DNA from: Roseomonas sp.
GTDB taxonomy: Bacteria; Pseudomonadota; Alphaproteobacteria; Acetobacterales; Acetobacteraceae
Assembly: GCA_031180725.1 (NCBI GenBank)
Contig: JAPSLO010000006.1
Coordinates: forward strand, 186,001 to 250,000
DNA: 64,000 nt
Direction: 5' to 3'
Part shown: piece by piece, positions 1 through 64,000 of the stretch
Numbering within the stretch: position 1 is the first letter of the stretch
Layout: each line of letters begins with the position of its first letter
Notes under the pieces: model-generated
Told to the model about the DNA's origin: nothing
The model's input: the letters and a program-made list of their open reading frames with translations, nothing else
The model's database searches: none
Position numbers and translations under genes: made by a program

Positions 1-45
1 ACGGCGCGCGTCAGCCCCGACAGCCTCGGGATCCAGCGGCTTTGA
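1..45 (+). CDS. C-terminal end of an upstream gene (partial)
   Basis: Reading frame 1 is open from the window edge and ends in TGA at 43-45, giving the tail ...SLGIQRL. Its stop overlaps the TTG start of the TctB-like gene, which is typical of a co-translated operon. In many proteobacteria a TctC (Bug) receptor gene precedes tctBA, so this may be its last residues, but only 14 codons are visible and the sequence itself does not identify the family. Confidence 0.4.
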   Translation, partial: TARVSPDSLGIQRL

Positions 46-590
46 GCGCGACACAACAGCCGGAGGAGGGGGCCGAGAGCCCCTTCGCCGGCGACCGCGC
101 GCCGCTGCCGCCGCGGGCCGACCTGATCACCGCGGCGGTGCTGTTCTGCTTCGGGCTTGGGGTGGTGGCGCTCTGCCTGCGCATGCCCACCTTCGTCGAG
201 CAGTCGCATACCGGCCTGACCGCGCCCGGCATCGTGCCTGGCTTCCACGGCGTGGTGATCACGCTGCTGTCGCTGCTGCTGGGCCTGCGCGCCATCCGCC
301 GCGGCGCGCTGCGCGACGGCAGCGGGGGCCGGGCCCTGGCGGCGGGCGACGGCCGCCGGCTGTTCATCGCCGCCGTGCTCGGCACGCTCTATGCGGGCTT
401 CCTGGTGGGGCGGCTGCCCTTCTGGTTGGCTAGCGCGGTTTTCGTCTTCGCCTTCACCACCATCTTCGAATGGGAGAAGGGGCCGGGAGGCCGCCTGCGC
501 CGCGTGATCGAGGCCGCGGCCATCGGCCTGGCCACCGGCATCGCCGTGATGCTGGTCTTCGAGAAGGTCTTCCTGGTGCGCCTGCCGTGA
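42..590 (+). CDS. tctB: Tripartite tricarboxylate transporter, small membrane subunit (TctB family)
   Basis: The 182-residue product is the small integral-membrane subunit of a TctABC-type secondary uptake system for carboxylic acids. I see four hydrophobic segments at roughly residues 28-47, 66-86, 107-145 (two close helices) and 155-178, the usual TctB layout, with a short polar N-terminus. The start chosen is TTG at 42, overlapping the TGA (43-45) of the preceding frame. No ATG is nearby and the frame is open to the window edge, so a start further upstream cannot be excluded. The 3' end overlaps the GTG of tctA (GTGA, 587-590), implying translational coupling. The family call rests on topology plus the direct neighbour TctA. 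Confidence 0.8.
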   Translation: MSATQQPEEGAESPFAGDRAPLPPRADLITAAVLFCFGLGVVALCLRMPTFVEQSHTGLTAPGIVPGFHGVVITLLSLLLGLRAIRRGALRDGSGGRALAAGDGRRLFIAAVLGTLYAGFLVGRLPFWLASAVFVFAFTTIFEWEKGPGGRLRRVIEAAAIGLATGIAVMLVFEKVFLVRLP

Positions 591-2098
591 CCGATCCGCT
601 TTCCATGCTGGGCGCCGGCTTCGCGCATGTGCTGCAGGGCGGCGCCATCTTCCACGCCTTCTGGGCGGTGCTGATCGGCATCATCGTTGGCGCCTTGCCC
701 GGCCTGACAGCCACAATGGGCGTCGCACTGCTGACGACGCTGACCTTCACCATGGGCCCCAATGTGGCGATGCTGGTGCTGGTCTGCGTCTATGTCGGCG
801 CCATCTATGGCGGCAGCCGCAGCGCCATCCTGCTGAACATCCCGGGCACACCGGCTTCCGCCGCCTCCACCCTGGATGGCTTTCCGCTGGCGCGGAAAGG
901 CCTGGCGGGGCGGGCGATGGGCATCTCCACGCTCGGCTCCTGGCTCGGCACGCTGTTCGGCACGCTGATCCTGGCGATGTTTGCGCCGAGCTTCGGTGAA
1001 TTCGCGCTGCAGTTCGGCAGCTACGAGATGTTCTGGGTGGCGATGTTCGGCATCGTCATCGCCGGGAGCCTCTCGGGCGGCGATCCGCTGAAGGGCTATA
1101 TCGCCGGCTTCATCGGCCTGCTGGTGGCCACTGTTGGGCAGGAGACCAACCACGCCTATGCCCGCTTCGCCTTCGGCAATGCCGACTTGGCGGGTGGGCT
1201 TGGCCTGCTGCCAGTACTGGTGGGTGTCTTCGGCGTGGCGGAGGTGCTGAACTCCATGCGCGGCCCCGCCGTGAAAGCGGTGAGCAGTAAGCTGGACAGC
1301 GTGATTCCACGCATCGGCGACACGCTGAAATACTGGCGTACCATCCTGCGATCCGGCGCCCTGGGCACTTTCATCGGCGCCATGCCGGGGCTTGGCGAGG
1401 ATATAGCAGCTTGGACCAGTTATGCCGCCGCCAAGCGCGCCAGCGCGGAACGCGACCAGTTCGGCAAGGGCAGCGTGGAAGGGCTGATGTCGGCCGAGAC
1501 CGGCGAAAGCGCCTGCGTGCCTGGCGCCATCATCCCCGTGCTGACGCTGGCCGTGCCGGGCAGCGCGCCGGCCGCGGTGCTCATGGCGGCGATGATGATC
1601 CATGGGCTGAACCCTGGCCCGATGCTGGCGATCACCGCGCCGGAGTTCATCTATCAGATCGTCGCCATGCTGGTGATCGCCGACATGGTGAAGCTGGTCT
1701 ATGGCTTGGTGCTGGTGCGGCCGCTGCTATGGGTTCTGCTGATCCCGCGCGAGAGGCTGATGCCCGTGGTCTTCGTGCTGTGCACCGTGGGCGCCTTCGC
1801 CATCACGTCCCGCCTGTTCGACATCTGGGTAATGCTGGGCGCGGGGCTGGTCGGCTTCATCCTGCGCGAGTTGCGCTTCCCGATGGCACCACTAGTGCTG
1901 GGCATCGTGCTGGGCGAACTGCTGGACAAGAACCTGCTGCGCGGCCTCACCCTCTCGGGCGGCGACATCTCGCCCTTCTTCACGCGGCCGATCAGCATGG
2001 CGCTATGCGCCATGACGGTTCTGGCGGCCCTCTGGGCTGTGCCAGGCCTGCTGGGTCGGTTGGTGCGCCCCTTCCGGCGGGGCGCGGTGGCACGGTAG
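587..2098 (+). CDS. tctA: Tripartite tricarboxylate transporter, large permease (TctA family)
   Basis: The 503-residue protein is the large permease of a TctABC transporter that imports a carboxylate handed over by a periplasmic TctC/Bug receptor, driven by an ion gradient. Family hallmarks are the Gly-rich segment around residues 20-45 (GALPGLTATMGVALL), the YGGSRSAILLNIPGTP-like motif near residues 70-90 and the repeated-half version near residues 265-330 (GALGTFIGAMPGLGEDIAAW). About 11-12 transmembrane segments can be read. GTG at 587 overlaps the tctB stop and gives the normal TctA N-terminus; longer versions of the frame run through tctB and are rejected. Its substrate cannot be told from sequence. 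Confidence 0.95.
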   Translation: MTDPLSMLGAGFAHVLQGGAIFHAFWAVLIGIIVGALPGLTATMGVALLTTLTFTMGPNVAMLVLVCVYVGAIYGGSRSAILLNIPGTPASAASTLDGFPLARKGLAGRAMGISTLGSWLGTLFGTLILAMFAPSFGEFALQFGSYEMFWVAMFGIVIAGSLSGGDPLKGYIAGFIGLLVATVGQETNHAYARFAFGNADLAGGLGLLPVLVGVFGVAEVLNSMRGPAVKAVSSKLDSVIPRIGDTLKYWRTILRSGALGTFIGAMPGLGEDIAAWTSYAAAKRASAERDQFGKGSVEGLMSAETGESACVPGAIIPVLTLAVPGSAPAAVLMAAMMIHGLNPGPMLAITAPEFIYQIVAMLVIADMVKLVYGLVLVRPLLWVLLIPRERLMPVVFVLCTVGAFAITSRLFDIWVMLGAGLVGFILRELRFPMAPLVLGIVLGELLDKNLLRGLTLSGGDISPFFTRPISMALCAMTVLAALWAVPGLLGRLVRPFRRGAVAR

Positions 2099-2110
2099 GG
2101 CGGGCGCCTG

Positions 2111-2157
2111 CTGCCGGGTAGGCGTTGAGGGCTTCGCCCTCGGGCGCCATCCGGCAG
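2111..2157. terminator. Nested stem-loop between convergent tctA and the RTX gene
   Basis: CTGCCGG (2111-2117) pairs with CCGGCAG (2151-2157), and inside it GAGGGC-TTC-GCCCTC (2127-2141) forms a tight hairpin. It lies in the 112-base gap between two convergent genes. There is no T-run on either side, so it may be a Rho-assisted or bidirectional transcript end rather than a classic intrinsic terminator. Confidence 0.45.
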
Positions 2158-2210
2158 GGGCGGCGCCGCTGAACCCCTCGACCGGTTCGATCCCCGCCGA
2201 CCCGCTCCTA

Positions 2211-5200
2211 TCAAACGACAATGAAATCCTGATGCGATAGGCCTACTGGGCGCGACGTTAGAACCGCAAACAGGACTCCGCCGGCCGGGCCGACTCCGTC
2301 GGCATCGAAGACTAGCTCCCAGGAGTTCGGGTCGTAGATGATTTGGCCTTGCGCGCCCCGTGCCACGGTGCTGCCGATCACGAAGAACGAAGCTGCGTCG
2401 AGTTGTCCTGGGGAGAGGTCCGCGAAGGCGTCGGCATCAAGTTCGATCCGGTCTTCGGACGCCGAGAAATCCATGACCCGATCCCAGTTGCCCGAGCCAA
2501 GCGGCGCATCGAAAACGAAGGTGTCTGCACCGGCGCCTCCGTAGAGACGATCCTTGCCACCACCACCCGCGATCCTGTCGCCGCCGGCGCTGCCCCGTAT
2601 GGTCTGGTCGAACTCGTTCCCAACGAGCACCCGTGCCTGCGATGTCGTCTGGGCCGTAAGGGACTCGATCTCCTGCCCCTCTGCAAGCGCGAAGCTGGCC
2701 CTGGCAACAACAGTATCCTTGCCCCCGCCCGTAGCTTCGACCACGAGATCCGAAGCGCTATGGACAAAGAAGCGGTCATCGCCGGTGCCGCCGAGTAGCG
2801 TGTCCGCGCCCTTGCCCCCGCTCAAACGGTCGTTGCCGCCGCCGCCCCACAGGACATTGTTGAAGCTGTTTCCGAACAGCAGGTCATTGAAGGCCGAACC
2901 GGCAAGGTTTTCGATCGAGACGAATGTATCGCCGTCCGCATCGCCCTGAGATCCGGTGGCGGAAGTTGGAAGGGTGTAGCTGTCGAGATCCTTCATGCGG
3001 AAGGAAAGACCTGCGCCGGTGACGGTATTCGTCGCCGCGGCGTGAGTGTAGTCAGCCGTATCCGATCCGCCCGCGCCGTCGAGGAGGTCGGCGCCTGCCC
3101 CGCCTTCGAGCCAGTTGTCGCCCTCATTGCCGTAGAGCTGATCGCCGGCCCGGGTGCCGCGCAGATTCTCGATCGAGAAGTAGAAGTCGCCCTCTGCGTC
3201 CTCGGTATTCAGGCTCTGGTCGGCAAGGCTGGCGACAATGCCGATCAGGCCGACGACTGCCTCGTGGTAAGAGACGGTGTCTATGCCATCCCCGCCATCG
3301 ATGAAGTCGTCATCCGGATCCGGATCCTGACCGAAGCCGCCACCAAGCCGGTCCGGGTCGCTGGCTTCCAGGACGTCACTGCCCCCGAAGCCATAAAGAT
3401 CGTCGAACCCGCCATTGCCGTACAGGATGTTGTTGTCGTCGTCGCCCTCGAGCACATCGGCGTAGCGGGAGCCCCGGATATTCTCGATGGAGTTGTAGGT
3501 GTCGCCGGCCGCATAGCCCGTGTTGGTCCAGTATTCTCTCAGGCTGACCGTAATTCCTTCGAAGGTGAGATCGTCTGGCCGAGGGCTGACCTGGATCAGC
3601 CCTGTGCTTACCTGGTCAGAATAGTCCGCCGTATCGGAGCCGAAGCCACCATCGAGGAGGTCGCCCCCATCCCTGCCCCTCAGGTTGTCGTCACCGCTGC
3701 CGCCGAGAAGGAAATCCTCGTCCGAGGCGGTGCCGATAAGCGTGTCGTTGCCGTCTGCGCCGGTCAGCTCTGGCGTGTTGATCTGGCCCTCGATGATGTC
3801 ATCATGGTTGGAACCGATGATGACCTCGATGGAGGTGAACTGGTCGCCGGCCGAGTCTCCAAGCCACCCACGCCCTTCGGAGACCCAGATGCCGCTCGTC
3901 GCGGTCAGGTAGGACAAGACATCCCAGCCTGCGCCACCGTCCATCCAATCCCCGCCACCGCCTCCGGCCAGAGTGTCATCGCCACTGCCGGTGACGACGT
4001 GGTCGCCCAGGGCGCTGCCATACACCTCGAAGCGCTCGACGCCTGCGAAGTCCAGCGTCTTGCGCCACCAGGCCGAGTAGTCCGCCAGGATGGTCAGGCT
4101 GCCGCTTGCCGTGCCCGACCCATCCACGGCGGTGTCCATCCGGAAGCCATGCGTGTTCTCGGTGAGCGCACGGTAGTCGATGACCAGGCGGTCGCCGTCC
4201 CCGGACCCAAGGTCGATATTGTCATAGCCGGTGGCGTCCTTGGCGGCGGCACTGAACACCGCGACCGTGTCGTTCCCGTCCCCGGTCCAGAGCGTGTCCG
4301 AGAATGCGCCGCTTCCATGGGTGGATATGTCGTCGTTGCCCGATCCGGTGGTGAGTGTGAGGGCTTCAACAGCGCAAAGATTGCCCGCACCCGTGCGCTG
4401 CACGGTAGACGGTGCCAGGTTGAGGTTGACCGTGATCGCAGAGGAAAAATCAGAAAGATCGGCCAGCCAGCGGTCGTTGCCATTTCCGCCGTCAATAACG
4501 GCGCGCCCCTTGCCGCTGTCGAGCAGGTCATCGCCACCCTCGCCGCTTAAGGTGTCGTTGCCGTTCCCTGTGACAATGTGGTCGCCCAGGGCGCTGCCAT
4601 GCACCTCGAAGCGCTCGACGCCTGCGAAGTCCAGCGTCTTGCGCCACCAGTCCGAATAGTCCGCCAGGATGGTCAGGCTGCCGCTTGCCGTGCCCGACCC
4701 ATCCACGGCGGTGTTCATCCGGAAGCCATGCGTGTTCTCGGTGAGCGCACGATAGTCGATGATGAGGAGGTCGTGCCCGCCTTCGCCCAGGTCCACGTTG
4801 TTATAGCCCGTGGCGTCCTTGGTGGCGGCACTGAACACCGTCACCGCATCATTGGCGCCCCCGGTGCTGAGCGTGTTCCAGAAGGCGCCGCTTGCGTGTG
4901 TGATGATCTCGTCGCGCGACGAGCCGGTCGCGAGCGTCAAAGCCTCGACGCTGCGAAGATATCCGACTCCTGTCTGCTGGGTTTTGCTCGGCGCGACAGT
5001 AAGATCCACGGTGATCTGGACGGAGAGGTCCGAGAGGTCCGCCAGCCAACGGTCGCTGCCAAGACCTCCGTCGGCATTTGCTCGCCCCTTGCCGCTGTCG
5101 AGCAGGTCGTTGCCACCGCCCCCGGCCAGAGTATCATCGCCACTGCCGGTGACGATGTGGTCGCCCAGGGCGCTGCCATACACCTCGAAGCGCTCGACGC

Positions 5201-5567
5201 CCGCGAAGTCCAGCGTCTTGCGCCACCAGGCCGAGTAGTCCGCCAGGATGGTCAGGCTGCCGCTTGCCGTGCCCGACCCATCCACGGCGGTGTCCATCCG
5301 GAAGCCATGCGTGTTCTCGGTGAGCGCACGGTAGTCGATGACCAGGCGGTCGCCGTCGCCGGACCCAAGGTCGACATTGTCATAGCCGGTGCTGAAGCTG
5401 GTAGAGCTGCTTGTTACTTTAATGGTGTCATTCCCGCCGAGCGTCGCAAATACATCGCTGCCACCATTCCCGTCGTGGGCAACGTCGTCCTGCTCGGTGC
5501 CACTCCAAACATCATCCCCGGGGGTGCCGGTAAAGACGGCTATTCGAACGACTTCCTCCACAACCAA
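2211..5567 (-). CDS. Large RTX-type calcium-binding repeat protein, probably secreted by a type I system
   Basis: The 1118-residue acidic protein is built of glycine/aspartate nonapeptide repeats of the RTX type (GGxGxDxLx) scattered from residue 15 to the C-terminus; such repeats fold into Ca2+-bound beta-rolls outside the cell. Residues about 62-545 contain a 193-residue module in two full and one partial copy. The last ~100 residues resemble serralysin/haemolysin C-termini and end in the hydrophobic DFIVV, the kind of uncleaved tail recognised by type I exporters. No N-terminal signal peptide and no protease, lipase or other enzymatic motif is visible. No T1SS genes lie in the window. The first in-frame start is TTG at 5567. 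A better-placed ribosome site points to an ATA codon at 5543 (see separate entry). It stands alone, convergent with tctA. Confidence 0.85.
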   Translation of the reverse strand: MVVEEVVRIAVFTGTPGDDVWSGTEQDDVAHDGNGGSDVFATLGGNDTIKVTSSSTSFSTGYDNVDLGSGDGDRLVIDYRALTENTHGFRMDTAVDGSGTASGSLTILADYSAWWRKTLDFAGVERFEVYGSALGDHIVTGSGDDTLAGGGGNDLLDSGKGRANADGGLGSDRWLADLSDLSVQITVDLTVAPSKTQQTGVGYLRSVEALTLATGSSRDEIITHASGAFWNTLSTGGANDAVTVFSAATKDATGYNNVDLGEGGHDLLIIDYRALTENTHGFRMNTAVDGSGTASGSLTILADYSDWWRKTLDFAGVERFEVHGSALGDHIVTGNGNDTLSGEGGDDLLDSGKGRAVIDGGNGNDRWLADLSDFSSAITVNLNLAPSTVQRTGAGNLCAVEALTLTTGSGNDDISTHGSGAFSDTLWTGDGNDTVAVFSAAAKDATGYDNIDLGSGDGDRLVIDYRALTENTHGFRMDTAVDGSGTASGSLTILADYSAWWRKTLDFAGVERFEVYGSALGDHVVTGSGDDTLAGGGGGDWMDGGAGWDVLSYLTATSGIWVSEGRGWLGDSAGDQFTSIEVIIGSNHDDIIEGQINTPELTGADGNDTLIGTASDEDFLLGGSGDDNLRGRDGGDLLDGGFGSDTADYSDQVSTGLIQVSPRPDDLTFEGITVSLREYWTNTGYAAGDTYNSIENIRGSRYADVLEGDDDNNILYGNGGFDDLYGFGGSDVLEASDPDRLGGGFGQDPDPDDDFIDGGDGIDTVSYHEAVVGLIGIVASLADQSLNTEDAEGDFYFSIENLRGTRAGDQLYGNEGDNWLEGGAGADLLDGAGGSDTADYTHAAATNTVTGAGLSFRMKDLDSYTLPTSATGSQGDADGDTFVSIENLAGSAFNDLLFGNSFNNVLWGGGGNDRLSGGKGADTLLGGTGDDRFFVHSASDLVVEATGGGKDTVVARASFALAEGQEIESLTAQTTSQARVLVGNEFDQTIRGSAGGDRIAGGGGKDRLYGGAGADTFVFDAPLGSGNWDRVMDFSASEDRIELDADAFADLSPGQLDAASFFVIGSTVARGAQGQIIYDPNSWELVFDADGVGPAGGVLFAVLTSRPVGLSHQDFIVV
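3940..5384 (-). repeat. 193-codon tandem module inside the RTX gene (2.5 copies)
   Basis: The module recurs with a period of exactly 579 bases: equivalent bases of the shared segment lie at 3999, 4578 and 5157. On the coding strand copy 1 runs about 5384-4806, copy 2 4805-4227 and copy 3 (first half only) 4226 to about 3940. The core (YRALTENTHGFRM ... WWRKTLDFAGVERFEV) is nearly identical in DNA between copies, with copies 1 and 3 more alike than either is to copy 2. The stretch between the cores is more diverged. Confidence 0.9.
5541..5559 (-). promoter_or_regulatory. Strong ribosome-binding site pointing to an ATA codon
   Basis: On the minus strand GGAGGAAG (5559-5552) is followed after eight bases by ATA (5543-5541) and then by codons reading AVFTGTPGDD, which is how many RTX proteins begin after their initial Met. 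The annotated TTG (5567) has a weaker purine run upstream. Either the gene starts at TTG/GTG upstream, or the original ATG has become ATA. Confidence 0.4.
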
Positions 5568-5790
5568 TCCAGGCCCGCCTTCTTCCGGAACGGCAAGTGG
5601 ATGGCGGGCTCACGCGGTCGTATCAATATCGTCGAATTTCATTCCCGCCTAGGCACGGGTCCATACTCCCAATCGGCGCACTGCCCGCGATTGGACCGCC
5701 GACGCCGGCTGTGACAGCAACCATCTCCACGCGGATTTCGCAGAGGGTGTAGGGTCATGTATCCCGATGCCGGTCAGGGTACCGGGCGCC

Positions 5791-6819
5791 CTACGCCGCC
5801 CGCCGTGCCGCCGCCGGCAGGATCTCGGCCAGCAGGTCCTCCAGCAGTTCCGGCAGGGCGAGGGGCGTCGCGCCGCCGCCGCCGCTGCCGAAGGGCCCAC
5901 GCGCCGCGGCGAGGCTCACGCCGAGGCGTTTCGCCAGGCGTTGCAGCGCCGCCTGGCATTGCGGCCGGGTCGGCAGGGCGGTGATGCGCTGGCCAAGGGG
6001 CAGCAGGTCGTTGGCGCCGGTCAGGGAGAGCTTCTCAGTGCCCGCCAGCTTGGTCGCGGCGACGCCGTGCGCCCCGCGCTCGTCCTTCGCTACGACAAAG
6101 GAACGGTGCGTCAGCCCCGGTGCTACCCAGGAGATGCGATGTGTATAGGCACTGCCGATGCGGGCCAGCGCCTTCGCCACCGTCTCCGCCATGACGTTGT
6201 GCATGGCCGCATAGGCGCGCTTCTCGTTCGGCCCCCATTTCCACCGCGTTGCGGAGACACGGATGGCGGAGTGATCGGCGCGCCAGGGAGAGACGGCATT
6301 GCCGCGCTCCTCGAACAAGCCGGGATCGTCGTATTGCACGGAAGGCGAGGTGCCGCCGGGATAGGTGAGCATATGCTCATAGGGCACAAGCCCGAGCGGC
6401 TCCGAGATCACGGCGCGATGGACGACCGTGCCGGAGGCATGGACCAGCGGCGCCTGGCTGAACAACGCCTCCGGCTCTCTGTCCTCCTTCAACTCCAGCA
6501 GGGTGGGATCGGCGGGTGCGGTGGGTGTGAAGCCGGCGGCGAGCAGCGCGGCATTGATCCGGCGATGTTCTGTGGAGAGGATGTAGGGCTTGGTCCTCGT
6601 GCAGGGTAGCAGCAGCAGCACGCGCCGGGGCGCGGCGGGCAGCTTCGGCTCGTACTGCGTCAGGATGAAGTCGAACCAGGCCCTGACAGCCGGGTGCCGC
6701 AGTGAATCCACATTGTCCTGCGGGGAGTAGAGCGCCAGCGACGGATCCAGCGTGAAGGGCGCGCGGAATTTGGCGGCAGATTCACGCAGACGCGTATCGC
6801 GGTCGTCGGTCGTGACCAT
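5791..6819 (-). CDS. DUF5591 protein resembling the archaeosine synthase catalytic core
   Basis: The 342-residue cytoplasmic protein carries the two hallmarks I associate with the DUF5591 core of archaeal archaeosine synthase (ArcS): LPCTRTKPY followed by LSTEH at residues 71-85, and SEPLGLVPYE at residues 139-148. ArcS converts the nitrile of preQ0 in tRNA to an amidine. This protein has no recognisable PUA RNA-binding domain, and the C-terminal ~120 residues are not familiar to me. Start ATG 6819 is five bases after the stop of the preceding gene, so it is the last gene of the eight-gene operon. A role on a small-molecule nitrile or amidine rather than tRNA is only inference from the catabolic neighbours. 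Confidence 0.65.
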   Translation of the reverse strand: MVTTDDRDTRLRESAAKFRAPFTLDPSLALYSPQDNVDSLRHPAVRAWFDFILTQYEPKLPAAPRRVLLLLPCTRTKPYILSTEHRRINAALLAAGFTPTAPADPTLLELKEDREPEALFSQAPLVHASGTVVHRAVISEPLGLVPYEHMLTYPGGTSPSVQYDDPGLFEERGNAVSPWRADHSAIRVSATRWKWGPNEKRAYAAMHNVMAETVAKALARIGSAYTHRISWVAPGLTHRSFVVAKDERGAHGVAATKLAGTEKLSLTGANDLLPLGQRITALPTRPQCQAALQRLAKRLGVSLAAARGPFGSGGGGATPLALPELLEDLLAEILPAAARRAA

Positions 6820-6824
6820 GGCGA

Positions 6825-7808
6825 TCAGGTCTCCAGGATCTCGGGCGGGAAGAGTTGCTCGGGTTCCAGCGCTGCCTTCAGCAGGCCTTCGCCGCGCATG
6901 TAGCGGATCAGGGTGGCGAACATGACGCGGTTCTTCGCAAAGCCGGCGGACCAGAAGTCCTCGCCCAGCAGGCACTCCGTCTCCTCGATGTGCTGGGCCA
7001 GCCAGGGCAGGCCGACGGCAAGCGTTGCGCTGTCATGCAGGCGCAGCCGCGCCAGGTGCTGGCTTTCGGCGAAGGCGTCGAACAGCGCGCGCGGCAGGGC
7101 AGGGTTCGCCTCCACGAACTCACGCTTGACGGCGACCAAATGCATGGGCGGGTAGATGCCGGTCCTGCGGTAGTAGTCCAGCTCGGCCGCCATAGGATCG
7201 GCGAAGAGGCGGCCGACCTTGTCCGGCGCGGTGAAGAAGCTGTCCGGCGCGCGGGCGGTGTAGAGTGCATCAATCTCGCCGCGCTCCAGCATTTCCGACA
7301 GCGACCTGTCGGTGACATGCTCCACCGTCACGCCCGGCGGATAGACCTGCGGATGGTCTTCGCCGCTACGCGCTTCGTTCAGGCCGGCATTGACATAGAT
7401 GGGCGCCTGCACGGGTAGGCCGTAGTGCTCGGCGAAAATGCCGCGCAGCCACACCGCCGCGGCCATATCCCACACCATGGTGCCTACCCGCTTGCCGGCC
7501 AGGTCGGCCGGCCTGGTCAGTCCCTTCGCCTTGTTCACGAAGACGCAGGAGAAGCGGAAATGCCGCGAAGGGAAGACGGGGATGCCGACATAGTCCTGCC
7601 TCGGCAGGTCGAAATGGCGCAGCCAGGTGGCGATGGGGAACTCGCAGCAGTCAAAGCGGTGCGTCGTCATCTGCGTGTTGAACAGCGCCTGCAAGGGCAT
7701 CTGCGTGATGTCTGCCGTGACGCCCTGAATCGCCACGCGGCCTTCCGCGATGGCACGCAGCCTGTCGCAATCCGAGACGCCGATCGAAAGGCGGATGGGC
7801 TCTGTCAT
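6825..7808 (-). CDS. 4,5-dihydroxyphthalate decarboxylase (Pht5)-like protein with periplasmic-binding fold
   Basis: The 327-residue protein starts MTEPIRLSIGVSDCDR and matches the Pht5-like family, a cytoplasmic offshoot of the NMT1/SsuA type II binding-protein fold. It shows the two-lobe pattern of that fold, with conserved DLAGKRVG near residues 102-109 and the R-S-G-E-D region near 147. There is no signal peptide or lipobox, so it is not an ordinary transporter receptor. It is either a decarboxylase or another ligand-binding protein. Its ATG overlaps the stop of the amidohydrolase gene (ATGA, 7805-7808), placing it firmly in the operon. Many genomes label such genes as ABC substrate-binding proteins. 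Confidence 0.7.
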   Translation of the reverse strand: MTEPIRLSIGVSDCDRLRAIAEGRVAIQGVTADITQMPLQALFNTQMTTHRFDCCEFPIATWLRHFDLPRQDYVGIPVFPSRHFRFSCVFVNKAKGLTRPADLAGKRVGTMVWDMAAAVWLRGIFAEHYGLPVQAPIYVNAGLNEARSGEDHPQVYPPGVTVEHVTDRSLSEMLERGEIDALYTARAPDSFFTAPDKVGRLFADPMAAELDYYRRTGIYPPMHLVAVKREFVEANPALPRALFDAFAESQHLARLRLHDSATLAVGLPWLAQHIEETECLLGEDFWSAGFAKNRVMFATLIRYMRGEGLLKAALEPEQLFPPEILET

Positions 7809-9286
7809 CGGAATGCGGTCTCCACAGGGATCTTGCTGAAGGCGGGCAGAGGGGCGCGGCCAGCGGCTTCGGCGAAGGCCACGGCGTGCGGTTCGATGCG
7901 CTGCGCCAGCGCCCGGGCCGGGGCGAGGCGCCGGTGCAGTTCCGCCAGTGCGGCCTGGGCCAGCGGCGCGATGTCCTGAAGCGCCGGGGCGGTGGCGCGG
8001 CCCGCGGCCACTATCTGGCGGCCGGCGACGAAGACCTCTTTCACGGCACCGGCGGCGTTGCAGGCCACGGCCTGCACCAGCGGGTCGTTCAGCGGGGTGA
8101 AGGCGCGATGGTCCAGATCGAGCAGCGTCAGGTCCGCCGCTAGGCCCGGCATGATGCGGCCCGAGCCAAGTTCCAGGAGGGCCGCGCCACCTTCGGTCGC
8201 CAGCGTCAATGCCTCCCGCGCATCGAGCCAGGCGTCACGCGGCAGATCGCGGATGCGGGAGAGATTGGCCGCCAGGCGCGTCATCTCGAACATGTCAAGG
8301 CTGTCTGCCGAATTGCAGCCATCCGTGCCAAGCCCGATGCGGATGCCGCGCTGCCGCATGGCGCGCAGCGGCGCGACGCCCGCGCCGAGCCGCAGGTTTG
8401 AGGCGGGCATATGCGCAATGCCTGCGCCGCGGCTCGCCAGCAGGTCCAGCTCCGCCTCGTCCAGCCAGACGCCATGCGCGGCGGTGAAGCGCGGGCCGAT
8501 CAGGCCGTGGCGGTCCATTTCGATGATCGGGCCGTGGCCCCAGACCTGCCGCGCCAGCACCGCCTGCAAGCGCGATTCCGCGACATGCATGTGCAGCGGC
8601 AGATCGAAGTCTTCGGCCAGCTTCCGGCAATCGCGCAGGAAGTCAGGCCTGCAGTGATGCGGGATGGTGGGCGCGAGGGCGAGGCTGATGCCGGGCGGCA
8701 GGTCGGGCTTCACTGCGAAGGTCTCGCGCAGCGCCGCCAGGGTCTGATCCGCCGGCGCCAGGCGGAAGCGCGTGACCTCTGCGCGCAGATCCTCGGGCAG
8801 CGCCTCGACCAGGCCGGGGATCGCCTCGAACAGCGTCAGGTCGGCCACCATGGGCGCGATCACGGCACGAAGGCCGGCCTCGGCATAGGCTTCGGCCACC
8901 ACGCGCAGCCCTTCGGCGGTGGGGGCGGGAAATTCGTAGAACAGGTCCCAGCAGGCGGTGCAGCCGGCCTCCAGCATCTCGCCCGCGCCGAGCAGGGTGG
9001 AAAGCCGCATTGTCGTGGCATCGCGCTGCCCACCCATCCAGGGGCCGTGCGTCAGGGAGGCTTCCAGCAGCCAGCGGTCAGCAACTCCCTTCATCAGATT
9101 GGCATGGCTGTGCGTATGCGCGTTCACCAGCCCTGGGAGAATCAATCGGCGGGATGCATCGAAGCGCGGCACGTCCTGCGGGCCTTGGCCGGGCGGCAGC
9201 ACGGCGGCGATGCGACCGCCCCGCAGCAGGATGTCGCGGGGCGCGACGCTGCCTGCGGCAAAGGCCAGTCCGCCCGCGATCAGCAT
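7805..9286 (-). CDS. Amidohydrolase, TRZ/ATZ/guanine-deaminase type
   Basis: The 493-residue enzyme belongs to the metal-dependent amidohydrolase superfamily that deaminates or dechlorinates N-heterocycles and related compounds. Visible are the metal site HTHSH near residues 57-61, a central HMHVAES segment, the AAHGVWLD segment and the late GTDGCNSADS motif supplying the catalytic Asp. The start is ATG 9286, which overlaps the deacetylase stop by seven bases. A longer open frame upstream runs through the deacetylase gene and is not real. In this operon it would act on a ring or amidine intermediate; substrate unknown. Confidence 0.85.
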   Translation of the reverse strand: MLIAGGLAFAAGSVAPRDILLRGGRIAAVLPPGQGPQDVPRFDASRRLILPGLVNAHTHSHANLMKGVADRWLLEASLTHGPWMGGQRDATTMRLSTLLGAGEMLEAGCTACWDLFYEFPAPTAEGLRVVAEAYAEAGLRAVIAPMVADLTLFEAIPGLVEALPEDLRAEVTRFRLAPADQTLAALRETFAVKPDLPPGISLALAPTIPHHCRPDFLRDCRKLAEDFDLPLHMHVAESRLQAVLARQVWGHGPIIEMDRHGLIGPRFTAAHGVWLDEAELDLLASRGAGIAHMPASNLRLGAGVAPLRAMRQRGIRIGLGTDGCNSADSLDMFEMTRLAANLSRIRDLPRDAWLDAREALTLATEGGAALLELGSGRIMPGLAADLTLLDLDHRAFTPLNDPLVQAVACNAAGAVKEVFVAGRQIVAAGRATAPALQDIAPLAQAALAELHRRLAPARALAQRIEPHAVAFAEAAGRAPLPAFSKIPVETAFR

Positions 9287-10185
9287 GGCGGCGGTACCTG
9301 CGCCATCCAGTGCCGTGCCGCTTCCAGCCGGGTCGGCTGCCAGACTTCCGGCGCCGCCACCAGCAGGTCCAGGAAACGCCGCAGCCCATCGAAACACGCG
9401 GGCTGGCCGCTGATGCGCGCATGCAGGCTGACCACCATCATGCGCGCCGCCGTGCGGCTTTCGTCGCGCAGCACGCGGAAGGCTGCGGAAAGCTGGGCCA
9501 GCCAATCTTCGGCCGTGGGCAGCTTCGCGGTGGCCAGGCGGTTGTCGTTCAGTACGAAGCTGTGCGGCATCATCAGATGCGGCTGGCCGTCCACCAGCGT
9601 CCAGCAAGGCAGGTCCTCGGCATAAAAGTCGGCGTCGTAGAGGAACCCCTGCTCGCGCAGGATCGGCCGCGTGTGGATGGTGGGCGCGTAGCGGCTTTGC
9701 CAGCCCAGCGGGCGACGACCGGTGACGGCTTCGAGGGATGCCACGGCCCGAGTGATCTCTTCGCGTTGCGCGGCCTCGGACATCTGCCAATGGCGCCGGA
9801 AACCGTAGCCATGCGCCTGCACCTCATGGCGCGGATGGGCGCGAATCGCCTCGCCCAGCGGCGGATTGCGTTCCAGCGCGCGACCGCAGCAGGAGAGAGT
9901 CAGGGAAAGTCCGCGCGCCTCGGCTTCCTGCCAGATGCGCCAGATGCCGGCGCGGGCGCCATATTCGAACAGGCTTTCGGCCAGCAGATCGCGCGTGCCG
10001 GGCGGCACCTCGCCAGGGATGCCGTCGGTCAGCGCCAACTCGGTTGCGGGATCGCCATCGGGCATCGAGGGCTCCGCCCCTTCCTCGATGTTCAGCACGA
10101 TCACCAGCGCCAGCCGCCCGCCATTCGGCCAGACCACATCCGGCGTGCGACCAGCATAGCCGACGAAATCGCGCGGGCTGCTCAT
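9280..10185 (-). CDS. Polysaccharide-deacetylase-fold hydrolase, PuuE/allantoinase-like
   Basis: The 301-residue protein has the NodB-type fold but with the features of the PuuE branch, which hydrolyses cyclic amides such as allantoin: the YGARAGIWRI segment near residue 75, HEVQAHGYGFRRHW near 120, and TRPILREQGFLYDADFYAEDLP near 175-195. The second half contains a conserved-looking MMVVSLHARISGQPA segment. It overlaps the amidase stop (ATGA at 10182-10185) and the amidohydrolase start. Ring opening of a lactam or hydantoin-like compound fits its neighbours, but the substrate is not determined. Confidence 0.8.
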   Translation of the reverse strand: MSSPRDFVGYAGRTPDVVWPNGGRLALVIVLNIEEGAEPSMPDGDPATELALTDGIPGEVPPGTRDLLAESLFEYGARAGIWRIWQEAEARGLSLTLSCCGRALERNPPLGEAIRAHPRHEVQAHGYGFRRHWQMSEAAQREEITRAVASLEAVTGRRPLGWQSRYAPTIHTRPILREQGFLYDADFYAEDLPCWTLVDGQPHLMMPHSFVLNDNRLATAKLPTAEDWLAQLSAAFRVLRDESRTAARMMVVSLHARISGQPACFDGLRRFLDLLVAAPEVWQPTRLEAARHWMAQVPPPC

Positions 10186-11348
10186 GCCAGGGCGGGCGCC
10201 AGCGCCTCGGCCGCGGCCATCAGCATCGCATCGCCGTGGGAGGGACCGATCAGCGACAGGCCGATGGGCACGCCGTTGATTTCGCCGGCCGGCAGGTTCA
10301 CCTGCGGCAGGCGGCAGAGGCTCGCCACACAGGTCAGCGCCAGCGTCCGGTCGCGGAACTCGATCTGTGCCGAGACGGGCGCGCCGACCTTCGGCGGCAG
10401 ATCATGCGCGGTGGGAAGCACCAGGATGCCGTCGCCGGCCAGCAGCGCCTGCAACCGACCGGCCAGGGCTTCCCGTGCCGCCCAGGCGCGGGCGATGGCC
10501 GGCGCCGGAACCTGGCCGGCCAGCGCGATGCGTTCTGCCACCAGGGGCGAGAGGCGCCGGCCCGGCTGCATCGCCCAGGTGCCGTGCGTGGCCCAGAGCT
10601 CGCCGAGCTGCAAGGGCCGGAAGGTGTCCAGCCAGTGCGGGATCCCTTCTCGATACAGCGCAACCGGCGTGGCGCCGCCCAGCTTTGCCGCGGCGGCCCG
10701 CAGCGCGGCGCTGACCTCGGGCACGCAGATGTTGAAGGCATCCTCGGCCAGTAGCAGGCGCGGGTTGGCCTCGGCAAAGCCGACGTACTGGCCGCCGATT
10801 TTCCGCAGCATTGCGGCGCCGCGGGCGAACCAGCCCACCGTGTCGAAGCTCGGCGCCATCGGCATCAGCCCGGCAGTGGAGACACGCCCATGCGTGGTGC
10901 GGATGCCGAACAGGCCACAGAAGCTGGCCGGCACGCGCACCGACCCGCCGGTATCCGTGCCAAAGGCGAAGTCGCAGATTCCTGCCGCGACAGCCGCCGC
11001 GGAACCAGAAGAGGAACCACCCGGCACACGCCCCGGCGCCCGCAGATTGATCGGCGGGCCGTAATGCGGGTTCTCGCCGAACATGCCGCTCGCCAGCTCG
11101 TCGGTGTGCGTCTTGCCGATCAGCGTTGCGCCGGCAGCCAGCGCTGGCAGCAGCGCGCTGGCGGTGGTGAGCGACACGGGCGCTTCCTCCAGCCGGTCCG
11201 GATTGCCCCAGCCGCTGCGGGTGCCCGCCACATCGAATAGGTCCTTCGCGGCGAAGGTCAGCCCGGCCAGCGGGCCTTCCGCCGCACCTTTCAGGACAAC
11301 ATCGCCATGCGCGACGAAGGCGCTGACGCGGATCTCGTCCGGCGTCAT
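10182..11348 (-). CDS. Amidase (amidase-signature family)
   Basis: The 388-residue enzyme hydrolyses an amide to acid and ammonia using the Ser-cisSer-Lys triad of the amidase-signature family. I can place Lys35 in TFAAKDLFDV, the GGSSSGS loop at residues 110-116, and the nucleophile Ser136 in TDTGGSVRVP. The protein is shorter than typical GatA-like amidases (450-500 residues), consistent with the small AtzF/indoleacetamide-hydrolase branch. Start ATG 11348 overlaps the HpaB-family stop (ATGA). It probably acts late in the pathway of this operon, releasing ammonia. Confidence 0.9.
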   Translation of the reverse strand: MTPDEIRVSAFVAHGDVVLKGAAEGPLAGLTFAAKDLFDVAGTRSGWGNPDRLEEAPVSLTTASALLPALAAGATLIGKTHTDELASGMFGENPHYGPPINLRAPGRVPGGSSSGSAAAVAAGICDFAFGTDTGGSVRVPASFCGLFGIRTTHGRVSTAGLMPMAPSFDTVGWFARGAAMLRKIGGQYVGFAEANPRLLLAEDAFNICVPEVSAALRAAAAKLGGATPVALYREGIPHWLDTFRPLQLGELWATHGTWAMQPGRRLSPLVAERIALAGQVPAPAIARAWAAREALAGRLQALLAGDGILVLPTAHDLPPKVGAPVSAQIEFRDRTLALTCVASLCRLPQVNLPAGEINGVPIGLSLIGPSHGDAMLMAAAEALAPALA

Positions 11349-12811
11349 TCCGCGGCCGCCCGCATCACGGCGCCCGGCAGGCCGTAGCTCGCCATGAAAT
11401 CTTCCACCATGCCACGTGGCCCGTTCCAGTCGTGGAAACGGTAGCTGTTGCCACGGATGGCGAATTGCGGACCGGAATAGAACATCTCGTATTGCAGGTG
11501 CCGGGAGCCGAACTCGCTGCCGATTGCATCCCAGGCCAGCTTCATCAGCTTCACCCGCCCCAGCGAATCCGTCACGGGCGAGCGCTGCGCGGCACGGATC
11601 AGCGTCTCGATCTCGCCGCCGTCGAAATCCGCCGCCGAGGACGGCACCATGATGAGCCCCCCGCCGGAGAGCAGGCGGATAGCCTCGATGAACTCTGGGT
11701 AGGTGGTCTGGGCCACGGTCTGCGCCGCCACCAGCAGGCGGCGGTCCGGCACGAAGGTGCCGCGGAAATCCTCGCCCTGTGCTTCCATGGCGGTGACCAG
11801 CGCCTCGATCGTGCTGGCCTTGGCGGCGAGAAGGCCAAGCGTCTCCCGTGTCTGCGGGAAGTTCAGGATGCCATTGGTTTCCGCCACCTTGTGCGCCAGG
11901 CCCAGCAGGAAGCGGAGCTTCACCGAAAGCCGCACGATGCACTGGTAGTTCTGCATCACATGCGCCCGCGTCTCGTGCCACTGCGCCTGCATCATGCGCA
12001 GGTCGCGGTAGACGAAGACACGCTCCCACGGCACCTTCACATCGTCGAAGAACACCACCGCATCATTCTCGTCGAAGCGGGCGGCGAGCGGATAGTCGAA
12101 GCCATTGCCGGCAGCGGCCTCGTAGCTGCGGCGGGAATGCAGCTTCAGCCCCTTGCTGCCGATCGGCAGGACAGCGGTGAAAGCATAGGGCTCGTCGCCC
12201 GGCTGCAGGGCCACGATGCCGCTGACCATGATCTCATTCGCCATGATGCCGGCGGTGGCCAGCATCTTGGCACCGCGGATGGTGATGCCCTGCGCATCCT
12301 CGTCCACCACTTGCGCGACCAGGTCGGCCCCGGGCTGGTCCTTCGCCTGGCGCGACTTGTCGGCCTGCGGGTTGATGATGACATAGGCTACCCAGGCGTC
12401 GTTGTCCCGGATGTGCCGGAAGTAGTCGGCCAGCGCCTGGGCTCGCTTTTCCTCGTACAGGTGCAGCCCGGCCATGAAGCCGACGAAGGTGGAAGCGACA
12501 TGGTCCGGGCTGCGGCCCATCATGCCGCAGCTCTGCTCCGCCCACCGCTCCATCGCATGGCGGCGGCGCACAAGCTCGGCTTGATTGCGCGGCGTCATCC
12601 AGGCCAGGTTCACCCGCCGCCCCGGGGCGGCGGGGCTTTCGAAGGTCATCTCCTCGACATGCGCCGCCTGGTAGTCATAGAGCCGTGCGGCCGAGGCGAC
12701 GGCGCCGGCGAAGGCGGGATCCGTCGTGACATCCCCCACGCGCCGCCCGTCGATGAACACCGCCCGGGCGTCGCGCAGGCTGGCCAGATGCGCTTCCCCG
12801 TTCTTCACCAT
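11345..12811 (-). CDS. 4-hydroxyphenylacetate 3-monooxygenase-type (HpaB family) flavin monooxygenase
   Basis: This 488-residue protein is a group D flavin-dependent monooxygenase oxygenase component. Such enzymes take FADH2 from a separate reductase and hydroxylate or oxidise a ring. Family features are the N-terminal SLRDARAVFIDGRRVGDVTTDPAF segment split over residues 11-34, the flavin region near residues 145-210 (INPQADKS, DEDAQGITIRGAKMLAT), and the C-terminal RNSYRFHDW-like end. No HpaC-type reductase is in the window, so reducing flavin must come from elsewhere. RBS AAGGAAG lies upstream of ATG 12811, within or just after the end of the FAD-oxidoreductase gene. The substrate may not be a phenol. 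Confidence 0.9.
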   Translation of the reverse strand: MVKNGEAHLASLRDARAVFIDGRRVGDVTTDPAFAGAVASAARLYDYQAAHVEEMTFESPAAPGRRVNLAWMTPRNQAELVRRRHAMERWAEQSCGMMGRSPDHVASTFVGFMAGLHLYEEKRAQALADYFRHIRDNDAWVAYVIINPQADKSRQAKDQPGADLVAQVVDEDAQGITIRGAKMLATAGIMANEIMVSGIVALQPGDEPYAFTAVLPIGSKGLKLHSRRSYEAAAGNGFDYPLAARFDENDAVVFFDDVKVPWERVFVYRDLRMMQAQWHETRAHVMQNYQCIVRLSVKLRFLLGLAHKVAETNGILNFPQTRETLGLLAAKASTIEALVTAMEAQGEDFRGTFVPDRRLLVAAQTVAQTTYPEFIEAIRLLSGGGLIMVPSSAADFDGGEIETLIRAAQRSPVTDSLGRVKLMKLAWDAIGSEFGSRHLQYEMFYSGPQFAIRGNSYRFHDWNGPRGMVEDFMASYGLPGAVMRAAAE

Positions 12812-12822
12812 CGTCGTCTTCC

Positions 12823-14292
12823 TTACAGCACCTGTCCGGAGGCCAGCCGCAGCGAGACCAGTTCGCGCTCGGCATAGTCCGCCAGATCAGGCAATTGCGC
12901 CTCGGCCTGTTCCCGGAAGAGGTCGCGGGCGATGCCGGCGGCGATGCGTTCGACCGTCGGCCGCAGCATGGAAATGCCGGCCGAGGAGATGGTGCTGACC
13001 ATCGCCCCGAAGGAAATGCTGCGCACCCGCCGCACCCAGGTGCCTTCTGCGCTGCGCGGCGTGAAGGACAGGTCCGGACCCAGATAAGGGAAGCCGGCCA
13101 TCACCGGATGCGCCAGCTCGGCCGGCGGCGTGTAGCGGTGGCGCCACAGCGCGGCATGCGGCGCAAGCGTGGCCAATTCCCGCCGCCGCGCCAGATCCAC
13201 CACGAAGCCAGTGCCCAGGATGAGGAAATCCGCCTCGAAGGCGCCGCGCGGCGTGGAGACGCGGATCACGCAGCCCGCCATCTCCACATGCGCCATCGGC
13301 GCGCCGGGATGCACGCGGAAGCCGGGGTGCGTCGCGCAGCGGTCCCAGCTTTCCTGCGGCGGCGGCTGGTTCAGCGTGAACAGCCGGTGCATGTACTGCC
13401 ACTTCACCGCGTCCGGCAGCTCGGCAAAGTGGTGCAGAATGCCGGCGAACTCGATCCAGCGGTTCGGATTGACCCGCGGCAGGGCTGGGCGCCGCACCAG
13501 CATGTCCAGGCTGGCGGCACCATGCTCCAGCGCCATCGCCGCATTATCGAAGGCCGAGGCACCGGCCCCCACCACCAGTACCCGCTTTCCGGTCAGTGAG
13601 GTGAAGTCGATCTGCTCCGCCGTATGGGCGTAGCGGTCGCGGGGCAGGGCGCGGGCGACGGCGTCCGGGATATTGAGCCCGCCGCAGCCATCCATGCCGG
13701 TGGCCAGCACCACATGCCGCGCCAGCAGCCGGCGCCGTGCGCCGTCCGCGCCTTCGGCGTCCAGCGCCAGCACCGCCTCGTCATACGGCGCGATCCCCGT
13801 CAAGCGGCAGGCATGCTCCATCGGGATCGCCAGCAGCGCGCGCAGCCAGGCCAGGTAGTCGTCCCAATCCTCACGCGGAATCTTGTGCAGTGCGGCCCAG
13901 GCGGCCTCGCCATAGCGCGCCTCGAACCAGGCGCGGACGGAGAGCGCGGCGAAGCCCAGCTCCGGCCCCGTCACATGCTTCGGCGTGCGCAAGGCGCGCA
14001 TCCGGGCGAAGCGGCGCCACACACCCTGCGCGCCCGGCGGCGCCGCATCCAGCACCAGCACATTGTCCACTGCCTGGCGCCGCAGCGCGAAGGCGGTGGC
14101 AATGCCGTGCTGGCCGGCGCCCACCACCACCACATCATGCACCTTGCCCTCCGGCCGAGCCAGCGGGCGCACCCAGGGGCGTGCCGGATAGGCCAGGGTC
14201 TCCAGCTCCCATCGTGCCCGCGTTTCCAGCGTCGCCAGGCGCCGGGCGGCGTCGGGCAGGGGCGAGAGGCGGCTGAAGGGCAAGGCGTCCAT
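12823..14292 (-). CDS. FAD/NAD(P)-binding monooxygenase-like oxidoreductase
   Basis: The 489-residue flavoprotein has an FAD Rossmann motif VVVGAGQHGIATA near residues 55-67 and an NAD(P) motif VLVVGAGASAFDNAA near residues 235-250, the layout of flavin-containing and Baeyer-Villiger-type monooxygenases. A canonical FMO fingerprint FxGxxxHxxxW/Y is not obvious, so it could equally be an oxidase or reductase. The stop at 12823 is 11 bases before the HpaB-like start, and the ATG at 14292 is two bases after the stop of the binding-protein gene. It is a candidate first oxidation step or an electron-transfer partner in the operon. Confidence 0.8.
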   Translation of the reverse strand: MDALPFSRLSPLPDAARRLATLETRARWELETLAYPARPWVRPLARPEGKVHDVVVVGAGQHGIATAFALRRQAVDNVLVLDAAPPGAQGVWRRFARMRALRTPKHVTGPELGFAALSVRAWFEARYGEAAWAALHKIPREDWDDYLAWLRALLAIPMEHACRLTGIAPYDEAVLALDAEGADGARRRLLARHVVLATGMDGCGGLNIPDAVARALPRDRYAHTAEQIDFTSLTGKRVLVVGAGASAFDNAAMALEHGAASLDMLVRRPALPRVNPNRWIEFAGILHHFAELPDAVKWQYMHRLFTLNQPPPQESWDRCATHPGFRVHPGAPMAHVEMAGCVIRVSTPRGAFEADFLILGTGFVVDLARRRELATLAPHAALWRHRYTPPAELAHPVMAGFPYLGPDLSFTPRSAEGTWVRRVRSISFGAMVSTISSAGISMLRPTVERIAAGIARDLFREQAEAQLPDLADYAERELVSLRLASGQVL

Positions 14293-14294
14293 GG

Positions 14295-15323
14295 TCAGGC
14301 GCGCAGCGTTGGCAGCATGCGGTCCGCCAACGGCGGCAGGAATTCGGTGCGCATGAAGCTCTCGGCCGAAGGCGGATTCGCCACGTTGAAGGCCTCCGCC
14401 ACGATCCGCACCATGGCCGCGGCGCGGGCGGCGTCCACATGGCCGGTGCCAAGGGCGGCCACCGTCGGTGTCGTCACCACATCGCGGATCGTGAAGGCGA
14501 AGCGGTTGTTCTCCAGCGGCACATCGGTCAGCGGCTCCCGCGCCTTGATCGAGGCGACGGCGGCGGCGGGATCGCTGATGGAATCCTTGAGGCCGCGGAT
14601 GGTGGCGGCGACCAGCGCCTTCACCAGGCCGGGGTCGCGCTGGGTGTATTCGGCGGTGGTCAGCAGGGCATTGCCGTAGATGTCCACACCATGGTCGTTG
14701 TAGCGGAACATGCGGATGTCATCCGCCTTCGCGCCGAGCGACTGCAGCTGGAAATAGGCGCTGGAGATGAACGAGGTGATGGCATCCGCCTCGCCCCGGT
14801 GCAGCATCGGCTCACGCAGCGGCGGCGCCACGGAGATCCAGGTGACGTCGTTCGGCGAAAGGCCGTTGGCGCGGGCAAAGGCGGGGAACAGGGTGCGACC
14901 GGCATCGCCCACCGGCGCAGCGATGCGCTTGCCCTTCAGGTCCTGCGGCGTTTCGATGCCGCGCCCGGCCAGTGTCACCACGGCAGCCAGCGTGCGGTCG
15001 AAATACTGGTAGACGTTCAGCACGGCCCGGCCAGGATTCTCGGCATTGTGCTTCACGATGGCGCCCGGGTCGCCGAAGCCGAAATCGGCCGCGCCGCTGG
15101 CGATCTTCGTCACCACGTCGCCGGAGCCGTAGCCGCGCTGGATCTCAACCTGCAGCCCTTCCTGCGCGAAGTAGCCGCGATCGGCCGCCAGGAACCAGGC
15201 CGCATGGTGCGCCAGCGGGGTCCAGTCCAGCATGAAGCGGATTTGGCGGCGCTGCGCGAAGGCGGGGCGGGCCAGCAGGGCGCCTGGCAGCAGCAGCGCG
15301 GCACGACGGGTCAGCGCGATCAT
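14295..15323 (-). CDS. Periplasmic substrate-binding protein, NMT1/THI5/SsuA type
   Basis: The 342-residue product begins with a Tat-like or Sec signal (TRRAALLLPGALLARPAFA, cleavage around residue 24). It continues as a type II periplasmic binding protein of the NMT1/THI5 family (RFMLDWTPLAHHAAWFLA, ADFGFGDPGAIV), members of which capture pyrimidines, sulfonates, nitrate or taurine for ABC import. The start ATG 15323 has a textbook GAGGAGG six bases upstream and is the first gene of the operon. No permease or ATPase gene accompanies it, which is unusual. Its ligand is presumably the substrate of the downstream enzymes. Confidence 0.88.
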   Translation of the reverse strand: MIALTRRAALLLPGALLARPAFAQRRQIRFMLDWTPLAHHAAWFLAADRGYFAQEGLQVEIQRGYGSGDVVTKIASGAADFGFGDPGAIVKHNAENPGRAVLNVYQYFDRTLAAVVTLAGRGIETPQDLKGKRIAAPVGDAGRTLFPAFARANGLSPNDVTWISVAPPLREPMLHRGEADAITSFISSAYFQLQSLGAKADDIRMFRYNDHGVDIYGNALLTTAEYTQRDPGLVKALVAATIRGLKDSISDPAAAVASIKAREPLTDVPLENNRFAFTIRDVVTTPTVAALGTGHVDAARAAAMVRIVAEAFNVANPPSAESFMRTEFLPPLADRMLPTLRA

Positions 15324-15958
15324 CGGGGCCTCCTCGGGGATCAGGTTGCAAGGCATGGGCAGCGCCGCGCCGACAGGGCGGCGGATCGGGCGGTGCTGCG
15401 GAAGGGCGTCATGCGGGGCGCGGCTCTCGAATCGCGGTGGGCGACGATGGGCATCGCCGGCCGGCGGGCCTGCGCGATACGGCTTCGATCTGTCGCCCGG
15501 CCCGACTTTCCGGCTCGCCGGGGCAGGGAGGAGGTTACCAGCAAACCCCCGCCCGGCGAGGGGCCGGAGCTCCCTTCGGTGCCGAATTCTGCGCCTGTGC
15601 TGCCGCATTTGCCTGCGATGCGGACAGATCTGCCGGGATCTGCCCTCGGATTTGGCAGCGTTGCATCGCGCCTGGCTTGCTGGCGGTGCGAGCTCGGGCG
15701 GCGCTGCGGCCGGATTGGCCAGCGTGCCGTGTGACCCCAGCCGAGACTGCGCGCTGCCGGAACCGCAACGCCGCGGCGTCATGCCGATCGGGACATTGCG
15801 CCGCCTGCCATCATCGCGGAGATTGCTTCCCACTGCCCCGGTCCAGGTACCAAAGCATGGTCCGAGAACCAGCAGCGCGGGAGGCGCGGCCGCCCGCGCT
15901 GGGCAGCCCCCTCTCGGGCAGCCCACCTTCGGGCACCCCGGCCAATGGCGGGGCGGCC
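15324..15958. other. Divergent intergenic region between the catabolic operon and the HWE kinase
   Basis: This gap must hold the promoters of both the eight-gene operon (leftward) and the kinase gene (rightward); part of it, 15857-15958, is coding if the kinase uses its earlier ATG. I see no convincing -35/-10 pair and no operator palindrome. The only structure noticed is short repeats (GATCTGCC twice near 15627-15644). A bit of sequence just before ATG 15323 (CAACCTGATCC, minus strand) resembles part of a thiamine element but lacks the rest. Confidence 0.5.
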
Positions 15959-18853
15959 ATGTCGCCGGCCGGCCCCTCCGGCCAGCCGGCCCCCTTCGCA
16001 CGTCACCTGCTGCGACTGTTGCTGGCTGTCACCCTGCCCCTCGTCGGGCTTGCGGCCGGCTTCGCTTTGTGGTCGGCGGATCGCAGCCGCGCCCTGGAAC
16101 TGCGCGGCCTGGAGCTGGCGGCCCAGGCCCTGCAGACTGGACTCGATCGCGAGTTCAGCCTGGTGATCGCCACGCTGGAAACCCTCGCCACCTCGCCGGC
16201 CCTCGATGCGGCCCTGGGCGCCGGGCCGGATAGTGCGGAAGCCGCCACCTTCCAAAGCCAGGTGACGGAGGTACTGGCGCGGCGCGGTGCCACCCTTTCG
16301 GCCATCTGGCTGCTCAGCGCCACGGACCCGCCGGTGCAACTGCTCTCTACCGTCTTGCCGGCAGATCATGCGACAACCCCGCCCACCGCCATGGCCCCGA
16401 CGCGTGCCGAGGGCCTCCTGCCCGATGTCCTGGCCGGCTGGCGGCGGGCCACGGAGGGCGCGGTCTATGTCAGCGACCTGGCCGAAGGCGACGCGGCGGG
16501 CCATCGGCTGAGCGTCTCCGTGCCGGCGTTGCGCGGCGACCGGGCGGTGGCGGTGCTCGGAGCCGGCGTTAAGGGGCAGGCGCTGCGCGACCAGCTCCGC
16601 GTGCAGACACTCGGTCCGCCGGGCATCGTCTCGCTCTCTGACCGCGCAGGCCTCATCCTGGCACGCAACATCGCCGATGAGCGCTGGGTGGGCCGCCCGG
16701 CCGCGGCCGCCGTGCAGGCCTTCCGCCAGGGGCCGGCAGCGCAGTCGAAGCCGACGCTCAGCGAGGCGGAGGATGGCCGGGCGGTCTATGCCGCGCTGCT
16801 GCGCCTCTCCACCGTGCCCTTCACCTTGTCCTACGGCGTGCCGTCAGACCTGGTGGATATGCCGCTCCGCCGCACCCAGCTTCTGGCAGCGGCCTTCGGC
16901 ATCATGGCGCTGAGTGTCGTCGTGGCGGCCGCGATGTCCTTCGGCAGCCGCATGGGGGCGGAGCTCGCGGCGCTGGGTGCGGATGCGCTGCTTTCCGCAG
17001 GCGGCCGCACGCCGCGCCCGCGGGAGGCGCCGCGCATCGCCGAAGTGGCGGCCGCCCGCGACGCGCTGCAACGCGCCACCGCTGCCCTGTCCGAGGCCGA
17101 GGCCCGCCTCCACCGCGCCGTCGCCGCGGCCCGCATCGCCACCTGGGAATGGGAGGTGCAGCGCGACGTGATCACCGGCTCCCCAGGCTGGGAGGAGCTG
17201 TATGGTCGCGCCATCGGTTCCGTCGCGAGCCGGAAGGAGCTGCTGGAAGCCATCCACCCGGGAGACCGTGCCGCCGTGATGGAGGCGGCGCGCGCCGCGC
17301 TGGCAGGCGAGGCGGGCGGCCGCTACGAGGCGGAATACCGCACCATTTGGCCGGATGGCACGGAACGCTGGCTGCACACCCAGGGGCGCGCGGAATTCGC
17401 CGCAGATGGCACGCCGCTGCGCCTGATCGGCGCCGTAGTGGACGTCACCGAGCGCCGCCTGGCCGAGGACGCGCTGCGAGGCAGCGAAAGCCGTCTGCGC
17501 CTGGCGCAGGAGGCTGCCGGCATCGGCGCCTGGGAGCGCGACCTGCAGACCGGCGTCGCTATCTGGTCCGAGGAGGAATACCGGTTGCACGGGCTGGATC
17601 CCGCCCAGCCTGCGCCGGACCTCGAGACGCTGCGGGCGCTGGTGCTGCCCGAGGACCACATCGGTGGCCTGCCGATCGATAGGCTGCGCGATAGCGGCCT
17701 GGAAGTTGGAGAGAACGCCCCCCCGTTCCGAGCGGAATACCGTATCCGTCGGCCCGACAACGGAGAGCTGCGCTGGCTGCAGCTCACAGCTCGCCTTCTG
17801 CCGGGCCCGGGTGGGCGGCCTACGCGCGTGGTGGGCGTCAGCCTGGACATCACCGCCCGCCGCTCCGCCGAGGAACGCCAGGCCCTGCTGGTGCGCGAGG
17901 TGGACCACCGGGCGAAGAACGCGCTGGCAGTCGCGCTTTCCGTCGTGCAGCTGGCGCCGCGCAACGTGCCGCCCGCCGAGTTCGCCGCTGGGGTCTCCGG
18001 TCGCATTGCCGCCATGGCGCGCGCTCATTCCCTGCTGGCCGCGGAAGGTTGGGCGGGGGCGGATATGCTGACGCTGGTTGAAAGCGAACTGGCCGCCTAC
18101 AAGGGGCGCGTGCGGCTGGATGGCCAGCCGGTGCGCCTGGAGGCCAATGCCGCGCAGCCGCTAGCGATGATCCTGCACGAGCTAGCCACCAACGCGGCGA
18201 AGCACGGCGCCTTCTCGACCAAGGGCGGGACCGTGGAGCTGCGCTGGCGGTTGGAGGATGGCCTGACCCTGACCTGGCAGGAGAGCGGCGGTCCGCTCGT
18301 GAAGGGACGGCCGGGCCATTCGGGCTTCGGCACGCGCCTGCTGACGGCACTCGCCCGCCAACAGCTCCGCGGAGAGCTGCATTCGGATTGGTCGGATCCC
18401 GCAGGGCTGCGCGTGACGCTGCGCCTGCCGGCGCGACATCTCGTGGCCACAACCTCCATCCGCGTGCAGAACGGCGCGCATATCGCACCCCGCGTGCTGC
18501 TGGTGGAGGACGAGGCCGTGCCTGCCCAACAGGCAGAAGAATGGCTGCGCGGCCTGGGATGCCGCGTGATCGGCCCCGTCGGCGACCTGGCGCAGGCCTT
18601 GCGACTGGCGAGAGCCGAGCCAGCACCCGACCTCGCCCTGCTGGACGTGCAGCTGGAGAACGGCGAGGCGGTGTTCCCGGTGGCGGAGGTGCTGCGCCGA
18701 CGGGGCGTGCCCTTCCTCTTCACCACCGCCTACGCCGGAGATGGCGAATTACGCAGCCGGGAGGACCAGGCCGTTGGCGTGATCCACAAGCCCTTCCTGC
18801 GCGAGGCCCTGGAAGACGCCCTGCTGCGCACGCTCGGGACGGTGCGGGACTAG
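15959..18853 (+). CDS. HWE-family sensor histidine kinase with C-terminal receiver domain
   Basis: The 964-residue membrane sensor has a transmembrane segment near residues 15-35, an extracytoplasmic sensing region, a second helix near residues 305-325, and two PAS/PAC domains (about 375-500 and 505-635). An HWE/HisKA_2 kinase core follows, with phospho-His in EVDHRAKNAL near residue 649 and the N-box HELATNAAKHG near 740. The last 120 residues form a receiver (RVLLVEDEA from ~844, phospho-Asp in LLDVQL near 896). ATG 15959 is preferred because it leaves a normal short N-terminus; ATG 15857 would add 34 Pro/Ala-rich residues. HWE kinases usually act in general stress or light signalling. No DNA-binding partner is nearby, and it diverges from the catabolic operon. 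Confidence 0.88.
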   Translation: MSPAGPSGQPAPFARHLLRLLLAVTLPLVGLAAGFALWSADRSRALELRGLELAAQALQTGLDREFSLVIATLETLATSPALDAALGAGPDSAEAATFQSQVTEVLARRGATLSAIWLLSATDPPVQLLSTVLPADHATTPPTAMAPTRAEGLLPDVLAGWRRATEGAVYVSDLAEGDAAGHRLSVSVPALRGDRAVAVLGAGVKGQALRDQLRVQTLGPPGIVSLSDRAGLILARNIADERWVGRPAAAAVQAFRQGPAAQSKPTLSEAEDGRAVYAALLRLSTVPFTLSYGVPSDLVDMPLRRTQLLAAAFGIMALSVVVAAAMSFGSRMGAELAALGADALLSAGGRTPRPREAPRIAEVAAARDALQRATAALSEAEARLHRAVAAARIATWEWEVQRDVITGSPGWEELYGRAIGSVASRKELLEAIHPGDRAAVMEAARAALAGEAGGRYEAEYRTIWPDGTERWLHTQGRAEFAADGTPLRLIGAVVDVTERRLAEDALRGSESRLRLAQEAAGIGAWERDLQTGVAIWSEEEYRLHGLDPAQPAPDLETLRALVLPEDHIGGLPIDRLRDSGLEVGENAPPFRAEYRIRRPDNGELRWLQLTARLLPGPGGRPTRVVGVSLDITARRSAEERQALLVREVDHRAKNALAVALSVVQLAPRNVPPAEFAAGVSGRIAAMARAHSLLAAEGWAGADMLTLVESELAAYKGRVRLDGQPVRLEANAAQPLAMILHELATNAAKHGAFSTKGGTVELRWRLEDGLTLTWQESGGPLVKGRPGHSGFGTRLLTALARQQLRGELHSDWSDPAGLRVTLRLPARHLVATTSIRVQNGAHIAPRVLLVEDEAVPAQQAEEWLRGLGCRVIGPVGDLAQALRLARAEPAPDLALLDVQLENGEAVFPVAEVLRRRGVPFLFTTAYAGDGELRSREDQAVGVIHKPFLREALEDALLRTLGTVRD

Positions 18854-18887
18854 CCGCTGGCGGGCTTTCCGAAGGCGCCTCGGCCGG

Positions 18888-20918
18888 CTAGGCCTGAACC
18901 AGCCCCCGCTTGCGCAGCAGCGCGTCCACGCGCGGTTCGCGACCGCGGAAGGCGGTGTAGAGCTCCATCGGGTCGCGCGTGTCGCCCGCCTCGTAGATGG
19001 CCTTGAGCTTCGCAGCGAGTTCCGGGTGGAAGGGATCGCCGGTTTCCTCGAAGGCTTCGAAGCCATCGGCGTCGAGGACTTCGGCCCAGAGATAGAAATA
19101 GTAGCCGGCCGCATAGCCGCCGCCGGCGAAGAGGTGGCCGAAATGGATCGGGCGGTGCCGCAGCCCGATCGCGGGTGGCATACCGATCTCCTTCAGGAAT
19201 GCGTCCTCGAAGGCGGCCAGGTCCAGCGCGGCCGGGTCGGGGTGCCGATGCAGCGCCAGGTCGATCAGCGCGGATCCGACGTATTCGACCGTGGCGAAGC
19301 CCTGGCCTTCGTTGCGCTCGGCCAGCAGCCGGTCCAGCAGCTCGTCCGGCAGGGCTTCGCCGGTGGCGTAATGGCGCGCATGGCGGCGCAGCGTGTCCTT
19401 CACCTCGAACCAGTGTTCCAGCACCTGGCTGGGGAATTCCACGAAGTCGCCCAGCACGGCGGTGCCGGATTGGGACGGATAGCGCGCCCGGCTCAGCAGC
19501 CCGTGCAGCGCATGGCCGAATTCGTGGAACAGGGTGCGTGCGTCATCGAAGGACAGCAGCGTCGGGGTGGCGCGCGCCAGGTTGTTGTTGTTCACCACGA
19601 TGGGGGATGTGCGACCATCCAGCGCATCGGCGACGCGGAAGCTGCTCATCCAGGCGCCGGAGCGCTTGCCGGTGCGGGCGAAATTGTCCAGCAGGAAGAC
19701 ACCGCGATGGCTACCATCGGGGTTCTTCACCTCGAAGGTGCGGACATCGGGGTGATAGACGGGGATGTCCGCGCGCTCCTCGAAGGTCACGCCGAACAGG
19801 CGCGTCGCCGTCTCGAACAGGGCGCGCAGCATGGCTTCCAGCTCGAAGAAGGGCTTCAGCGCCGCGGCATCCAGGTCGTGCTTCGCCATGCGGGCGCGCT
19901 CGGCCCAGTAGCGCCAGTCCCAGGCCTCGATCGGACCGTTGTGGCCGGCCTGACGGGCCAGCGCCTCCAACTCCGCCTGTTCCGCCGCGGCGCGTTGTCG
20001 GGCGGGTTCCCAGGCGGCACGCAGCAGGGCCTCGGCGGCTTCCGGCGTCTTCGCCATGGTGTCTTCCAGCCGGTGCACGGCGAAGTCGGCTGCGCCTAGC
20101 AGGCGCGCGCGTTCGGCGCGCAGCGTCAGGATCTCCTTCACCAGTGCGGCGTTGTCGCGGGCCGGATCCAGCGCACCGCGTGCCACCCAGGCACGCCAGG
20201 CCTTCTCGCGCAGGTCGCGGCGGGTGGAGAAGGTCAGGAAGGGCTCCACCGAGGACCGCGCCAGCGTGATCACATAGCCATCCACGCCGCGTTCCTGCGC
20301 GGCGGCCCTGGCGGCGGCGCGGGCGGACTCGGGCAGGCCGTCCAGATCGGCCTCGGACAGCACCATGTGCCATGCATTCTCGTCAGCCAGCACGTTCTGG
20401 CCGAAGGCGGTGTGCAGCGTCGCCAGCCGCGTGGAGATGTCCGTCAGCCGCCCGCGCGCCACCGCGTCCAGCCCGGCGCCGGCGCGCAGCAGGCCCATGT
20501 GGCGGCGTTCCAGGAGGCGAAACTGATCGGGCTCCAGGCCGAGCTCCGCACGTTCCGCATGCAGGGCGGCGACGCGGCGGAAGACGCCGGGGTCCAGCGC
20601 CACTTCCGTGCGGTGCCGCGCCAACCTCGGTGCCCAGTCGCGCTCCACCGCCTGCAATTCCGGCGTGGCGGCGCTGAGCGTCAGGTTGAAGAACACGCTG
20701 GCCACGCGCGTCAGCAGGCTGCCGGCGCGTTCCAGCGCCTCCATTGTGTTGGCGAAGGTCGGGGGCGCGGGATCATTTGCGATGGCGGCGATCTCCGCCT
20801 TGTGCGCGGCCAGCGCGGCCTCGAAGGCGGGGGGGAAGTGCTCCGCGCGGATACGGTCGAAGGGCGGCACGCCAAAGGGCGCGGTCCAGGTCTCGAGCAG
20901 CGGGTTGGTCTCGGTCAT
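18888..20918 (-). CDS. M3-family zinc oligopeptidase (peptidyl-dipeptidase Dcp / oligopeptidase A type)
   Basis: The 676-residue cytoplasmic metallopeptidase degrades short peptides. The zinc site HEFGHALH lies near residue 464, followed by an EFPSQVLEHW segment supplying the third ligand region and the conserved FGHLFAGGGYAAGYYFYLWAE block near residues 605-625, all typical of M3 enzymes. There is no signal peptide. Start ATG 20918 gives the usual N-terminus (NPLLETW..PFGVPPFDRI); the open frame extends far upstream over the divergent SDR but only as antisense. It is transcribed alone and convergent with the kinase. Confidence 0.95.
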   Translation of the reverse strand: MTETNPLLETWTAPFGVPPFDRIRAEHFPPAFEAALAAHKAEIAAIANDPAPPTFANTMEALERAGSLLTRVASVFFNLTLSAATPELQAVERDWAPRLARHRTEVALDPGVFRRVAALHAERAELGLEPDQFRLLERRHMGLLRAGAGLDAVARGRLTDISTRLATLHTAFGQNVLADENAWHMVLSEADLDGLPESARAAARAAAQERGVDGYVITLARSSVEPFLTFSTRRDLREKAWRAWVARGALDPARDNAALVKEILTLRAERARLLGAADFAVHRLEDTMAKTPEAAEALLRAAWEPARQRAAAEQAELEALARQAGHNGPIEAWDWRYWAERARMAKHDLDAAALKPFFELEAMLRALFETATRLFGVTFEERADIPVYHPDVRTFEVKNPDGSHRGVFLLDNFARTGKRSGAWMSSFRVADALDGRTSPIVVNNNNLARATPTLLSFDDARTLFHEFGHALHGLLSRARYPSQSGTAVLGDFVEFPSQVLEHWFEVKDTLRRHARHYATGEALPDELLDRLLAERNEGQGFATVEYVGSALIDLALHRHPDPAALDLAAFEDAFLKEIGMPPAIGLRHRPIHFGHLFAGGGYAAGYYFYLWAEVLDADGFEAFEETGDPFHPELAAKLKAIYEAGDTRDPMELYTAFRGREPRVDALLRKRGLVQA

Positions 20919-21018
20919 GCGAGGATATCTGGCGACCGCCGGCACCGGGGTCCAGCCCGCGTCATGGAACCGGAGGCGGGTCATTCGCGCTGCGGGCGAA
21001 AGGTGGGAGGTGCTGGCC

Positions 21019-21723
21019 ATGGCGGCGGAGTCTCGCGTGGCGTTGGTGACGGGCGCGGCCAGGGGCATTGGGCGCGCCTGCGCGCTGCGCCTGGCGCGGG
21101 ACGGCTGGCGCGTGGTGGCCGCCGACCGGACCCTGCCGAAGGACATGGCGGTGCGCGGCGTGAAGGCCGATGTCAGCGAGGAGGAGGCGGTGCGCGCGCT
21201 GGTGGATGGCATCGCCGCGAAGGAAGGCCGGCTGGATGCGCTGATCTCGAACGCCGGCTTCATGATCCGCAAGCCGATCCGCGAACTGACGCTGAACGAA
21301 TGGTCCGCGGTACTGGCCACCAATCTGACCGCCACCTTCCTTCTGGTGCGCGCGGCGGAGAAGCTGCTGCGGAAGGCGCGCGGCGCGGTGGTGACCATCG
21401 CCTCCACCCGTGCCCGCCAGTCTGAGCGGGACACGGAAAGCTATGCCGCCAGCAAGGGCGGGCTGGTGGCGCTGACCCATGCGCTGGCGATCAGCTTGGG
21501 GCCGGAGGTGCGCGTGAACTGCGTCAGCCCCGGCTGGATCAACAGCAAGGGTGAGGAGTTGCGGCCGGAGGACCACGCGCAGCACCCCGCGGGGCGCGTT
21601 GGCACGCCGGAGGATGTGGCGGCGCTGGTCGCCTGGTTGGTGGGGCCGGACTCCGGCTTCGTCACTGGCGCGGAATTCGTCACCGATGGCGGCATGACGC
21701 GGAAGATGATCTACGCCGAATAG
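21019..21723 (+). CDS. Short-chain dehydrogenase/reductase
   Basis: This 234-residue NAD(P)-dependent oxidoreductase has the classical SDR motifs: TGAARGIGRA cofactor loop at residues 11-20, a NAG-type motif (SNAGF) near 78, an active-site Ser in the TIASTRA stretch, and the YAASK catalytic pair near 144-148. The C-terminus has VTDGGMTRK as in many FabG-like enzymes. Start ATG 21019 is preceded by GGGAGG. It is divergent from the M3 peptidase with a 100-base gap and followed by a strong stem-loop. Substrate unknown. Confidence 0.9.
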   Translation: MAAESRVALVTGAARGIGRACALRLARDGWRVVAADRTLPKDMAVRGVKADVSEEEAVRALVDGIAAKEGRLDALISNAGFMIRKPIRELTLNEWSAVLATNLTATFLLVRAAEKLLRKARGAVVTIASTRARQSERDTESYAASKGGLVALTHALAISLGPEVRVNCVSPGWINSKGEELRPEDHAQHPAGRVGTPEDVAALVAWLVGPDSGFVTGAEFVTDGGMTRKMIYAE

Positions 21724-21750
21724 GGCAGGCGCTGGGAAGGCGCCTGCCCT
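21722..21750. terminator. Perfect 11-bp stem-loop between convergent genes
   Basis: AGGGCAGGCGC (21722-21732) pairs perfectly with GCGCCTGCCCT (21740-21750) around a seven-base loop. It directly follows the SDR stop and lies before the end of the minus-strand small secreted gene, so it can end transcription from either side. No long T-run follows. Confidence 0.7.
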
Positions 21751-21764
21751 CGACGGCCCGCACG

Positions 21765-22088
21765 TCAGCGCGCGGCGCTGGCCAGCCGGGCCGGAGCACC
21801 GAAAGGCACCCAGCTGAGCTCGGTGTTCTCGCCGCTGCCGACCAGCACCGGGCGCAGCCCGGCGGGCGGAAGCTGCACCATGGCGGTTTCCAGGTAAGTC
21901 ACCTCGAACTCGCCGTTCGACAGCACGCGCTGCACCAGGGCACCGCCGCCCACGATGTTGCGCTGCGGGCCTGGGCCGTATTCCACCGAGGCATTCTCGC
22001 CACTTCCGACGATGCGAGGAAAGCCTTCGGCCAGGGCGGCCGGCGCCAGACCGAGGATCAGGGCGGAAGCCAGGATGTGGAGACGCAT
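21765..22088 (-). CDS. Small secreted protein with internal VGSGEN repeat, function unknown
   Basis: The 107-residue protein starts with a clear Sec signal peptide (hydrophobic residues 4-18, AXA-type cleavage after residue 20). The mature part is about 87 residues and contains VGSGEN at both 27-32 and 83-88, each followed by a similar hydrophobic turn (EYGPG / SWVPFG), suggesting a two-lobed beta structure. No Cys and no known enzymatic motif. An AGAAGGA ribosome site precedes ATG 22088. It lies downstream of the LysR gene on the same strand with a 132-base gap, so it probably has its own promoter. I do not recognise the family. Confidence 0.75.
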   Translation of the reverse strand: MRLHILASALILGLAPAALAEGFPRIVGSGENASVEYGPGPQRNIVGGGALVQRVLSNGEFEVTYLETAMVQLPPAGLRPVLVGSGENTELSWVPFGAPARLASAAR

Positions 22089-22220
22089 GGGATGGGTCCT
22101 TCTCGTCTGCGCTCGCCGGTCGATCCGGCGGCGTGGCGGGACCATGCCTTTTCCCGGGTGGCGGATAATCGCCCTTGTTCCGGCTTCACCTTTCGCTGTG
22201 GCGAACAATTATGGGCACCC

Positions 22221-23111
22221 TCAGCGCACGTCGCGGAAGACCTCCACGACGAAGTCGATGAACACCCGCACACGCGGCGACAGGTGCTTCGACCGCGGAT
22301 AGAGGAGGGAAATCGGCAGCGTGCCGACCGGTAAGTGCGGCAGCACCTGCCGCAATGCCCCTGAGGCCAGCGCCTCCGCGAAGCGGTAGCGTGGCGCCTG
22401 AATGAGACCGAAGCCGGCCTGACCCGCCGCCGCATAGGTCTCCACCCCCGTTACGACGAAGCTGCAGGGCAGCATCACCCGGCGCGTCTCAGTACCCAGC
22501 TGGAATTCCAGCGGCAGCACGCCGCCAGTGGCGGAGGAGCGGAAACCGACCATGCGGTGGCCCTCCAACTCCTCCAGACCCTGCGGCGTGCCGTGGCGAT
22601 CCAGATAGGCGGGGGCGGCGCAGGTGATCTCCTCCAGAACCGCCACGCGGCGCGCCACCATGTCGCTGTCGGTCAGCTGTCCGGCGCGCAGCACGCAATC
22701 CACGCCTTCCCGCACCAAGTCCACATAGGTGTCGCCCTCGCTCAGCAGCAGCTCGATACCGGGATTGACTTCCAGGAATTCGGGCAGCCGCGGCAGCAGG
22801 AAGGTGCGCGCGAGCGTGCCTTGCAGGTTCACATGCAGTCGCCCGCGGGGCGTGGCGCCACGGAAGGCGGATTCGGCATCCTCCAGCTCTGCCAGCAGAC
22901 GCAGGCAGTGCGTGTAATAGGCTTCACCGTCCAGTGTCGGGGTCACGGTACGCGTCGTGCGCTGCAGAAGCTGCACGCCCAGCCGCGCCTCCAGCGCCTT
23001 CACCGCTTCTGTCACGGTGGAGCGGGGCAAACCGAGATCCTCGGCCGCCCTGGTGAAGCTGCGGCGCTCCACGATGCGCAGGAACAGTCGCATGGCGTCG
23101 AAGCGGTCCAT
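22221..23111 (-). CDS. LysR-family transcriptional regulator
   Basis: The 296-residue regulator has an N-terminal winged helix-turn-helix (residues 2-60: SFTRAAEDLGLPRSTVTEAVKALEARLG) and a substrate-binding domain of the type common in the DsdC/AaeR-like group that controls divergent dehydrogenases. ATG 23111 is chosen; a TTG 12 bases upstream is possible. The divergent SDR starting at 23220 is its likely target and the 108-base spacer contains an inverted repeat suitable for LysR binding. The effector is unknown. Confidence 0.93.
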   Translation of the reverse strand: MDRFDAMRLFLRIVERRSFTRAAEDLGLPRSTVTEAVKALEARLGVQLLQRTTRTVTPTLDGEAYYTHCLRLLAELEDAESAFRGATPRGRLHVNLQGTLARTFLLPRLPEFLEVNPGIELLLSEGDTYVDLVREGVDCVLRAGQLTDSDMVARRVAVLEEITCAAPAYLDRHGTPQGLEELEGHRMVGFRSSATGGVLPLEFQLGTETRRVMLPCSFVVTGVETYAAAGQAGFGLIQAPRYRFAEALASGALRQVLPHLPVGTLPISLLYPRSKHLSPRVRVFIDFVVEVFRDVR

Positions 23112-23114
23112 TGT

Positions 23115-23150
23115 TCGGCCCAATGAATAATGATGCCGAATCTGGGCCGA
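23115..23150. promoter_or_regulatory. Inverted repeat in the LysR/SDR divergent promoter region
   Basis: TCGGCCCA (23115-23122) and TGGGCCGA (23143-23150) form a perfect 8-bp inverted repeat with a 20-base, relatively AT-rich spacer. It overlaps the likely promoter of lysR, where autorepression would occur, and lies 70-100 bases upstream of the SDR start, where LysR proteins usually bind. Confidence 0.5.
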
Positions 23151-23219
23151 TTATCTGCCAGCGGTAAAGGCCGATCTTCCGGTCACCCCATCGGCCACCC
23201 CGTCAAAGGAGAACGGACC

Positions 23220-23948
23220 ATGCCCCGAACCGCCATCATCACCGGCGCCGCCCGCGGCATCGGCGCCGCCATCACCACCCGCCTGGCGCGCGACGGATTC
23301 GCCGTAGTGGCGAACTATGCTGGCAGCGCGCAGGAGGCAGAGGCGCTGGCCGCAGGCATCGTCGCCGCCGGCGGCCAGGCCATCGCGGTGCAGGCCGATG
23401 TCGCCGACCCCGAGGCGGTGCGCCGCTTGTTCGACGCAGCCGAGGCTGCCTTTGGCGCCGTGGACGTGCTGGTGAACAATGCCGGCGTGATGGCACTGTC
23501 CCCGATCGCGGAGACCGAGGATGCCGCGCTGACGCACCATGTCGCCATCAACCTCACGGGCAGCTTCAACGGCATGCGCGAAGCCGCGCGGCGCCTGCGC
23601 CAGGGCGGGCGGATCATCAATCTCTCCACCAGCGTGATCGGCATGCGGATGGAAGGCTATGGCCCCTATGTCGCCACCAAGGCGGCGGTGGAGGCGCTGA
23701 CCGGCGTACTGTCGAGGGAGTTGCGCGGGCGGGAGATCACGGTGAATGCGGTGGCGCCCGGCCCGGTTGCGACGGAGCTGTTCCTCAGCGGCAAGTCGCC
23801 GGAACTGGTCGCCCGCATCGCCGGGCTGAACCCCTTCAACCGCCTGGGGACGCCGGAGGACATCGCGGCCGCCGTGGCCTTCCTGGCCAGCCCCGATGGC
23901 GGCTGGGTGAACGGCCAGGTGCTACGCGCGAATGGCGGCATGGTCTAG
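23220..23948 (+). CDS. Short-chain dehydrogenase (3-oxoacyl reductase-like)
   Basis: The 242-residue SDR has TGAARGIGAA at residues 8-17, NNAGVMA near 87, an active-site Ser in NLSTSVIG near 138 and YVATK near 152-156, followed by the NAVAPGPVATELF block typical of classical SDRs. The ribosome site AAAGGAGAA ends eight bases before ATG 23220. It is the likely target of the divergent LysR regulator, an arrangement common for quinone or aldehyde-responsive SDRs. The exact substrate cannot be read. Confidence 0.93.
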   Translation: MPRTAIITGAARGIGAAITTRLARDGFAVVANYAGSAQEAEALAAGIVAAGGQAIAVQADVADPEAVRRLFDAAEAAFGAVDVLVNNAGVMALSPIAETEDAALTHHVAINLTGSFNGMREAARRLRQGGRIINLSTSVIGMRMEGYGPYVATKAAVEALTGVLSRELRGREITVNAVAPGPVATELFLSGKSPELVARIAGLNPFNRLGTPEDIAAAVAFLASPDGGWVNGQVLRANGGMV

Positions 23949-24009
23949 CCGACGGGGTTCCTGACCCGGCCGCCATGTCTTCCATCGCGAAGTCTGTGAT
24001 GACCGCAGA

Positions 24010-24660
24010 TCAACCGGTGCCGCGGCGCAGGATCAGATGCGTGGCCTGCGGCGTCTCCGTGCGTTGCACCACCCGGAATCCATGGGCGGCCGGGTCCTGC
24101 GCGACCCGAAAAGGCTCGCCCGCGCCGAGTGAGACCTTGGCGACCACCAGATGCATCTCGTCGATCAGTCCGGCGTCCAGATACTGGCGGATGGTCGCCG
24201 GGCCGCCGCCGATGCGCACATCCTTCTCCCCGGCTGCCTGGCGCGCGCGGTCCAGCGCGGTGTGGATGCCATCGGTGACGAAGTGGAAGGTGGTGCCGCC
24301 GGCCATGGAGAGCGGGGCGCGGGCATGGTGCGTCAGCACGAAGACCGACGTGTGGTAGGGTGGCTCCTCGCCCCACCAACCTTTCCAGCTTTCGTCCGGC
24401 CAGGGGCCGTGCACCGGGCCGAACATGTTGCGGCCCATGATCCAAGCGCCGATGCCTTCCATGCTGCGCGCAGCAAAGTCGTCATCCGGGCCGGTGGTGC
24501 CACCGGCCTGCCCGAGCATCGCGCGGAAGGTGCGGGTCGGGAAGAACCATTCATGCAGCGCGGTGCCGCCTTCGCCCAGCGGGTTGTCCAGCGATTGCCG
24601 CGGCCCGGCGCCGAAGCCGTCCTGCGACACCGCGAAGGCGCTTACGCGAACCTTTCCCAT
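24010..24660 (-). CDS. Dihydrofolate-reductase/RibD-C-fold family protein
   Basis: The 216-residue protein has the DHFR-like fold found in RibD C-terminal and YwjB/YyaP-type reductases: VRVSAFAVSQDGF at the N-terminus, GRNMFGP near residue 77, an HHARAPLSMAGGTTFHFV strand region and the IGGGPATIRQYLDAGLIDE motif near 145-163 that binds NADPH. It lacks the deaminase half of RibD. The start ATG 24660 is preferred over an upstream TTG because it begins directly with the first beta strand. It shares the strand with the DHDPS-family gene nine bases upstream, so co-transcription is likely. Confidence 0.85.
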   Translation of the reverse strand: MGKVRVSAFAVSQDGFGAGPRQSLDNPLGEGGTALHEWFFPTRTFRAMLGQAGGTTGPDDDFAARSMEGIGAWIMGRNMFGPVHGPWPDESWKGWWGEEPPYHTSVFVLTHHARAPLSMAGGTTFHFVTDGIHTALDRARQAAGEKDVRIGGGPATIRQYLDAGLIDEMHLVVAKVSLGAGEPFRVAQDPAAHGFRVVQRTETPQATHLILRRGTG

Positions 24661-24668
24661 CGGCTTCC

Positions 24669-25715
24669 TCAGCTCAGCCAACGATGCAGGTTGTCACGCA
24701 CGAAGGCGTCGTCGGTCAGGTGCGGATAGCGGGCGCTGACCGCGCTCAGCAGCTCCGCCTGGCCGGGCGAAAGGCCCTCCTTCGGGTCCAGGCACCAGAT
24801 ACCCTCCAGCAGCCCCTGCCGGCGCAGCACTTCGTGGCAGCCGGCGATCACGCCATGGAAGGCATTGGCCACGTCGAAGACGGCGGCGTTCATCTCCGTC
24901 ACCTGCGCATCCAGGGCCAGAAGGTCCGGCGGAATGGGCCCATCCCCCAGGGCGCGGCAGCGCCGGTGCAGCTCCACCGCCGCGCGCGTCCAGACCGACC
25001 AGTGGCCCAGAAGCCCGCCCACGATGCGCAGCGGCCTGGCGCCGCCCAGATCGAAGGGCGTCAGCAGATCGGCCACGATGTGATCGTCATTGCCGGTGTA
25101 GAGCGCGATGCGCTCCGCCGCGTCCGCTTCCAGCACGCCGCGCAGCACGTCGAGCGTCGCATAGCGGTTGAAGGGCGCGATCTTGATGGCGACGGCGTTC
25201 TCGATCTGCGCGAAGCGGCGCCAGAAGGTGGCGGGCAGCGGCAGGCCACCGACGGCCGGCTGCAGGTAGAAGCCCATCAGCGGCATCTCCGCTGCCACCG
25301 CCCGGCAATGCGCGATCAGCTCATCCTCGCTGGCGCCTTTCCAGGCCGCCAGGGAAAGCAGCACGGCGTGGTAGCCCAGGCCGCGCGCCACCTGCGCTTC
25401 CTTCACGGCCTGCGCGGTGCGACCGATGGCGCCGGCCACCAGGATAGGCTTCCGCGGCTGCTCGGAGGCCGCCTCCGCCGCGATGCGCAGCACAGGCTCG
25501 TAGAGGCCGACTTCGCGGATGGCGAACTGCGTGGTGTGCACGCCCACCGCCAGCCCGCCCGATCCCGCATCCAGGTAGTAGCGGGCCAGCGCCTTCTGCC
25601 GACGGACATCCAGGCTGCGGTCGGCACGCAGCGCCAGCGGATGGGCCGGTATCACGCAGCCGGCGCGCAGCCTGCCCAGAAGCTCCTGTGGCCAATCCTG
25701 CCAGCGCAGCCTCAT
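24669..25715 (-). CDS. DapA/dihydrodipicolinate synthase-superfamily protein
   Basis: The 348-residue protein looks like a (beta/alpha)8 aldolase of the DHDPS/NAL superfamily: an N-terminal IPAHPLALRADRSLD segment, GSGGLAVGVHTTQF in place of the usual G(T/S)TGE region, and AVAIKIAPFNRYATL near residue 165, whose Lys fits the Schiff-base position. It is longer than classical DapA (~290) and lacks the strict GTTGE motif, so it is not expected to be lysine-biosynthetic DapA. Its ATG overlaps the stop of the epimerase gene (TGATG), so the pair is translationally coupled. Probably an aldolase or hydratase on a keto-acid. Confidence 0.8.
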   Translation of the reverse strand: MRLRWQDWPQELLGRLRAGCVIPAHPLALRADRSLDVRRQKALARYYLDAGSGGLAVGVHTTQFAIREVGLYEPVLRIAAEAASEQPRKPILVAGAIGRTAQAVKEAQVARGLGYHAVLLSLAAWKGASEDELIAHCRAVAAEMPLMGFYLQPAVGGLPLPATFWRRFAQIENAVAIKIAPFNRYATLDVLRGVLEADAAERIALYTGNDDHIVADLLTPFDLGGARPLRIVGGLLGHWSVWTRAAVELHRRCRALGDGPIPPDLLALDAQVTEMNAAVFDVANAFHGVIAGCHEVLRRQGLLEGIWCLDPKEGLSPGQAELLSAVSARYPHLTDDAFVRDNLHRWLS

Positions 25716-26737
25716 CAGAACCTCCCGTCCCGCACTTCGAACTTGGTGGGTTTGCCGAGCGCGCGCCCGCCGCCCTGCACCCAATCCGCCACCCAATGGA
25801 TCATGCGTTCCAGCGGCACCTTGGGGTAGCCGAACAGCGCGAAGGCCCAGGCGGCGTTGGACAGCAACGCCTCCGGCGCTTCCTGCCCGCTGAATGCCGG
25901 CGGCTTGCCCATCAGCGCCCCGAAGCGCTGCGCCAGCCAGCGAATCGAGACGGTCTCCGGTCCCGTTACATTCATGATCGGGCAGGCGGCATCGGCGTGG
26001 CGCAGGGCGCGCAGCGTCCAGGCATTGGCGTCGCCCTGCCAGATCACATTGGCGTGCCCCATGGCCAGCGGCACCTGCGCGCCGGTCCAGACCTTGGTCG
26101 CCACGTCGTGCAGCACGCCGTAGCGCAGGTCGATGGCGTAGTTGAGCCGGATGCCGAACAGCCGCGTGCCGCGCGCCGCGCCGGCATGCTGGAAGACGCG
26201 TTCGCGCCCCAGGCAGCTCGCCGCATATTCGCCGACCGGGGCTGGCGGCACGCTCTCATCCGGTTGCGGCCCGTTCACCGGCACCAGCGGCAGCACATTG
26301 CCGGTGGAGAAGAACACGATGCGCGAGGCCGCCCAGCGTTCCGCCACCATCGCCGGCAGCACGACATTCATTTGCCAGGTCAGCGCCTCGTTGCCGGTGG
26401 AGCCGAATTTGCGGGCCGCCATGTAGATGACATTGGGCGTCTCGGGCAGCGCGGCGAGTGCGGCGCGGTCGGTGAGTTCCGCCGAGAGGCATTCGATGCC
26501 CCACCCCTCCAGCCTCTCCCGCAGCCCGGGTTCGGACCAGCGCGCCACGGCGATCACGCGGCGGGCGGGGTCGGCGCGCTTGGCCAGGCGGCAAAGCGTG
26601 GGGCCCATTTTGCCGCCCGCCCCCAGTACCAGGATGTCCCCGGGCACCGCCGCCAGGTCGGCGCGCAGCGCTTCGTCGGGCCGGGAGAGCACCTCCTCCA
26701 GTTCCGCCTCGTCGGCGATGGCCATGGGCCAGTCCAT
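25715..26737 (-). CDS. NAD-dependent epimerase/dehydratase-family protein
   Basis: The 340-residue extended SDR has the cofactor loop LGAGGKMGP near residues 38-46. The usual YxxxK pair is not present in its standard form; the region near residue 168 reads GEYAASCLGRERVFQ, so the activating Tyr is present but the Lys is replaced. A bound NAD(P) role is likely, classical epimerisation less certain. It is the first gene of a three-gene minus-strand unit with the DHDPS-like and DHFR-like genes. It diverges from the formate dehydrogenase operon across 146 bases. Confidence 0.78.
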   Translation of the reverse strand: MDWPMAIADEAELEEVLSRPDEALRADLAAVPGDILVLGAGGKMGPTLCRLAKRADPARRVIAVARWSEPGLRERLEGWGIECLSAELTDRAALAALPETPNVIYMAARKFGSTGNEALTWQMNVVLPAMVAERWAASRIVFFSTGNVLPLVPVNGPQPDESVPPAPVGEYAASCLGRERVFQHAGAARGTRLFGIRLNYAIDLRYGVLHDVATKVWTGAQVPLAMGHANVIWQGDANAWTLRALRHADAACPIMNVTGPETVSIRWLAQRFGALMGKPPAFSGQEAPEALLSNAAWAFALFGYPKVPLERMIHWVADWVQGGGRALGKPTKFEVRDGRF

Positions 26738-26883
26738 GCCGCTTCCCCCTGCTGTTGCGCCGCCAGCATGGGCGGGCGGCGCGCCCCGCGCCAGTCCCTC
26801 GGCGCCTCGCAGGGGATGACCAGGGATCGCGGGGCCAGCTGCCGCGTTGCTTTAGCCTGGGGATGGTTTCGGGGTTCGCGAAG

Positions 26884-27093
26884 ATGGTGGAACTCAGCTC
26901 GGCGCGCCGCGGTCTGCTGCGTCTCTTTGGTGTCGCGGCGGGCGGCGCCGCTGCCGGCTCCGCCCAGGCCTTCAACGCCGATGGCGAGCGTCGTGACATT
27001 CGGGCGGAGCCGGAGACAGAGGCAGAAAAGCGCAAGCCCCGCTATCGCGAGACGGATCACGTGCGGGACTTCTACCGCACCAACCGGAGCTGA
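26884..27093 (+). CDS. Formate dehydrogenase-region Tat-target small protein
   Basis: The 69-residue product matches the small family encoded immediately before respiratory formate dehydrogenases: a twin-arginine signal (SSARRGLLRLFG at residues 5-16, hydrophobic stretch, AQA) followed by a short charged segment ending YRETDHVRDFYRTNRS. The YRET-HV--YY/FY ending is the family hallmark. It is presumed to help maturation or export of the large subunit; its exact role is not established as far as I know. ATG 26884 puts the RR pair at the usual distance; ATG 26863 would add seven residues. It ends six bases before fdhA. Confidence 0.85.
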   Translation: MVELSSARRGLLRLFGVAAGGAAAGSAQAFNADGERRDIRAEPETEAEKRKPRYRETDHVRDFYRTNRS

Positions 27094-27099
27094 CGCGTC

Positions 27100-30054
27100 A
27101 TGCTGGTGAAGCGTTCCGAGGCCCGCGCGACGCGCCAGCGTCTGGCCGCGGCCTATGCCGGCCTGTCTGCCGGCAGCCTGGACCGGCGCAGCTTCCTGGC
27201 GCAGGCCGGGCTGGGGGCAGGGGGGCTGGCGGCGCTGGGCAGCCTGCCCATGGGCCGCGCCCGCGCCGCGACGGAAACGGTGGACCGGCGCGTGCCGCCC
27301 ACCATCGTCAAGAACATCTGCACCCATTGCTCCGTCGGCTGCACCGTGACGGCGGAGGTCCAGAACGGCGTCTGGACCGGGCAGGAGCCCACCTTCGACA
27401 GCCCGATCAACCGCGGCACGCATTGCGCCAAGGGCGCCTCGGTGCGCGAGATCGTGCTGGGCGGGCGGCGCCTGCGGTACCCGCTGAAGCTGGTGGATGG
27501 GGAATGGCGTCGCCTCTCCTGGGACCAGGCCCTGCAGGAGATCTGCGACAAGCTGTTGGAGATTCGCCAGCGCAGCGGTCCGGATTCCGTCTACTGGCTG
27601 GGCAGCGCCAAGTTCACCAATGAGGCGGCCTATCTGTTCCGCAAGCTGGCCGCCTTCTGGGGCACCAACAACGTCGACCACCAGGCGCGCATCTGCCATT
27701 CGACGACAGTCGCCGGCGTGGCGAATACCTGGGGATATGGCGCCCAGACCAATTCCTACAACGACATCCGCAACGCCAAGACGATGGTCATCATGGGCGG
27801 CAACCCCGCCGAGAGCCATCCGATCGCCATGCAGCACGTGCTGGCGGCACGCGACTTCAACCATGCGCAGATGGTGGTGATCGACCCGCGCTTCACCCGC
27901 ACCGCCGCCCAGGCGCATGAGCATGTGCGCATCCGCCCGGGCACCGACATCCCGGTGGTCTGGGGCATCCTGTGGCACATCTTCCAGAATGGCTGGGAAG
28001 ACCGGGAATTCATCCGCCAGCGCGTCTACGGCATGGAGGAGGTCCGGCGCGAGGTGGAGAAATGGACGCCGGAGGAGGTGGAGCGCGTCACCGGCGTGCC
28101 GGGCGAGCAGCTGAAGCGCATTGCGCGGCTGTTCGCCTTCAACAAGCCCGCGACGCTGATCTGGTGCATGGGCGCCACGCAGAAGACGGTCGGCACGGCG
28201 AATGTGCGTGCCTATTCCATCCTGCTGCTGGCGACCGGCAATGTCGGCCTGCCCGGCACCGGCGCCAACATCTTCCGCGGCCATACCAATGTGCAGGGCG
28301 CTACGGATCTCGGCCTCGATGTCTCGACCCTGCCTGGCTACTACGGGCTGGATGAGGCCGCCTGGCGGCATTTCGCCCGAGTATGGGAGGTGGACTACGA
28401 GTGGATCAAGGGCCGTTTCGGCTCCCAGAAGCTGATGGAGACACCCGGCATCCCCTCCACGCGGTGGTTCGATGCGGTGGTGCTCCCCAAGGAACAGATC
28501 GACCAGCCAGACATCTGCAAGGCGATGCTGGTCTTCGGCCATGGCGGGAACACGGTCAGCCGCATGCCGGAAGCGGTGAAGGCGCTTGAGAAGCTGGAGC
28601 TGCTGGTGGTGGCGGACCCGCACCCCACCACCTATTCCCAGATCAGCGACCGGAAGAACGGCACCTATCTTCTCCCTATGGCCTCCGGCTTCGAGTTCGA
28701 GGGCAGCCGCGTCGCCTCCAATCGGTCGCTGCAATGGGGCTTCAAGATCGTGGACCCCATTTTCGAGTGCCGCAACGACTACGACGTGATGTACGACATC
28801 GCGCGGCGCTGCGGCTTCGCGCAGGAGATGTTCAAGCACATTGCCGTGCAGGATGGCCGCGTTTCGGCCGAGGACATCCTTCGCGAGATGAACCGCGGCC
28901 TCTGGGCGATCGGCTATACCGGCCAGTCGCCGGAGCGGCTGAAGGCGCATCTCCACCACCAGCGCTATTTCGACATCACCACGCTGAGGGCCGGCCCCGA
29001 CGCGCCGGAGGAAGTGCGCGGCGACTATTACGGCCTGCCCTGGCCCTGCTGGGGCAAGCCGGAATGGCGGCATCCCGGCACGCACATCCTCTACAACACC
29101 ACGCTGCATGTGAAGGAAGGCGGCGGCACCTTCCGCGCGCGCTTCGGCGTGGAGCGTAACGGAGAGACGCTGCTGGCCGAGGGTTCGTATTCCAAGGGTT
29201 CGGAGATCCAGGACGGCTACCCGGAATTCACCGTGGCCGTGCTGAAGCGCCTGGGCTGGTACAACGAACTGACCGAGGATGAGCGCGCCACCATCGCCCG
29301 GGTGGGGGAGGGCAATGAGGACCGGGTGAGCTGGTCCACCGACCTCTCTGGCGGCATCATCCGCGTGGCGATGGACCATGGCTGCCTGCCCTATGGCAAT
29401 GCGAAGGCGCGTGCCGTGGCCTGGAACCTGCCCGACCCCGTGCCGGTGCATCGCGAGCCGATCTACACCGCCCGCACCGACCTGATCCCCACGCCGGAAC
29501 AGGCCGCCGTTCTGGCCGCCGATCCCAATGCCGCCGCGCCGCGTGGCACCTATCCCACGCTGCGCGACCGTCGCGGCTTCCGCGTGCCGCATCTGGGGCT
29601 TTCGGTGCAGATGCGCAGCCATCAGGTGGCGCGCGACTTCCCCATCATCCTCACCTCCGGCCGGCTGGTGGAATACGAGGGCGGCGGCGAGGAGACGCGC
29701 TCCAACCCCTGGCTGGCGGAACTCCAGCAGGACATGTTCGTCGAGATCCACCCGGCGGATGCCGCGGCACGCAATATCCGCGCGGGCCAGCATGTCTGGG
29801 TGCTGGGGGCGGAGAACCAGGCCCGGGTCCGGGTGAAGGCGCTGGTCACGGAGCGCGTGGGCCGCGGCGTCGCCTTCATGCCCTTCCATTTCGGCGGCTG
29901 GTGGCAGGGCGAGGATCGCCGGCGCTTCTACCCGCCCGGCACCGATCCGATCGTGCTCGGCGAAAGTGTGAACACTGTCACGACCTATGGCTATGACCCC
30001 GTCACCTTCATGCAGGAGACGAAGGTCACCCTGGTCCAGATCCAGGCGGCCTGA
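27100..30054 (+). CDS. fdhA: Respiratory formate dehydrogenase, catalytic molybdenum/tungsten subunit (Cys type)
   Basis: The 984-residue periplasmic enzyme oxidises formate to CO2. It has a twin-arginine signal with the RR at residues 29-30 behind an unusually long 28-residue n-region, a [4Fe-4S] motif C74-x2-C77-x3-C81 with C109, and the Mo/W ligand Cys199 followed by His200 (ARICHSTT), replacing the selenocysteine of E. coli FdnG/FdoG. The C-terminal molybdopterin-binding domain is present (TSGRLVEYEGGGEETRSN near 860). Electrons pass to the FdhB iron-sulphur subunit encoded 11 bases downstream and then to the cytochrome b subunit. The whole protein is intact, in line with FDH alpha chains of about 960-1000 residues. 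Confidence 0.97.
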   Translation: MLVKRSEARATRQRLAAAYAGLSAGSLDRRSFLAQAGLGAGGLAALGSLPMGRARAATETVDRRVPPTIVKNICTHCSVGCTVTAEVQNGVWTGQEPTFDSPINRGTHCAKGASVREIVLGGRRLRYPLKLVDGEWRRLSWDQALQEICDKLLEIRQRSGPDSVYWLGSAKFTNEAAYLFRKLAAFWGTNNVDHQARICHSTTVAGVANTWGYGAQTNSYNDIRNAKTMVIMGGNPAESHPIAMQHVLAARDFNHAQMVVIDPRFTRTAAQAHEHVRIRPGTDIPVVWGILWHIFQNGWEDREFIRQRVYGMEEVRREVEKWTPEEVERVTGVPGEQLKRIARLFAFNKPATLIWCMGATQKTVGTANVRAYSILLLATGNVGLPGTGANIFRGHTNVQGATDLGLDVSTLPGYYGLDEAAWRHFARVWEVDYEWIKGRFGSQKLMETPGIPSTRWFDAVVLPKEQIDQPDICKAMLVFGHGGNTVSRMPEAVKALEKLELLVVADPHPTTYSQISDRKNGTYLLPMASGFEFEGSRVASNRSLQWGFKIVDPIFECRNDYDVMYDIARRCGFAQEMFKHIAVQDGRVSAEDILREMNRGLWAIGYTGQSPERLKAHLHHQRYFDITTLRAGPDAPEEVRGDYYGLPWPCWGKPEWRHPGTHILYNTTLHVKEGGGTFRARFGVERNGETLLAEGSYSKGSEIQDGYPEFTVAVLKRLGWYNELTEDERATIARVGEGNEDRVSWSTDLSGGIIRVAMDHGCLPYGNAKARAVAWNLPDPVPVHREPIYTARTDLIPTPEQAAVLAADPNAAAPRGTYPTLRDRRGFRVPHLGLSVQMRSHQVARDFPIILTSGRLVEYEGGGEETRSNPWLAELQQDMFVEIHPADAAARNIRAGQHVWVLGAENQARVRVKALVTERVGRGVAFMPFHFGGWWQGEDRRRFYPPGTDPIVLGESVNTVTTYGYDPVTFMQETKVTLVQIQAA

Positions 30055-30065
30055 GGAGGCACGAC

Positions 30066-30665
30066 ATGGCGCGTCTCGTCTTCCTCTGCGACAGCGACCG
30101 CTGCATCGAATGCAACGCTTGCGTCACCGCCTGCAAGAACGAGCACGAGGTGCCCTGGGGCATCAACCGGCGCCGCGTGGTGACCATCAATGACGGCAAG
30201 CCGGGGGAACGCAGCATCTCCATGGCTTGCATGCACTGCACGGATGCACCCTGTGCTGCGGTCTGCCCGGTCTCCTGCTTCTACGGCACGGCGGATGAGC
30301 TGGTGCTGCACGACAAGGATCTGTGCATCGGCTGCGGCTACTGCTTCTACGCCTGCCCCTTCGGCGCCCCGCAATACCCGCGGCTGGGAAATTTCGGGGG
30401 GCGTGGCAAGATGGACAAGTGCACCTACTGCGCCGGCGGCCCGCAGGCGGACAACAGCCCAGCCGAATACGCCCAGTACGGCAGCAATCGCATCGCCGAA
30501 GGCAAGCTACCGCTCTGTGCGGAAATGTGCAGCACCAAGGCGCTGATGGCCGGGGATCAGGCGGTGATCGCCGATATCTACCGCGAGCGCGTGCAGAAGC
30601 GCGGCTTCGGCTCCGGCGCCTGGGGCTGGCGCACCGCCTATCGCACCACCGTGCAGGAGGCCTGA
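30066..30665 (+). CDS. fdh3B: Formate dehydrogenase iron-sulphur subunit (FDH3 beta type)
   Basis: The 199-residue electron-transfer subunit has four cysteine clusters typical of four [4Fe-4S] centres: CIECNACVTAC from residue 14, CMHCTDAPCAAVC near 57-69, CIGCGYCFYAC near 88-98 and CTYC...CAEMC near 119-158. It is short and lacks the C-terminal membrane helix of E. coli FdoH, fitting the FDH3-type beta subunit. A strong GAGGAGG precedes ATG 30066. It sits between the catalytic and cytochrome genes and is presumably carried out with the large subunit by the Tat pathway. Confidence 0.95.
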   Translation: MARLVFLCDSDRCIECNACVTACKNEHEVPWGINRRRVVTINDGKPGERSISMACMHCTDAPCAAVCPVSCFYGTADELVLHDKDLCIGCGYCFYACPFGAPQYPRLGNFGGRGKMDKCTYCAGGPQADNSPAEYAQYGSNRIAEGKLPLCAEMCSTKALMAGDQAVIADIYRERVQKRGFGSGAWGWRTAYRTTVQEA

Positions 30666-30669
30666 GGCC

Positions 30670-31956
30670 ATGCGCGCCATCTTCCTGGCTGTGCTGCTGC
30701 TGACGGCAGTACCGGCGCTGTCCCAGCCCGCGCCTTTGCAGGCGGTGGACCCGTCCGTCCAATCCGCCACGCCGCCGACAGATCGGCCCGAGCCGGTCCC
30801 GCAAGGACAGCCGGCCCAGGCACCGGGCGTGCCTGCCGGCGGCGCGGATGTGCAATCCGCCGCGCCCGAGGTTGGCGCGGGCCGGGGCGACGCCGCGCCG
30901 AATGCCAGTGGCGCGAATACCGGTCAGCCGGCCAGCAGCGATCCGCAGCGGCCCACCGGTGCCGCGCCCACCGCTCTGCCCCGCCCAGCAGCGCCGCAAG
31001 ATCCCGGCCTCCCGCCTATGCCGCGCGCGCCGATGAATGCGCGCGGCGATGTCAGCGCCGAGGAGCTGGAGTTGCAGCGTATCCGCGAAGGTGGCGTGGT
31101 GGATGGGCGCGTCAGCATTCCGAACCAATCCGCCGGCATCCTCATCCAGCCAGAGGGCCGGGACTGGCGCCAGTTCCGCACCCGCGTCCTCACCATCGGC
31201 GGGCTGGCGGCGCTGGCAATCGCCGTGCTGGCGCTCGCCATCTTCTTCACCCTGCGCGGCCCCACGCGGATCGATGCCGGCCGCTCCGGCCGGAAGGTGC
31301 TGCGCTTCACGCTGACGGAGCGCGTGACGCACTGGATGGTGGCGGTCAGCTTCGTGCTGCTGGCGCTGACCGGGCTGAACATCACCTATGGCGCCTATGT
31401 GCTGCGCCCGCTGATCGGGCCGGAAGCCTTCACCACGCTCACGCTCTGGGGTCAGGCGGTGCACCAGTATCTGGCCTTCGCCTTCCTGCTGGGCATCCTG
31501 ATCATGCTAGTGCGCTGGGCGGGCCAAAACATCCCGCGGCGGGTTGATTGGGAATGGATCCGCGCGGGTGGGCCGTTGGCGAAATCGCATCCGCCGGCGG
31601 GCAAGTTCAACGCCGCTCAGAAGGCGCTCTATTGGTTGTCCATGCTGGCGGGCCTGGCGCTCAGCGTCACCGGCATCTTGCTGATGGCGCCTTACCTGCT
31701 GGACAATGTGACCCTGCAGCAATGGGCGCATGTGGCGCATGGGCTGCTGGCGATGGGCATGATCGCGATGATCCTGGGCCACATCTATATCGGCACCATC
31801 GGCATGGAAGGCGCCTTCGAGGGGATGCGCGACGGCGAGGTGGACTACAACTGGGCGCGTGAGCACCACAGCGCCTGGCTGGCCGAGGAAGTGGCCAATG
31901 CCCGCCGCACCGTCGCGCCGGATGCCGTGCCGGGCCGCACCGCCGGCGCGGACTGA
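30670..31956 (+). CDS. Formate dehydrogenase cytochrome b subunit with long Pro/Ala-rich N-terminal extension
   Basis: The 428-residue membrane subunit passes electrons from FdhB to quinone. Residues 1-19 form a signal peptide or first anchor; 20-125 are a Pro/Ala/Gly/Gln-rich linker with no predicted fold; residues 172-195 are a transmembrane helix. The rest is the four-helix cytochrome b556 domain, with His ligands in RVTHWMVAVSF (His221), GQAVHQYLAF and AHVAHGLLAM/ILGHIYIG. E. coli FdoI is only ~211 residues, so the first half is an addition seen in some alphaproteobacterial enzymes. It follows fdh3B after four bases and ends convergent with the deaminase. Confidence 0.92.
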   Translation: MRAIFLAVLLLTAVPALSQPAPLQAVDPSVQSATPPTDRPEPVPQGQPAQAPGVPAGGADVQSAAPEVGAGRGDAAPNASGANTGQPASSDPQRPTGAAPTALPRPAAPQDPGLPPMPRAPMNARGDVSAEELELQRIREGGVVDGRVSIPNQSAGILIQPEGRDWRQFRTRVLTIGGLAALAIAVLALAIFFTLRGPTRIDAGRSGRKVLRFTLTERVTHWMVAVSFVLLALTGLNITYGAYVLRPLIGPEAFTTLTLWGQAVHQYLAFAFLLGILIMLVRWAGQNIPRRVDWEWIRAGGPLAKSHPPAGKFNAAQKALYWLSMLAGLALSVTGILLMAPYLLDNVTLQQWAHVAHGLLAMGMIAMILGHIYIGTIGMEGAFEGMRDGEVDYNWAREHHSAWLAEEVANARRTVAPDAVPGRTAGAD

Positions 31957-31963
31957 CCCAACG

Positions 31964-32458
31964 CTATTCCGTCGCCCAGGCCCCGATATGCGGGGCCTCG
32001 GCCTCCTCCTCCAGCAGTGGCCCTACCACTTCCACCGGGCGCTGCCCGGCGGCGAAGACGGTGCGGCAGGGCAGGTCCAGCGTCAGATTCTCGGGGTGCG
32101 GTCCGATCAGCGCCTTCAGCCGCCGTTCCGAAAGCGCATAGACCACGCGGCCGATCCCCGCCCAATAGGCCGCGCCCGCGCACATGGCGCAGGGCTCGGC
32201 CGAGCTGACCAGCGTGCAGCCGTGCAGGAACCGAGCGCCGAAGCGCTGCTCGGCCCGCGTGGCCAGCACGCGCTCGGCATGGCCGGTGCCGCCCTCCTCG
32301 GGGAAGGCGTTCTGCTGCTCCATCAGCACCGCGCCATCGGGCCCCACCAGCACCGCGGCGAAGGGGTGCCGTCCGCGTCGCTTCGCCTCCCAGGACAGCG
32401 CGATGGCGCGGCGCAGATGCAGGATGTCCTTCTCGCCGGCCGGCGCCATGCCCTCCAC
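31964..32458 (-). CDS. Cytidine/deoxycytidylate-deaminase-fold nucleoside deaminase
   Basis: The 164-residue zinc deaminase has the catalytic HAE at residues 60-62 and PCAMC at residues 89-93 that bind Zn2+ and activate water. It resembles guanine/adenosine deaminase-like members (TadA/GuaD group), but lacks enough context to pick the base. The length is normal for the family. It follows frmA on the same strand with ten bases between, so it is probably co-transcribed with formaldehyde dehydrogenase even though no functional link is obvious. Confidence 0.88.
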   Translation of the reverse strand: MEGMAPAGEKDILHLRRAIALSWEAKRRGRHPFAAVLVGPDGAVLMEQQNAFPEEGGTGHAERVLATRAEQRFGARFLHGCTLVSSAEPCAMCAGAAYWAGIGRVVYALSERRLKALIGPHPENLTLDLPCRTVFAAGQRPVEVVGPLLEEEAEAPHIGAWATE

Positions 32459-32468
32459 CTGCCGCCCC

Positions 32469-33605
32469 TCAGAACACCACGACGGAGCGGATGGACTTGC
32501 CCTGGTGCATCAGGTCGAAGGCATCATTGATCTCTTCCAGCGGCATGGTGTGGGTGATCAGGTCGTCGATGTTGATCTTCCCCTCCATGTACCAGTCCAC
32601 GATCTTCGGCACATCGGTGCGCCCGCGCGCGCCGCCGAAGGCGGTGCCCTTCCAGACGCGGCCGGTGACGAGCTGGAAGGGACGGGTGCTGATCTCCTTC
32701 CCGGCCTCCGCCACGCCGATGATGATGCTTTCGCCCCAGCCGCGGTGGCAGCATTCCAGCGCCTGGCGCATGACATTCACATTGCCGGTGCAGTCGAAGC
32801 TGAAATCGGCACCACCGCCGGTCAGGTCCACCACGGCCTGCACGACCTTGTCGTTGCCGACCTCCTTCGGGTTGATGAAATGAGTCATCCCGAACTTGCG
32901 GGCCATCTCCTGCTTGGCAGGGTTGAGGTCGACGCCGATGATCTTGTCGGCACCCACCATGCGTGCGCCCTGGATCACGTTCAGCCCGATACCGCCCAGG
33001 CCGAAGACGGCGACATTGGCGCCTGGCCAGACCTTGGCGGTGTAGATCACCGCGCCGATGCCAGTGGTGACGCCGCAGCCGATATAGCAGATCTTGTCGA
33101 AGGGTGCGTCCTCCCTCACCTTCGCCACCGCGATCTCCGGCAGCACGGTGAAGTTCGCGAAGGTGCTGCAGCCCATGTAGTGGAACACGGTGTTGCCGCT
33201 GGCGCTGCTGCGCCCGGCGGGCTCGCAGCTGAAGCGGCTGGTGCCGTCCGGCATCACGCCCTTGCCTTGGGTGGCGCGAATGGCCGTGCACAGGTTGGAT
33301 CGGCGCGACAGGCAGGTTTTGCACTGCCTGCATTCCGGCGTGTAGAGCGGGATCACATGGTCGCCCGGCCTCACGCTGGTGACGCCCGCCCCCACTTCCC
33401 GGACGACGCCGGCGCCTTCATGGCCCAGGATGGCGGGGAACAGCCCTTCGCTGTCCAGCCCATCCAGTGTGTAGGCATCGGTGTGGCAAACGCCGGTGGC
33501 CATCACCTCCACTAGCACCTCGCCGGCCTTCGGGCCTTCCAGATGCACGGTCTCGATGCTCAGCGGCTTCTTCGCTTCCCAGGCGACGGCGGCGCGGACG
33601 TCCAT
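32469..33605 (-). CDS. frmA: S-(hydroxymethyl)glutathione dehydrogenase / class III alcohol dehydrogenase
   Basis: The 378-residue zinc enzyme oxidises the glutathione adduct of formaldehyde to S-formylglutathione with NAD+, and can also reduce S-nitrosoglutathione. The catalytic zinc site is visible as [10 protein letters not shown] with the GHEGAG motif downstream; the structural zinc is the CxxCxxCx7C set [16 protein letters not shown]; the NAD loop is [10 protein letters not shown]. The family fingerprint is very clear. No S-formylglutathione hydrolase gene (frmB) is in the window, so the second step must be encoded elsewhere. It connects naturally to the two formate dehydrogenases flanking it. 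Confidence 0.97.
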
Positions 33606-33854
33606 GCGGTGCTGGTCCTTCTCTCATGGCCGGCACGGCGAAGCGGCCGCGCCCTCGCAGTACAGGTTACACCAGCCAGTCCTCCTGTTGAGCCCGGCCC
33701 GCCCTGCGGCCCGCTTTCGACCCTCAAGCGCACTCAAATGATCTTGCCACCGTTGCGCCGCCTGGCCGGAGGGTCGATCCTCAGGCCCGGAACCATCAGG
33801 GGGAGGCAACGTGTCCCGGAAGGCCGGACCGGCTGCGCGCCGGGGATGCGCGAC

Positions 33855-35531
33855 ATGAGCATGGCGACGGCACCCCTTCGCCGCGCGCCCCGCAGCGCCC
33901 CTCGCGGGCGGCCGGTGACGGACGCGGCGCGCCAGGCGGTGGCCGCCGCGCTTGGCGATGCGCCGCGCCGGCGCGACTTGCTGATCGAACATCTCCACGC
34001 CTTGCAGGACCGCCACGGCGCGCTGCGCGAGGGCCATCTGCTTGCGCTGGCCGAGGCGCTGCGCCTGGCGCCGGTGGAGGTCTTCGAGGTCGCGACCTTC
34101 TACGCCCATTTCGATGTGCTGGCCGATGACGCACCGGCACCCGCGCCCCTCACCGTCCGCGTCTGTGAAAGCCTGCCCTGCGCCATGGCCGGCAGCACGC
34201 GGCTGCTGCAGGCGCTGCGTGAAGCTCCGCCCCAGGGTGCGCGCATTCTGGCCGCCCCCTGCATGGGCGCCTGCCACCGCGCGCCCGCCTGCGCCGTGGA
34301 CCACGCGCTGGTGGAACACGCCACGCCGCAGCGCGTCGCCATGGCGGTGCGCGGTGACGTCCCGGCGCTGCCCTCACCTCCCTCACTCGCCAATTATCGT
34401 GCCCGCGGCGGCTATAGCGTGCTGGAACAAGCGCTGTCCGGGGCGCTGACGCCCGAAACCATGCTGGCCCGTGTCGAAGCCGCCGGCCTGCGCGGCCTGG
34501 GTGGCGCCGGCTTCCCCGCCTGGCGGAAATGGAAGTTGGTGCTGTCCCGGCCTGGTCCTCGGCATGTGGTGGTGAATGCGGATGAGGGTGAGCCTGGCAC
34601 GTTCAAGGACCGCCACTGCCTGGAGACGGAGCCCCACCGCATGCTGGAAGGCCTGCTGCTGGCCGCCCATGCGGTGCAGGCGGAGGCCTGCTGGATCTAT
34701 CTGCGTGACGAGTACCCGCATCTCCGCCATGCGCTGGAACGCGAGATCGCCGCGCTGGTGCAGGCCGGCCTTGCGCGCCTTCCCATCCATCTGCGGCGCG
34801 GGGCAGGGGCCTATATCTGCGGTGAGGAGACGGCGCTGCTGGAAAGCCTGGAAGGCCGTCGCGGCTATCCGCGCCACAAGCCGCCCTTCCCGGGCCAGGC
34901 CGGCCTGTTTGGCCGGCCGACACTGATCCACAATGTGGAGACGCTGTGGTTCCTGCCGCAGATCCTGGGTAGCGAGAGCGGCGGCGCGGACTATGCCGCG
35001 CAGGGCCGTCGCGGCCGGCAGGGGATGCGGTTCTTCTCCGTCTCCGGCCGCGTAAGAAATCCGGGCGAGAAGCTGGCACCGGCCGGCGTCACCGTGCGGG
35101 AACTGATCGAGGAGTTCTGCGGCGGCATGACGGAGGGCCACCGCTTCGCCGCCTACCTGCCCGGCGGCGCCTCCGGCGGCATCCTGCCGGCCAGCATGGC
35201 CGACCTTCCGCTGGATTTCGGCACGCTCGACGCGCAGGGCTGCTTCGTCGGCTCGGGCGCGGTGGTGGTGCTCTCGGACCAGGACGATCTGGCGGAGGCC
35301 GCGCGCAACCTGGTGCGCTTCTTCCGCGACGAGAGCTGCGGCCAGTGCACGCCCTGCCGCGTCGGCACCGCCAAGGCTGCGCGGCTGCTGGAGGCACCAC
35401 GCTGGGACCGTGCGTTGCTGAAGGACCTGGCGCAGGCCATGGCGGATGGCTCGATCTGCGGGTTGGGCCAGGCAGCCATGAACCCGGTGCTGAGTCTGCT
35501 GCGCCACTTCCCGGAGGAGGCGGTGCCATGA
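33855..35531 (+). CDS. NAD-dependent formate dehydrogenase: fused NuoE-type + NuoF-type subunit
   Basis: The 558-residue protein joins two complex I-like modules. The first ~150 residues are NuoE/FdsG-like with a [2Fe-2S] site C104-x4-C109...C136-x3-C140. From about residue 180 it is NuoF/FdsB-like: GLGGAGFPAWRKW, the FMN/NADH-binding NADEGEPGTFKDR, and a C-terminal [4Fe-4S] motif ESCGQCTPCRVG. In most organisms these are two genes. The likely starts are ATG 33846, 33855 or 33861; GGGGA eight bases before 33855 favours the middle one. It overlaps fdsA (ATGA, 35528-35531). It should transfer electrons from the catalytic subunit to NAD+ in the cytoplasm. Confidence 0.9.
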   Translation: MSMATAPLRRAPRSAPRGRPVTDAARQAVAAALGDAPRRRDLLIEHLHALQDRHGALREGHLLALAEALRLAPVEVFEVATFYAHFDVLADDAPAPAPLTVRVCESLPCAMAGSTRLLQALREAPPQGARILAAPCMGACHRAPACAVDHALVEHATPQRVAMAVRGDVPALPSPPSLANYRARGGYSVLEQALSGALTPETMLARVEAAGLRGLGGAGFPAWRKWKLVLSRPGPRHVVVNADEGEPGTFKDRHCLETEPHRMLEGLLLAAHAVQAEACWIYLRDEYPHLRHALEREIAALVQAGLARLPIHLRRGAGAYICGEETALLESLEGRRGYPRHKPPFPGQAGLFGRPTLIHNVETLWFLPQILGSESGGADYAAQGRRGRQGMRFFSVSGRVRNPGEKLAPAGVTVRELIEEFCGGMTEGHRFAAYLPGGASGGILPASMADLPLDFGTLDAQGCFVGSGAVVVLSDQDDLAEAARNLVRFFRDESCGQCTPCRVGTAKAARLLEAPRWDRALLKDLAQAMADGSICGLGQAAMNPVLSLLRHFPEEAVP

Positions 35532-38344
35532 CCGCATGCGATCACCGGAGGGCGAAAGCCCCGGAGGGGCTCAGCGCCGGAGGCGCGGAGCGCATGTCCG
35601 AAGCTCGCATCCGCTTCACGCTGGACGGCAAGGCAGTGGAAGCCGTGCCCGGCGAGACGATCTGGCAGGTCGCGACGCGGCGTGGGGCGGAGATTCCGCA
35701 TCTCTGCCATCTGGAACGCCCCGGCTACCGCCCGGATGGGAATTGCCGCGCCTGTCTGGTGGAGGTGAAAGGCGAGCGCGTGCTCGCTGCCTCCTGCATC
35801 CGCCAGCCGACCGAGGGCATGGAGGTGCTGACCGTCACCGATCGCGTGCAGCATGCCCGCAAGATGGTGTTCGAGTTGCTGCTGGCCGACCAGCCTTCCG
35901 CCGCCGCGCGCGACGAACAGGGTGGCTTCGCGCGCTGGGCGCGGCATCTCGGCCTGCAGCGCAGCCGCTTTCCCGCGGAACCTGTCCGGCCGGCGACGGA
36001 TGCCTCGCATCCCGCCATGCGCGTGCAGTTCGATGCCTGTATCCAATGCGGCCTCTGCGAACGCGCCTGCCGTGAAGTGCAGCACAACGATGTCATCGGC
36101 CTGGCGCATCGCGGGATGGGGACGACGGTAGTATTCGACACGGCGCTGCCGATGGGCGAGAGCACCTGCGTGGCCTGCGGCGAATGCGTGCAGGCCTGCC
36201 CCACTGGCGCGCTGCTGCCGGCTTCGGTGGTGGATGGACTCGGGATGCGCGGCGCGCCCGCGGAGAGGCGCGTCGCCAGCGTCTGCCCCTATTGCGGCGT
36301 CGGCTGCCAGGTGGAGTTCCGCATCCGCGACGATGTTATCGAGGAGGTCGTCGGCCGCGACGGCCCCTCCAATCTCGGCCGGCTCTGCGTGAAGGGCCGC
36401 TTCGGCTTTGACTATGTGCGCCATCCCGAACGTCTGACCAGGCCGCTGGTCCGCCTGGAAGGCGCCACCAAGGACCCCGACGATTGCGTCGATCACCGCC
36501 GCGCCCGTGCGAAGTTCCGGGAAGCGACCTGGGAGGAAGCGATGGCGCGCGCTGCGGAAGGGCTGCGCCACATTCGTGACACGCGCGGCCCGGATGCGCT
36601 GGCCGGCTTCGGATCGGCCAAGGGGTCGAACGAGGAAGCCTATCTGTTCCAGAAGCTGGTGCGCACCGGCTTCGGCACCAACAATGTCGACCATTGCACG
36701 CGGCTCTGCCACGCGGCTTCCGTCGCGGCGCTGCTGGAAGGCATCGGCAGCGGCGCCGTCACCGCGCCCTTCACCGCGGCAAAGGATGCCGAGGTGGTCC
36801 TGGTGATCGGCGCCCGCCCGACCGAGAACCACCCCGTCGCCGCCACCTTCCTGAAAGACGCCGCCGCGCGTGGCGCGCAGCTTCTGGTGATGGATCCGCG
36901 CGGTACGGGCCTGGATCGCTATGCGACGGAGGTGGTGCGCTTCGCCGCCGGCCGCGACGTGCCCCTGCTGAACGCGATGCTGCACACCATCATTGTGGAG
37001 GAGCTCTACGACCGGCAGTACGTCGCCGCCCACACGCAGGATTTCGACGCCCTGCGCGCGCATGTCGCGGCCCTGACGCCGGAGGCGATGGCGCCGATCT
37101 GCGGCGTGCCGGCGGAGCAGATCCGCCGCGTGGCGCGCCGCTTCGCCAAGGCGCGTACGGCGCTGATCCTCTGGGGCATGGGGATCAGCCAGTCCACCCA
37201 CGGCACGGACAATACGCGCTGCCTCATCGCGTTGGCGCTGCTCTGCGGCCAGGTGGGGCGCCCCGGCACCGGGCTGCACCCGCTGCGCGGCCAGAACAAC
37301 GTGCAGGGCGCCTCCGATGCCGGCCTGATCCCGATGTCCTTCCCCGACTATCGCCCGACATCGGAGGACGCTTCGCGCGCGCGGCTGGAGGCACTGTGGG
37401 ACACGAAGCTTGATCCACGCCCTGGCCTGACCGTGGTGGAGATCATGCACGCCGCGGAGCGCGGCGAGATCGCCGGCATGTACATCATGGGCGAGAACCC
37501 GGCCATGTCGGACCCCGACCTCGCCCATGCTCGCGCCGCGGTGGCGAAGCTCGATCACCTGGTGGTGCAGGACCTGTTCCTGACCGAGACCGCGGCGCTG
37601 GCCGATGTGGTGCTGCCCGCTTCCGCCTGGCCGGAGAAGGATGGCACCGTCACCAACACCAACCGCCAGGTGCAGATGGGCCGCGCCGCACTGCCGCTGC
37701 CGGGCGAGGCGCGGCAGGACCTGGAGATCATCGTGGACATGGCGCGCCGCCTCGGCCTGCCCTGGCAGTACGACCACCCGCGTGCGGTTTTCGCGGAAAT
37801 GACGCAGGCCATGCCGAGCCTGGCCAACATCACCTGGGACCGCCTGCTGCGCGAGGACAGCGTGACCTATCCCTGCCCGGCGCCCGACGCGGAGGGGCGG
37901 GAGATCGTCTTTGGCGATGGCTTCCCCACACCCACAGGCCGCGCGCGGCTGGTGCCCGCGGGGCTGCGCGACCCGGCCGAGATGCCCGACGACGACTTCC
38001 CCTTCGTGCTCACCACAGGGCGCGAACTGGAACACTGGCACACCGGCGCCATGACGCGCCGCGCCGCGGTGCTGGACGCACTTCAGCCCGCCCCCACCGC
38101 ATCCCTGGCGCCGGAGGAGCTGGCGCGGCTCGGCATCCCGCCGGGCGGCCGCCTGCGGCTCGCCACACGGCGTGGCGCGGTGGAGCTGACGGCACGAGCC
38201 GATCCGGCCTTGCCGCGTGGCCTCGTTTTCCTGCCCTTCGCCTATCGCGAGGCGGCGGCGAACCTGCTGACGAACCCACAGCTCGACCCTTATGGCCGCA
38301 TCCCGGAGTTCAAGTTCTGCGCGGTGCGTGTGGAGCCCGCCTGA
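35528..38344 (+). CDS. fdsA: NAD-dependent formate dehydrogenase alpha subunit (FdsA type)
   Basis: The 938-residue cytoplasmic molybdenum enzyme subunit oxidises formate and feeds the fused NuoEF-type partner. N-terminal ferredoxin domain: [2Fe-2S] ligands C60, C73, C76, C90. Two [4Fe-4S] sets at C171-C181 and C214-C224, then CPYCGVGC (253-260) with C287, and the Mo-ligand Cys394-His395 (TRLCHAAS). No Tat signal. ATG 35528 overlaps the upstream stop, but the residues before Met23 look non-coding in character, and ATG 35594 with its own GGAG site gives the more typical N-terminus. The small delta subunit (FdsD) and the sulphur-carrier FdhD/FdsC are not next to it, as the following gene is on the other strand. 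Confidence 0.95.
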   Translation: MTACDHRRAKAPEGLSAGGAERMSEARIRFTLDGKAVEAVPGETIWQVATRRGAEIPHLCHLERPGYRPDGNCRACLVEVKGERVLAASCIRQPTEGMEVLTVTDRVQHARKMVFELLLADQPSAAARDEQGGFARWARHLGLQRSRFPAEPVRPATDASHPAMRVQFDACIQCGLCERACREVQHNDVIGLAHRGMGTTVVFDTALPMGESTCVACGECVQACPTGALLPASVVDGLGMRGAPAERRVASVCPYCGVGCQVEFRIRDDVIEEVVGRDGPSNLGRLCVKGRFGFDYVRHPERLTRPLVRLEGATKDPDDCVDHRRARAKFREATWEEAMARAAEGLRHIRDTRGPDALAGFGSAKGSNEEAYLFQKLVRTGFGTNNVDHCTRLCHAASVAALLEGIGSGAVTAPFTAAKDAEVVLVIGARPTENHPVAATFLKDAAARGAQLLVMDPRGTGLDRYATEVVRFAAGRDVPLLNAMLHTIIVEELYDRQYVAAHTQDFDALRAHVAALTPEAMAPICGVPAEQIRRVARRFAKARTALILWGMGISQSTHGTDNTRCLIALALLCGQVGRPGTGLHPLRGQNNVQGASDAGLIPMSFPDYRPTSEDASRARLEALWDTKLDPRPGLTVVEIMHAAERGEIAGMYIMGENPAMSDPDLAHARAAVAKLDHLVVQDLFLTETAALADVVLPASAWPEKDGTVTNTNRQVQMGRAALPLPGEARQDLEIIVDMARRLGLPWQYDHPRAVFAEMTQAMPSLANITWDRLLREDSVTYPCPAPDAEGREIVFGDGFPTPTGRARLVPAGLRDPAEMPDDDFPFVLTTGRELEHWHTGAMTRRAAVLDALQPAPTASLAPEELARLGIPPGGRLRLATRRGAVELTARADPALPRGLVFLPFAYREAAANLLTNPQLDPYGRIPEFKFCAVRVEPA

Positions 38345-38360
38345 CCGGCGGCACTGGCCT

Positions 38361-40895
38361 TCAGGCCGCGCGTGGCTGCGTCAGGCGCCGCACCAGCGCG
38401 TCCAGCTCCTCTTGCCGATAAGGCTTGCCGAGACGCGGCAGCCACGGCACGGCGATCGTGCTGGCCTCCGCATGGCCGGTGGCCAGCACCACCGGCAGGT
38501 CCGGCCGCTCGCGCCGCAGTCGCTCGGCCAGTTCCAGCCCGGTCATACCCGGCATGGCATGATCCGTCAGCACGAGCTGCAGATGCGGATCCTGCGCCAG
38601 CCGTGCCAGCGCCTCCTCCGCCCCCTGCGCGATCACCGTGCTGTGGCCGAGATCCTCCAGCATCATCGCGGTACCAGTGGCCACCAGGGGATCATCGTCG
38701 ACCACCAGCACGCGGCGCGGCGCGGGGCGCGGCGACTGCTCGGCCGGTGGCGTGCTGGGCGTTGGCGCGGCCTTGCTCGCCTCGGCGCGCGGCAGCCAGA
38801 TGGTCGCGACGGTGCCCTGGCCCGGGCGGCTTTCCAGCTTCAGCCCACCGCCCGATTGCTGCGCCAGCCCCTGCACCATGGACAGGCCCAGCCCGGATCC
38901 GCGCCCGACGCCCTTGGTGGTGAAGAAGGGTTCCGTGGCCCGTGCCAGCGTGGCGGGGTCCATCCCCATTCCCGCATCGCGCACGGTCAGAAGCAGGTAG
39001 TGGCCCGGCAGCAGCCCCTGTGGCGCGGAGGGCGAAGGCACGATTCGCTCCGCAACGGAGATGGTGACCGTGCCACCATCCGGCATCGCGTCGCGCGCAT
39101 TCACCACCAGGTTCAGCAGTGCCAGCTCCAGCTGGTTGGCATCCACCAGCGCGGGCGGCAGTTGTTCCGGCAGGTCCAGCACCAACCGCACCCGCGGCCC
39201 GGCCGAACGTTCCAGAAGCGCGCTCAGCCCGCGCACCAGCTCGGCCAGCGCCACCGGCTCCGGCCGCAATTCCTGCCGGCGGGCAAAGGCCAGCATGCGC
39301 GCCGTCAGCGCCGCGCCGCGTTCCGCGCCCTGCTGCGCGCCATCCAGCAGGCGCATTAGCCGCGGCTCCTGCGGCAGGCGCTTGCGCAGCAGGCCCAGAT
39401 TGCCCAGCACCACCATCAGCAGGTTGTTGAAGTCATGTGCCACGCCGCCGGTGAGCTGGCCCAGCGCCTCCATCTTGTGCGCCTCGCGCAGTCGCGCCTC
39501 GGCCAGCTTCAGCTCGGTCAGGTCATGGCCTTCGGTGACGATCCAGCGCGTGCCGCCTTCCGCGTCGCGGATCGGCCGGAAGGAGAGGTCGAGCGGCGCC
39601 AGCCGCCCATCGCCTGCCCGCGCGGCCATCTCCTCTCGCCGCGGGATGCCGCGCCCAGCATCGGCCACGGCCGAAGCCAGCCGGTCGCGTGTCGCCTCCT
39701 CCGGCCAGCAGGGCAGGTCGGCGGCATGGCGGCCCAGCGCCTCGGCGCGGGTCAGGCCCAGGAAGGCCAGCGCGGTGCCATTCGCCTCCACCAGCCGGCC
39801 GCCGCTGTCCAGCAGCACCATCAGCTGGAAGGCGCTGTCGAAGATGGCGCGGAAGCGCGCCTCGCTGGCGGCCAGGTCACGGGTGCGGGTGGCAACGCGC
39901 GCTTCCAGCGCGCCGGCGGCTTCACGCAGCGCGTCATTCGCCTTGGCCAGCGCCTGGCGTGCGCTCGCCTCCCGCCCCGCCAGGCGGATGGCCACAAGGC
40001 CGAGCGCCCCCAGCACCACCGCCACCGCAGCCAACGCGTTCGCCGACCATTCCCTGGCGGCCTGCCAGGCGGACAGCACCTGTTCCACCGGCACGCTGGC
40101 GATCACCAGCAGCGGCCAGGAGTCCAGCCGGCGGAAGGCGACCAGGCGGCGTTCGGCATCGAAGGGCAGGACGGCCTCCAGCGCGCCGGCCTGTTCCCGC
40201 GCCGCAAGCTCCAGCAGCCGGTTTCCGGCCAAGCCGGTGGAGATCTGCTCCGGCGTCAGCCCGGTGCGTGCCAGCACGCGGCCTTCGCGGTCGAAGAGGC
40301 CGATCTCCGCGCCCTCGCCGAATTCGGTGGCCAGCGCGGCTTCCTGGAAAAACCGGCCGCGCATGGCGACCTGCACCGCGCCGTCGAAAGCGCCGTCGGG
40401 GCGGCGCAGCATGCGGCTGTAGGTGAACAGCAGCTCATCCGTCACGCGCGAATGCAGCGCCTCTCCCACATGGGTTTCGGCGCCATCGCGATGGGCGCGG
40501 AACCAGCGCTGGTCGGCCAGGTTGGCCCCGGTCCGGAGGTCGAAGGATGCGGCCACCGGCGTTCCCGCCGCATCCACCACCAGCAGGTAATTGCCGGCCG
40601 ATCCGCGCGAGAGGTCCTGCAGCCAGTGCTGCACGCCGACATTGCCGCGCAGCGTTGCCGTACCGCCCAGCTCCGCCACGCGCGTCACCACCTGGTTGGC
40701 GATCAGCTCCGATGTCTCGAAGACGCGCTGGGCGTACTGTTCCGCCACGCGGGCCAGGCTGCGCATGGCGCCATCAGCGCGCGCCATGGCCGCCGCGCGC
40801 TCCTCCTCCAGCGAAACCTCCCGCATCCCCGCCAGGATCCCGACGAAAAGCAGGACCACGGCAAGGATCAGGGCGCTGACGCGATGCGGCGACAA
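38361..40895 (-). CDS. Hybrid sensor histidine kinase with double-transmembrane sensor and receiver
   Basis: The ~844-residue kinase has a membrane helix near residues 8-26, an extracytoplasmic sensor of about 240 residues of the dCache type, a second helix near 275-295, a PAS domain (~335-450), and a HisKA/HATPase core with phospho-His in GGVAHDFNN near residue 487. A receiver domain has its phospho-Asp near 776 (LTDHAMPG). TTG 40895 is chosen because GGGGGGA lies nine bases upstream; GTG 40958 would add 21 residues that look non-membrane-like. It is convergent with the cytoplasmic formate dehydrogenase operon (16 bases apart). No response-regulator gene is adjacent. Confidence 0.85.
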   Translation of the reverse strand: MSPHRVSALILAVVLLFVGILAGMREVSLEEERAAAMARADGAMRSLARVAEQYAQRVFETSELIANQVVTRVAELGGTATLRGNVGVQHWLQDLSRGSAGNYLLVVDAAGTPVAASFDLRTGANLADQRWFRAHRDGAETHVGEALHSRVTDELLFTYSRMLRRPDGAFDGAVQVAMRGRFFQEAALATEFGEGAEIGLFDREGRVLARTGLTPEQISTGLAGNRLLELAAREQAGALEAVLPFDAERRLVAFRRLDSWPLLVIASVPVEQVLSAWQAAREWSANALAAVAVVLGALGLVAIRLAGREASARQALAKANDALREAAGALEARVATRTRDLAASEARFRAIFDSAFQLMVLLDSGGRLVEANGTALAFLGLTRAEALGRHAADLPCWPEEATRDRLASAVADAGRGIPRREEMAARAGDGRLAPLDLSFRPIRDAEGGTRWIVTEGHDLTELKLAEARLREAHKMEALGQLTGGVAHDFNNLLMVVLGNLGLLRKRLPQEPRLMRLLDGAQQGAERGAALTARMLAFARRQELRPEPVALAELVRGLSALLERSAGPRVRLVLDLPEQLPPALVDANQLELALLNLVVNARDAMPDGGTVTISVAERIVPSPSAPQGLLPGHYLLLTVRDAGMGMDPATLARATEPFFTTKGVGRGSGLGLSMVQGLAQQSGGGLKLESRPGQGTVATIWLPRAEASKAAPTPSTPPAEQSPRPAPRRVLVVDDDPLVATGTAMMLEDLGHSTVIAQGAEEALARLAQDPHLQLVLTDHAMPGMTGLELAERLRRERPDLPVVLATGHAEASTIAVPWLPRLGKPYRQEELDALVRRLTQPRAA

Positions 40896-41006
40896 ACGCG
40901 CTGTTCCCCCCGCTTTAGCCGTGTAGAGAGTGTCGCATTGTCGCAACCAGGACGACACACGGGCAGGTGGGCTCGCGCGGTGTTGAAGCCGATACGGTTC
41001 GGAGTA

Positions 41007-41019
41007 GAAATATTATTTC
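41007..41019. promoter_or_regulatory. AT-rich dyad upstream of the hybrid kinase gene
   Basis: GAAATA-T-TATTTC is a perfect 6-bp dyad in otherwise very GC-rich DNA, 112 bases before the kinase start and just after the ABC-F gene end. It is flanked on one side by two GC palindromes (GCGGCGCGCGCCGC, GCCCGCGGGC). It could be part of the kinase promoter, a regulator site, or the A/T-rich end of a terminator for the ABC-F gene. Confidence 0.35.
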
Positions 41020-41062
41020 CGGCGCGACGCGCGGCGCGCGCCGCCCGCGGGCGCAAGCTGCA

Positions 41063-42937
41063 TCAGGCGGCATCGAGCTGCTCCGACAAGACCAGCCACT
41101 CTTCCTCCAACGCCGCCATCTCCTTGCCAATCGCGGCGCGGCGCGTGGTGGCCCAGGCTATGTCCTCTGCCTTGCGCTTGGCATAGGTCTCCGGATCGGC
41201 AAGCCGCTTCTCGATCAGCCGTGCTTCAAGGGTGAGTTTCTCCAGCGCCTTCTCCACCTCCCTCAGCCGCGCCCGCAGCGGCGCAAGCTGCGCGCGCGTC
41301 GCGGCGCGGTCGCGCCGTTCCTGCGCCTGCTGTCCGCCTGCCGGGGACTGCGCATCGCGGCTGGCGGCGCGGGCGCGCTCGGCCAGCAGCGTGCGGTAGT
41401 CGTCGATGTCGCCGTCGAAGGGCTTCACCGTGCCGTCGCCCACCAGCCACAGCCGGTCCGCCACCAACTCCACCAGATGCGGGTCGTGGGTGATCAGCAG
41501 CACCGCGCCCTGGAATTCGGCCAACGCCTTCACCAGCGCCTCGCGCGCATCGATGTCCAGGTGGTTGGTCGGCTCGTCCAGGATCAGCAGGTTCGGCGCG
41601 TCGCGCGTGCAGAGCGCCAGCAGCAGCCGCGCTTTCTCGCCGCCCGAGCATTGCGCGATGCGCGTCTCCGCCTTCTCCCCCGCCAAGCCGAAGCGTGCGA
41701 GCTGCGCGCGGCATTGGGTTTCCGTGGCGCGGGGCAGCGCCTGCTGCATATGGGACAGCGGCGTGCCCTGCGGGTCCAGCTCCTCCGACTGGTGCTGCGC
41801 GAAGAAGCCCACCTTCAGGCGGTTGGCGCGCCGCACCTCGCCGCGAGAAGGCTGCAGTCGGCCGGCCAACAGCTTCGCCAGCGTGGACTTGCCGTTGCCA
41901 TTCGCGCCCAGCAGCGCGATGCGGTCGTCCGGATCCATGCGAAGATCCAGGTTCCGCAGCACCGGCGGCCCACCATAGCCGACCTCCGCGCGCTCGATCG
42001 CCAGGATGGGCGGGGAGAGCTGTTCGGGTTCGGGGAAGGCGAAGCGCGTGGGCACGTCCTCGATCACCGCCTCGATCGGCGGCAGCTTGGACAGGGCCTT
42101 CAGGCGGGACTGCGCCTGGCGCGCCTTGCTTGCCTTATAGCGGAAGCGGTCCACGAAGGCCTGCATATGCGCGCGCTGCGCCGCGATCTTCGCCGCCTCC
42201 GCTGCCTGCTGCGCGGCGCGTTCCGTCCTCTGTCGGACGAAGCTGTCGAAATTGCCCTGGTAGGTGGTGATCTTCTGGCGGTCGAGATGCGCGATCACGT
42301 CCACGCAGCGGTCCAGCAGGCCGCGGTCATGGCTGATGATGATCGCCGCGCCCGGGAAGCGCGCCAGCCAGCCTTCCAGCCACAGCGTCGCTTCCAGGTC
42401 CAGGTGGTTGGTCGGCTCGTCCAGCAGCAGCAGATCCGGCTCCAGGAACAGCGCACGGGCAAGCGCCACGCGCATCCGCCAGCCGCCGGAATAGGAGGCG
42501 AGCGGCCTGGCCTGCGCCGCCTCGTCGAAGCCCAGGCCGGCCAGGATGGCGGCCGCACGCGCCGGCGCGGCCTCGGCACGGATGGCGATCAGCCTTTCGT
42601 GAATCTCGGCCGCGCGATGTCCGTCCGGTTCCGCTTCCAGCTCCGCCAGCAGGGCGGCACGTTCGGTGTCCGCGGCCAGCACGGCATCCAGCAGCGAGCC
42701 GTCACCGCCCGGAGCCTCCTGCGCCACATGGCCCAGCCGCGCCCGGGCGGCCAGGCGAATCTCGCCGCCATCCGGCTGGATCTCGCCAATGATGGCCCGG
42801 ATCAGGGTGGATTTCCCGGCGCCGTTGCGCCCGACCAGGCCCAGCCGGCGTCCGGTGTCGAGCGTCAGGTCGGCCCCGTCCAGCAGCGCGCGGCCGCCGA
42901 CGCGCAGCACCAGGTTACGGATGGCAAGCACGGTCAT
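41063..42937 (-). CDS. ABC-F family ATPase (Uup/YheS type)
   Basis: The 624-residue soluble protein has two ABC domains (Walker A GRNGAGKST near residue 38 and GANGNGKST near 340; signatures YSGGWRMR and CSGGEKAR; DEPTNHLD twice) joined by a ~80-residue linker. The C-terminal ~100 residues are charged and probably coiled-coil. ABC-F proteins of this kind bind the ribosome and relieve stalling rather than transport. GAGGG eight bases before ATG 42937 decides the start over ATG 42955. It is intact and not adjacent to antibiotic-related genes, so a housekeeping role is most likely. Confidence 0.93.
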   Translation of the reverse strand: MTVLAIRNLVLRVGGRALLDGADLTLDTGRRLGLVGRNGAGKSTLIRAIIGEIQPDGGEIRLAARARLGHVAQEAPGGDGSLLDAVLAADTERAALLAELEAEPDGHRAAEIHERLIAIRAEAAPARAAAILAGLGFDEAAQARPLASYSGGWRMRVALARALFLEPDLLLLDEPTNHLDLEATLWLEGWLARFPGAAIIISHDRGLLDRCVDVIAHLDRQKITTYQGNFDSFVRQRTERAAQQAAEAAKIAAQRAHMQAFVDRFRYKASKARQAQSRLKALSKLPPIEAVIEDVPTRFAFPEPEQLSPPILAIERAEVGYGGPPVLRNLDLRMDPDDRIALLGANGNGKSTLAKLLAGRLQPSRGEVRRANRLKVGFFAQHQSEELDPQGTPLSHMQQALPRATETQCRAQLARFGLAGEKAETRIAQCSGGEKARLLLALCTRDAPNLLILDEPTNHLDIDAREALVKALAEFQGAVLLITHDPHLVELVADRLWLVGDGTVKPFDGDIDDYRTLLAERARAASRDAQSPAGGQQAQERRDRAATRAQLAPLRARLREVEKALEKLTLEARLIEKRLADPETYAKRKAEDIAWATTRRAAIGKEMAALEEEWLVLSEQLDAA

Positions 42938-43112
42938 GGCCGCGCCCTCATACATCAGGCTGTCGCGTTGCCGAAGCCGCTTCGGACTCGCGCTGGCCCG
43001 ATCGCCAGACCTGTTCAGGATCGTTCCGCCTGCCGTGCGCAACGCTGTGGTGACATTCGCGTTGCGGTTCCGTGACGCTACCGCGACGGCACGGCACGGC
43101 CAAGAAAGGGGT

Positions 43113-43838
43113 ATGATGGGGGAGACAGCGCTCAATCCGCTTGATGCGGCGGGATTGGCCCTGGTGGATGCCCTGGCGGGCCGTTCCCTCGGCTTCGACT
43201 GGGCGGTAAACTTCGTTTTCACCGTGCCGCTGGCAAAATTCGGCGTGCCGGTGCTCCTCGCGCTCTATGCGTGGCTGGACCGGCCCGCGGCGGAGCCGCC
43301 GCTGCGCCGGGCGCAACGGGTGACCTTTTCCTTTCTTGGCGTGATGCTCGCGATCGGGATCGGCCGCGCGGTGCAGGACTTCCTGCCGCCGCGCCTGCGG
43401 CCGCGCCAGGCCCTGCCATGGTTCGAGTTTCCGGGCCCGGCGGACTTGCCGGACCTCTCGCAATGGAGTTCCTTCCCCTCGGACCATGCGGTGCTGGCCG
43501 CGGCGCTGGCCACCGCGGTGTTCGTGTATTCCCGCTGGCTGGGGGTGCTGGCCGCCGTGTGGGGCGTCTTCATCGTCGCCTTTCCGCGGCTCTATTTCGG
43601 CTATCACTTCGTGACCGACCTGCTGGCCGGGGCCGCGCTCGGCGTCGCGATCACGTCCCTCGTGCTCTGGCTGCGCCGGCCCTTGGCGCTGCCGGACGCT
43701 CTGCTGTGGGTGGAGCGCCGGGCGCCAGCAGTGTTTGCGATCTTCCTCTTTGTCGTCGCCTATGAGTACATCGAGCTGTTCCAGGCGACGCGAAGACTGA
43801 TGGGCGCCGTGCGGGACGTGCTGTTCGCGTTGAGCTGA
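43113..43838 (+). CDS. PAP2-family membrane phosphatase
   Basis: The 241-residue integral-membrane protein has the second and third PAP2 motifs: FPSDHAVLAAALA near residue 122-134 (PSDH instead of PSGH) and RLYFGYHFVTDLLAG near 160-174, with His and Asp of the catalytic relay. The first motif (KxxxxxxRP) is not clear. About five or six membrane helices are evident. It could dephosphorylate undecaprenyl pyrophosphate or phosphatidate. The AAAGGGG ribosome site lies just before the first ATG (43113); ATG 43116 is the alternative. It stands alone between divergent ABC-F and convergent ppx. Confidence 0.85.
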   Translation: MMGETALNPLDAAGLALVDALAGRSLGFDWAVNFVFTVPLAKFGVPVLLALYAWLDRPAAEPPLRRAQRVTFSFLGVMLAIGIGRAVQDFLPPRLRPRQALPWFEFPGPADLPDLSQWSSFPSDHAVLAAALATAVFVYSRWLGVLAAVWGVFIVAFPRLYFGYHFVTDLLAGAALGVAITSLVLWLRRPLALPDALLWVERRAPAVFAIFLFVVAYEYIELFQATRRLMGAVRDVLFALS

Positions 43839-43884
43839 GGCCTACATTCGTCGGGGCGGCGATTCCGACTGGCCCGGAGATGCC

Positions 43885-45411
43885 CTAAGATACCGAGACC
43901 TCCACCGTCGCCGGCAGGCCGACCGCAGCGGCCAGCGCATCCAGCCGCCGCTGCACGCTTTCGCCGGCGAAGACGCCCGTGCCTTCAACCAGGCTCAGGC
44001 GCAGCTCCCCGCCCACTCGGCGCAGCGAGGTGCCGGCGAGGAGCTGGCGCGTGCCGCCGGAAAGGGTGAAGGCCAGGCGCAGAGCCGCGCCCAGGATCTC
44101 CGCCCGGCGCAGTGCGGCGCTGTCCAGCAGCGCCCGTGCGCAGAGTAGCATCGGCGCGTCCGGCGGAACCTCGTAGCGTAGCGCCGCGACCAGCGCCATG
44201 AAGGCGCGCTGGTGGTGATCCAGCCCTGCACCCGGCTGGCGCAGCACGCGGTAGAAGGCGTGCTCGCCGCGATAGTCGGGATGGTCGTGGCTGCCGATGT
44301 CGGAGATCCAGCAGGCCGCCTCGCGCAGCGCCATTTCCTCCGGGGATTCCCGTTCGAAGAGCGGGTCGGTCCAGGCCAGCAGCGCAGGGGCCAGATCCGT
44401 GTCACGACCGAAGCGCGCCGCCAGGTCATGGCCGGCCGCCAGCAGCGGATGCTCGGCGCGGATTGTCGGCGGCAGCTGGCGCGCGTACCAGCCTTCGCGC
44501 AGGCCATTGGCGCTGAACACCACGCGGCGCGCGCCGGTGATGCGCAGCAGGCGGCGCAGCACGACCGCGGCGAAGGGCATGTCTTCCAGGCGCTTGGCCG
44601 GCGCGCCGGGCATCTTCTCCAGCATCTTGCGGTCGGCTTTCGCCACCACGCCTGCGAGGTCGCGCGCTTCCTCGCGCTTCAGCACATAGTGGTGGACGAT
44701 GGAGAGCGGGTAGTTGGTCTGTGCGATGTGCATCCGCGCCAGCGCACGCCAGGCGCCGCCCACCAGATAGAGGTCGCGGCCCTCGCCTTTCCGCAGCCAG
44801 GACACTTGGGCCAGGTCCGCTTCCACGATGGCACGCGCGCGCTGCGGCTCGCCGCCTGCACGGTCGGCCAGGCGGATCGCGCCCAGTGGCAGCGAGGCCG
44901 CCTCACCCATCCGCCCATGCGCGAGTTCCACCAGTTCCAGCGACCCGCCGCCCATGTCGCCCAGCACGCCGTCGGCGCCGGGAAAGCCAAGCAGTACGCC
45001 ATCCGCCGAAAGCGCCCCCTCCTCCAGACCCGAGAGGATGCGCACCGGGACGTCGGGCAGGCGCGTGTTGATGGCGGCAATGAAGTCGGGCCCATTGCTG
45101 GCGTCGCGGCTGGCGGCGGTGGCCAGGATCTCGATGGTCGCCGCGCCCATGGCGCGGGCGACGGCGGCGTAGCGGCACAGCACCGTCAGCGCCGGCGCGA
45201 TCGCCGCCTCGTTCAGCCGCCCGGTCTGCTGCAGTCCGCGACCCAGGCCCAGCACCGCCTTCTCATTGAAGATCGGCAGCGGATTGCGCGACAGCCCCTC
45301 GAACACCACCAGGCGGACGGAGTTGGACCCCAGATCCACCACGGCGAAGCGCCGGGGCCTTTCGCCATGGCGCATGGGCATGGCCGGCATCGTATCGGAC
45401 GGAAGATCCAT
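43885..45411 (-). CDS. ppx: Exopolyphosphatase / Ppx-GppA family
   Basis: The 508-residue enzyme hydrolyses terminal phosphates from polyphosphate (or pppGpp). The actin-like ATPase fold shows FAVVDLGSNSVRLVVFEG near residues 23-40, ATAASRDASNG near 98-108 and the GDMGGGSLELVEL phosphate loop near 152-164. The C-terminal half is longer than in simple Ppx proteins and probably includes the HD-like domain of Ppx-GppA. ATG 45411 sits three bases after the ppk stop; TTG 45414 is possible. It belongs to the ppk-ppx pair that sets polyphosphate levels. Confidence 0.95.
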   Translation of the reverse strand: MDLPSDTMPAMPMRHGERPRRFAVVDLGSNSVRLVVFEGLSRNPLPIFNEKAVLGLGRGLQQTGRLNEAAIAPALTVLCRYAAVARAMGAATIEILATAASRDASNGPDFIAAINTRLPDVPVRILSGLEEGALSADGVLLGFPGADGVLGDMGGGSLELVELAHGRMGEAASLPLGAIRLADRAGGEPQRARAIVEADLAQVSWLRKGEGRDLYLVGGAWRALARMHIAQTNYPLSIVHHYVLKREEARDLAGVVAKADRKMLEKMPGAPAKRLEDMPFAAVVLRRLLRITGARRVVFSANGLREGWYARQLPPTIRAEHPLLAAGHDLAARFGRDTDLAPALLAWTDPLFERESPEEMALREAACWISDIGSHDHPDYRGEHAFYRVLRQPGAGLDHHQRAFMALVAALRYEVPPDAPMLLCARALLDSAALRRAEILGAALRLAFTLSGGTRQLLAGTSLRRVGGELRLSLVEGTGVFAGESVQRRLDALAAAVGLPATVEVSVS

Positions 45412-45414
45412 CAA

Positions 45415-47616
45415 TCAGTCCTGCGTCACGCGGTCCTGGCGGCGGCGCCCGATCGGCGTGCCGACGCGCGGTCCCCGCCCGGGTCGCGCCTTCAACGCGC
45501 TGCCCCGGCCGGAGAGTGAGGGGTTGGTCATGAAATACTCATGGGCCGAGATCGGCTTCGGCCCCGGCGGCACGCGCCGATAGACACCATCCGGGCCCAA
45601 ATGCCAGCTCTGCATCGTGTCCTGCAGGTTCACCTGCATGACCTGGTCGAGGATCTGCTCATGTACCGTCGGGTTGTCGATCGGAACCATCGTTTCGACG
45701 CGCCAGTCGAGGTTCCGTGCCATCAGATCCGCAGAGGAGATGAACACCCTGGCGCGGCGCGAGGGCAGCCGGTGCCCGTTTCCGAACACATAGACCCGGC
45801 TGTGTTCCAGGAAACGCCCGACGATGGATTTCACGCGGATGTTCTCTGACAGGCCAGGCACCCCAGGGCGCAGGCAGCAGATGCCGCGCACCACGCAATC
45901 CACCTGCACGCCGGCCTGGCTCGCACGGTAGAGCGCATCGATGATCTGCTCGTCCACCAGCGAGTTCATCTTCAACCAGATGCCGGCTGGCTTGCCTTCC
46001 CGTGCGAAGCCGATCTCGCGCTCGATCAGGCCGAGCAGCGCAGGGCGGATGGTCAGCGGCGCGAAGGCCAGTGCTTCCATCGTCTCGGGGCGGGCATAGC
46101 CGGTCATGTAGTTGAACAGTTTCGCCGCATCGCGCGTCAGGGCGGGATCGGCGGTGAAGAAGCTGAAATCCGTGTAGATGCGCGCCGTCACCGGATGATA
46201 GTTGCCGGTGCCGAAATGGGCATAGCTGCGCAGCCCGTCGCGCTCACGCCGCACCACCAGGGAGACCTTGGCGTGGGTCTTCAGCTCCACGAAGCCGAAC
46301 ACCACCTGCACGCCGGCCGCTTCCAGCTCGCGCGAAAGGGCGATGTTCCGCTCCTCGTCGAAGCGGGCCTTGATCTCCACGATGCCGGTGACGGATTTGC
46401 CGGATTCCGCTGCCTCGATCAGCGCCTTCACGATGGGGCTGTCGCGCGTGGTGCGGTACAGCGTCTGCTTGATGGCGACCACATTCGGGTCGCGCGCTGC
46501 CTGGCGCAGGAACTGCACCACTACATCGAAGGATTCGTAGGGGTGGTGCACCACGATGTCCTTCGCCGCGATGGCGGCGAAGCAGTCCCCACCGTAGTCC
46601 AGGATGCGTTCGGGGAAGCGCGGCGTGTAGGGCGTGAACAGCAGGTCCGGCCGGTCGTCCACGATCAGCTGGCGCAGATCCGTAACGCCCAGGATGCCGT
46701 CCACCTTCACAATGCCAGCCGGATCCGCGCCCAGCTCCTGCACCACCAGGTCCACCATATCCTGCGGCATGCGCACATCCACCGTCAGCTGGATGGCGCG
46801 GCCGCGGCGGCGGCGTTTCAGCGCCGTCTCGTAGCTGCGGACCAGGTCCTCCGCCTCTTCCTCGAACTCCACATCGGTGTCGCGGATCAGGCGGAACAGG
46901 CCGGTCTCGGCCGGGATGAAGCCGGGGAAGAGCCGGTCCAGGAAGATCAGGATCAGGTCTTCCAGCAGCACGAAGCGGATGGGCGGCCGCGCCTCCTGCG
47001 GCGCCGCGGCCAACGGAAGGCGGATGAAGCGTTCCACCTGCGGCGGCAGCGGCAGCAGCGCGCGCATCGTGCCGCCATCCTCCAGCCGCACCAACTTCAG
47101 CACCATGCAGAGCGCGAGGTTGGCGATGAAGGGGAAGGGATGCGCCGGATCCACCGCCAGCGGCGTCAGCACCGGAAAGATGCGCTCGTTGAAATAGGTT
47201 TCAAGCCAGGCGCGGTCCTCGGCCGAAAGCGCGCCGGGCTCCGCCACCGCCACCCCGGCCTCGGCCAGCAGCCCGCGCAATTCGCGCCAGGCATCCTGCT
47301 GGCGCGTGATCAGCGCGACGGCACCGGTGTGGATTGCCGCCAGCGCCCGCGCCGGCGTCAGTCCATCCGAGGAGGTGGTGGTGATCCCGGCCCTTTCCTG
47401 CCCGATCAGGCCGGCGACGCGCACCGAGTAGAACTCGTCCAGATTGGAGGCGGAGATGGCGACGAAGCGCAGCCGCTCCAGCAGCGGATGGCGGGGATTG
47501 GCCGCTTCCTCCAGCACGCGCGTGTTGAAGGCGAGCCAGGAGAGCTCGCGATTGATGAAGCGCGTGGGGGCGTCGGGCGTGACCGCGGCGGCCGGCGCCT
47601 GGGGCAGCGTGTCCAT
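45415..47616 (-). CDS. ppk: Polyphosphate kinase 1
   Basis: The 733-residue enzyme builds polyphosphate from ATP. The N-terminal [17 protein letters not shown] block (residues 19-35) is the PPK1 signature. The two active-site histidines are in [10 protein letters not shown] near residue 448 (the autophosphorylated one) and [10 protein letters not shown] near residue 605. Length is normal (680-740). ATG 47616 follows hdaA by nine bases and the gene is followed by ppx, so the polyphosphate pair is in one transcription unit with the DnaA regulator homologue. Confidence 0.97.
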
Positions 47617-47625
47617 ACCGGCAGA

Positions 47626-48366
47626 CTAGCCCAGCGGCGCGGCAGGCGGCGAGCCGGAGGGGTCTTCTGTCCCGGAAGCGTCATTTTCGCCCAGCAGCCG
47701 GGTCAGCACGCCGCGGGCGAAGGGCCGGGTGATGGCGGCGCCGGCGGCCAGTGCCGCGGCATCCAGGGCGGCGACGGCGACGGCGATAGCCGCAGCCTCC
47801 CGCGGGAGGCGGGCGAGCAGGAAAGCCTGCACGTCCGGCCCCACCCGCAGCTGCCGGTCGGCCAGGTGCTTGGCCAGCAGCGCTTCCAAAAGGGCATCGG
47901 TGGGGGCGGCGATCCCGACCGCCAGCGTCGCCCTTAGCCGGCTGGCGAGATCCGGCAGGCGGGTGGGCCAGCGGGAAGGGGGCTGGCGGCCAGCCAGCAG
48001 CAAGGGGGCGCCGGCTTCCGCGTGGCGGTTGATGAGGTGGAACAACGCGGCCTCGGGCGCAGCCTCGGCCTCGTCCAGCGCCGTACCGGCGGCTGGCGCC
48101 AGGGCGTCCGCCTCGGTCAGCGCGGCCCCGTTCAGCAGTCGCCAGCCCTGCTCGGCCGCCATCGCGCGCAGCATGTGGGACTTGCCCACCCCCGGCGCCC
48201 CATGCAGCGCCAGCCGATGCAGCGGCCATTCCCCCGGCCGGTCGAGCCAGGCCAGCGCCTCGGCATTGGAGGCATCCGCCACCAGGTCGGCGCGGGAGGA
48301 GGAGGGCGCGACGGCGAGGGGGAGGGGAAGTTGTCGGCCGGGAGGGGTCACGGGCGCGGGGGTCAT
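47626..48366 (-). CDS. hdaA: DnaA-like regulatory protein (Hda/HdaA) with sliding-clamp motif
   Basis: The 246-residue protein is the AAA+ half of DnaA without the DNA-binding domain. Near its N-terminus it has QLPLPL (residues 12-17), the clamp-binding motif by which Hda uses the beta-clamp to trigger ATP hydrolysis on DnaA. The Walker A region is GAPGVGKSHM (residues ~55-64). The family is called Hda in gammaproteobacteria and HdaA in Caulobacter and relatives. It lies between the AI-2E and ppk genes in one closely spaced unit. The length and motif make the call good, although HdaA proteins diverge quickly. Confidence 0.9.
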   Translation of the reverse strand: MTPAPVTPPGRQLPLPLAVAPSSSRADLVADASNAEALAWLDRPGEWPLHRLALHGAPGVGKSHMLRAMAAEQGWRLLNGAALTEADALAPAAGTALDEAEAAPEAALFHLINRHAEAGAPLLLAGRQPPSRWPTRLPDLASRLRATLAVGIAAPTDALLEALLAKHLADRQLRVGPDVQAFLLARLPREAAAIAVAVAALDAAALAAGAAITRPFARGVLTRLLGENDASGTEDPSGSPPAAPLG

Positions 48367-48379
48367 GGGAAGCGGGCGA

Positions 48380-49570
48380 CTACGCCCCCGTCCGCGGCGG
48401 GTCCAGATAGAGCGGGCTTTCCAGATAGCGGCGCAGCCAGAACCGGGCCACCACCCCGATCGCCGCCGCCATCGGCACCGCCAGCAACACGCCCAGGAAG
48501 CCGAAGGCGACGCCGCCAGCGAAGAGGGCGAAGATCACCCAGACCGCGTGCAGCTCCACCCGGTCGCCCAGCAGGCGGGGATAGATGATGTAGCCTTCCA
48601 CGATCTGCCCTGCGACGAAGACCGCCAGCACCATCCCCACCCCGTTCCAGGTGCCGAACTGCGCCGCTGCCAGCAGCCCCGCCGCCGCCAAGCCAGTGAC
48701 CGAGCCGACATAGGGGATGAAGCTCAGCACCCCGGCCATGAGCCCGACGATCAGCCCCAGCTCCAACCCCACCAACTGCAGGCTGAAGGCATAGTACAGC
48801 GCGAGGATCAGGCAGCACAGCAACTGCCCGCGCAGCCAGGCGGCCAGCACCCGGTCGGTATCCACCGCCAGTTGCCGCAGTACATGGGCGGAACGCCGCG
48901 GCAGCCAACTGTCGATCCGGCGCACGATGCGCGGCCAGTCCCGCAGCAGATAGAAGCCGACGATCGGCGTCACGACCACCAGGGTGAAGACGTTGAACAG
49001 TGCCAGCCCGCCGCCCAGCACCCGGCCGACGGCGGTGGCCAGGAAGGTCAGGATCGCGCCCGCCTGGCGCACCGCGAGGTCGCGCAGCTGGGCGTCCACC
49101 ACTTCCGGCCCGAAGGCTTCCTGTGCGCGTTCCAGCGCATCCTGCACCAGCGTCCCGATGCCGGTGACATAGGCCGGGAGGCGGGTGATCAGTACGCCGA
49201 TCTGCGCGATCAGCAGCGGATAGAGCAGAAGCACGGCCAGCAGGCACAGCGCCGCCAGTCCCAGCACCAGCAGGAAGGCCGCCACGCCCCGCGGCACGCC
49301 CAGCCGCGCCAGCCGTGTCGCTGGCGGGTCCAGGAAGTAGGCGATGCAGCCGGCCAGCACGAAGGGCGTCAGGATCGTGGAGAAGACCCACAGTACGAGC
49401 AGCAGCGCGCCGACCAGCCCGAGCGTCAGCGCCATGCGCTGATTGCGCGTGGCGGCGGCGCGCGGCCAGTCGGGCGACCGCAGGGCCGCAGGCGGGTGCG
49501 AGGCCGGCGGCGCGGCGCGCGGCGGCGCGGGGGGCGGCACCGATGCGGGCGGACGGCTTTCGGGCGTCAT
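48380..49570 (-). CDS. AI-2E/PerM-family membrane transporter
   Basis: The 396-residue protein has a Pro/Ala-rich cytoplasmic N-terminus (to about residue 42) followed by about eight membrane helices in the AI-2E family pattern: two helices, a long cytoplasmic amphipathic stretch (YVTGIGTLVQDALERAQEAFG), then the conserved ATAVGRVLGGG..FNVFTLVVVTPIVGFYLLRD region and LSFIPYVGSVTGL near residue 290. Members move diverse small molecules; export of autoinducer-2 is known only for some. The ATG at 49570 overlaps the previous stop (ATGA), so the gene is co-expressed with its phospholipid-synthesis neighbour. Confidence 0.9.
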   Translation of the reverse strand: MTPESRPPASVPPPAPPRAAPPASHPPAALRSPDWPRAAATRNQRMALTLGLVGALLLVLWVFSTILTPFVLAGCIAYFLDPPATRLARLGVPRGVAAFLLVLGLAALCLLAVLLLYPLLIAQIGVLITRLPAYVTGIGTLVQDALERAQEAFGPEVVDAQLRDLAVRQAGAILTFLATAVGRVLGGGLALFNVFTLVVVTPIVGFYLLRDWPRIVRRIDSWLPRRSAHVLRQLAVDTDRVLAAWLRGQLLCCLILALYYAFSLQLVGLELGLIVGLMAGVLSFIPYVGSVTGLAAAGLLAAAQFGTWNGVGMVLAVFVAGQIVEGYIIYPRLLGDRVELHAVWVIFALFAGGVAFGFLGVLLAVPMAAAIGVVARFWLRRYLESPLYLDPPRTGA

Positions 49571-50160
49571 CCCTGGCGTCTCGCTGCACGGAAGACATAG
49601 ACCACGCCGGAGGCGATGGTGGTCGCCATCGTCAGCCATTGCAGCACTTCAATCAGCCCGGGCAGCGCCAGGCGATAGCCGACCACTAGCAGCACCGCGC
49701 CGGCCAGCACGATCTGCAGCGCGGTATTGGCCTTGGACAGCAGGATGGGCTGGATGGCCGGCGGCTGGCCCAGCAGATACAGCACGATCACGCCGCCCAC
49801 GATCACCAGGTCGCGGAAGACCACCAGGATGGCCAGCCAATCCGGCAACACGCCGATCGCCGCAAGCGTGACATACATGGAGACCAGCAGGGCCTTGTCC
49901 GCCACCGGGTCCAGCAGCGCGCCAAGGCGCGAGCGCGTCCCGGTGGTCCGCGCCAGCCAGCCATCGATGCCGTCCGAGGCGCCGGCCGCCACGAAGACCC
50001 AGAAGGCCAGGTCCAGCCGGTGCTGCAGCACCAGCCAGATGGCCGCCGGCACGGCGCAGAGCCGGGCGAAGGTGATGGCGTTGGGCAGGGTGAACAGCCC
50101 TGCCTCCTCCACCCCGGAACCTGGCTCCGGGCGGGGTCCAGGCTCAGCGGGTGCCGGCAA
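49567..50160 (-). CDS. CDP-alcohol phosphatidyltransferase (PgsA-like)
   Basis: The 197-residue membrane enzyme carries the full CDP-alcohol transferase motif DG-x2-DG-x2-AR-x8-G-x3-D-x3-D (SDGIDGWLARTTG...GALLDPVADK, residues 62-88), which binds CDP-diacylglycerol and metal ions; four or five helices surround it. It probably makes phosphatidylglycerophosphate or a related lipid. The 5' start is uncertain: TTG 50160 gives a long Pro-rich N-terminus overlapping the DUF2066-like gene by 17 bases. A strong GGAGGAGG at 50110-50103 lies five bases before CTG 50097, which would begin just at the family's usual LFTLPN. GTG 50112 is a third option. Confidence 0.88.
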   Translation of the reverse strand: MPAPAEPGPRPEPGSGVEEAGLFTLPNAITFARLCAVPAAIWLVLQHRLDLAFWVFVAAGASDGIDGWLARTTGTRSRLGALLDPVADKALLVSMYVTLAAIGVLPDWLAILVVFRDLVIVGGVIVLYLLGQPPAIQPILLSKANTALQIVLAGAVLLVVGYRLALPGLIEVLQWLTMATTIASGVVYVFRAARRQG

Positions 50161-50917
50161 GGCCCAGTTGCCAGCCCTCGCCGGGCATGGCGCCGGCCGG
50201 CGTGCCCAGCAGCAGCCCGCCCTGTGCCAGCTCCGTCGCGGCCTGCGGCGGCTGGCTGCGCAATGCCAGCCGCAGCCGCGCCATTTCGCCCGAAACCGTC
50301 ACCACCTCGTATCGCGCCACCGCCGGGGCGCTGCCCAGGCGGCGGGTGATCTCCACCCATTCGGGAAAGGACCGGTAGCGCGCCACGGCTTCCAGCGTGG
50401 CCACCGTCGGGCCGCTGGGCGTGGCGCTCGGGGCAGGCGCCGTGGAGCCCGGCACCCCGCCCGTGCCGCCGGCGACACCGACGCGCTGCGGGTTGAAGTT
50501 CACGGTAATGCGGGCCGAATAGCCGCGCGGTGTCACCCGCTCGCTCTCGATCACCAGGGACCGGACCATGCCCTCGATCTGGCTGTCCGAAATGCCCCGC
50601 GGCAGACCCAAGGCCGCGGCCATGCGCTCATAGGCGATGCGCTGGCCGGAGGCGAGGGCGCGGTCCCGCGCCACCACCGCGTTCTCCGCCGTCGCCTCGG
50701 CCGGCACGCCGCGCTGCACCAGCGGGTCCTCGCTGGTGGGGCTGGTCGCGACCGGCGGCATTGCCTGGGCGTGCAGCCGCGTGGGCATGGCGGCTATCGC
50801 CAGGGCCAAGACCCCGACGGTCAGCGCGCCCATTGCGCCGAAGCGCCGCGCATGGTTGTTTCCGCGCCCCGCGCGGACCCCGTCGCGGTGCGACAGGCCG
50901 TCCCGTGCGACCGGCAT
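50144..50917 (-). CDS. Probable DUF2066-family periplasmic protein
   Basis: The 257-residue product has a hydrophobic segment near residues 29-45 ([15 protein letters not shown]) followed by an AXA site, so it is likely exported or membrane-anchored. The rest is soluble with no catalytic motif. The pattern [35 protein letters not shown] and the position between purM and pgsA-like genes match DUF2066 proteins, whose function is unknown. A good GGAAGGG ribosome site precedes ATG 50917; ATG 50833 is possible. It is the first gene of the minus-strand run to ppx and is divergent from purM (49 bases). Confidence 0.6.
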
Positions 50918-50966
50918 CGTGCCCTTCCTCGTCCGACGCAGAGCGCATAGCCGATCGGGGGCCGCC

Positions 50967-52025
50967 ATGACCAGCCTCACCTACCGCGACGCCGGCGTCG
51001 ACATCGAGGCCGGCGATGCCCTGGTGGATGCCATCAAGCCGCTGGCGAAGGCCACTGACCGCAGCGGCACCATGGGGGGGCTGGGCGGCTTCGGCGCCCT
51101 GTTCGACCTGAAAGCCGCCGGATTCCGGGACCCCGTGCTGGTCTCCTCCACAGATGGCGTGGGCACCAAGCTGAAGCTCGCGATCGATTCCGGCCTGCAC
51201 GAGACGGTCGGGCAGGACCTGGTTGCCATGTGCGTGAACGACCTGGTGGTGCAGGGGGCGGAGCCGCTGTTCTTCCTGGACTACTTCGCCACCGGCAAGC
51301 TGGAGGTGGAACAGGCCCGCCAGGTGATCGCCGGCATCGCCGAGGGCTGCCGAATCGCCGGCTGCGCCCTGGTGGGTGGCGAGACGGCGGAGATGCCGGG
51401 CCTCTACAAGGGCGGCGACTACGATCTGGCCGGCTTCTCGGTGGGGGCGGCAGAACGCGGCACGCTGCTGCCGCGCGGCGATATGGGCCCGGGCGACGTG
51501 CTGCTAGGGCTGGCCAGTTCCGGCGTGCATTCCAACGGCTTTTCCCTGGTTCGCCGCGTGCTGGCGGCCACCAACCTGACGCTGGCTGCACCGGCGCCCT
51601 TCGCCGCAGGACAAAGCGTGGCGGAGGCCCTGCTGACCCCCACCCGCATCTATGTGAAGCCGTTGCTGGCGGCGCATCGCGCGGGGCTGGTGAAGGCGGC
51701 GGCGCATATCACCGGCGGTGGCCTGCCGGGCAACCTGCCGCGCGTCCTGCCGGCGGGCGTGGTGGCGGTGCTGGATGCCCGCGCCTGGGCGGTGCCGCCA
51801 GTCTTTGCCTGGATGGCCCGCACCGGCGGCATCGCGGCGGAGGAGATGCTGCGCGTCTTCAACTGCGGCCTGGGCATGGTGGTGGTGGTTGGCGCCGAAC
51901 AGGCGGAGGACGCCATCCGGCTGCTCACCGAACAGGGCGAGACGGTGACGCGCATCGGCGTGCTGGAAGCTGGCGAAGGGCCTGCGGCGGTGCGGGTGGA
52001 CAACCTCCAGGGCTGGCCTGGATGA
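50967..52025 (+). CDS. purM: Phosphoribosylformylglycinamidine cyclo-ligase
   Basis: The 352-residue cytoplasmic enzyme closes the imidazole ring, forming AIR in step five of purine synthesis. The family pattern is clear: [16 protein letters not shown] at the N-terminus, [12 protein letters not shown] near residue 53, [17 protein letters not shown] near 93, the nucleotide loop and [11 protein letters not shown] near 138, and [11 protein letters not shown] near 190. ATG 50967 is chosen over longer forms, and the length (~350) is standard. It overlaps purN (ATGA at 52022-52025), the usual purMN pair. The promoter must lie in the 49-base gap shared with the divergent DUF2066-like gene or inside that gene. 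Confidence 0.98.
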
Positions 52026-52711
52026 GCCAGCGGCGGCGCACCGCGGTCCTCATCTCCGGCCGCGGCAGCAACATGGCGGCGCTGCTGGCCGCCGCCGCGG
52101 ACCCCGCCTATCCGGCGGAGATCGCGCTGGTGCTCTCGAACCGCGCAGATGCCGCCGGGCTGGACCATGCGCGCGTCCGGGGCGTGCCGATCGCGGTGGT
52201 GGAAAGCCGCCGCTTCGGCCGCGACCGCGTCGCTTTCGAAGCCGCGATGGAGGCGGAATTTGCTGTTCATGGAATCGAGCTGATCGCCCTCGCCGGCTTC
52301 ATGCGCGTGCTGACCGAAGGCTTCGTCAGCCGCTGGTCCGGGCGGATGGTGAATATCCACCCCTCGCTGCTGCCGGCCTTTCCGGGGCTGGATACCCATG
52401 CCCGAGCCCTGGCCGCCGGGGTGCGGCTGCATGGCTGCACGGTGCATCTGGTGAGCCCCGGCGTGGATGAGGGCCCCATCCTGGCCCAGGCCGCCGTGCC
52501 CGTATTGCCCGAGGATACGGAAGCCAGCCTGGCCGCCCGCGTGCTGGCCGAGGAGCATCGCATATACCCCGCCGCCCTCGCTTGGCTCGCCGCCGGGCGG
52601 GTGACGTTGGAAGGCGGCATCGCCCGGGTGATGGCCGCTCCGGCGGCCGGCGCGCTGTGCAACCCCTTGCCCGTCCCGGGCCCCCTTCCTACAAGCAATG
52701 GCAAGAGCTGA
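52022..52711 (+). CDS. purN: Phosphoribosylglycinamide formyltransferase
   Basis: The 229-residue enzyme transfers a formyl group from 10-formyl-THF to GAR (third step of purine synthesis). Active-site residues are recognisable: LISGRGSNM (residues 10-18) for phosphate binding, Asn111 and His113 in [12 protein letters not shown], and Asp149 in GVDEGPI. Length is slightly above the usual 190-215 because of a Pro/Ala tail. It starts inside the purM stop. A small oxidase-subunit gene follows after 17 bases, possibly in the same transcript. Confidence 0.97.
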
Positions 52712-52728
52712 GCCTGCGAGGATCCCAC

Positions 52729-52890
52729 ATGGCCGACCATGGCCCGACGACGATGGAACTGGTCGAGGTGAAGGCCGAGGACATTCTGGCCGAACGCCGC
52801 GCCTTCTATGAGCGCTTCATGACCAGCACCACCTGGAGCATCGGCGCCACGGTGGTGCTGCTGGTGCTGATGTGGATCTTCCTGGTCTGA
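52729..52890 (+). CDS. aa3-type cytochrome c oxidase subunit IV-like peptide
   Basis: The 53-residue single-pass membrane peptide has an acidic soluble N-terminus (MADHGPTTMELVEVKAED) and one helix near residues 35-53 ending WIFLV. That is the pattern of the bacterial aa3-type cytochrome c oxidase subunit IV family found in alphaproteobacteria, as a rule encoded away from the main cox operon. Evidence is length, topology and family resemblance, not catalytic residues. It follows purN closely with a GCGAGGA ribosome site. Confidence 0.75.
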   Translation: MADHGPTTMELVEVKAEDILAERRAFYERFMTSTTWSIGATVVLLVLMWIFLV

Positions 52891-52949
52891 CGGCGCGACC
52901 CGCCTGAGCTGCCCCAAGATGCGCGTGCAGGGCGCGGTCTGGATTGGCC

Positions 52950-53414
52950 ATGGCTGATGCCGGCGTGGTGATCCGCCAGGCCCGGCAGGCTGACCTGCCG
53001 GCCATTATCGCCCTGCTGGCCGATGACCAACTCGGTCAGCACCGGGAGGAGGCTAGCGACTCGCCGGCCGCCTGCTATCGGGACGCTTTCGCCGCCATCA
53101 CGGCTGATCCCAATCAGATGATGATCGTGGCCGAATCGGAAGGCCGGGTGGTGGGCACGCTGCAGCTCACCTTCATCCCCGGCCTGTCGCGCCGCGGCGC
53201 CTGGCGCGGCCAGGTGGAGAGCGTGCGCGTGGCGAAGGACCACCGGAATGCCGGGTTGGGCCAGGCCATGATGGAATGGGTCGAGGCCACCTGCCGCGCA
53301 CGCGGCTGCGCGCTGGTGCAGCTCACCACCGACAAGCAGCGCGCCGATGCGCACCGCTTCTATGCGCGGCTCGGCTATGTCGCCAGCCACGAAGGCTTCA
53401 AGAAGTCGCTGTAG
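52950..53414 (+). CDS. GNAT-family N-acetyltransferase
   Basis: The 154-residue protein has the GNAT fold: acetyl-CoA motif A is seen as VRVAKDHRNAGLGQAMMEW near residues 90-108 (Q/R-x2-G-x-G/A with RNAGLGQ), preceded by the beta4 strand GQVESVRVA, and followed by the motif B segment (HRFYARLGYVAS). The substrate amine is unknown. ATG 52950 is preferred; a TTG six bases upstream would add two residues. It is the last gene before a terminator and convergent ndk. Confidence 0.9.
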   Translation: MADAGVVIRQARQADLPAIIALLADDQLGQHREEASDSPAACYRDAFAAITADPNQMMIVAESEGRVVGTLQLTFIPGLSRRGAWRGQVESVRVAKDHRNAGLGQAMMEWVEATCRARGCALVQLTTDKQRADAHRFYARLGYVASHEGFKKSL

Positions 53415-53465
53415 CAAGGCGCCCCAGGGCGCCCGCGGCGTCTGGGTCCCACCCCGCCCAACGAC

Positions 53466-53498
53466 AAAAGGCGGAAGGGCCTGGCCCCTCCGCCTTCG
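53466..53498 (-). terminator. Intrinsic terminator of ndk
   Basis: AAGGCGGA (53468-53475) pairs with TCCGCCTT (53489-53496); inside, GGG pairs with CCC around a short loop. Read on the minus strand the stem is followed by TTTTGT, so it is a proper intrinsic terminator for ndk; on the plus strand it may also stop read-through from the acetyltransferase gene, though without a T-run. Confidence 0.75.
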
Positions 53499-53553
53499 GT
53501 ACGCGAACCAATGGCGCGCTCCCCGAGCCGCGGCCCCGGGAACGCGGCCGATC

Positions 53554-53976
53554 TCAGCCGACGATCTCGGAGCCGGCAAAGAAATAGGCGATCTCGATCG
53601 CCGCATTCTCCGGGCTGTCGGACCCATGCACGGAATTCGCCTCGATGCTCTCGGCGAACAGCTTGCGGATGGTGCCCGGGGCGGCATTGGCCGGGTTGGT
53701 GGCGCCCATCAGCTCGCGGTTCTTGGCCACGGCATTCTCGCCTTCCAGCACCTGCACCACCACGGGGCCGGAGGTCATGAAGGACACCAGGTCCTTGAAG
53801 AAGGGGCGTTCCCTGTGGACGCCGTAGAAGGTCTCGGCCTGGGCCTGGGTCATCTGGATGCGCTTCTGGGCGACGATCCTGAGGCCGTTCTCCTCGAACA
53901 CGGCATTGATCTTGCCCGTCAGGTTCCGGCGGGTCGCATCCGGCTTGATGATGGAGAAGGTGCGCTCGATGGCCAT
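53554..53976 (-). CDS. ndk: Nucleoside diphosphate kinase
   Basis: The 140-residue enzyme equalises nucleoside triphosphates by moving a phosphate through His117, in the typical NSVHGSDS motif; Lys11 (IIKPDA) and Arg/Thr residues for the phosphates are in place. Length and sequence are fully canonical. AGGAAAG precedes ATG 53976 and a good terminator follows. Single-gene transcription unit. Confidence 0.98.
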
Positions 53977-54083
53977 GGGGGCTTTCCTGTGTGCAGTCGC
54001 AAAAGGCGCGCGCCGGATAGGGCGCGCCGGCCGGCGACGCAAGCCCCGCCGGCAGGCAGGGGGCGCCGCGGCCCGCCTTGCGC

Positions 54084-54884
54084 CTAGCCGCAGCGCACGG
54101 ACATGCCGCCATCCACCACCAGTTCCGTGCCGGTGATGAAGCGCGCCTCCTCGCTGGCCAGGAACAGCACGGCGGCGGCGGTATCACGCCCGTCGCCGGC
54201 GAAGCCCATGGGGATGCGGGCCAGGCGCTGCTTCACCAGCGCCTCCACATCGCCGCCGGCGCGCTGGCCGGCCAGGCGGACTTCCACCATCGGCGTGTGC
54301 ATCTGCCCCGGCACCACGGTGTTCACCCGGATGCCCTTCGCCGCGTACTGCACCGCCACCACGCGTGAAAGTTGGATGACGCCGGCCTTGGACGCCGCAT
54401 AGGCCACTTGCGCCGCGCCGGTCCAGCGGATGCCGGAGGTCGAGGCGAGGTTCACCACCGCGCCGCTGCCCTGCTTCTCCATCACCGGCAGCACATGCTT
54501 CAGGGTCAGGAAGACGCTTTTCAAGTTGGTGTCGATCTGAAGGTCCCAGACCTCCTCGCTCATCTCCACCGGGCCGCCGGCGGCCGAGCCGCCGACATTG
54601 TTCACCAGCACATCGATGCGGCCATGCTTCGCCACCACGCCGTCCACCATCGCCTTGATGGCGGCGCTGTCGCGCACATCCAGCGTGCCGGGCTCGAAGC
54701 GGCCGCCTTCGGCAGCGATGCGCTCGGCCGTCTCGGTCATGGAGTCCGGGTTTCGGTCCAGGCCGATCACCGTGGCGCCTTCCCGCGCCAGGCCCACCGC
54801 GATGGCGCGGCCATTGCCCCAGCCGGGGCCGACGCAGCCCGCGCCGGTGACGATCGCGACCTTGCCCTCAAAACGTAGTGCCAT
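54084..54884 (-). CDS. Short-chain dehydrogenase/reductase
   Basis: The 266-residue NAD(P)-dependent enzyme has a variant cofactor loop, [16 protein letters not shown] (residues 12-27), longer than the usual TGxxxGIG; then NNVGG near 92, a Ser in LASTSGI and YAASK near 163-167, and DGGMSVR at the end. It follows the Bug receptor gene (54888) by three bases and probably belongs to the same minus-strand unit driven from the IclR control region. It would act on a hydroxy- or keto-intermediate of the imported acid. Confidence 0.9.
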
Positions 54885-54887
54885 CTC

Positions 54888-55850
54888 TCACTCCACTCGA
54901 ATGTTGCCGGCCTGCGCCACCTCGCGCCACCGCGCGAGATCCGCCAGCACGAAGCGATCGCTGGCATCCGGCGAAAGATTGCCCGGCATGGCGCCTTCCT
55001 GTGCCAGGGATTCCGCGAAGCGCCCTCCGGTCACCGCGGCGTTGGCGGCGGCGTTCAGCCTCGCGCGCACGGCATCCGGAATGCCGCGCCGCGCGATCAG
55101 CCCCCACCAGATCCCGGCCTCGTAATCCGGCAGGCCTGAACTGCGCGGCGTGGGCGCAGCGGGGCCGCCAGGCGGCACTGCATCCGTTGTCCAGCCCAGC
55201 AGCTTCAGCCGGCCGGACGCCACCAGACCCGCCGCGGCCGGCATGGAGGTGAAGGTCAGCTCGATGGTGCCGGCAACCATGTCGTTCAGCACGGGTCCGG
55301 TGCCGCGATAGGGCACATGCACCATGTCCAGCCGCCCGGCACGCAGCGCGAAGAGCGCGCCGGCCATGTGCCCGATGCTGCCGGGCCCGCCCGATCCGTA
55401 ATGCACCTTGCCGGGATTGGCGCGGATGAAGCGCACTGCATCCGCCATGGTATCCGCGGCGAAACTCGGCGATGCCAGCATCACCAGCGGGGCGGAGGCG
55501 ATCAGCGCCACCGCGCCCAGATCGCGCGCCGCGTCATAGGGCGTGGCCTGCACCGCCGCGCTGGTGGCGAAGGTGGAGGAGGTGACGAGCAGCGTGTAGC
55601 CATCCGCCGGCGCGCGCGCGACTTCCGCCGTGCCCAGCGTGCTGCCGGCGCCGCCGCGGTTCTCCACCACGAAGGGCTGGCCCAAGGCGCGGGACAGCGC
55701 ATCGGCCAGCGGCCGTCCTATGGCATCGTTGCTGCCGCCGGGCGGGAAGGGGACGATCACGCGCACCGGGCGCGCGGGCCAGTCGGCCTGGGCCAGGGCA
55801 GGCCGTGCCAGCAGCAGCGGCGCAGTGGCCAGGAGATGGCGGCGAAGCAT
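54888..55850 (-). CDS. Bug/TctC-family periplasmic receptor (second of two)
   Basis: The 320-residue periplasmic receptor has a signal peptide with an RR pair near its start and the family's first strand PVRVIVPFPPGGSNDAIGRPLA, plus the VENRGGAGSTLGT turn and YDAARDLGAVAL. Such proteins bind small carboxylates and either feed a TctAB permease or serve as sensors. No TctAB genes are next to it. ATG 55850 is used (a GTG nine bases upstream is possible), with GAGGGAG as ribosome site. It is co-linear with the SDR and the other Bug gene. Confidence 0.92.
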   Translation of the reverse strand: MLRRHLLATAPLLLARPALAQADWPARPVRVIVPFPPGGSNDAIGRPLADALSRALGQPFVVENRGGAGSTLGTAEVARAPADGYTLLVTSSTFATSAAVQATPYDAARDLGAVALIASAPLVMLASPSFAADTMADAVRFIRANPGKVHYGSGGPGSIGHMAGALFALRAGRLDMVHVPYRGTGPVLNDMVAGTIELTFTSMPAAAGLVASGRLKLLGWTTDAVPPGGPAAPTPRSSGLPDYEAGIWWGLIARRGIPDAVRARLNAAANAAVTGGRFAESLAQEGAMPGNLSPDASDRFVLADLARWREVAQAGNIRVE

Positions 55851-55863
55851 GGCGCGCACTCCC

Positions 55864-56850
55864 TCAATCCAGCTCGATCTTCGCGGCCTGCGCTACGCGG
55901 CGCCAGCGCGCAATCTCGGCCTGCTGGAAACGGCCATAGTCCTCCGGCGTGCCGCCCGCCACGGTATAGCCGCCGGCTTCAAGCGCCTGTGCCACTGCGG
56001 GCTCGCGCAGGATCGCCGTGATCTCCTGCGCAATCTCGGCGCGGAGTGGCGCAGGCGTGCCGGCCGGGGCCATCACGGCCTGCCAGGAACTGACCTCGAA
56101 ATCCGCCAGCCCCGCCTCGGCGGCGGTCGGCACATCCGGCAGCAGCGGGCTGCGCTGCGCGGCGGTGACCAACAGCGCGCGCAGCCGCCCGTCGCGCACC
56201 GGCGCGATGATGGAGCCCAGCCCCTGGAAGCTGACCTGCACCGTGCCGGCGATCTGGTCCATCACCGCCGTCGCCCCACCGCGGGAGGGCACATGCGTCG
56301 CCTCCGTCCCTGTGAGTTGGGTGAACAGCTCCATCGTCAGATGCGGCGAGGAGCCGATGCCGCTGGTGGCATGGAACACCTTGCCGCGATTGGCCTTCAT
56401 CCAGGCCACCAGTTCCGCCAGGGTGTTCACCGGTGCGACCTGCGGGTTCACCACCAGCACATTCGGCGTCGTCACCGCCAGCATCACTGGGGAGAAATCC
56501 GCCACCGGGTCATAAGGCGGGGTGCGGTACAGCACGGCGTTCAGCGCGAAGACACCGATCGAGCCGACCATCATCGTGTGTCCATCCGGCGCCGCCCGCA
56601 CCAGCAGCCGCGCGGCGAGCTGGCCATTGGCGCCCGGGCGGTTCTCCACCACCACCGGCTGGCCGCGGCGTTCGGCGAGCCGCGTGCTGAAGGCGCGCGC
56701 CGCGATGTCCGAGGCCCCGCCCGGCGCGAAGGGCACCAGCAGCGTCACCGGCCGCGTCGGCCAGCTGCCCTGTGCACGGGCGGGCGCCGTGGCAAGCCCC
56801 AGGGAAGCCAATCCCAGGCCGAGCGCCTTGCGGCGCGGAATGCGATGCAT
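55864..56850 (-). CDS. Bug/TctC-family periplasmic receptor (first of two)
   Basis: The 328-residue protein is another tricarboxylate-type receptor, with an RR-containing signal (PRRKALGLGLASLGLATAPARA, AXA-type cleavage about residue 26), then PVTLLVPFAPGGASDIAARAFS and VENRPGANGQLAA. It is related to but clearly distinct from its neighbour at 54888-55850, so the pair is not a recent duplication. Fourteen bases separate them. It is the first gene of the leftward unit facing the IclR gene, so the two palindromes between them should control it. Confidence 0.93.
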   Translation of the reverse strand: MHRIPRRKALGLGLASLGLATAPARAQGSWPTRPVTLLVPFAPGGASDIAARAFSTRLAERRGQPVVVENRPGANGQLAARLLVRAAPDGHTMMVGSIGVFALNAVLYRTPPYDPVADFSPVMLAVTTPNVLVVNPQVAPVNTLAELVAWMKANRGKVFHATSGIGSSPHLTMELFTQLTGTEATHVPSRGGATAVMDQIAGTVQVSFQGLGSIIAPVRDGRLRALLVTAAQRSPLLPDVPTAAEAGLADFEVSSWQAVMAPAGTPAPLRAEIAQEITAILREPAVAQALEAGGYTVAGGTPEDYGRFQQAEIARWRRVAQAAKIELD

Positions 56851-56881
56851 GGGCTATCTCCACGTTTCCGTCCCGGGCGTG

Positions 56882-56898
56882 GGATAGGCCGCCTATCC
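56882..56898. promoter_or_regulatory. Palindrome 1 in the IclR divergent control region
   Basis: GGATAGG-CCG-CCTATCC is a perfect 7-bp dyad with a three-base centre, 32 bases before the Bug gene start. With palindrome 2 its centre-to-centre distance is 32 bases, close to three helical turns. Confidence 0.6.
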
Positions 56899-56912
56899 AC
56901 GGTGCGCAAAAC

Positions 56913-56931
56913 ACTTTCACTGTATGAAAGT
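56913..56931. promoter_or_regulatory. Palindrome 2 in the IclR divergent control region
   Basis: ACTTTCA-CTGTA-TGAAAGT is a perfect 7-bp dyad with a five-base centre, 19 bases before the GTG start of iclR. Its size suits an IclR-family operator and the place suits autorepression. Confidence 0.65.
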
Positions 56932-56949
56932 CTCGGGTATGAGGGGCGA

Positions 56950-57720
56950 GTGAGGAAACCCAGGACAACGCCCCCGCGCGTGGCGGAGCCACGCCCTGTT
57001 GCCCGGCGCGAGGCCGCCGAAGCCGAAGGCAATGTGCGCGCCGTGGATCGCGCCCTGGCCCTGCTGCTGGCCTTCGAGGATGACGACGCCTCGCTTCCCC
57101 TGGTCGAACTCGCCCGCCGCACCGGGCTGCACCTGACCACCGCCCTGCGCCTGCTGGCGACCCTGGAAGGGCAGGGCTTCGTGCAGCGCCTGCCGTCCGG
57201 CGGCTATGCGCTGGGCGCACAGTTGCTGGTGCTGGGCGAGCGCTTCCGGCGCGGGTTGCGGCTGGAGGACCAAGTGATGCCGGCGCTGGACCGGCTCTGC
57301 GCCGATAGCCGTGAAAGCGCGGCTTTCTTCGTGCGGGAAGGCGAAGCCCGCCGCTGCCTGTTCCGCCGCGACAGCCCGCAGCCGGTGCGCACCGTGGCCC
57401 GGGTCGGCGAGGTCTCGCCCCTGCATATCGGCGCGCATGGCCGCGCGCTGGTCGCGCTGGAGACCGTGCCGCGCCCGCGCCTGCCCATCGTCAGCCGCGG
57501 CGAGCGCCTGGCCGAGGTCGCGGCCATCGCCGCGCCGGTGCTGGACGCGCGGGGCGCCGTGGCGGGCTCCATCGGCATCACCATGCCACTCTACCGTTTC
57601 GACGCCGCCGCCGAAGCGCTGTGCCTGCCGCTGGTGCTGCGCGAAGCCATCGCACTGACCCGCGCGCTGGGCGGCGACCCCGCCCCGATCGCCGCGCTCG
57701 GTGAGAGAACGCCTGGTTAA
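56950..57720 (+). CDS. IclR-family transcriptional regulator
   Basis: The 256-residue regulator has a winged-helix N-terminus (residues about 27-90: NVRAVDRALALLLAFEDDDASLPLVELARRTGLHLTTALRLLATLEGQGF broken by the usual turn) and an effector-binding domain (residues ~105-250). GTG 56950 with GAGGGG upstream is chosen because no ATG is near. It is divergent from two Bug receptors and an SDR, and lies upstream of a CMD-like enzyme, an amidohydrolase and a third Bug receptor, all of which it may control. Confidence 0.9.
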   Translation: MRKPRTTPPRVAEPRPVARREAAEAEGNVRAVDRALALLLAFEDDDASLPLVELARRTGLHLTTALRLLATLEGQGFVQRLPSGGYALGAQLLVLGERFRRGLRLEDQVMPALDRLCADSRESAAFFVREGEARRCLFRRDSPQPVRTVARVGEVSPLHIGAHGRALVALETVPRPRLPIVSRGERLAEVAAIAAPVLDARGAVAGSIGITMPLYRFDAAAEALCLPLVLREAIALTRALGGDPAPIAALGERTPG

Positions 57721-57749
57721 GACCTTCCGGCCGAAGAGAGGAAACGATC

Positions 57750-58316
57750 ATGCCGCGCCTTGAGCTCCCCCCTGAAGACCAGATGACGGAAGAGCAGAAA
57801 GCCGCCTGCGCCGAGGCGGTCGCCGGCATTCGTGGTCGCGTGCCGGCGCCGATGATCGCCTGGCTGCGGAACCCGGAACTGGCGCGCCGTGGTCAGAAGC
57901 TGGGCGAGTTGCTGCGCTATCAGACGACGCTGGAGCCGCGTCTGTCGGAACTCGCCATCCTGGTCTGCGCGCGGCACTGGACCTCGCATCACGAATGGAC
58001 GGCGCATAAGCGCGAAGGGCTGAAGGCGGGCATGGACCCGGAGGTGGTCGCCGCCATCGCCGCGCGCCGCGAACCCGCGCTGCGCGATGCGCGGGAGAAG
58101 GCGGTGTACGAGGTCTCCCGCACGCTGTTGGCCAGGGGCCGCATCCCGCAGCCGCTTTATGAGAGCAGCGTTGCGGCACTGACCGAGCGCGGCATGGTCG
58201 AGCTGGTCGGCATCCTCGGCTATTACTGCCTGGTCGCGCTGACGCTGAACACCTTCGAGCTCGGCCTGCCCGGCAGCATTGCGCCGGAGCTGGAGGACCC
58301 GGAGTACGCGGCGTGA
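57750..58316 (+). CDS. Carboxymuconolactone-decarboxylase-family protein
   Basis: The 188-residue helical protein is of the CMD/AhpD-like family (PRLELPPEDQMTEEQ, LEPRLSELAILVCARHWTSHHEWTAHKREGLKAG, RTLLARGRIPQPLYE). The redox CxxC of AhpD is absent: the corresponding helix has a single Cys followed by RHWTSHHEW, as in CMD enzymes, which use Glu/His chemistry. It probably cleaves or isomerises a lactone in the locus. GAGAGGAAACG precedes ATG 57750, and the gene overlaps the next start (GTGA). Confidence 0.88.
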   Translation: MPRLELPPEDQMTEEQKAACAEAVAGIRGRVPAPMIAWLRNPELARRGQKLGELLRYQTTLEPRLSELAILVCARHWTSHHEWTAHKREGLKAGMDPEVVAAIAARREPALRDAREKAVYEVSRTLLARGRIPQPLYESSVAALTERGMVELVGILGYYCLVALTLNTFELGLPGSIAPELEDPEYAA

Positions 58317-59347
58317 GCCACCAGCATTACCTGCCGGTCCGCGCCGACTGGCTCGCCGCCTCGGCCGAGCCCGCGCTGGAGCCCGCGCTGCCCATCATCG
58401 ACCCGCACCACCATCTGTGGGACCGGCCGGGCTGGCGCTATCTGCTGGATGAGTTCCTGGCGGATATCCGCGAGGGCGGCCACGACATCCGCGCGACTGT
58501 CTTCATCCAGGCCCGCGCCATGCACCGCGCGACGGGGCCGGAAGCCATGCAGCCGGTGGGCGAGACGGAATTCGCCAATGGCATCGCCGCCATGTCGGCC
58601 AGCGGCGGCTACGGCAAGACGCAGCTCTGCGCCGGCATCGTCGGCTTCGCCGATCTCCGGCTGGGCGATGCCGTGCGTCCGGTGCTGGAGGCGCACATCG
58701 CCGCCGGCGGTGGGCGCTTCCGCGGCATCCGCCACATCGCGACCTGGGATCCCGACCCGGTGATGCTGAACCCGGCCTACCAGCCGGCCGAGGACATGCT
58801 GGACAGCCCGGCTTTCCGCGCCGGCTTCGCGCATCTCGGCGCGCTCGGGCTCAGCTATGATGCCTGGCTCTATTTCCACCAGATCCCGCGCCTGGTCTCG
58901 CTGGCCCGTGCCTTCCCGCAAGTGCCGATCGTGCTGGACCATTGCGGCGGCATCCTGCGCATCGGCCGCTATGCCCGGAAGGGCGAGGAGGTCTTTGCGC
59001 AGTGGTCGGCGCATATCCGTGAACTCGCCACCTGCCCTAACGTGATGGTGAAGCTCGGCGGCCTGGGAATGCGCCAGCCCGGCTTCGGTTTCGAGGCGCG
59101 GGAGCGCGCGCCGAATTCGATGGAACTGGCGGAAGCCTGGCGCCCCTGGATGGAAACCTGCATCGCCGCCTTCGGCACGGCGCGCTGCATGTTCGAAAGC
59201 AACTTCCCGGTGGACAAGGGTGGCTATGCCTATGGCGTCGGCTGGAACGCGATGAAGCGCATCGCGGCCGGTGCCAGCGCCGAGGAGAAGGCCGACCTGT
59301 TCCGGCGCAGCGCGGCGCGCTTCTACCGCCTGCCCGAGTCCGTCTGA
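58313..59347 (+). CDS. Amidohydrolase family 2 (TIM-barrel lactonase/decarboxylase type)
   Basis: The 344-residue TIM-barrel hydrolase of the amidohydrolase_2 group starts with the metal-binding IIDPHHHLWDRPG (residues ~29-41), followed by GIRHIATWD in the second strand, IVLDHCGG near 208 and FESNFPVDK near 300, the standard motif set of 2-pyrone-4,6-dicarboxylate lactonase-like enzymes. Metal ligands His and Asp are in place. GTG 58313 overlaps the CMD gene stop. With CMD and Bug neighbours, lactone or keto-acid hydrolysis is a good guess. Confidence 0.92.
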   Translation: MSHQHYLPVRADWLAASAEPALEPALPIIDPHHHLWDRPGWRYLLDEFLADIREGGHDIRATVFIQARAMHRATGPEAMQPVGETEFANGIAAMSASGGYGKTQLCAGIVGFADLRLGDAVRPVLEAHIAAGGGRFRGIRHIATWDPDPVMLNPAYQPAEDMLDSPAFRAGFAHLGALGLSYDAWLYFHQIPRLVSLARAFPQVPIVLDHCGGILRIGRYARKGEEVFAQWSAHIRELATCPNVMVKLGGLGMRQPGFGFEARERAPNSMELAEAWRPWMETCIAAFGTARCMFESNFPVDKGGYAYGVGWNAMKRIAAGASAEEKADLFRRSAARFYRLPESV

Positions 59348-59373
59348 ACCACCCCATAGAAGGAAGAACGCCC

Positions 59374-60345
59374 GTGCAGAGAAGAACCCTCGTCGCCGCA
59401 GCCCTGGGCAGCGGGCTGGTCGGCCTGCCCGCCATCGCCCAGGAGAACTTCCCGAACCGTCCCATCCGCCTGGTGGTGCCCTTCGCCGCCGGCGGCCCCA
59501 GCGACATCATCGCCCGCGTGGTAGCGCCGCGCATGTCGAGCATCCTCGGTCAGCCCATCGTGGTCGAGAATCGCGCGGGCGCCGGCGGCGTCACCGGCGT
59601 GGACGTCATCGCGAGAGCGGCGCCGGACGGCTACACCTTCGGCATCGGCAGCGCCGGCGCGCTGGCCATCTCGCCCAGCCTCGGCCGCGGCACGCCCTAT
59701 GATCCCATGCGCGACCTGGCGCCGGTCACGCTGGCGGCCCTGGTGCCGGAGCCGCTGGTGGTGCCCGGCGCGTCGCCCTTCAGGTCGCTGCAGGATCTGG
59801 TGGCCGACGCCAAGGCGCGCCCCGGCGCGCTGAATTTCGGCTCCACCGGCAATGGCAGCATGCCGCATCTGGCGGCCGAGCAGCTACGCGCTGCCGCCGG
59901 CCTCGACATCGTCCACATCAGCTACAACAGCGGCGGGCAGCTCGCGACGGCGATCCTGCGCAACGAGGTGCAGCTCGGCTTTGCCGACCTGCCGGTGCTG
60001 ATCTCCAACATCCAGGCCGGCAGCATGCGCGCGCTGGCGGTCGGCACGGCGGAGCGCCTGCCCTGGATCCCGGAGGTGCCCACTTTCCGCGAAATCGGCC
60101 TGCCTTCGGTGGACGCCAGCAACTGGCATGGCTTCGTGGCCCCGGCGCGCACCGCGGCTGGGCCGCTGGCCGCCATCCGGCGCGCCGCCGTGACCGCGCT
60201 GCAGGATGCCGAGGTGCGCAAGGCCCTGCATGACCAGGGCGCGATCCCCGGCGGCAATCCGCCAGAGGAATTCGGCGCGTTCATCCGCACCGAGAACGCG
60301 AAATGGGGCGAGGTGATCCGCAAGAACAACATCACCGCCGACTGA
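59374..60345 (+). CDS. Bug/TctC-family periplasmic receptor (third)
   Basis: The 323-residue receptor has a signal peptide (RRTLVAAALGSGLVGLPAIA, cleavage near residue 22) and the canonical PIRLVVPFAAGGPSDIIARVVA and VENRAGAGGVTGVDV segments. It is the last gene of the rightward unit. GTG 59374 has AAGGAAG upstream. It is distinct from the two Bug proteins encoded leftward at the same locus. No permease is near it, so it either uses a permease encoded elsewhere or acts as a sensor. Confidence 0.93.
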   Translation: MQRRTLVAAALGSGLVGLPAIAQENFPNRPIRLVVPFAAGGPSDIIARVVAPRMSSILGQPIVVENRAGAGGVTGVDVIARAAPDGYTFGIGSAGALAISPSLGRGTPYDPMRDLAPVTLAALVPEPLVVPGASPFRSLQDLVADAKARPGALNFGSTGNGSMPHLAAEQLRAAAGLDIVHISYNSGGQLATAILRNEVQLGFADLPVLISNIQAGSMRALAVGTAERLPWIPEVPTFREIGLPSVDASNWHGFVAPARTAAGPLAAIRRAAVTALQDAEVRKALHDQGAIPGGNPPEEFGAFIRTENAKWGEVIRKNNITAD

Positions 60346-60363
60346 CGGGACAGAAGGCGGGAC

Positions 60364-60386
60364 CCGGGGGCGGCCTTCGCCCCCGG
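60364..60386. terminator. Strong stem-loop between convergent Bug and hydrolase genes
   Basis: CCGGGGGCG (60364-60372) pairs perfectly with CGCCCCCGG (60378-60386) around a five-base loop in a 45-base convergent gap. It can stop transcription from both sides. The following bases are not a T-run. Confidence 0.65.
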
Positions 60387-60390
60387 AAAC

Positions 60391-61176
60391 CTACAAGGCT
60401 TTGACAAAGTCCGTGATTGCCGCCGCCAGCAGCTCCGGCGTCTGGATCGCCATGAAGTGCCCGCTTTCCACTGTGCGGAAGCTGCTCCCGGGGATCAGTG
60501 CCGCGACCTCCGCCACGCGATCCGGTGGGCGGGTGTGGTCATGCGCACCGGCCAGGATCAGGGTGGGGCAGGCAATGCGCGGCAGTTCCGTGCGCATGTC
60601 GAGATGCGCCAGCATCCTGTATGTTGCCGCCCAGCCCGCCGCATTGGCAGCCAGGCGCTGCGCGCGCGTCGCGGCGAAGCGCACCGGGTCAGTGCGCATG
60701 GCTTCCGGCCAGCCGGCATTCAGCCCCGGTTCCACCCAGGCGCGCGTGCCTTCCTTCTCCAGGGTATCGGCGCGCGCCAGTGTCGTCGCGCGCGCCGCCT
60801 CCGGCACGCCGGTTGCGGGCGAGGTGGCGATCGCCCCCGCGACGCGGGTGGGGTATTGCGCCGCCAGGTGCAGCGCCAGCGCGCCGCCCACCGCGGTGCC
60901 CACCGCCACCACCGGCTCGCGGATGCCCAGGGCATCCAGCAGCGCGATCGCGTCGCGCCCGGCCTGCGGCATGGTCAGCCCGCCTGGCGGAAATTCCGTC
61001 ATTCCCGCGCCCCGCTGGTCATAGCGCAGCACGCGCCAGCCCGTCGGCAGCAAGGGCAGCAGCGCGTCCCAGCTTTCCAGCGTGCCGCCCATCTCGTGCA
61101 GCAGCAGCAGGGTGCGCGGACCTTGGCCGCGCAACTCGTAGCGGATGGCGAGCCCGCCGGCGTCGATCCAGGGCAT
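60391..61176 (-). CDS. Alpha/beta-hydrolase-fold protein with Ala at the nucleophile position
   Basis: The 261-residue protein has the fold of 3-oxoadipate enol-lactonase-type hydrolases: oxyanion-loop HEMGG (residues 27-31), RGAGMTEFP near 56-64, a late GAHDHTRP Asp region near 211-217 and catalytic-type His240 in ESGHFM. The nucleophile elbow, however, is GTAVGG (residues 93-98), with Ala95 where Ser/Asp/Cys is expected. Hence it may be inactive, use Thr94, or catalyse a reaction without a nucleophile. It ends the TRAP operon; its ATG overlaps the MBL gene stop (TGATG). Confidence 0.85.
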   Translation of the reverse strand: MPWIDAGGLAIRYELRGQGPRTLLLLHEMGGTLESWDALLPLLPTGWRVLRYDQRGAGMTEFPPGGLTMPQAGRDAIALLDALGIREPVVAVGTAVGGALALHLAAQYPTRVAGAIATSPATGVPEAARATTLARADTLEKEGTRAWVEPGLNAGWPEAMRTDPVRFAATRAQRLAANAAGWAATYRMLAHLDMRTELPRIACPTLILAGAHDHTRPPDRVAEVAALIPGSSFRTVESGHFMAIQTPELLAAAITDFVKAL

Positions 61177-62051
61177 CAGGGCGTGTCCCCGTTCAGGTCG
61201 ATTGTCCAGGCATCCGGCACCAGGCGGTATCCGTCACCCTCCCGGGCCATGTGGCAGAAGGCCGGGAAGTGCAGATGCATCCCGGTGAAGCCCAGGCGGT
61301 CCGCCGCCACCATGTCGAAGATGCGCCGGCGTGTCGCGATGGCCTGGACCGGGTCCACATCCACGGCCATGCCCACCTCCGGCCGCGGCACCTGGATTTC
61401 CGGCGCATGCACGATATCGGCCCAGATCAGCAGGGCCTTGCCGCCGGAGGCGATCATGAAGCCGCTATGCCCCGGCGTATGGCCGGGCAGGTGCATCCCT
61501 GTCACGCCTGGCAGAACCTCCTGGCCATCGGCATAGGGCGTCGTGCGATCGGCATAGGCCGCGATGGCCTTGCGCGCCGTCTGCGCCATCGGGCCGCGTG
61601 CCAGCGCCGCATCGCTCTGCCAGTAGTCGCGCTCCGCCGGGTGCAGGCGCATCTCCGCCTTTGGGAACAGCCGCTCGCCATCGGCGCCCACCAGCCCGCC
61701 GCAATGATCGGGGTGGAAATGGGTCATCAGCAGCGTGTCCACCTGCTCCGGCTTCACGCCGGCGGCGGCGAGATTGGCGGCCAGCATGCCGGTGGTGGGC
61801 TTGATGGGCCCACAGCCCGTATCCACCAGCGCCACGCGCCCAGCCGAGCGGATCAGGAAGCACTGCACCTGGGTCCGCCGTGGCACCGGGCGGAAGGCGC
61901 CGCGCAGCAGGGCGGCCGCCTCCTCTTCGGTGATGTTGCTCAGGGTGGACAGTGATGCGTCCTGGTGCCCGTCATTCAGCGCAGTGACCGTGATATCGCC
62001 CACGCGGCGGTGAAACACCCCCGCCACCTGCCGCTCCACCGCACTGCCCAT
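61176..62051 (-). CDS. Metallo-beta-lactamase-fold hydrolase
   Basis: The 291-residue enzyme has the complete HxHxDH site at residues 111-116 (HFHPDH), GHTPGHSGF later, and LVDTGCGPI near 76; these bind two metal ions that hydrolyse an ester, lactone or thioester. The N-terminal NDGHQDASL stretch is typical of the quorum-quenching/PNGM-like subgroup. The start ATG 62051 follows the TRAP permease by 65 bases with AGGGA in front; a much longer open frame upstream is antisense-like noise. Together with the alpha/beta hydrolase it probably processes the TRAP substrate. Confidence 0.92.
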   Translation of the reverse strand: MGSAVERQVAGVFHRRVGDITVTALNDGHQDASLSTLSNITEEEAAALLRGAFRPVPRRTQVQCFLIRSAGRVALVDTGCGPIKPTTGMLAANLAAAGVKPEQVDTLLMTHFHPDHCGGLVGADGERLFPKAEMRLHPAERDYWQSDAALARGPMAQTARKAIAAYADRTTPYADGQEVLPGVTGMHLPGHTPGHSGFMIASGGKALLIWADIVHAPEIQVPRPEVGMAVDVDPVQAIATRRRIFDMVAADRLGFTGMHLHFPAFCHMAREGDGYRLVPDAWTIDLNGDTP

Positions 62052-62116
62052 CCCTGGTCCCTCCTTCACCGTCGCGGCGCAGTGAAGCCCCGCGCGCCGC
62101 GAAGGTCCAGGGAGGG

Positions 62117-63403
62117 TCAGGACGGCCCGAAGATCAGGTTCGGAATGAGGAGCACCGCCTCCGGGATGACGATCAGCAGCAGCATCACGCCGGCCACCGC
62201 CAGCAGCAGCGGCAGGGATTCGCGCGTGTATTCGCCCAGCGGCACCCGCAGGATGGAACACACCGCATACATCGCCGCCCCCACCGGCGGGGTGAAGTTG
62301 CCGATCGTCGCCGCCACGATGAAGACGATGCCGAAATGCACGGGGTCGGCGCCCAACTGCCGCACCAGTGGCAGGAAAATCGGCGTCAGCATGATGATCA
62401 GCACGGTGGCATCCACGAAGAAGCCGGCGATCAGCACGAAGGTGGCGACCAGCACCATCACCAGCCGCACATTCTCGGTCAGCCCGGTCAGCAGCTCCGC
62501 CACCTGGTCCGGCACCTGGTCGTAGACGATGCCGTAGGTGAAGATGGCGGAGAGCGCGATCAGGAACATCACGCTGCCCACGTCCGAAAGGCTGCCTTCC
62601 AGCGCTTCCACGAAGCCCTTGCGGCCCAATTCCCCATGCACGACCAGGCCGATGAACACGGCATAGACCACCGCGAAGGCGCCGATCTCGGAGGGCGTGA
62701 AGATGCCCATGCGCAGTCCGACCAGCAGGAACACCGGGAAGAGCAGGGCCCAGATGCCGCCACGGAAGGCGCGACCCACCTCCCGCGGCGTGGCGCGGCT
62801 GGTGCGCTCCGGCGGGTAGCCGCGGCGCCGCGCGGTCAGCGTCACCGTCGCACCGAGCGCGATCCACAGCAGCCCCGCCGGCACGAAGCCCGCCGCGAAC
62901 ATCCGCCCGATCGAGACCTGCCCGATCGAGCCATAGAGGATCATGCCGATCCCCGGCGGGATGATCGGCGTCAGGATCGAGCCGTAGGAGAGCACGCCGG
63001 CCGCGAAGCCACGCGACATGCCGCGGCCGATCATCTCCCGCCCCAGCATCCGCGCCTGCATCGCCGCATCCGCGATGGCGGAACCCGAGACGCCGCCCAT
63101 CAGGGCCGACAGCGTCAGCGAGACCTGCGCCAGCCCGCCGCGCAGCCGCCCCGTCAGCACGCTGGCCAGCGCCAGCAGCCTTGTGGTGATGCCGGAGCTG
63201 TTGAGGAAATTGCCGGCGATGATGAACAGCGGCACCGCCAGCAGCGCGAAATTCTGCGTCTGGGAAACGGTGACCTGCACCGGGATGGTGAAGGGCAGGT
63301 CCGGGTTCTGCACGAAGAACAGCGTGCCGGAGATGGCGATGGCGAAGGCCACCGGCATGCCCATCAGCATCAACACGATGAAGGCGATGGCGACCAGGGT
63401 CAT
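62117..63403 (-). CDS. dctM: TRAP transporter large permease (DctM type)
   Basis: The 428-residue membrane protein is the large subunit of a TRAP transporter, which imports an organic acid using a sodium gradient and a periplasmic DctP receptor. Around 12 helices and the DctM motifs are visible: GMPVAFAIAISG near residue 15, AGNFLNSSGIT near 62, AIADAAMQARMLGREM with its GSAI loop near 108, and TPIIPPGIGMILYG near 148. It overlaps dctQ by four bases (ATGA at 63400-63403). The gene is intact. Confidence 0.96.
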   Translation of the reverse strand: MTLVAIAFIVLMLMGMPVAFAIAISGTLFFVQNPDLPFTIPVQVTVSQTQNFALLAVPLFIIAGNFLNSSGITTRLLALASVLTGRLRGGLAQVSLTLSALMGGVSGSAIADAAMQARMLGREMIGRGMSRGFAAGVLSYGSILTPIIPPGIGMILYGSIGQVSIGRMFAAGFVPAGLLWIALGATVTLTARRRGYPPERTSRATPREVGRAFRGGIWALLFPVFLLVGLRMGIFTPSEIGAFAVVYAVFIGLVVHGELGRKGFVEALEGSLSDVGSVMFLIALSAIFTYGIVYDQVPDQVAELLTGLTENVRLVMVLVATFVLIAGFFVDATVLIIMLTPIFLPLVRQLGADPVHFGIVFIVAATIGNFTPPVGAAMYAVCSILRVPLGEYTRESLPLLLAVAGVMLLLIVIPEAVLLIPNLIFGPS

Positions 63404-63876
63404 GCCGGATCACCCCCGGATGCCTTTCCCGCACCGCGGAACTTCAGCAGCGTGGTGATCAGCAACAGCACCGCCCCGCCGGGCAGGCTGGCGGTCACCC
63501 AGGAATAGCTGATGCCCGGAATGCCCTGGAAGGTGCGCGCGCGGCTCACCCAGGCCAGCTCCACCCCGGCATAGACGACATAGGCCAGGAAGACGGCGAT
63601 GATCGCCAGGTTCAGCCGCTCCAGCCAGACCGCGGCCGAACCGCGCAGGCGCTCCGTCAGCAAGCCGATGGACATCAGCCCGCCCTTGCGCCAGGCGATG
63701 TCGGCGCAGAGGAAGCAGGCCCAGGCAAACAGGCAGGTGGCGATGTCGGTGGTCCAATTCAGCGGCGTGCCGGCCATGCGCGCCACACCGCCCAGGAAGA
63801 TCAGCGCCACCATCAGCAGCAGGAAGGCGCCGGCAACCAGGGCCTCCAGGCGACAAAGGAAGTTGTAGAAGCCCAT
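63400..63876 (-). CDS. dctQ: TRAP transporter small permease (DctQ type)
   Basis: The 158-residue protein has four membrane helices and the DctQ signature region: LLLMVALIFLGGVARMAGTPLNW (residues ~18-40), a Trp-rich loop (CLFAWACFLCADIAWRKGGLMSI) and a final PGGAVLLLIT helix. It partners DctM. ATG 63876 begins 17 bases after the end of the partial DctP gene. Standard TRAP gene order P-Q-M. Confidence 0.93.
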   Translation of the reverse strand: MGFYNFLCRLEALVAGAFLLLMVALIFLGGVARMAGTPLNWTTDIATCLFAWACFLCADIAWRKGGLMSIGLLTERLRGSAAVWLERLNLAIIAVFLAYVVYAGVELAWVSRARTFQGIPGISYSWVTASLPGGAVLLLITTLLKFRGAGKASGGDPA

Positions 63877-63893
63877 CGTGCCGGCGCGTCCCC

Positions 63894-64000
63894 TCAGTTC
63901 CGGCCGACTTCGCGCAGCACCGCGTCGCGCTCCGCGGTCAGGCCCAGCGCCTCGTACGCCTTGGCGCCGGCAGCGCGAAAGGCGTTCATGTCAAGGTTCT
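63894..64000 (-). CDS. TRAP transporter periplasmic receptor DctP, C-terminal end (partial)
   Basis: On the minus strand the frame running into the window edge ends NLDMNAFRAAG...GLTAERDAVLREVGRN before TGA (63896-63894). Such an AFRAAGAKAYEALG...RDAVLREIG-like tail is typical of DctP receptors, and the gene precedes dctQ by 17 bases. Only about 34 codons are in the window. Confidence 0.75.
   Translation of the reverse strand, partial: NLDMNAFRAAGAKAYEALGLTAERDAVLREVGRN

Follow-up and report, generated by a model that had tools for sequence, protein, structure and literature searches.

The window analysed here, a 64,000-nucleotide stretch of Roseomonas sp. DNA from a genome of 5.7 Mb, carries on the minus strand, from position 15323 down to 5791, eight open frames that all point in one direction. 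As described in the first-pass annotation, these leftward genes are close-packed: the intergenic distances in transcription order are 2, 11, -4, -4, -7, -4 and 5 bases with the start codons that we chose, a spacing of -7 to +11, and the gene families listed earlier agree with our Pfam, NCBIfam and PDB sequence searches. The first gene encodes an NMT1/THI5-like ABC substrate-binding protein (P0008, 14295..15323; PF09084, 152.9 bits) and is followed by genes for a FAD-dependent monooxygenase-like protein with a GAGQHG stretch (FMO, P0007, 12823..14292; PF13434, 47.9 bits; PF13738, 46.6 bits), an HpaB-type flavin-dependent oxygenase with HpaB relatives in the PDB (P0006, 11345..12811; PF11794, 272 bits; PF03241, 189.8 bits) and an amidase-signature hydrolase (P0005, 10182..11348; PF01425) in which the GGSSSGS, the TDTGGS and the Lys stretch are all present. 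Then come a PuuE/NodB-type hydrolase (P0004, 9280..10185), a TRZ/ATZ-type amidohydrolase with the metal motif HTHSH (AMHY, P0003, 7805..9286), a Pht5-like decarboxylase (P0002, 6825..7808) and, last, a 342-residue DUF5591/ArcS-core-like protein (P0001, 5791..6819).

Scores against models of defined function were mixed. Residues 4-327 of the Pht5-like protein matched 4,5-dihydroxyphthalate decarboxylase (PDB 9jp7) at E 6.4e-57, showing kinship to a solved member of that family. The HpaB-type protein passed the Pfam HpaB domains and failed both 4-hydroxyphenylacetate 3-monooxygenase equivalogs (299.5 vs 480.2 and 279.2 vs 885.2 bits), and the PuuE-like hydrolase failed the allantoinase PuuE equivalog domain TIGR03212 (254.6 vs 424.6). 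For the amidase and the amidohydrolase, whose family scores were computed on slightly longer frames, PRK08310 was reached by the former (437.9 bits vs a cut-off of 391) and the AtzE families were not (170.4 vs 461; 169.3 vs 425.75), while the latter scored 163.8 bits with PF01979 and failed the 8-oxoguanine deaminase equivalog PRK08203 (226.9 vs 532). Around the operon we noted by eye a 1118-residue frame with many glycine/aspartate-rich repeats that resembles an RTX-type calcium-binding protein (2211-5567, minus strand), two frames resembling a TctB/TctA-type transporter pair (42-2098, plus strand), and a large frame divergent from the operon (15437-18853, plus strand) that resembles a sensor histidine kinase carrying a receiver domain and might act as a regulator.

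P0001, the product of the last gene, reached the DUF5591 Pfam domain with 37.2 bits (cut-off 26), a match that covers only positions 1-44 of the 150 in the profile, and at E up to 0.01 no second Pfam family was found in its 342 residues. The ArcS core motif, which we take to be PCX3KPYX2SX2H, occurs in P0001 as PCTRTKPYILSTEH, and its C, K, P, Y, S and H were kept in all 64 aligned DUF5591 rows. Together with this Cys-Lys-Pro-Tyr-Ser-His motif, a structural match likens the DUF5591 protein to the core domain of archaeosine synthase ArcS (structure AF0587, PDB 2q07); by Foldseek alone the AF0587 match has an E of 0.03 and a TM of 0.31. ArcS carries a TGT-like domain, and neither this nor the PUA domain, which an excerpt of PMC6884629 names, was found in P0001 by the Pfam search at the same threshold. 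Unlike ArcS, moreover, the DUF5591 protein is bacterial and short, sits inside hydrolase/oxygenase operons and scores far under the cut-off of the NCBIfam ArcS equivalog (38.1 vs 440). The operon encodes a protein related to an archaeal tRNA enzyme acting on a modified guanine, and this ArcS-core protein, left unexplained in the first-pass annotation, suggests that the substrate is guanine-like, perhaps a 7-deazaguanine.

P0001 was found in 1/398 genomes of the phylum, its own, and profile PF17884 matched 11 of 59 relatives, all in one genus (11/15 of that genus, own genome counted), so that we regard the DUF5591 protein as rare. A pattern-based, non-exhaustive scan of 84,980 species, with one genome per species, yielded 74 DUF5591 loci, and a plasmid collection added one more. 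Among these 75 loci, some of which are cut by contig ends (L025 and L026 in the Roseomonas group), partner genes called by tblastn at bit cut-offs that we set were PHT5 (36), AMID (32), FMO (32), HPAB (29), AMHY (22), PUUE (20) and NMT1 (6). At least one partner was present in 34 of the 39 alphaproteobacterial loci (none in L039, L041, L044, L047 and L055), and the sole partners found outside this class were PHT5 genes in L063 and L064. The operon genes cluster with DUF5591 in alphaproteobacteria more than expected by chance.

On the DUF5591 tree the window lies closest, among named relatives, to Roseomonas and Falsiroseomonas. In the Roseomonas group (L016-L029), 12 of 14 loci hold FMO, HPAB, AMID, PHT5 and DUF5591 in the same order, and two (L016 and L019) keep seven of the window's genes in order, with NMT1 and PUUE present and AMHY absent. 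The expectation that the same families recur in the same order elsewhere was thus borne out for this five-gene core and for seven of the eight genes in two loci, but not for the full set: the exact eight genes in the window's order occur in 0/75 loci, and only the window showed the complete run. With the cut-offs applied, PUUE was called in L016, L019 and L026 and AMHY in L017, L018, L020 and L021, the two never together in the 14 loci, whereas the window has both. The pattern looks as if the two were mutually replaceable or had partners elsewhere.

As a control we turned to HpaB homologues, which were present at E 1e-100 or better in 13/289 alphaproteobacterial genomes. Among these 13, DUF5591 was absent from all 12 other than the window's own, in a search without a positive control of its own whose query had recovered 4/4 known genomes in a separate run. 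The operon set was found in 0/8 neighbourhoods of close HpaB homologues from DUF5591-free genomes, and an amidase homologue (30-43%) lay near HpaB in four of the eight. One genome without a DUF5591 match (L108) carries consecutive homologues of HPAB, AA_synth, AMHY3 and the amidase, possibly a related pathway.

Two kinds of module surround DUF5591 in relatives. The alphaproteobacterial kind is exemplified by L037, which adds a flavin reductase, an arylmalonate-decarboxylase-like protein, a second NodB-type hydrolase, a CobW protein, an AraC regulator, a class III aminotransferase, a histone-deacetylase-like (HDAC-like) hydrolase, an aldehyde dehydrogenase, an 8-oxoguanine-deaminase-like enzyme (AMHY2) and an ABC ATPase. 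Many loci of Actinomycetota and Chloroflexota instead pair DUF5591 with hydantoinase-like, isochorismatase-like, AA_synth, DUF1989 and aldolase II genes, and some of these loci also have a PF02608 Bmp/PnrA-like ABC transporter (SBP in 14/36 non-alphaproteobacterial loci); this second kind also occurs in the alphaproteobacterial loci L047 and L055. On a tree of 73 DUF5591 proteins (quick method, midpoint root, near-copies included) module labels were clustered, with 16 changes where shuffled labels averaged 35, three of the 16 between the two modules. HDAC-like genes occur in 9/39 alphaproteobacterial and 10/36 other loci (56% identity between the two seed loci), and the two kinds of module share only distantly related aminotransferases (26%) and amidohydrolases (30%).

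The first-pass annotation had read the operon as a full degradation pathway for a nitrogen heterocycle. A common pathway of this type is well supported by the conserved clustering across alphaproteobacterial families and by the other C-N hydrolases around DUF5591 in other phyla, but its completeness in this genome is not, because neither a flavin reductase nor an ABC permease or ATPase was seen next to the operon among the frames of window 1-22000 read by eye, and the genome has no close AMHY2 ortholog (the best match, at 33%, is the operon's own AMHY). AMHY2 of L037, the one such protein tested, passed the 8-oxoguanine deaminase equivalog PRK08203 (620.1 vs 532), and HxHxxQ was present in 16/16 AMHY2 rows; AMHY2 was called in 0/14 Roseomonas-group loci and the window's AMHY lacks the GuaD-type Gln. 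In AMHY2b, the amidohydrolase of the non-alphaproteobacterial clusters, Glu takes its place in 35/35 rows, one of which (L085) comes from a truncated gene and was read at a different motif. L082 unites DUF5591, a Bmp transporter and a guanine-deaminase-like enzyme that scores below its cut-off (286.6 vs 375.4), and NMT1 transport genes occur in purine operons according to an excerpt of PMC7373994. No queuosine-pathway family turned up in a scan of 59 neighbour proteins, which make up part of the full set of neighbours, and Q_salvage (PF10343) was present in 4/25 genomes, never on the DUF5591 contig. In light of this evidence for and against a guanine-like base, we hold firmly to an N-heterocycle as substrate, consider a guanine-like one likely, and offer 7-deazaguanine as a reasoned guess.

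Purine (urate) catabolism proceeds through a pathway with 8-oxoguanine deaminase and PuuE allantoinase, and the operon and its relatives share with it a deaminase-type amidohydrolase, a FAD oxygenase, a PuuE-like hydrolase, an amidase and NMT1 transport. Ordinary breakdown of a purine or pterin (8-oxoguanine, urate-like or isoxanthopterin-like), in which DUF5591 would have been co-opted for an unrelated reaction, would accommodate AMHY2, the PuuE-like and hydantoinase-like enzymes and the Bmp and NMT1 transport genes; yet we think it rather unlikely, as an ArcS-type motif intact in every aligned row is hard to account for if its chemistry is unneeded. Scanning of 15 loci and the window revealed no riboswitch at gathering score, the xanthine riboswitch included, and, unlike in urate catabolism, the window's PuuE-like and amidohydrolase proteins lie under the family cut-offs; we know of no role for HpaB, Pht5-like or DUF5591 proteins in that pathway. 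Breakdown of another N-heterocycle (of s-triazine, barbiturate, hydantoin or pyrimidine type), as envisaged earlier, is somewhat doubtful. It is favoured by TRZ/ATZ-type amidohydrolases in many loci, by hydantoinase-like and biuret-hydrolase-like genes in non-alphaproteobacterial clusters, both under their cut-offs, and by L048 (11047-13814), where the genes after DUF5591 encode, first, an asparaginase-like protein and, second, a cyanuric acid amidohydrolase that passes its cut-off (529.6 vs 360). Many loci, on the other hand, have a guanine-deaminase-type enzyme and a PnrA/Bmp-type transporter, and this, together with the ArcS-core kinship of DUF5591, speaks against such a substrate. Akin to s-triazine degradation (AtzB/AtzD/AtzE kinds) are the TRZ/ATZ-type amidohydrolase, the AtzE-like score of the amidase and the AtzD near DUF5591 in L048, but the AtzE cut-off is missed, relatives have guanine-type enzymes and the set is spread over several phyla. 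With Pht5/HpaB aromatic-acid pathways the operon shares the Pht5-like and HpaB-type proteins, but this HpaB falls under the equivalog cut-offs and its partners are C-N hydrolases.

Tailoring of metabolites is another role of HpaB and FMO enzymes. The operon might thus be biosynthetic, modifying a heterocyclic metabolite, in keeping with archaeal ArcS, a biosynthetic enzyme according to an excerpt of PMC11298593. We consider this very improbable: the import-type binding protein, the several C-N hydrolases and the decarboxylase-like protein, as well as the aldehyde dehydrogenase and aminotransferase in relatives, indicate breakdown.

We tentatively read the operon as serving the catabolism of a guanine-like heterocycle taken up by the cell, the best candidate being a 7-deazaguanine base with a C7 nitrile, amidine or aminomethyl group (probability roughly 0.38). 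The gene set, its conservation, the ArcS-core kinship and motif and the neighbours in relatives were observed; this substrate, each reaction and their order are inferred. The NMT1 protein would bind the base for uptake; the DUF5591 protein would act through its ArcS-type Cys/Lys/His motif on the C7 group, turning a nitrile or amidine into an amide; and the amidase would release the C7 carboxylate. HpaB might then hydroxylate the pyrrole side, the Pht5-like enzyme remove the carboxylate, the FAD monooxygenase oxidize the ring further, and the PuuE-like and TRZ/ATZ-type hydrolases open the rings, the whole route resembling a deaza counterpart of urate breakdown. According to PMC11298593 the minimum ArcS substrate is the preQ0 nucleoside, so that a free base may not serve. 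Further points against this reading are the riboswitch-free scan, the short DUF5591 profile match, the Foldseek values for AF0587 and the cyanuric acid amidohydrolase of L048.

An improbable extension of the 7-deazaguanine reading is that several bacterial phyla own a dedicated route for degrading 7-deazaguanine bases that stem from the turnover of tRNA (archaeosine of archaea, preQ0, queuine). Here the ArcS-core enzyme would couple the C7 nitrile to an amine, for instance lysine, or exchange the amine on the amidine, and the HDAC-like hydrolase found beside DUF5591 in some relatives, of a class that cuts acyl groups from lysine, would cleave the amine off again to leave the amide, so that the nitrile would be hydrated with the help of lysine. 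All domains of life make 7-deazaguanines. A pathway degrading them or deazapurines was not found in the literature searched at the level of listings, nor was DUF5591 by name in the full-text literature searched; the conserved gene set with its ArcS-core protein is a direct, testable candidate for 7-deazaguanine breakdown, and the operon context offers a possible function for bacterial DUF5591. A weak match to the DUF5591 profile (E 4.3e-4) was also seen in a 163-residue frame (L091) of another genome from the family of L082.
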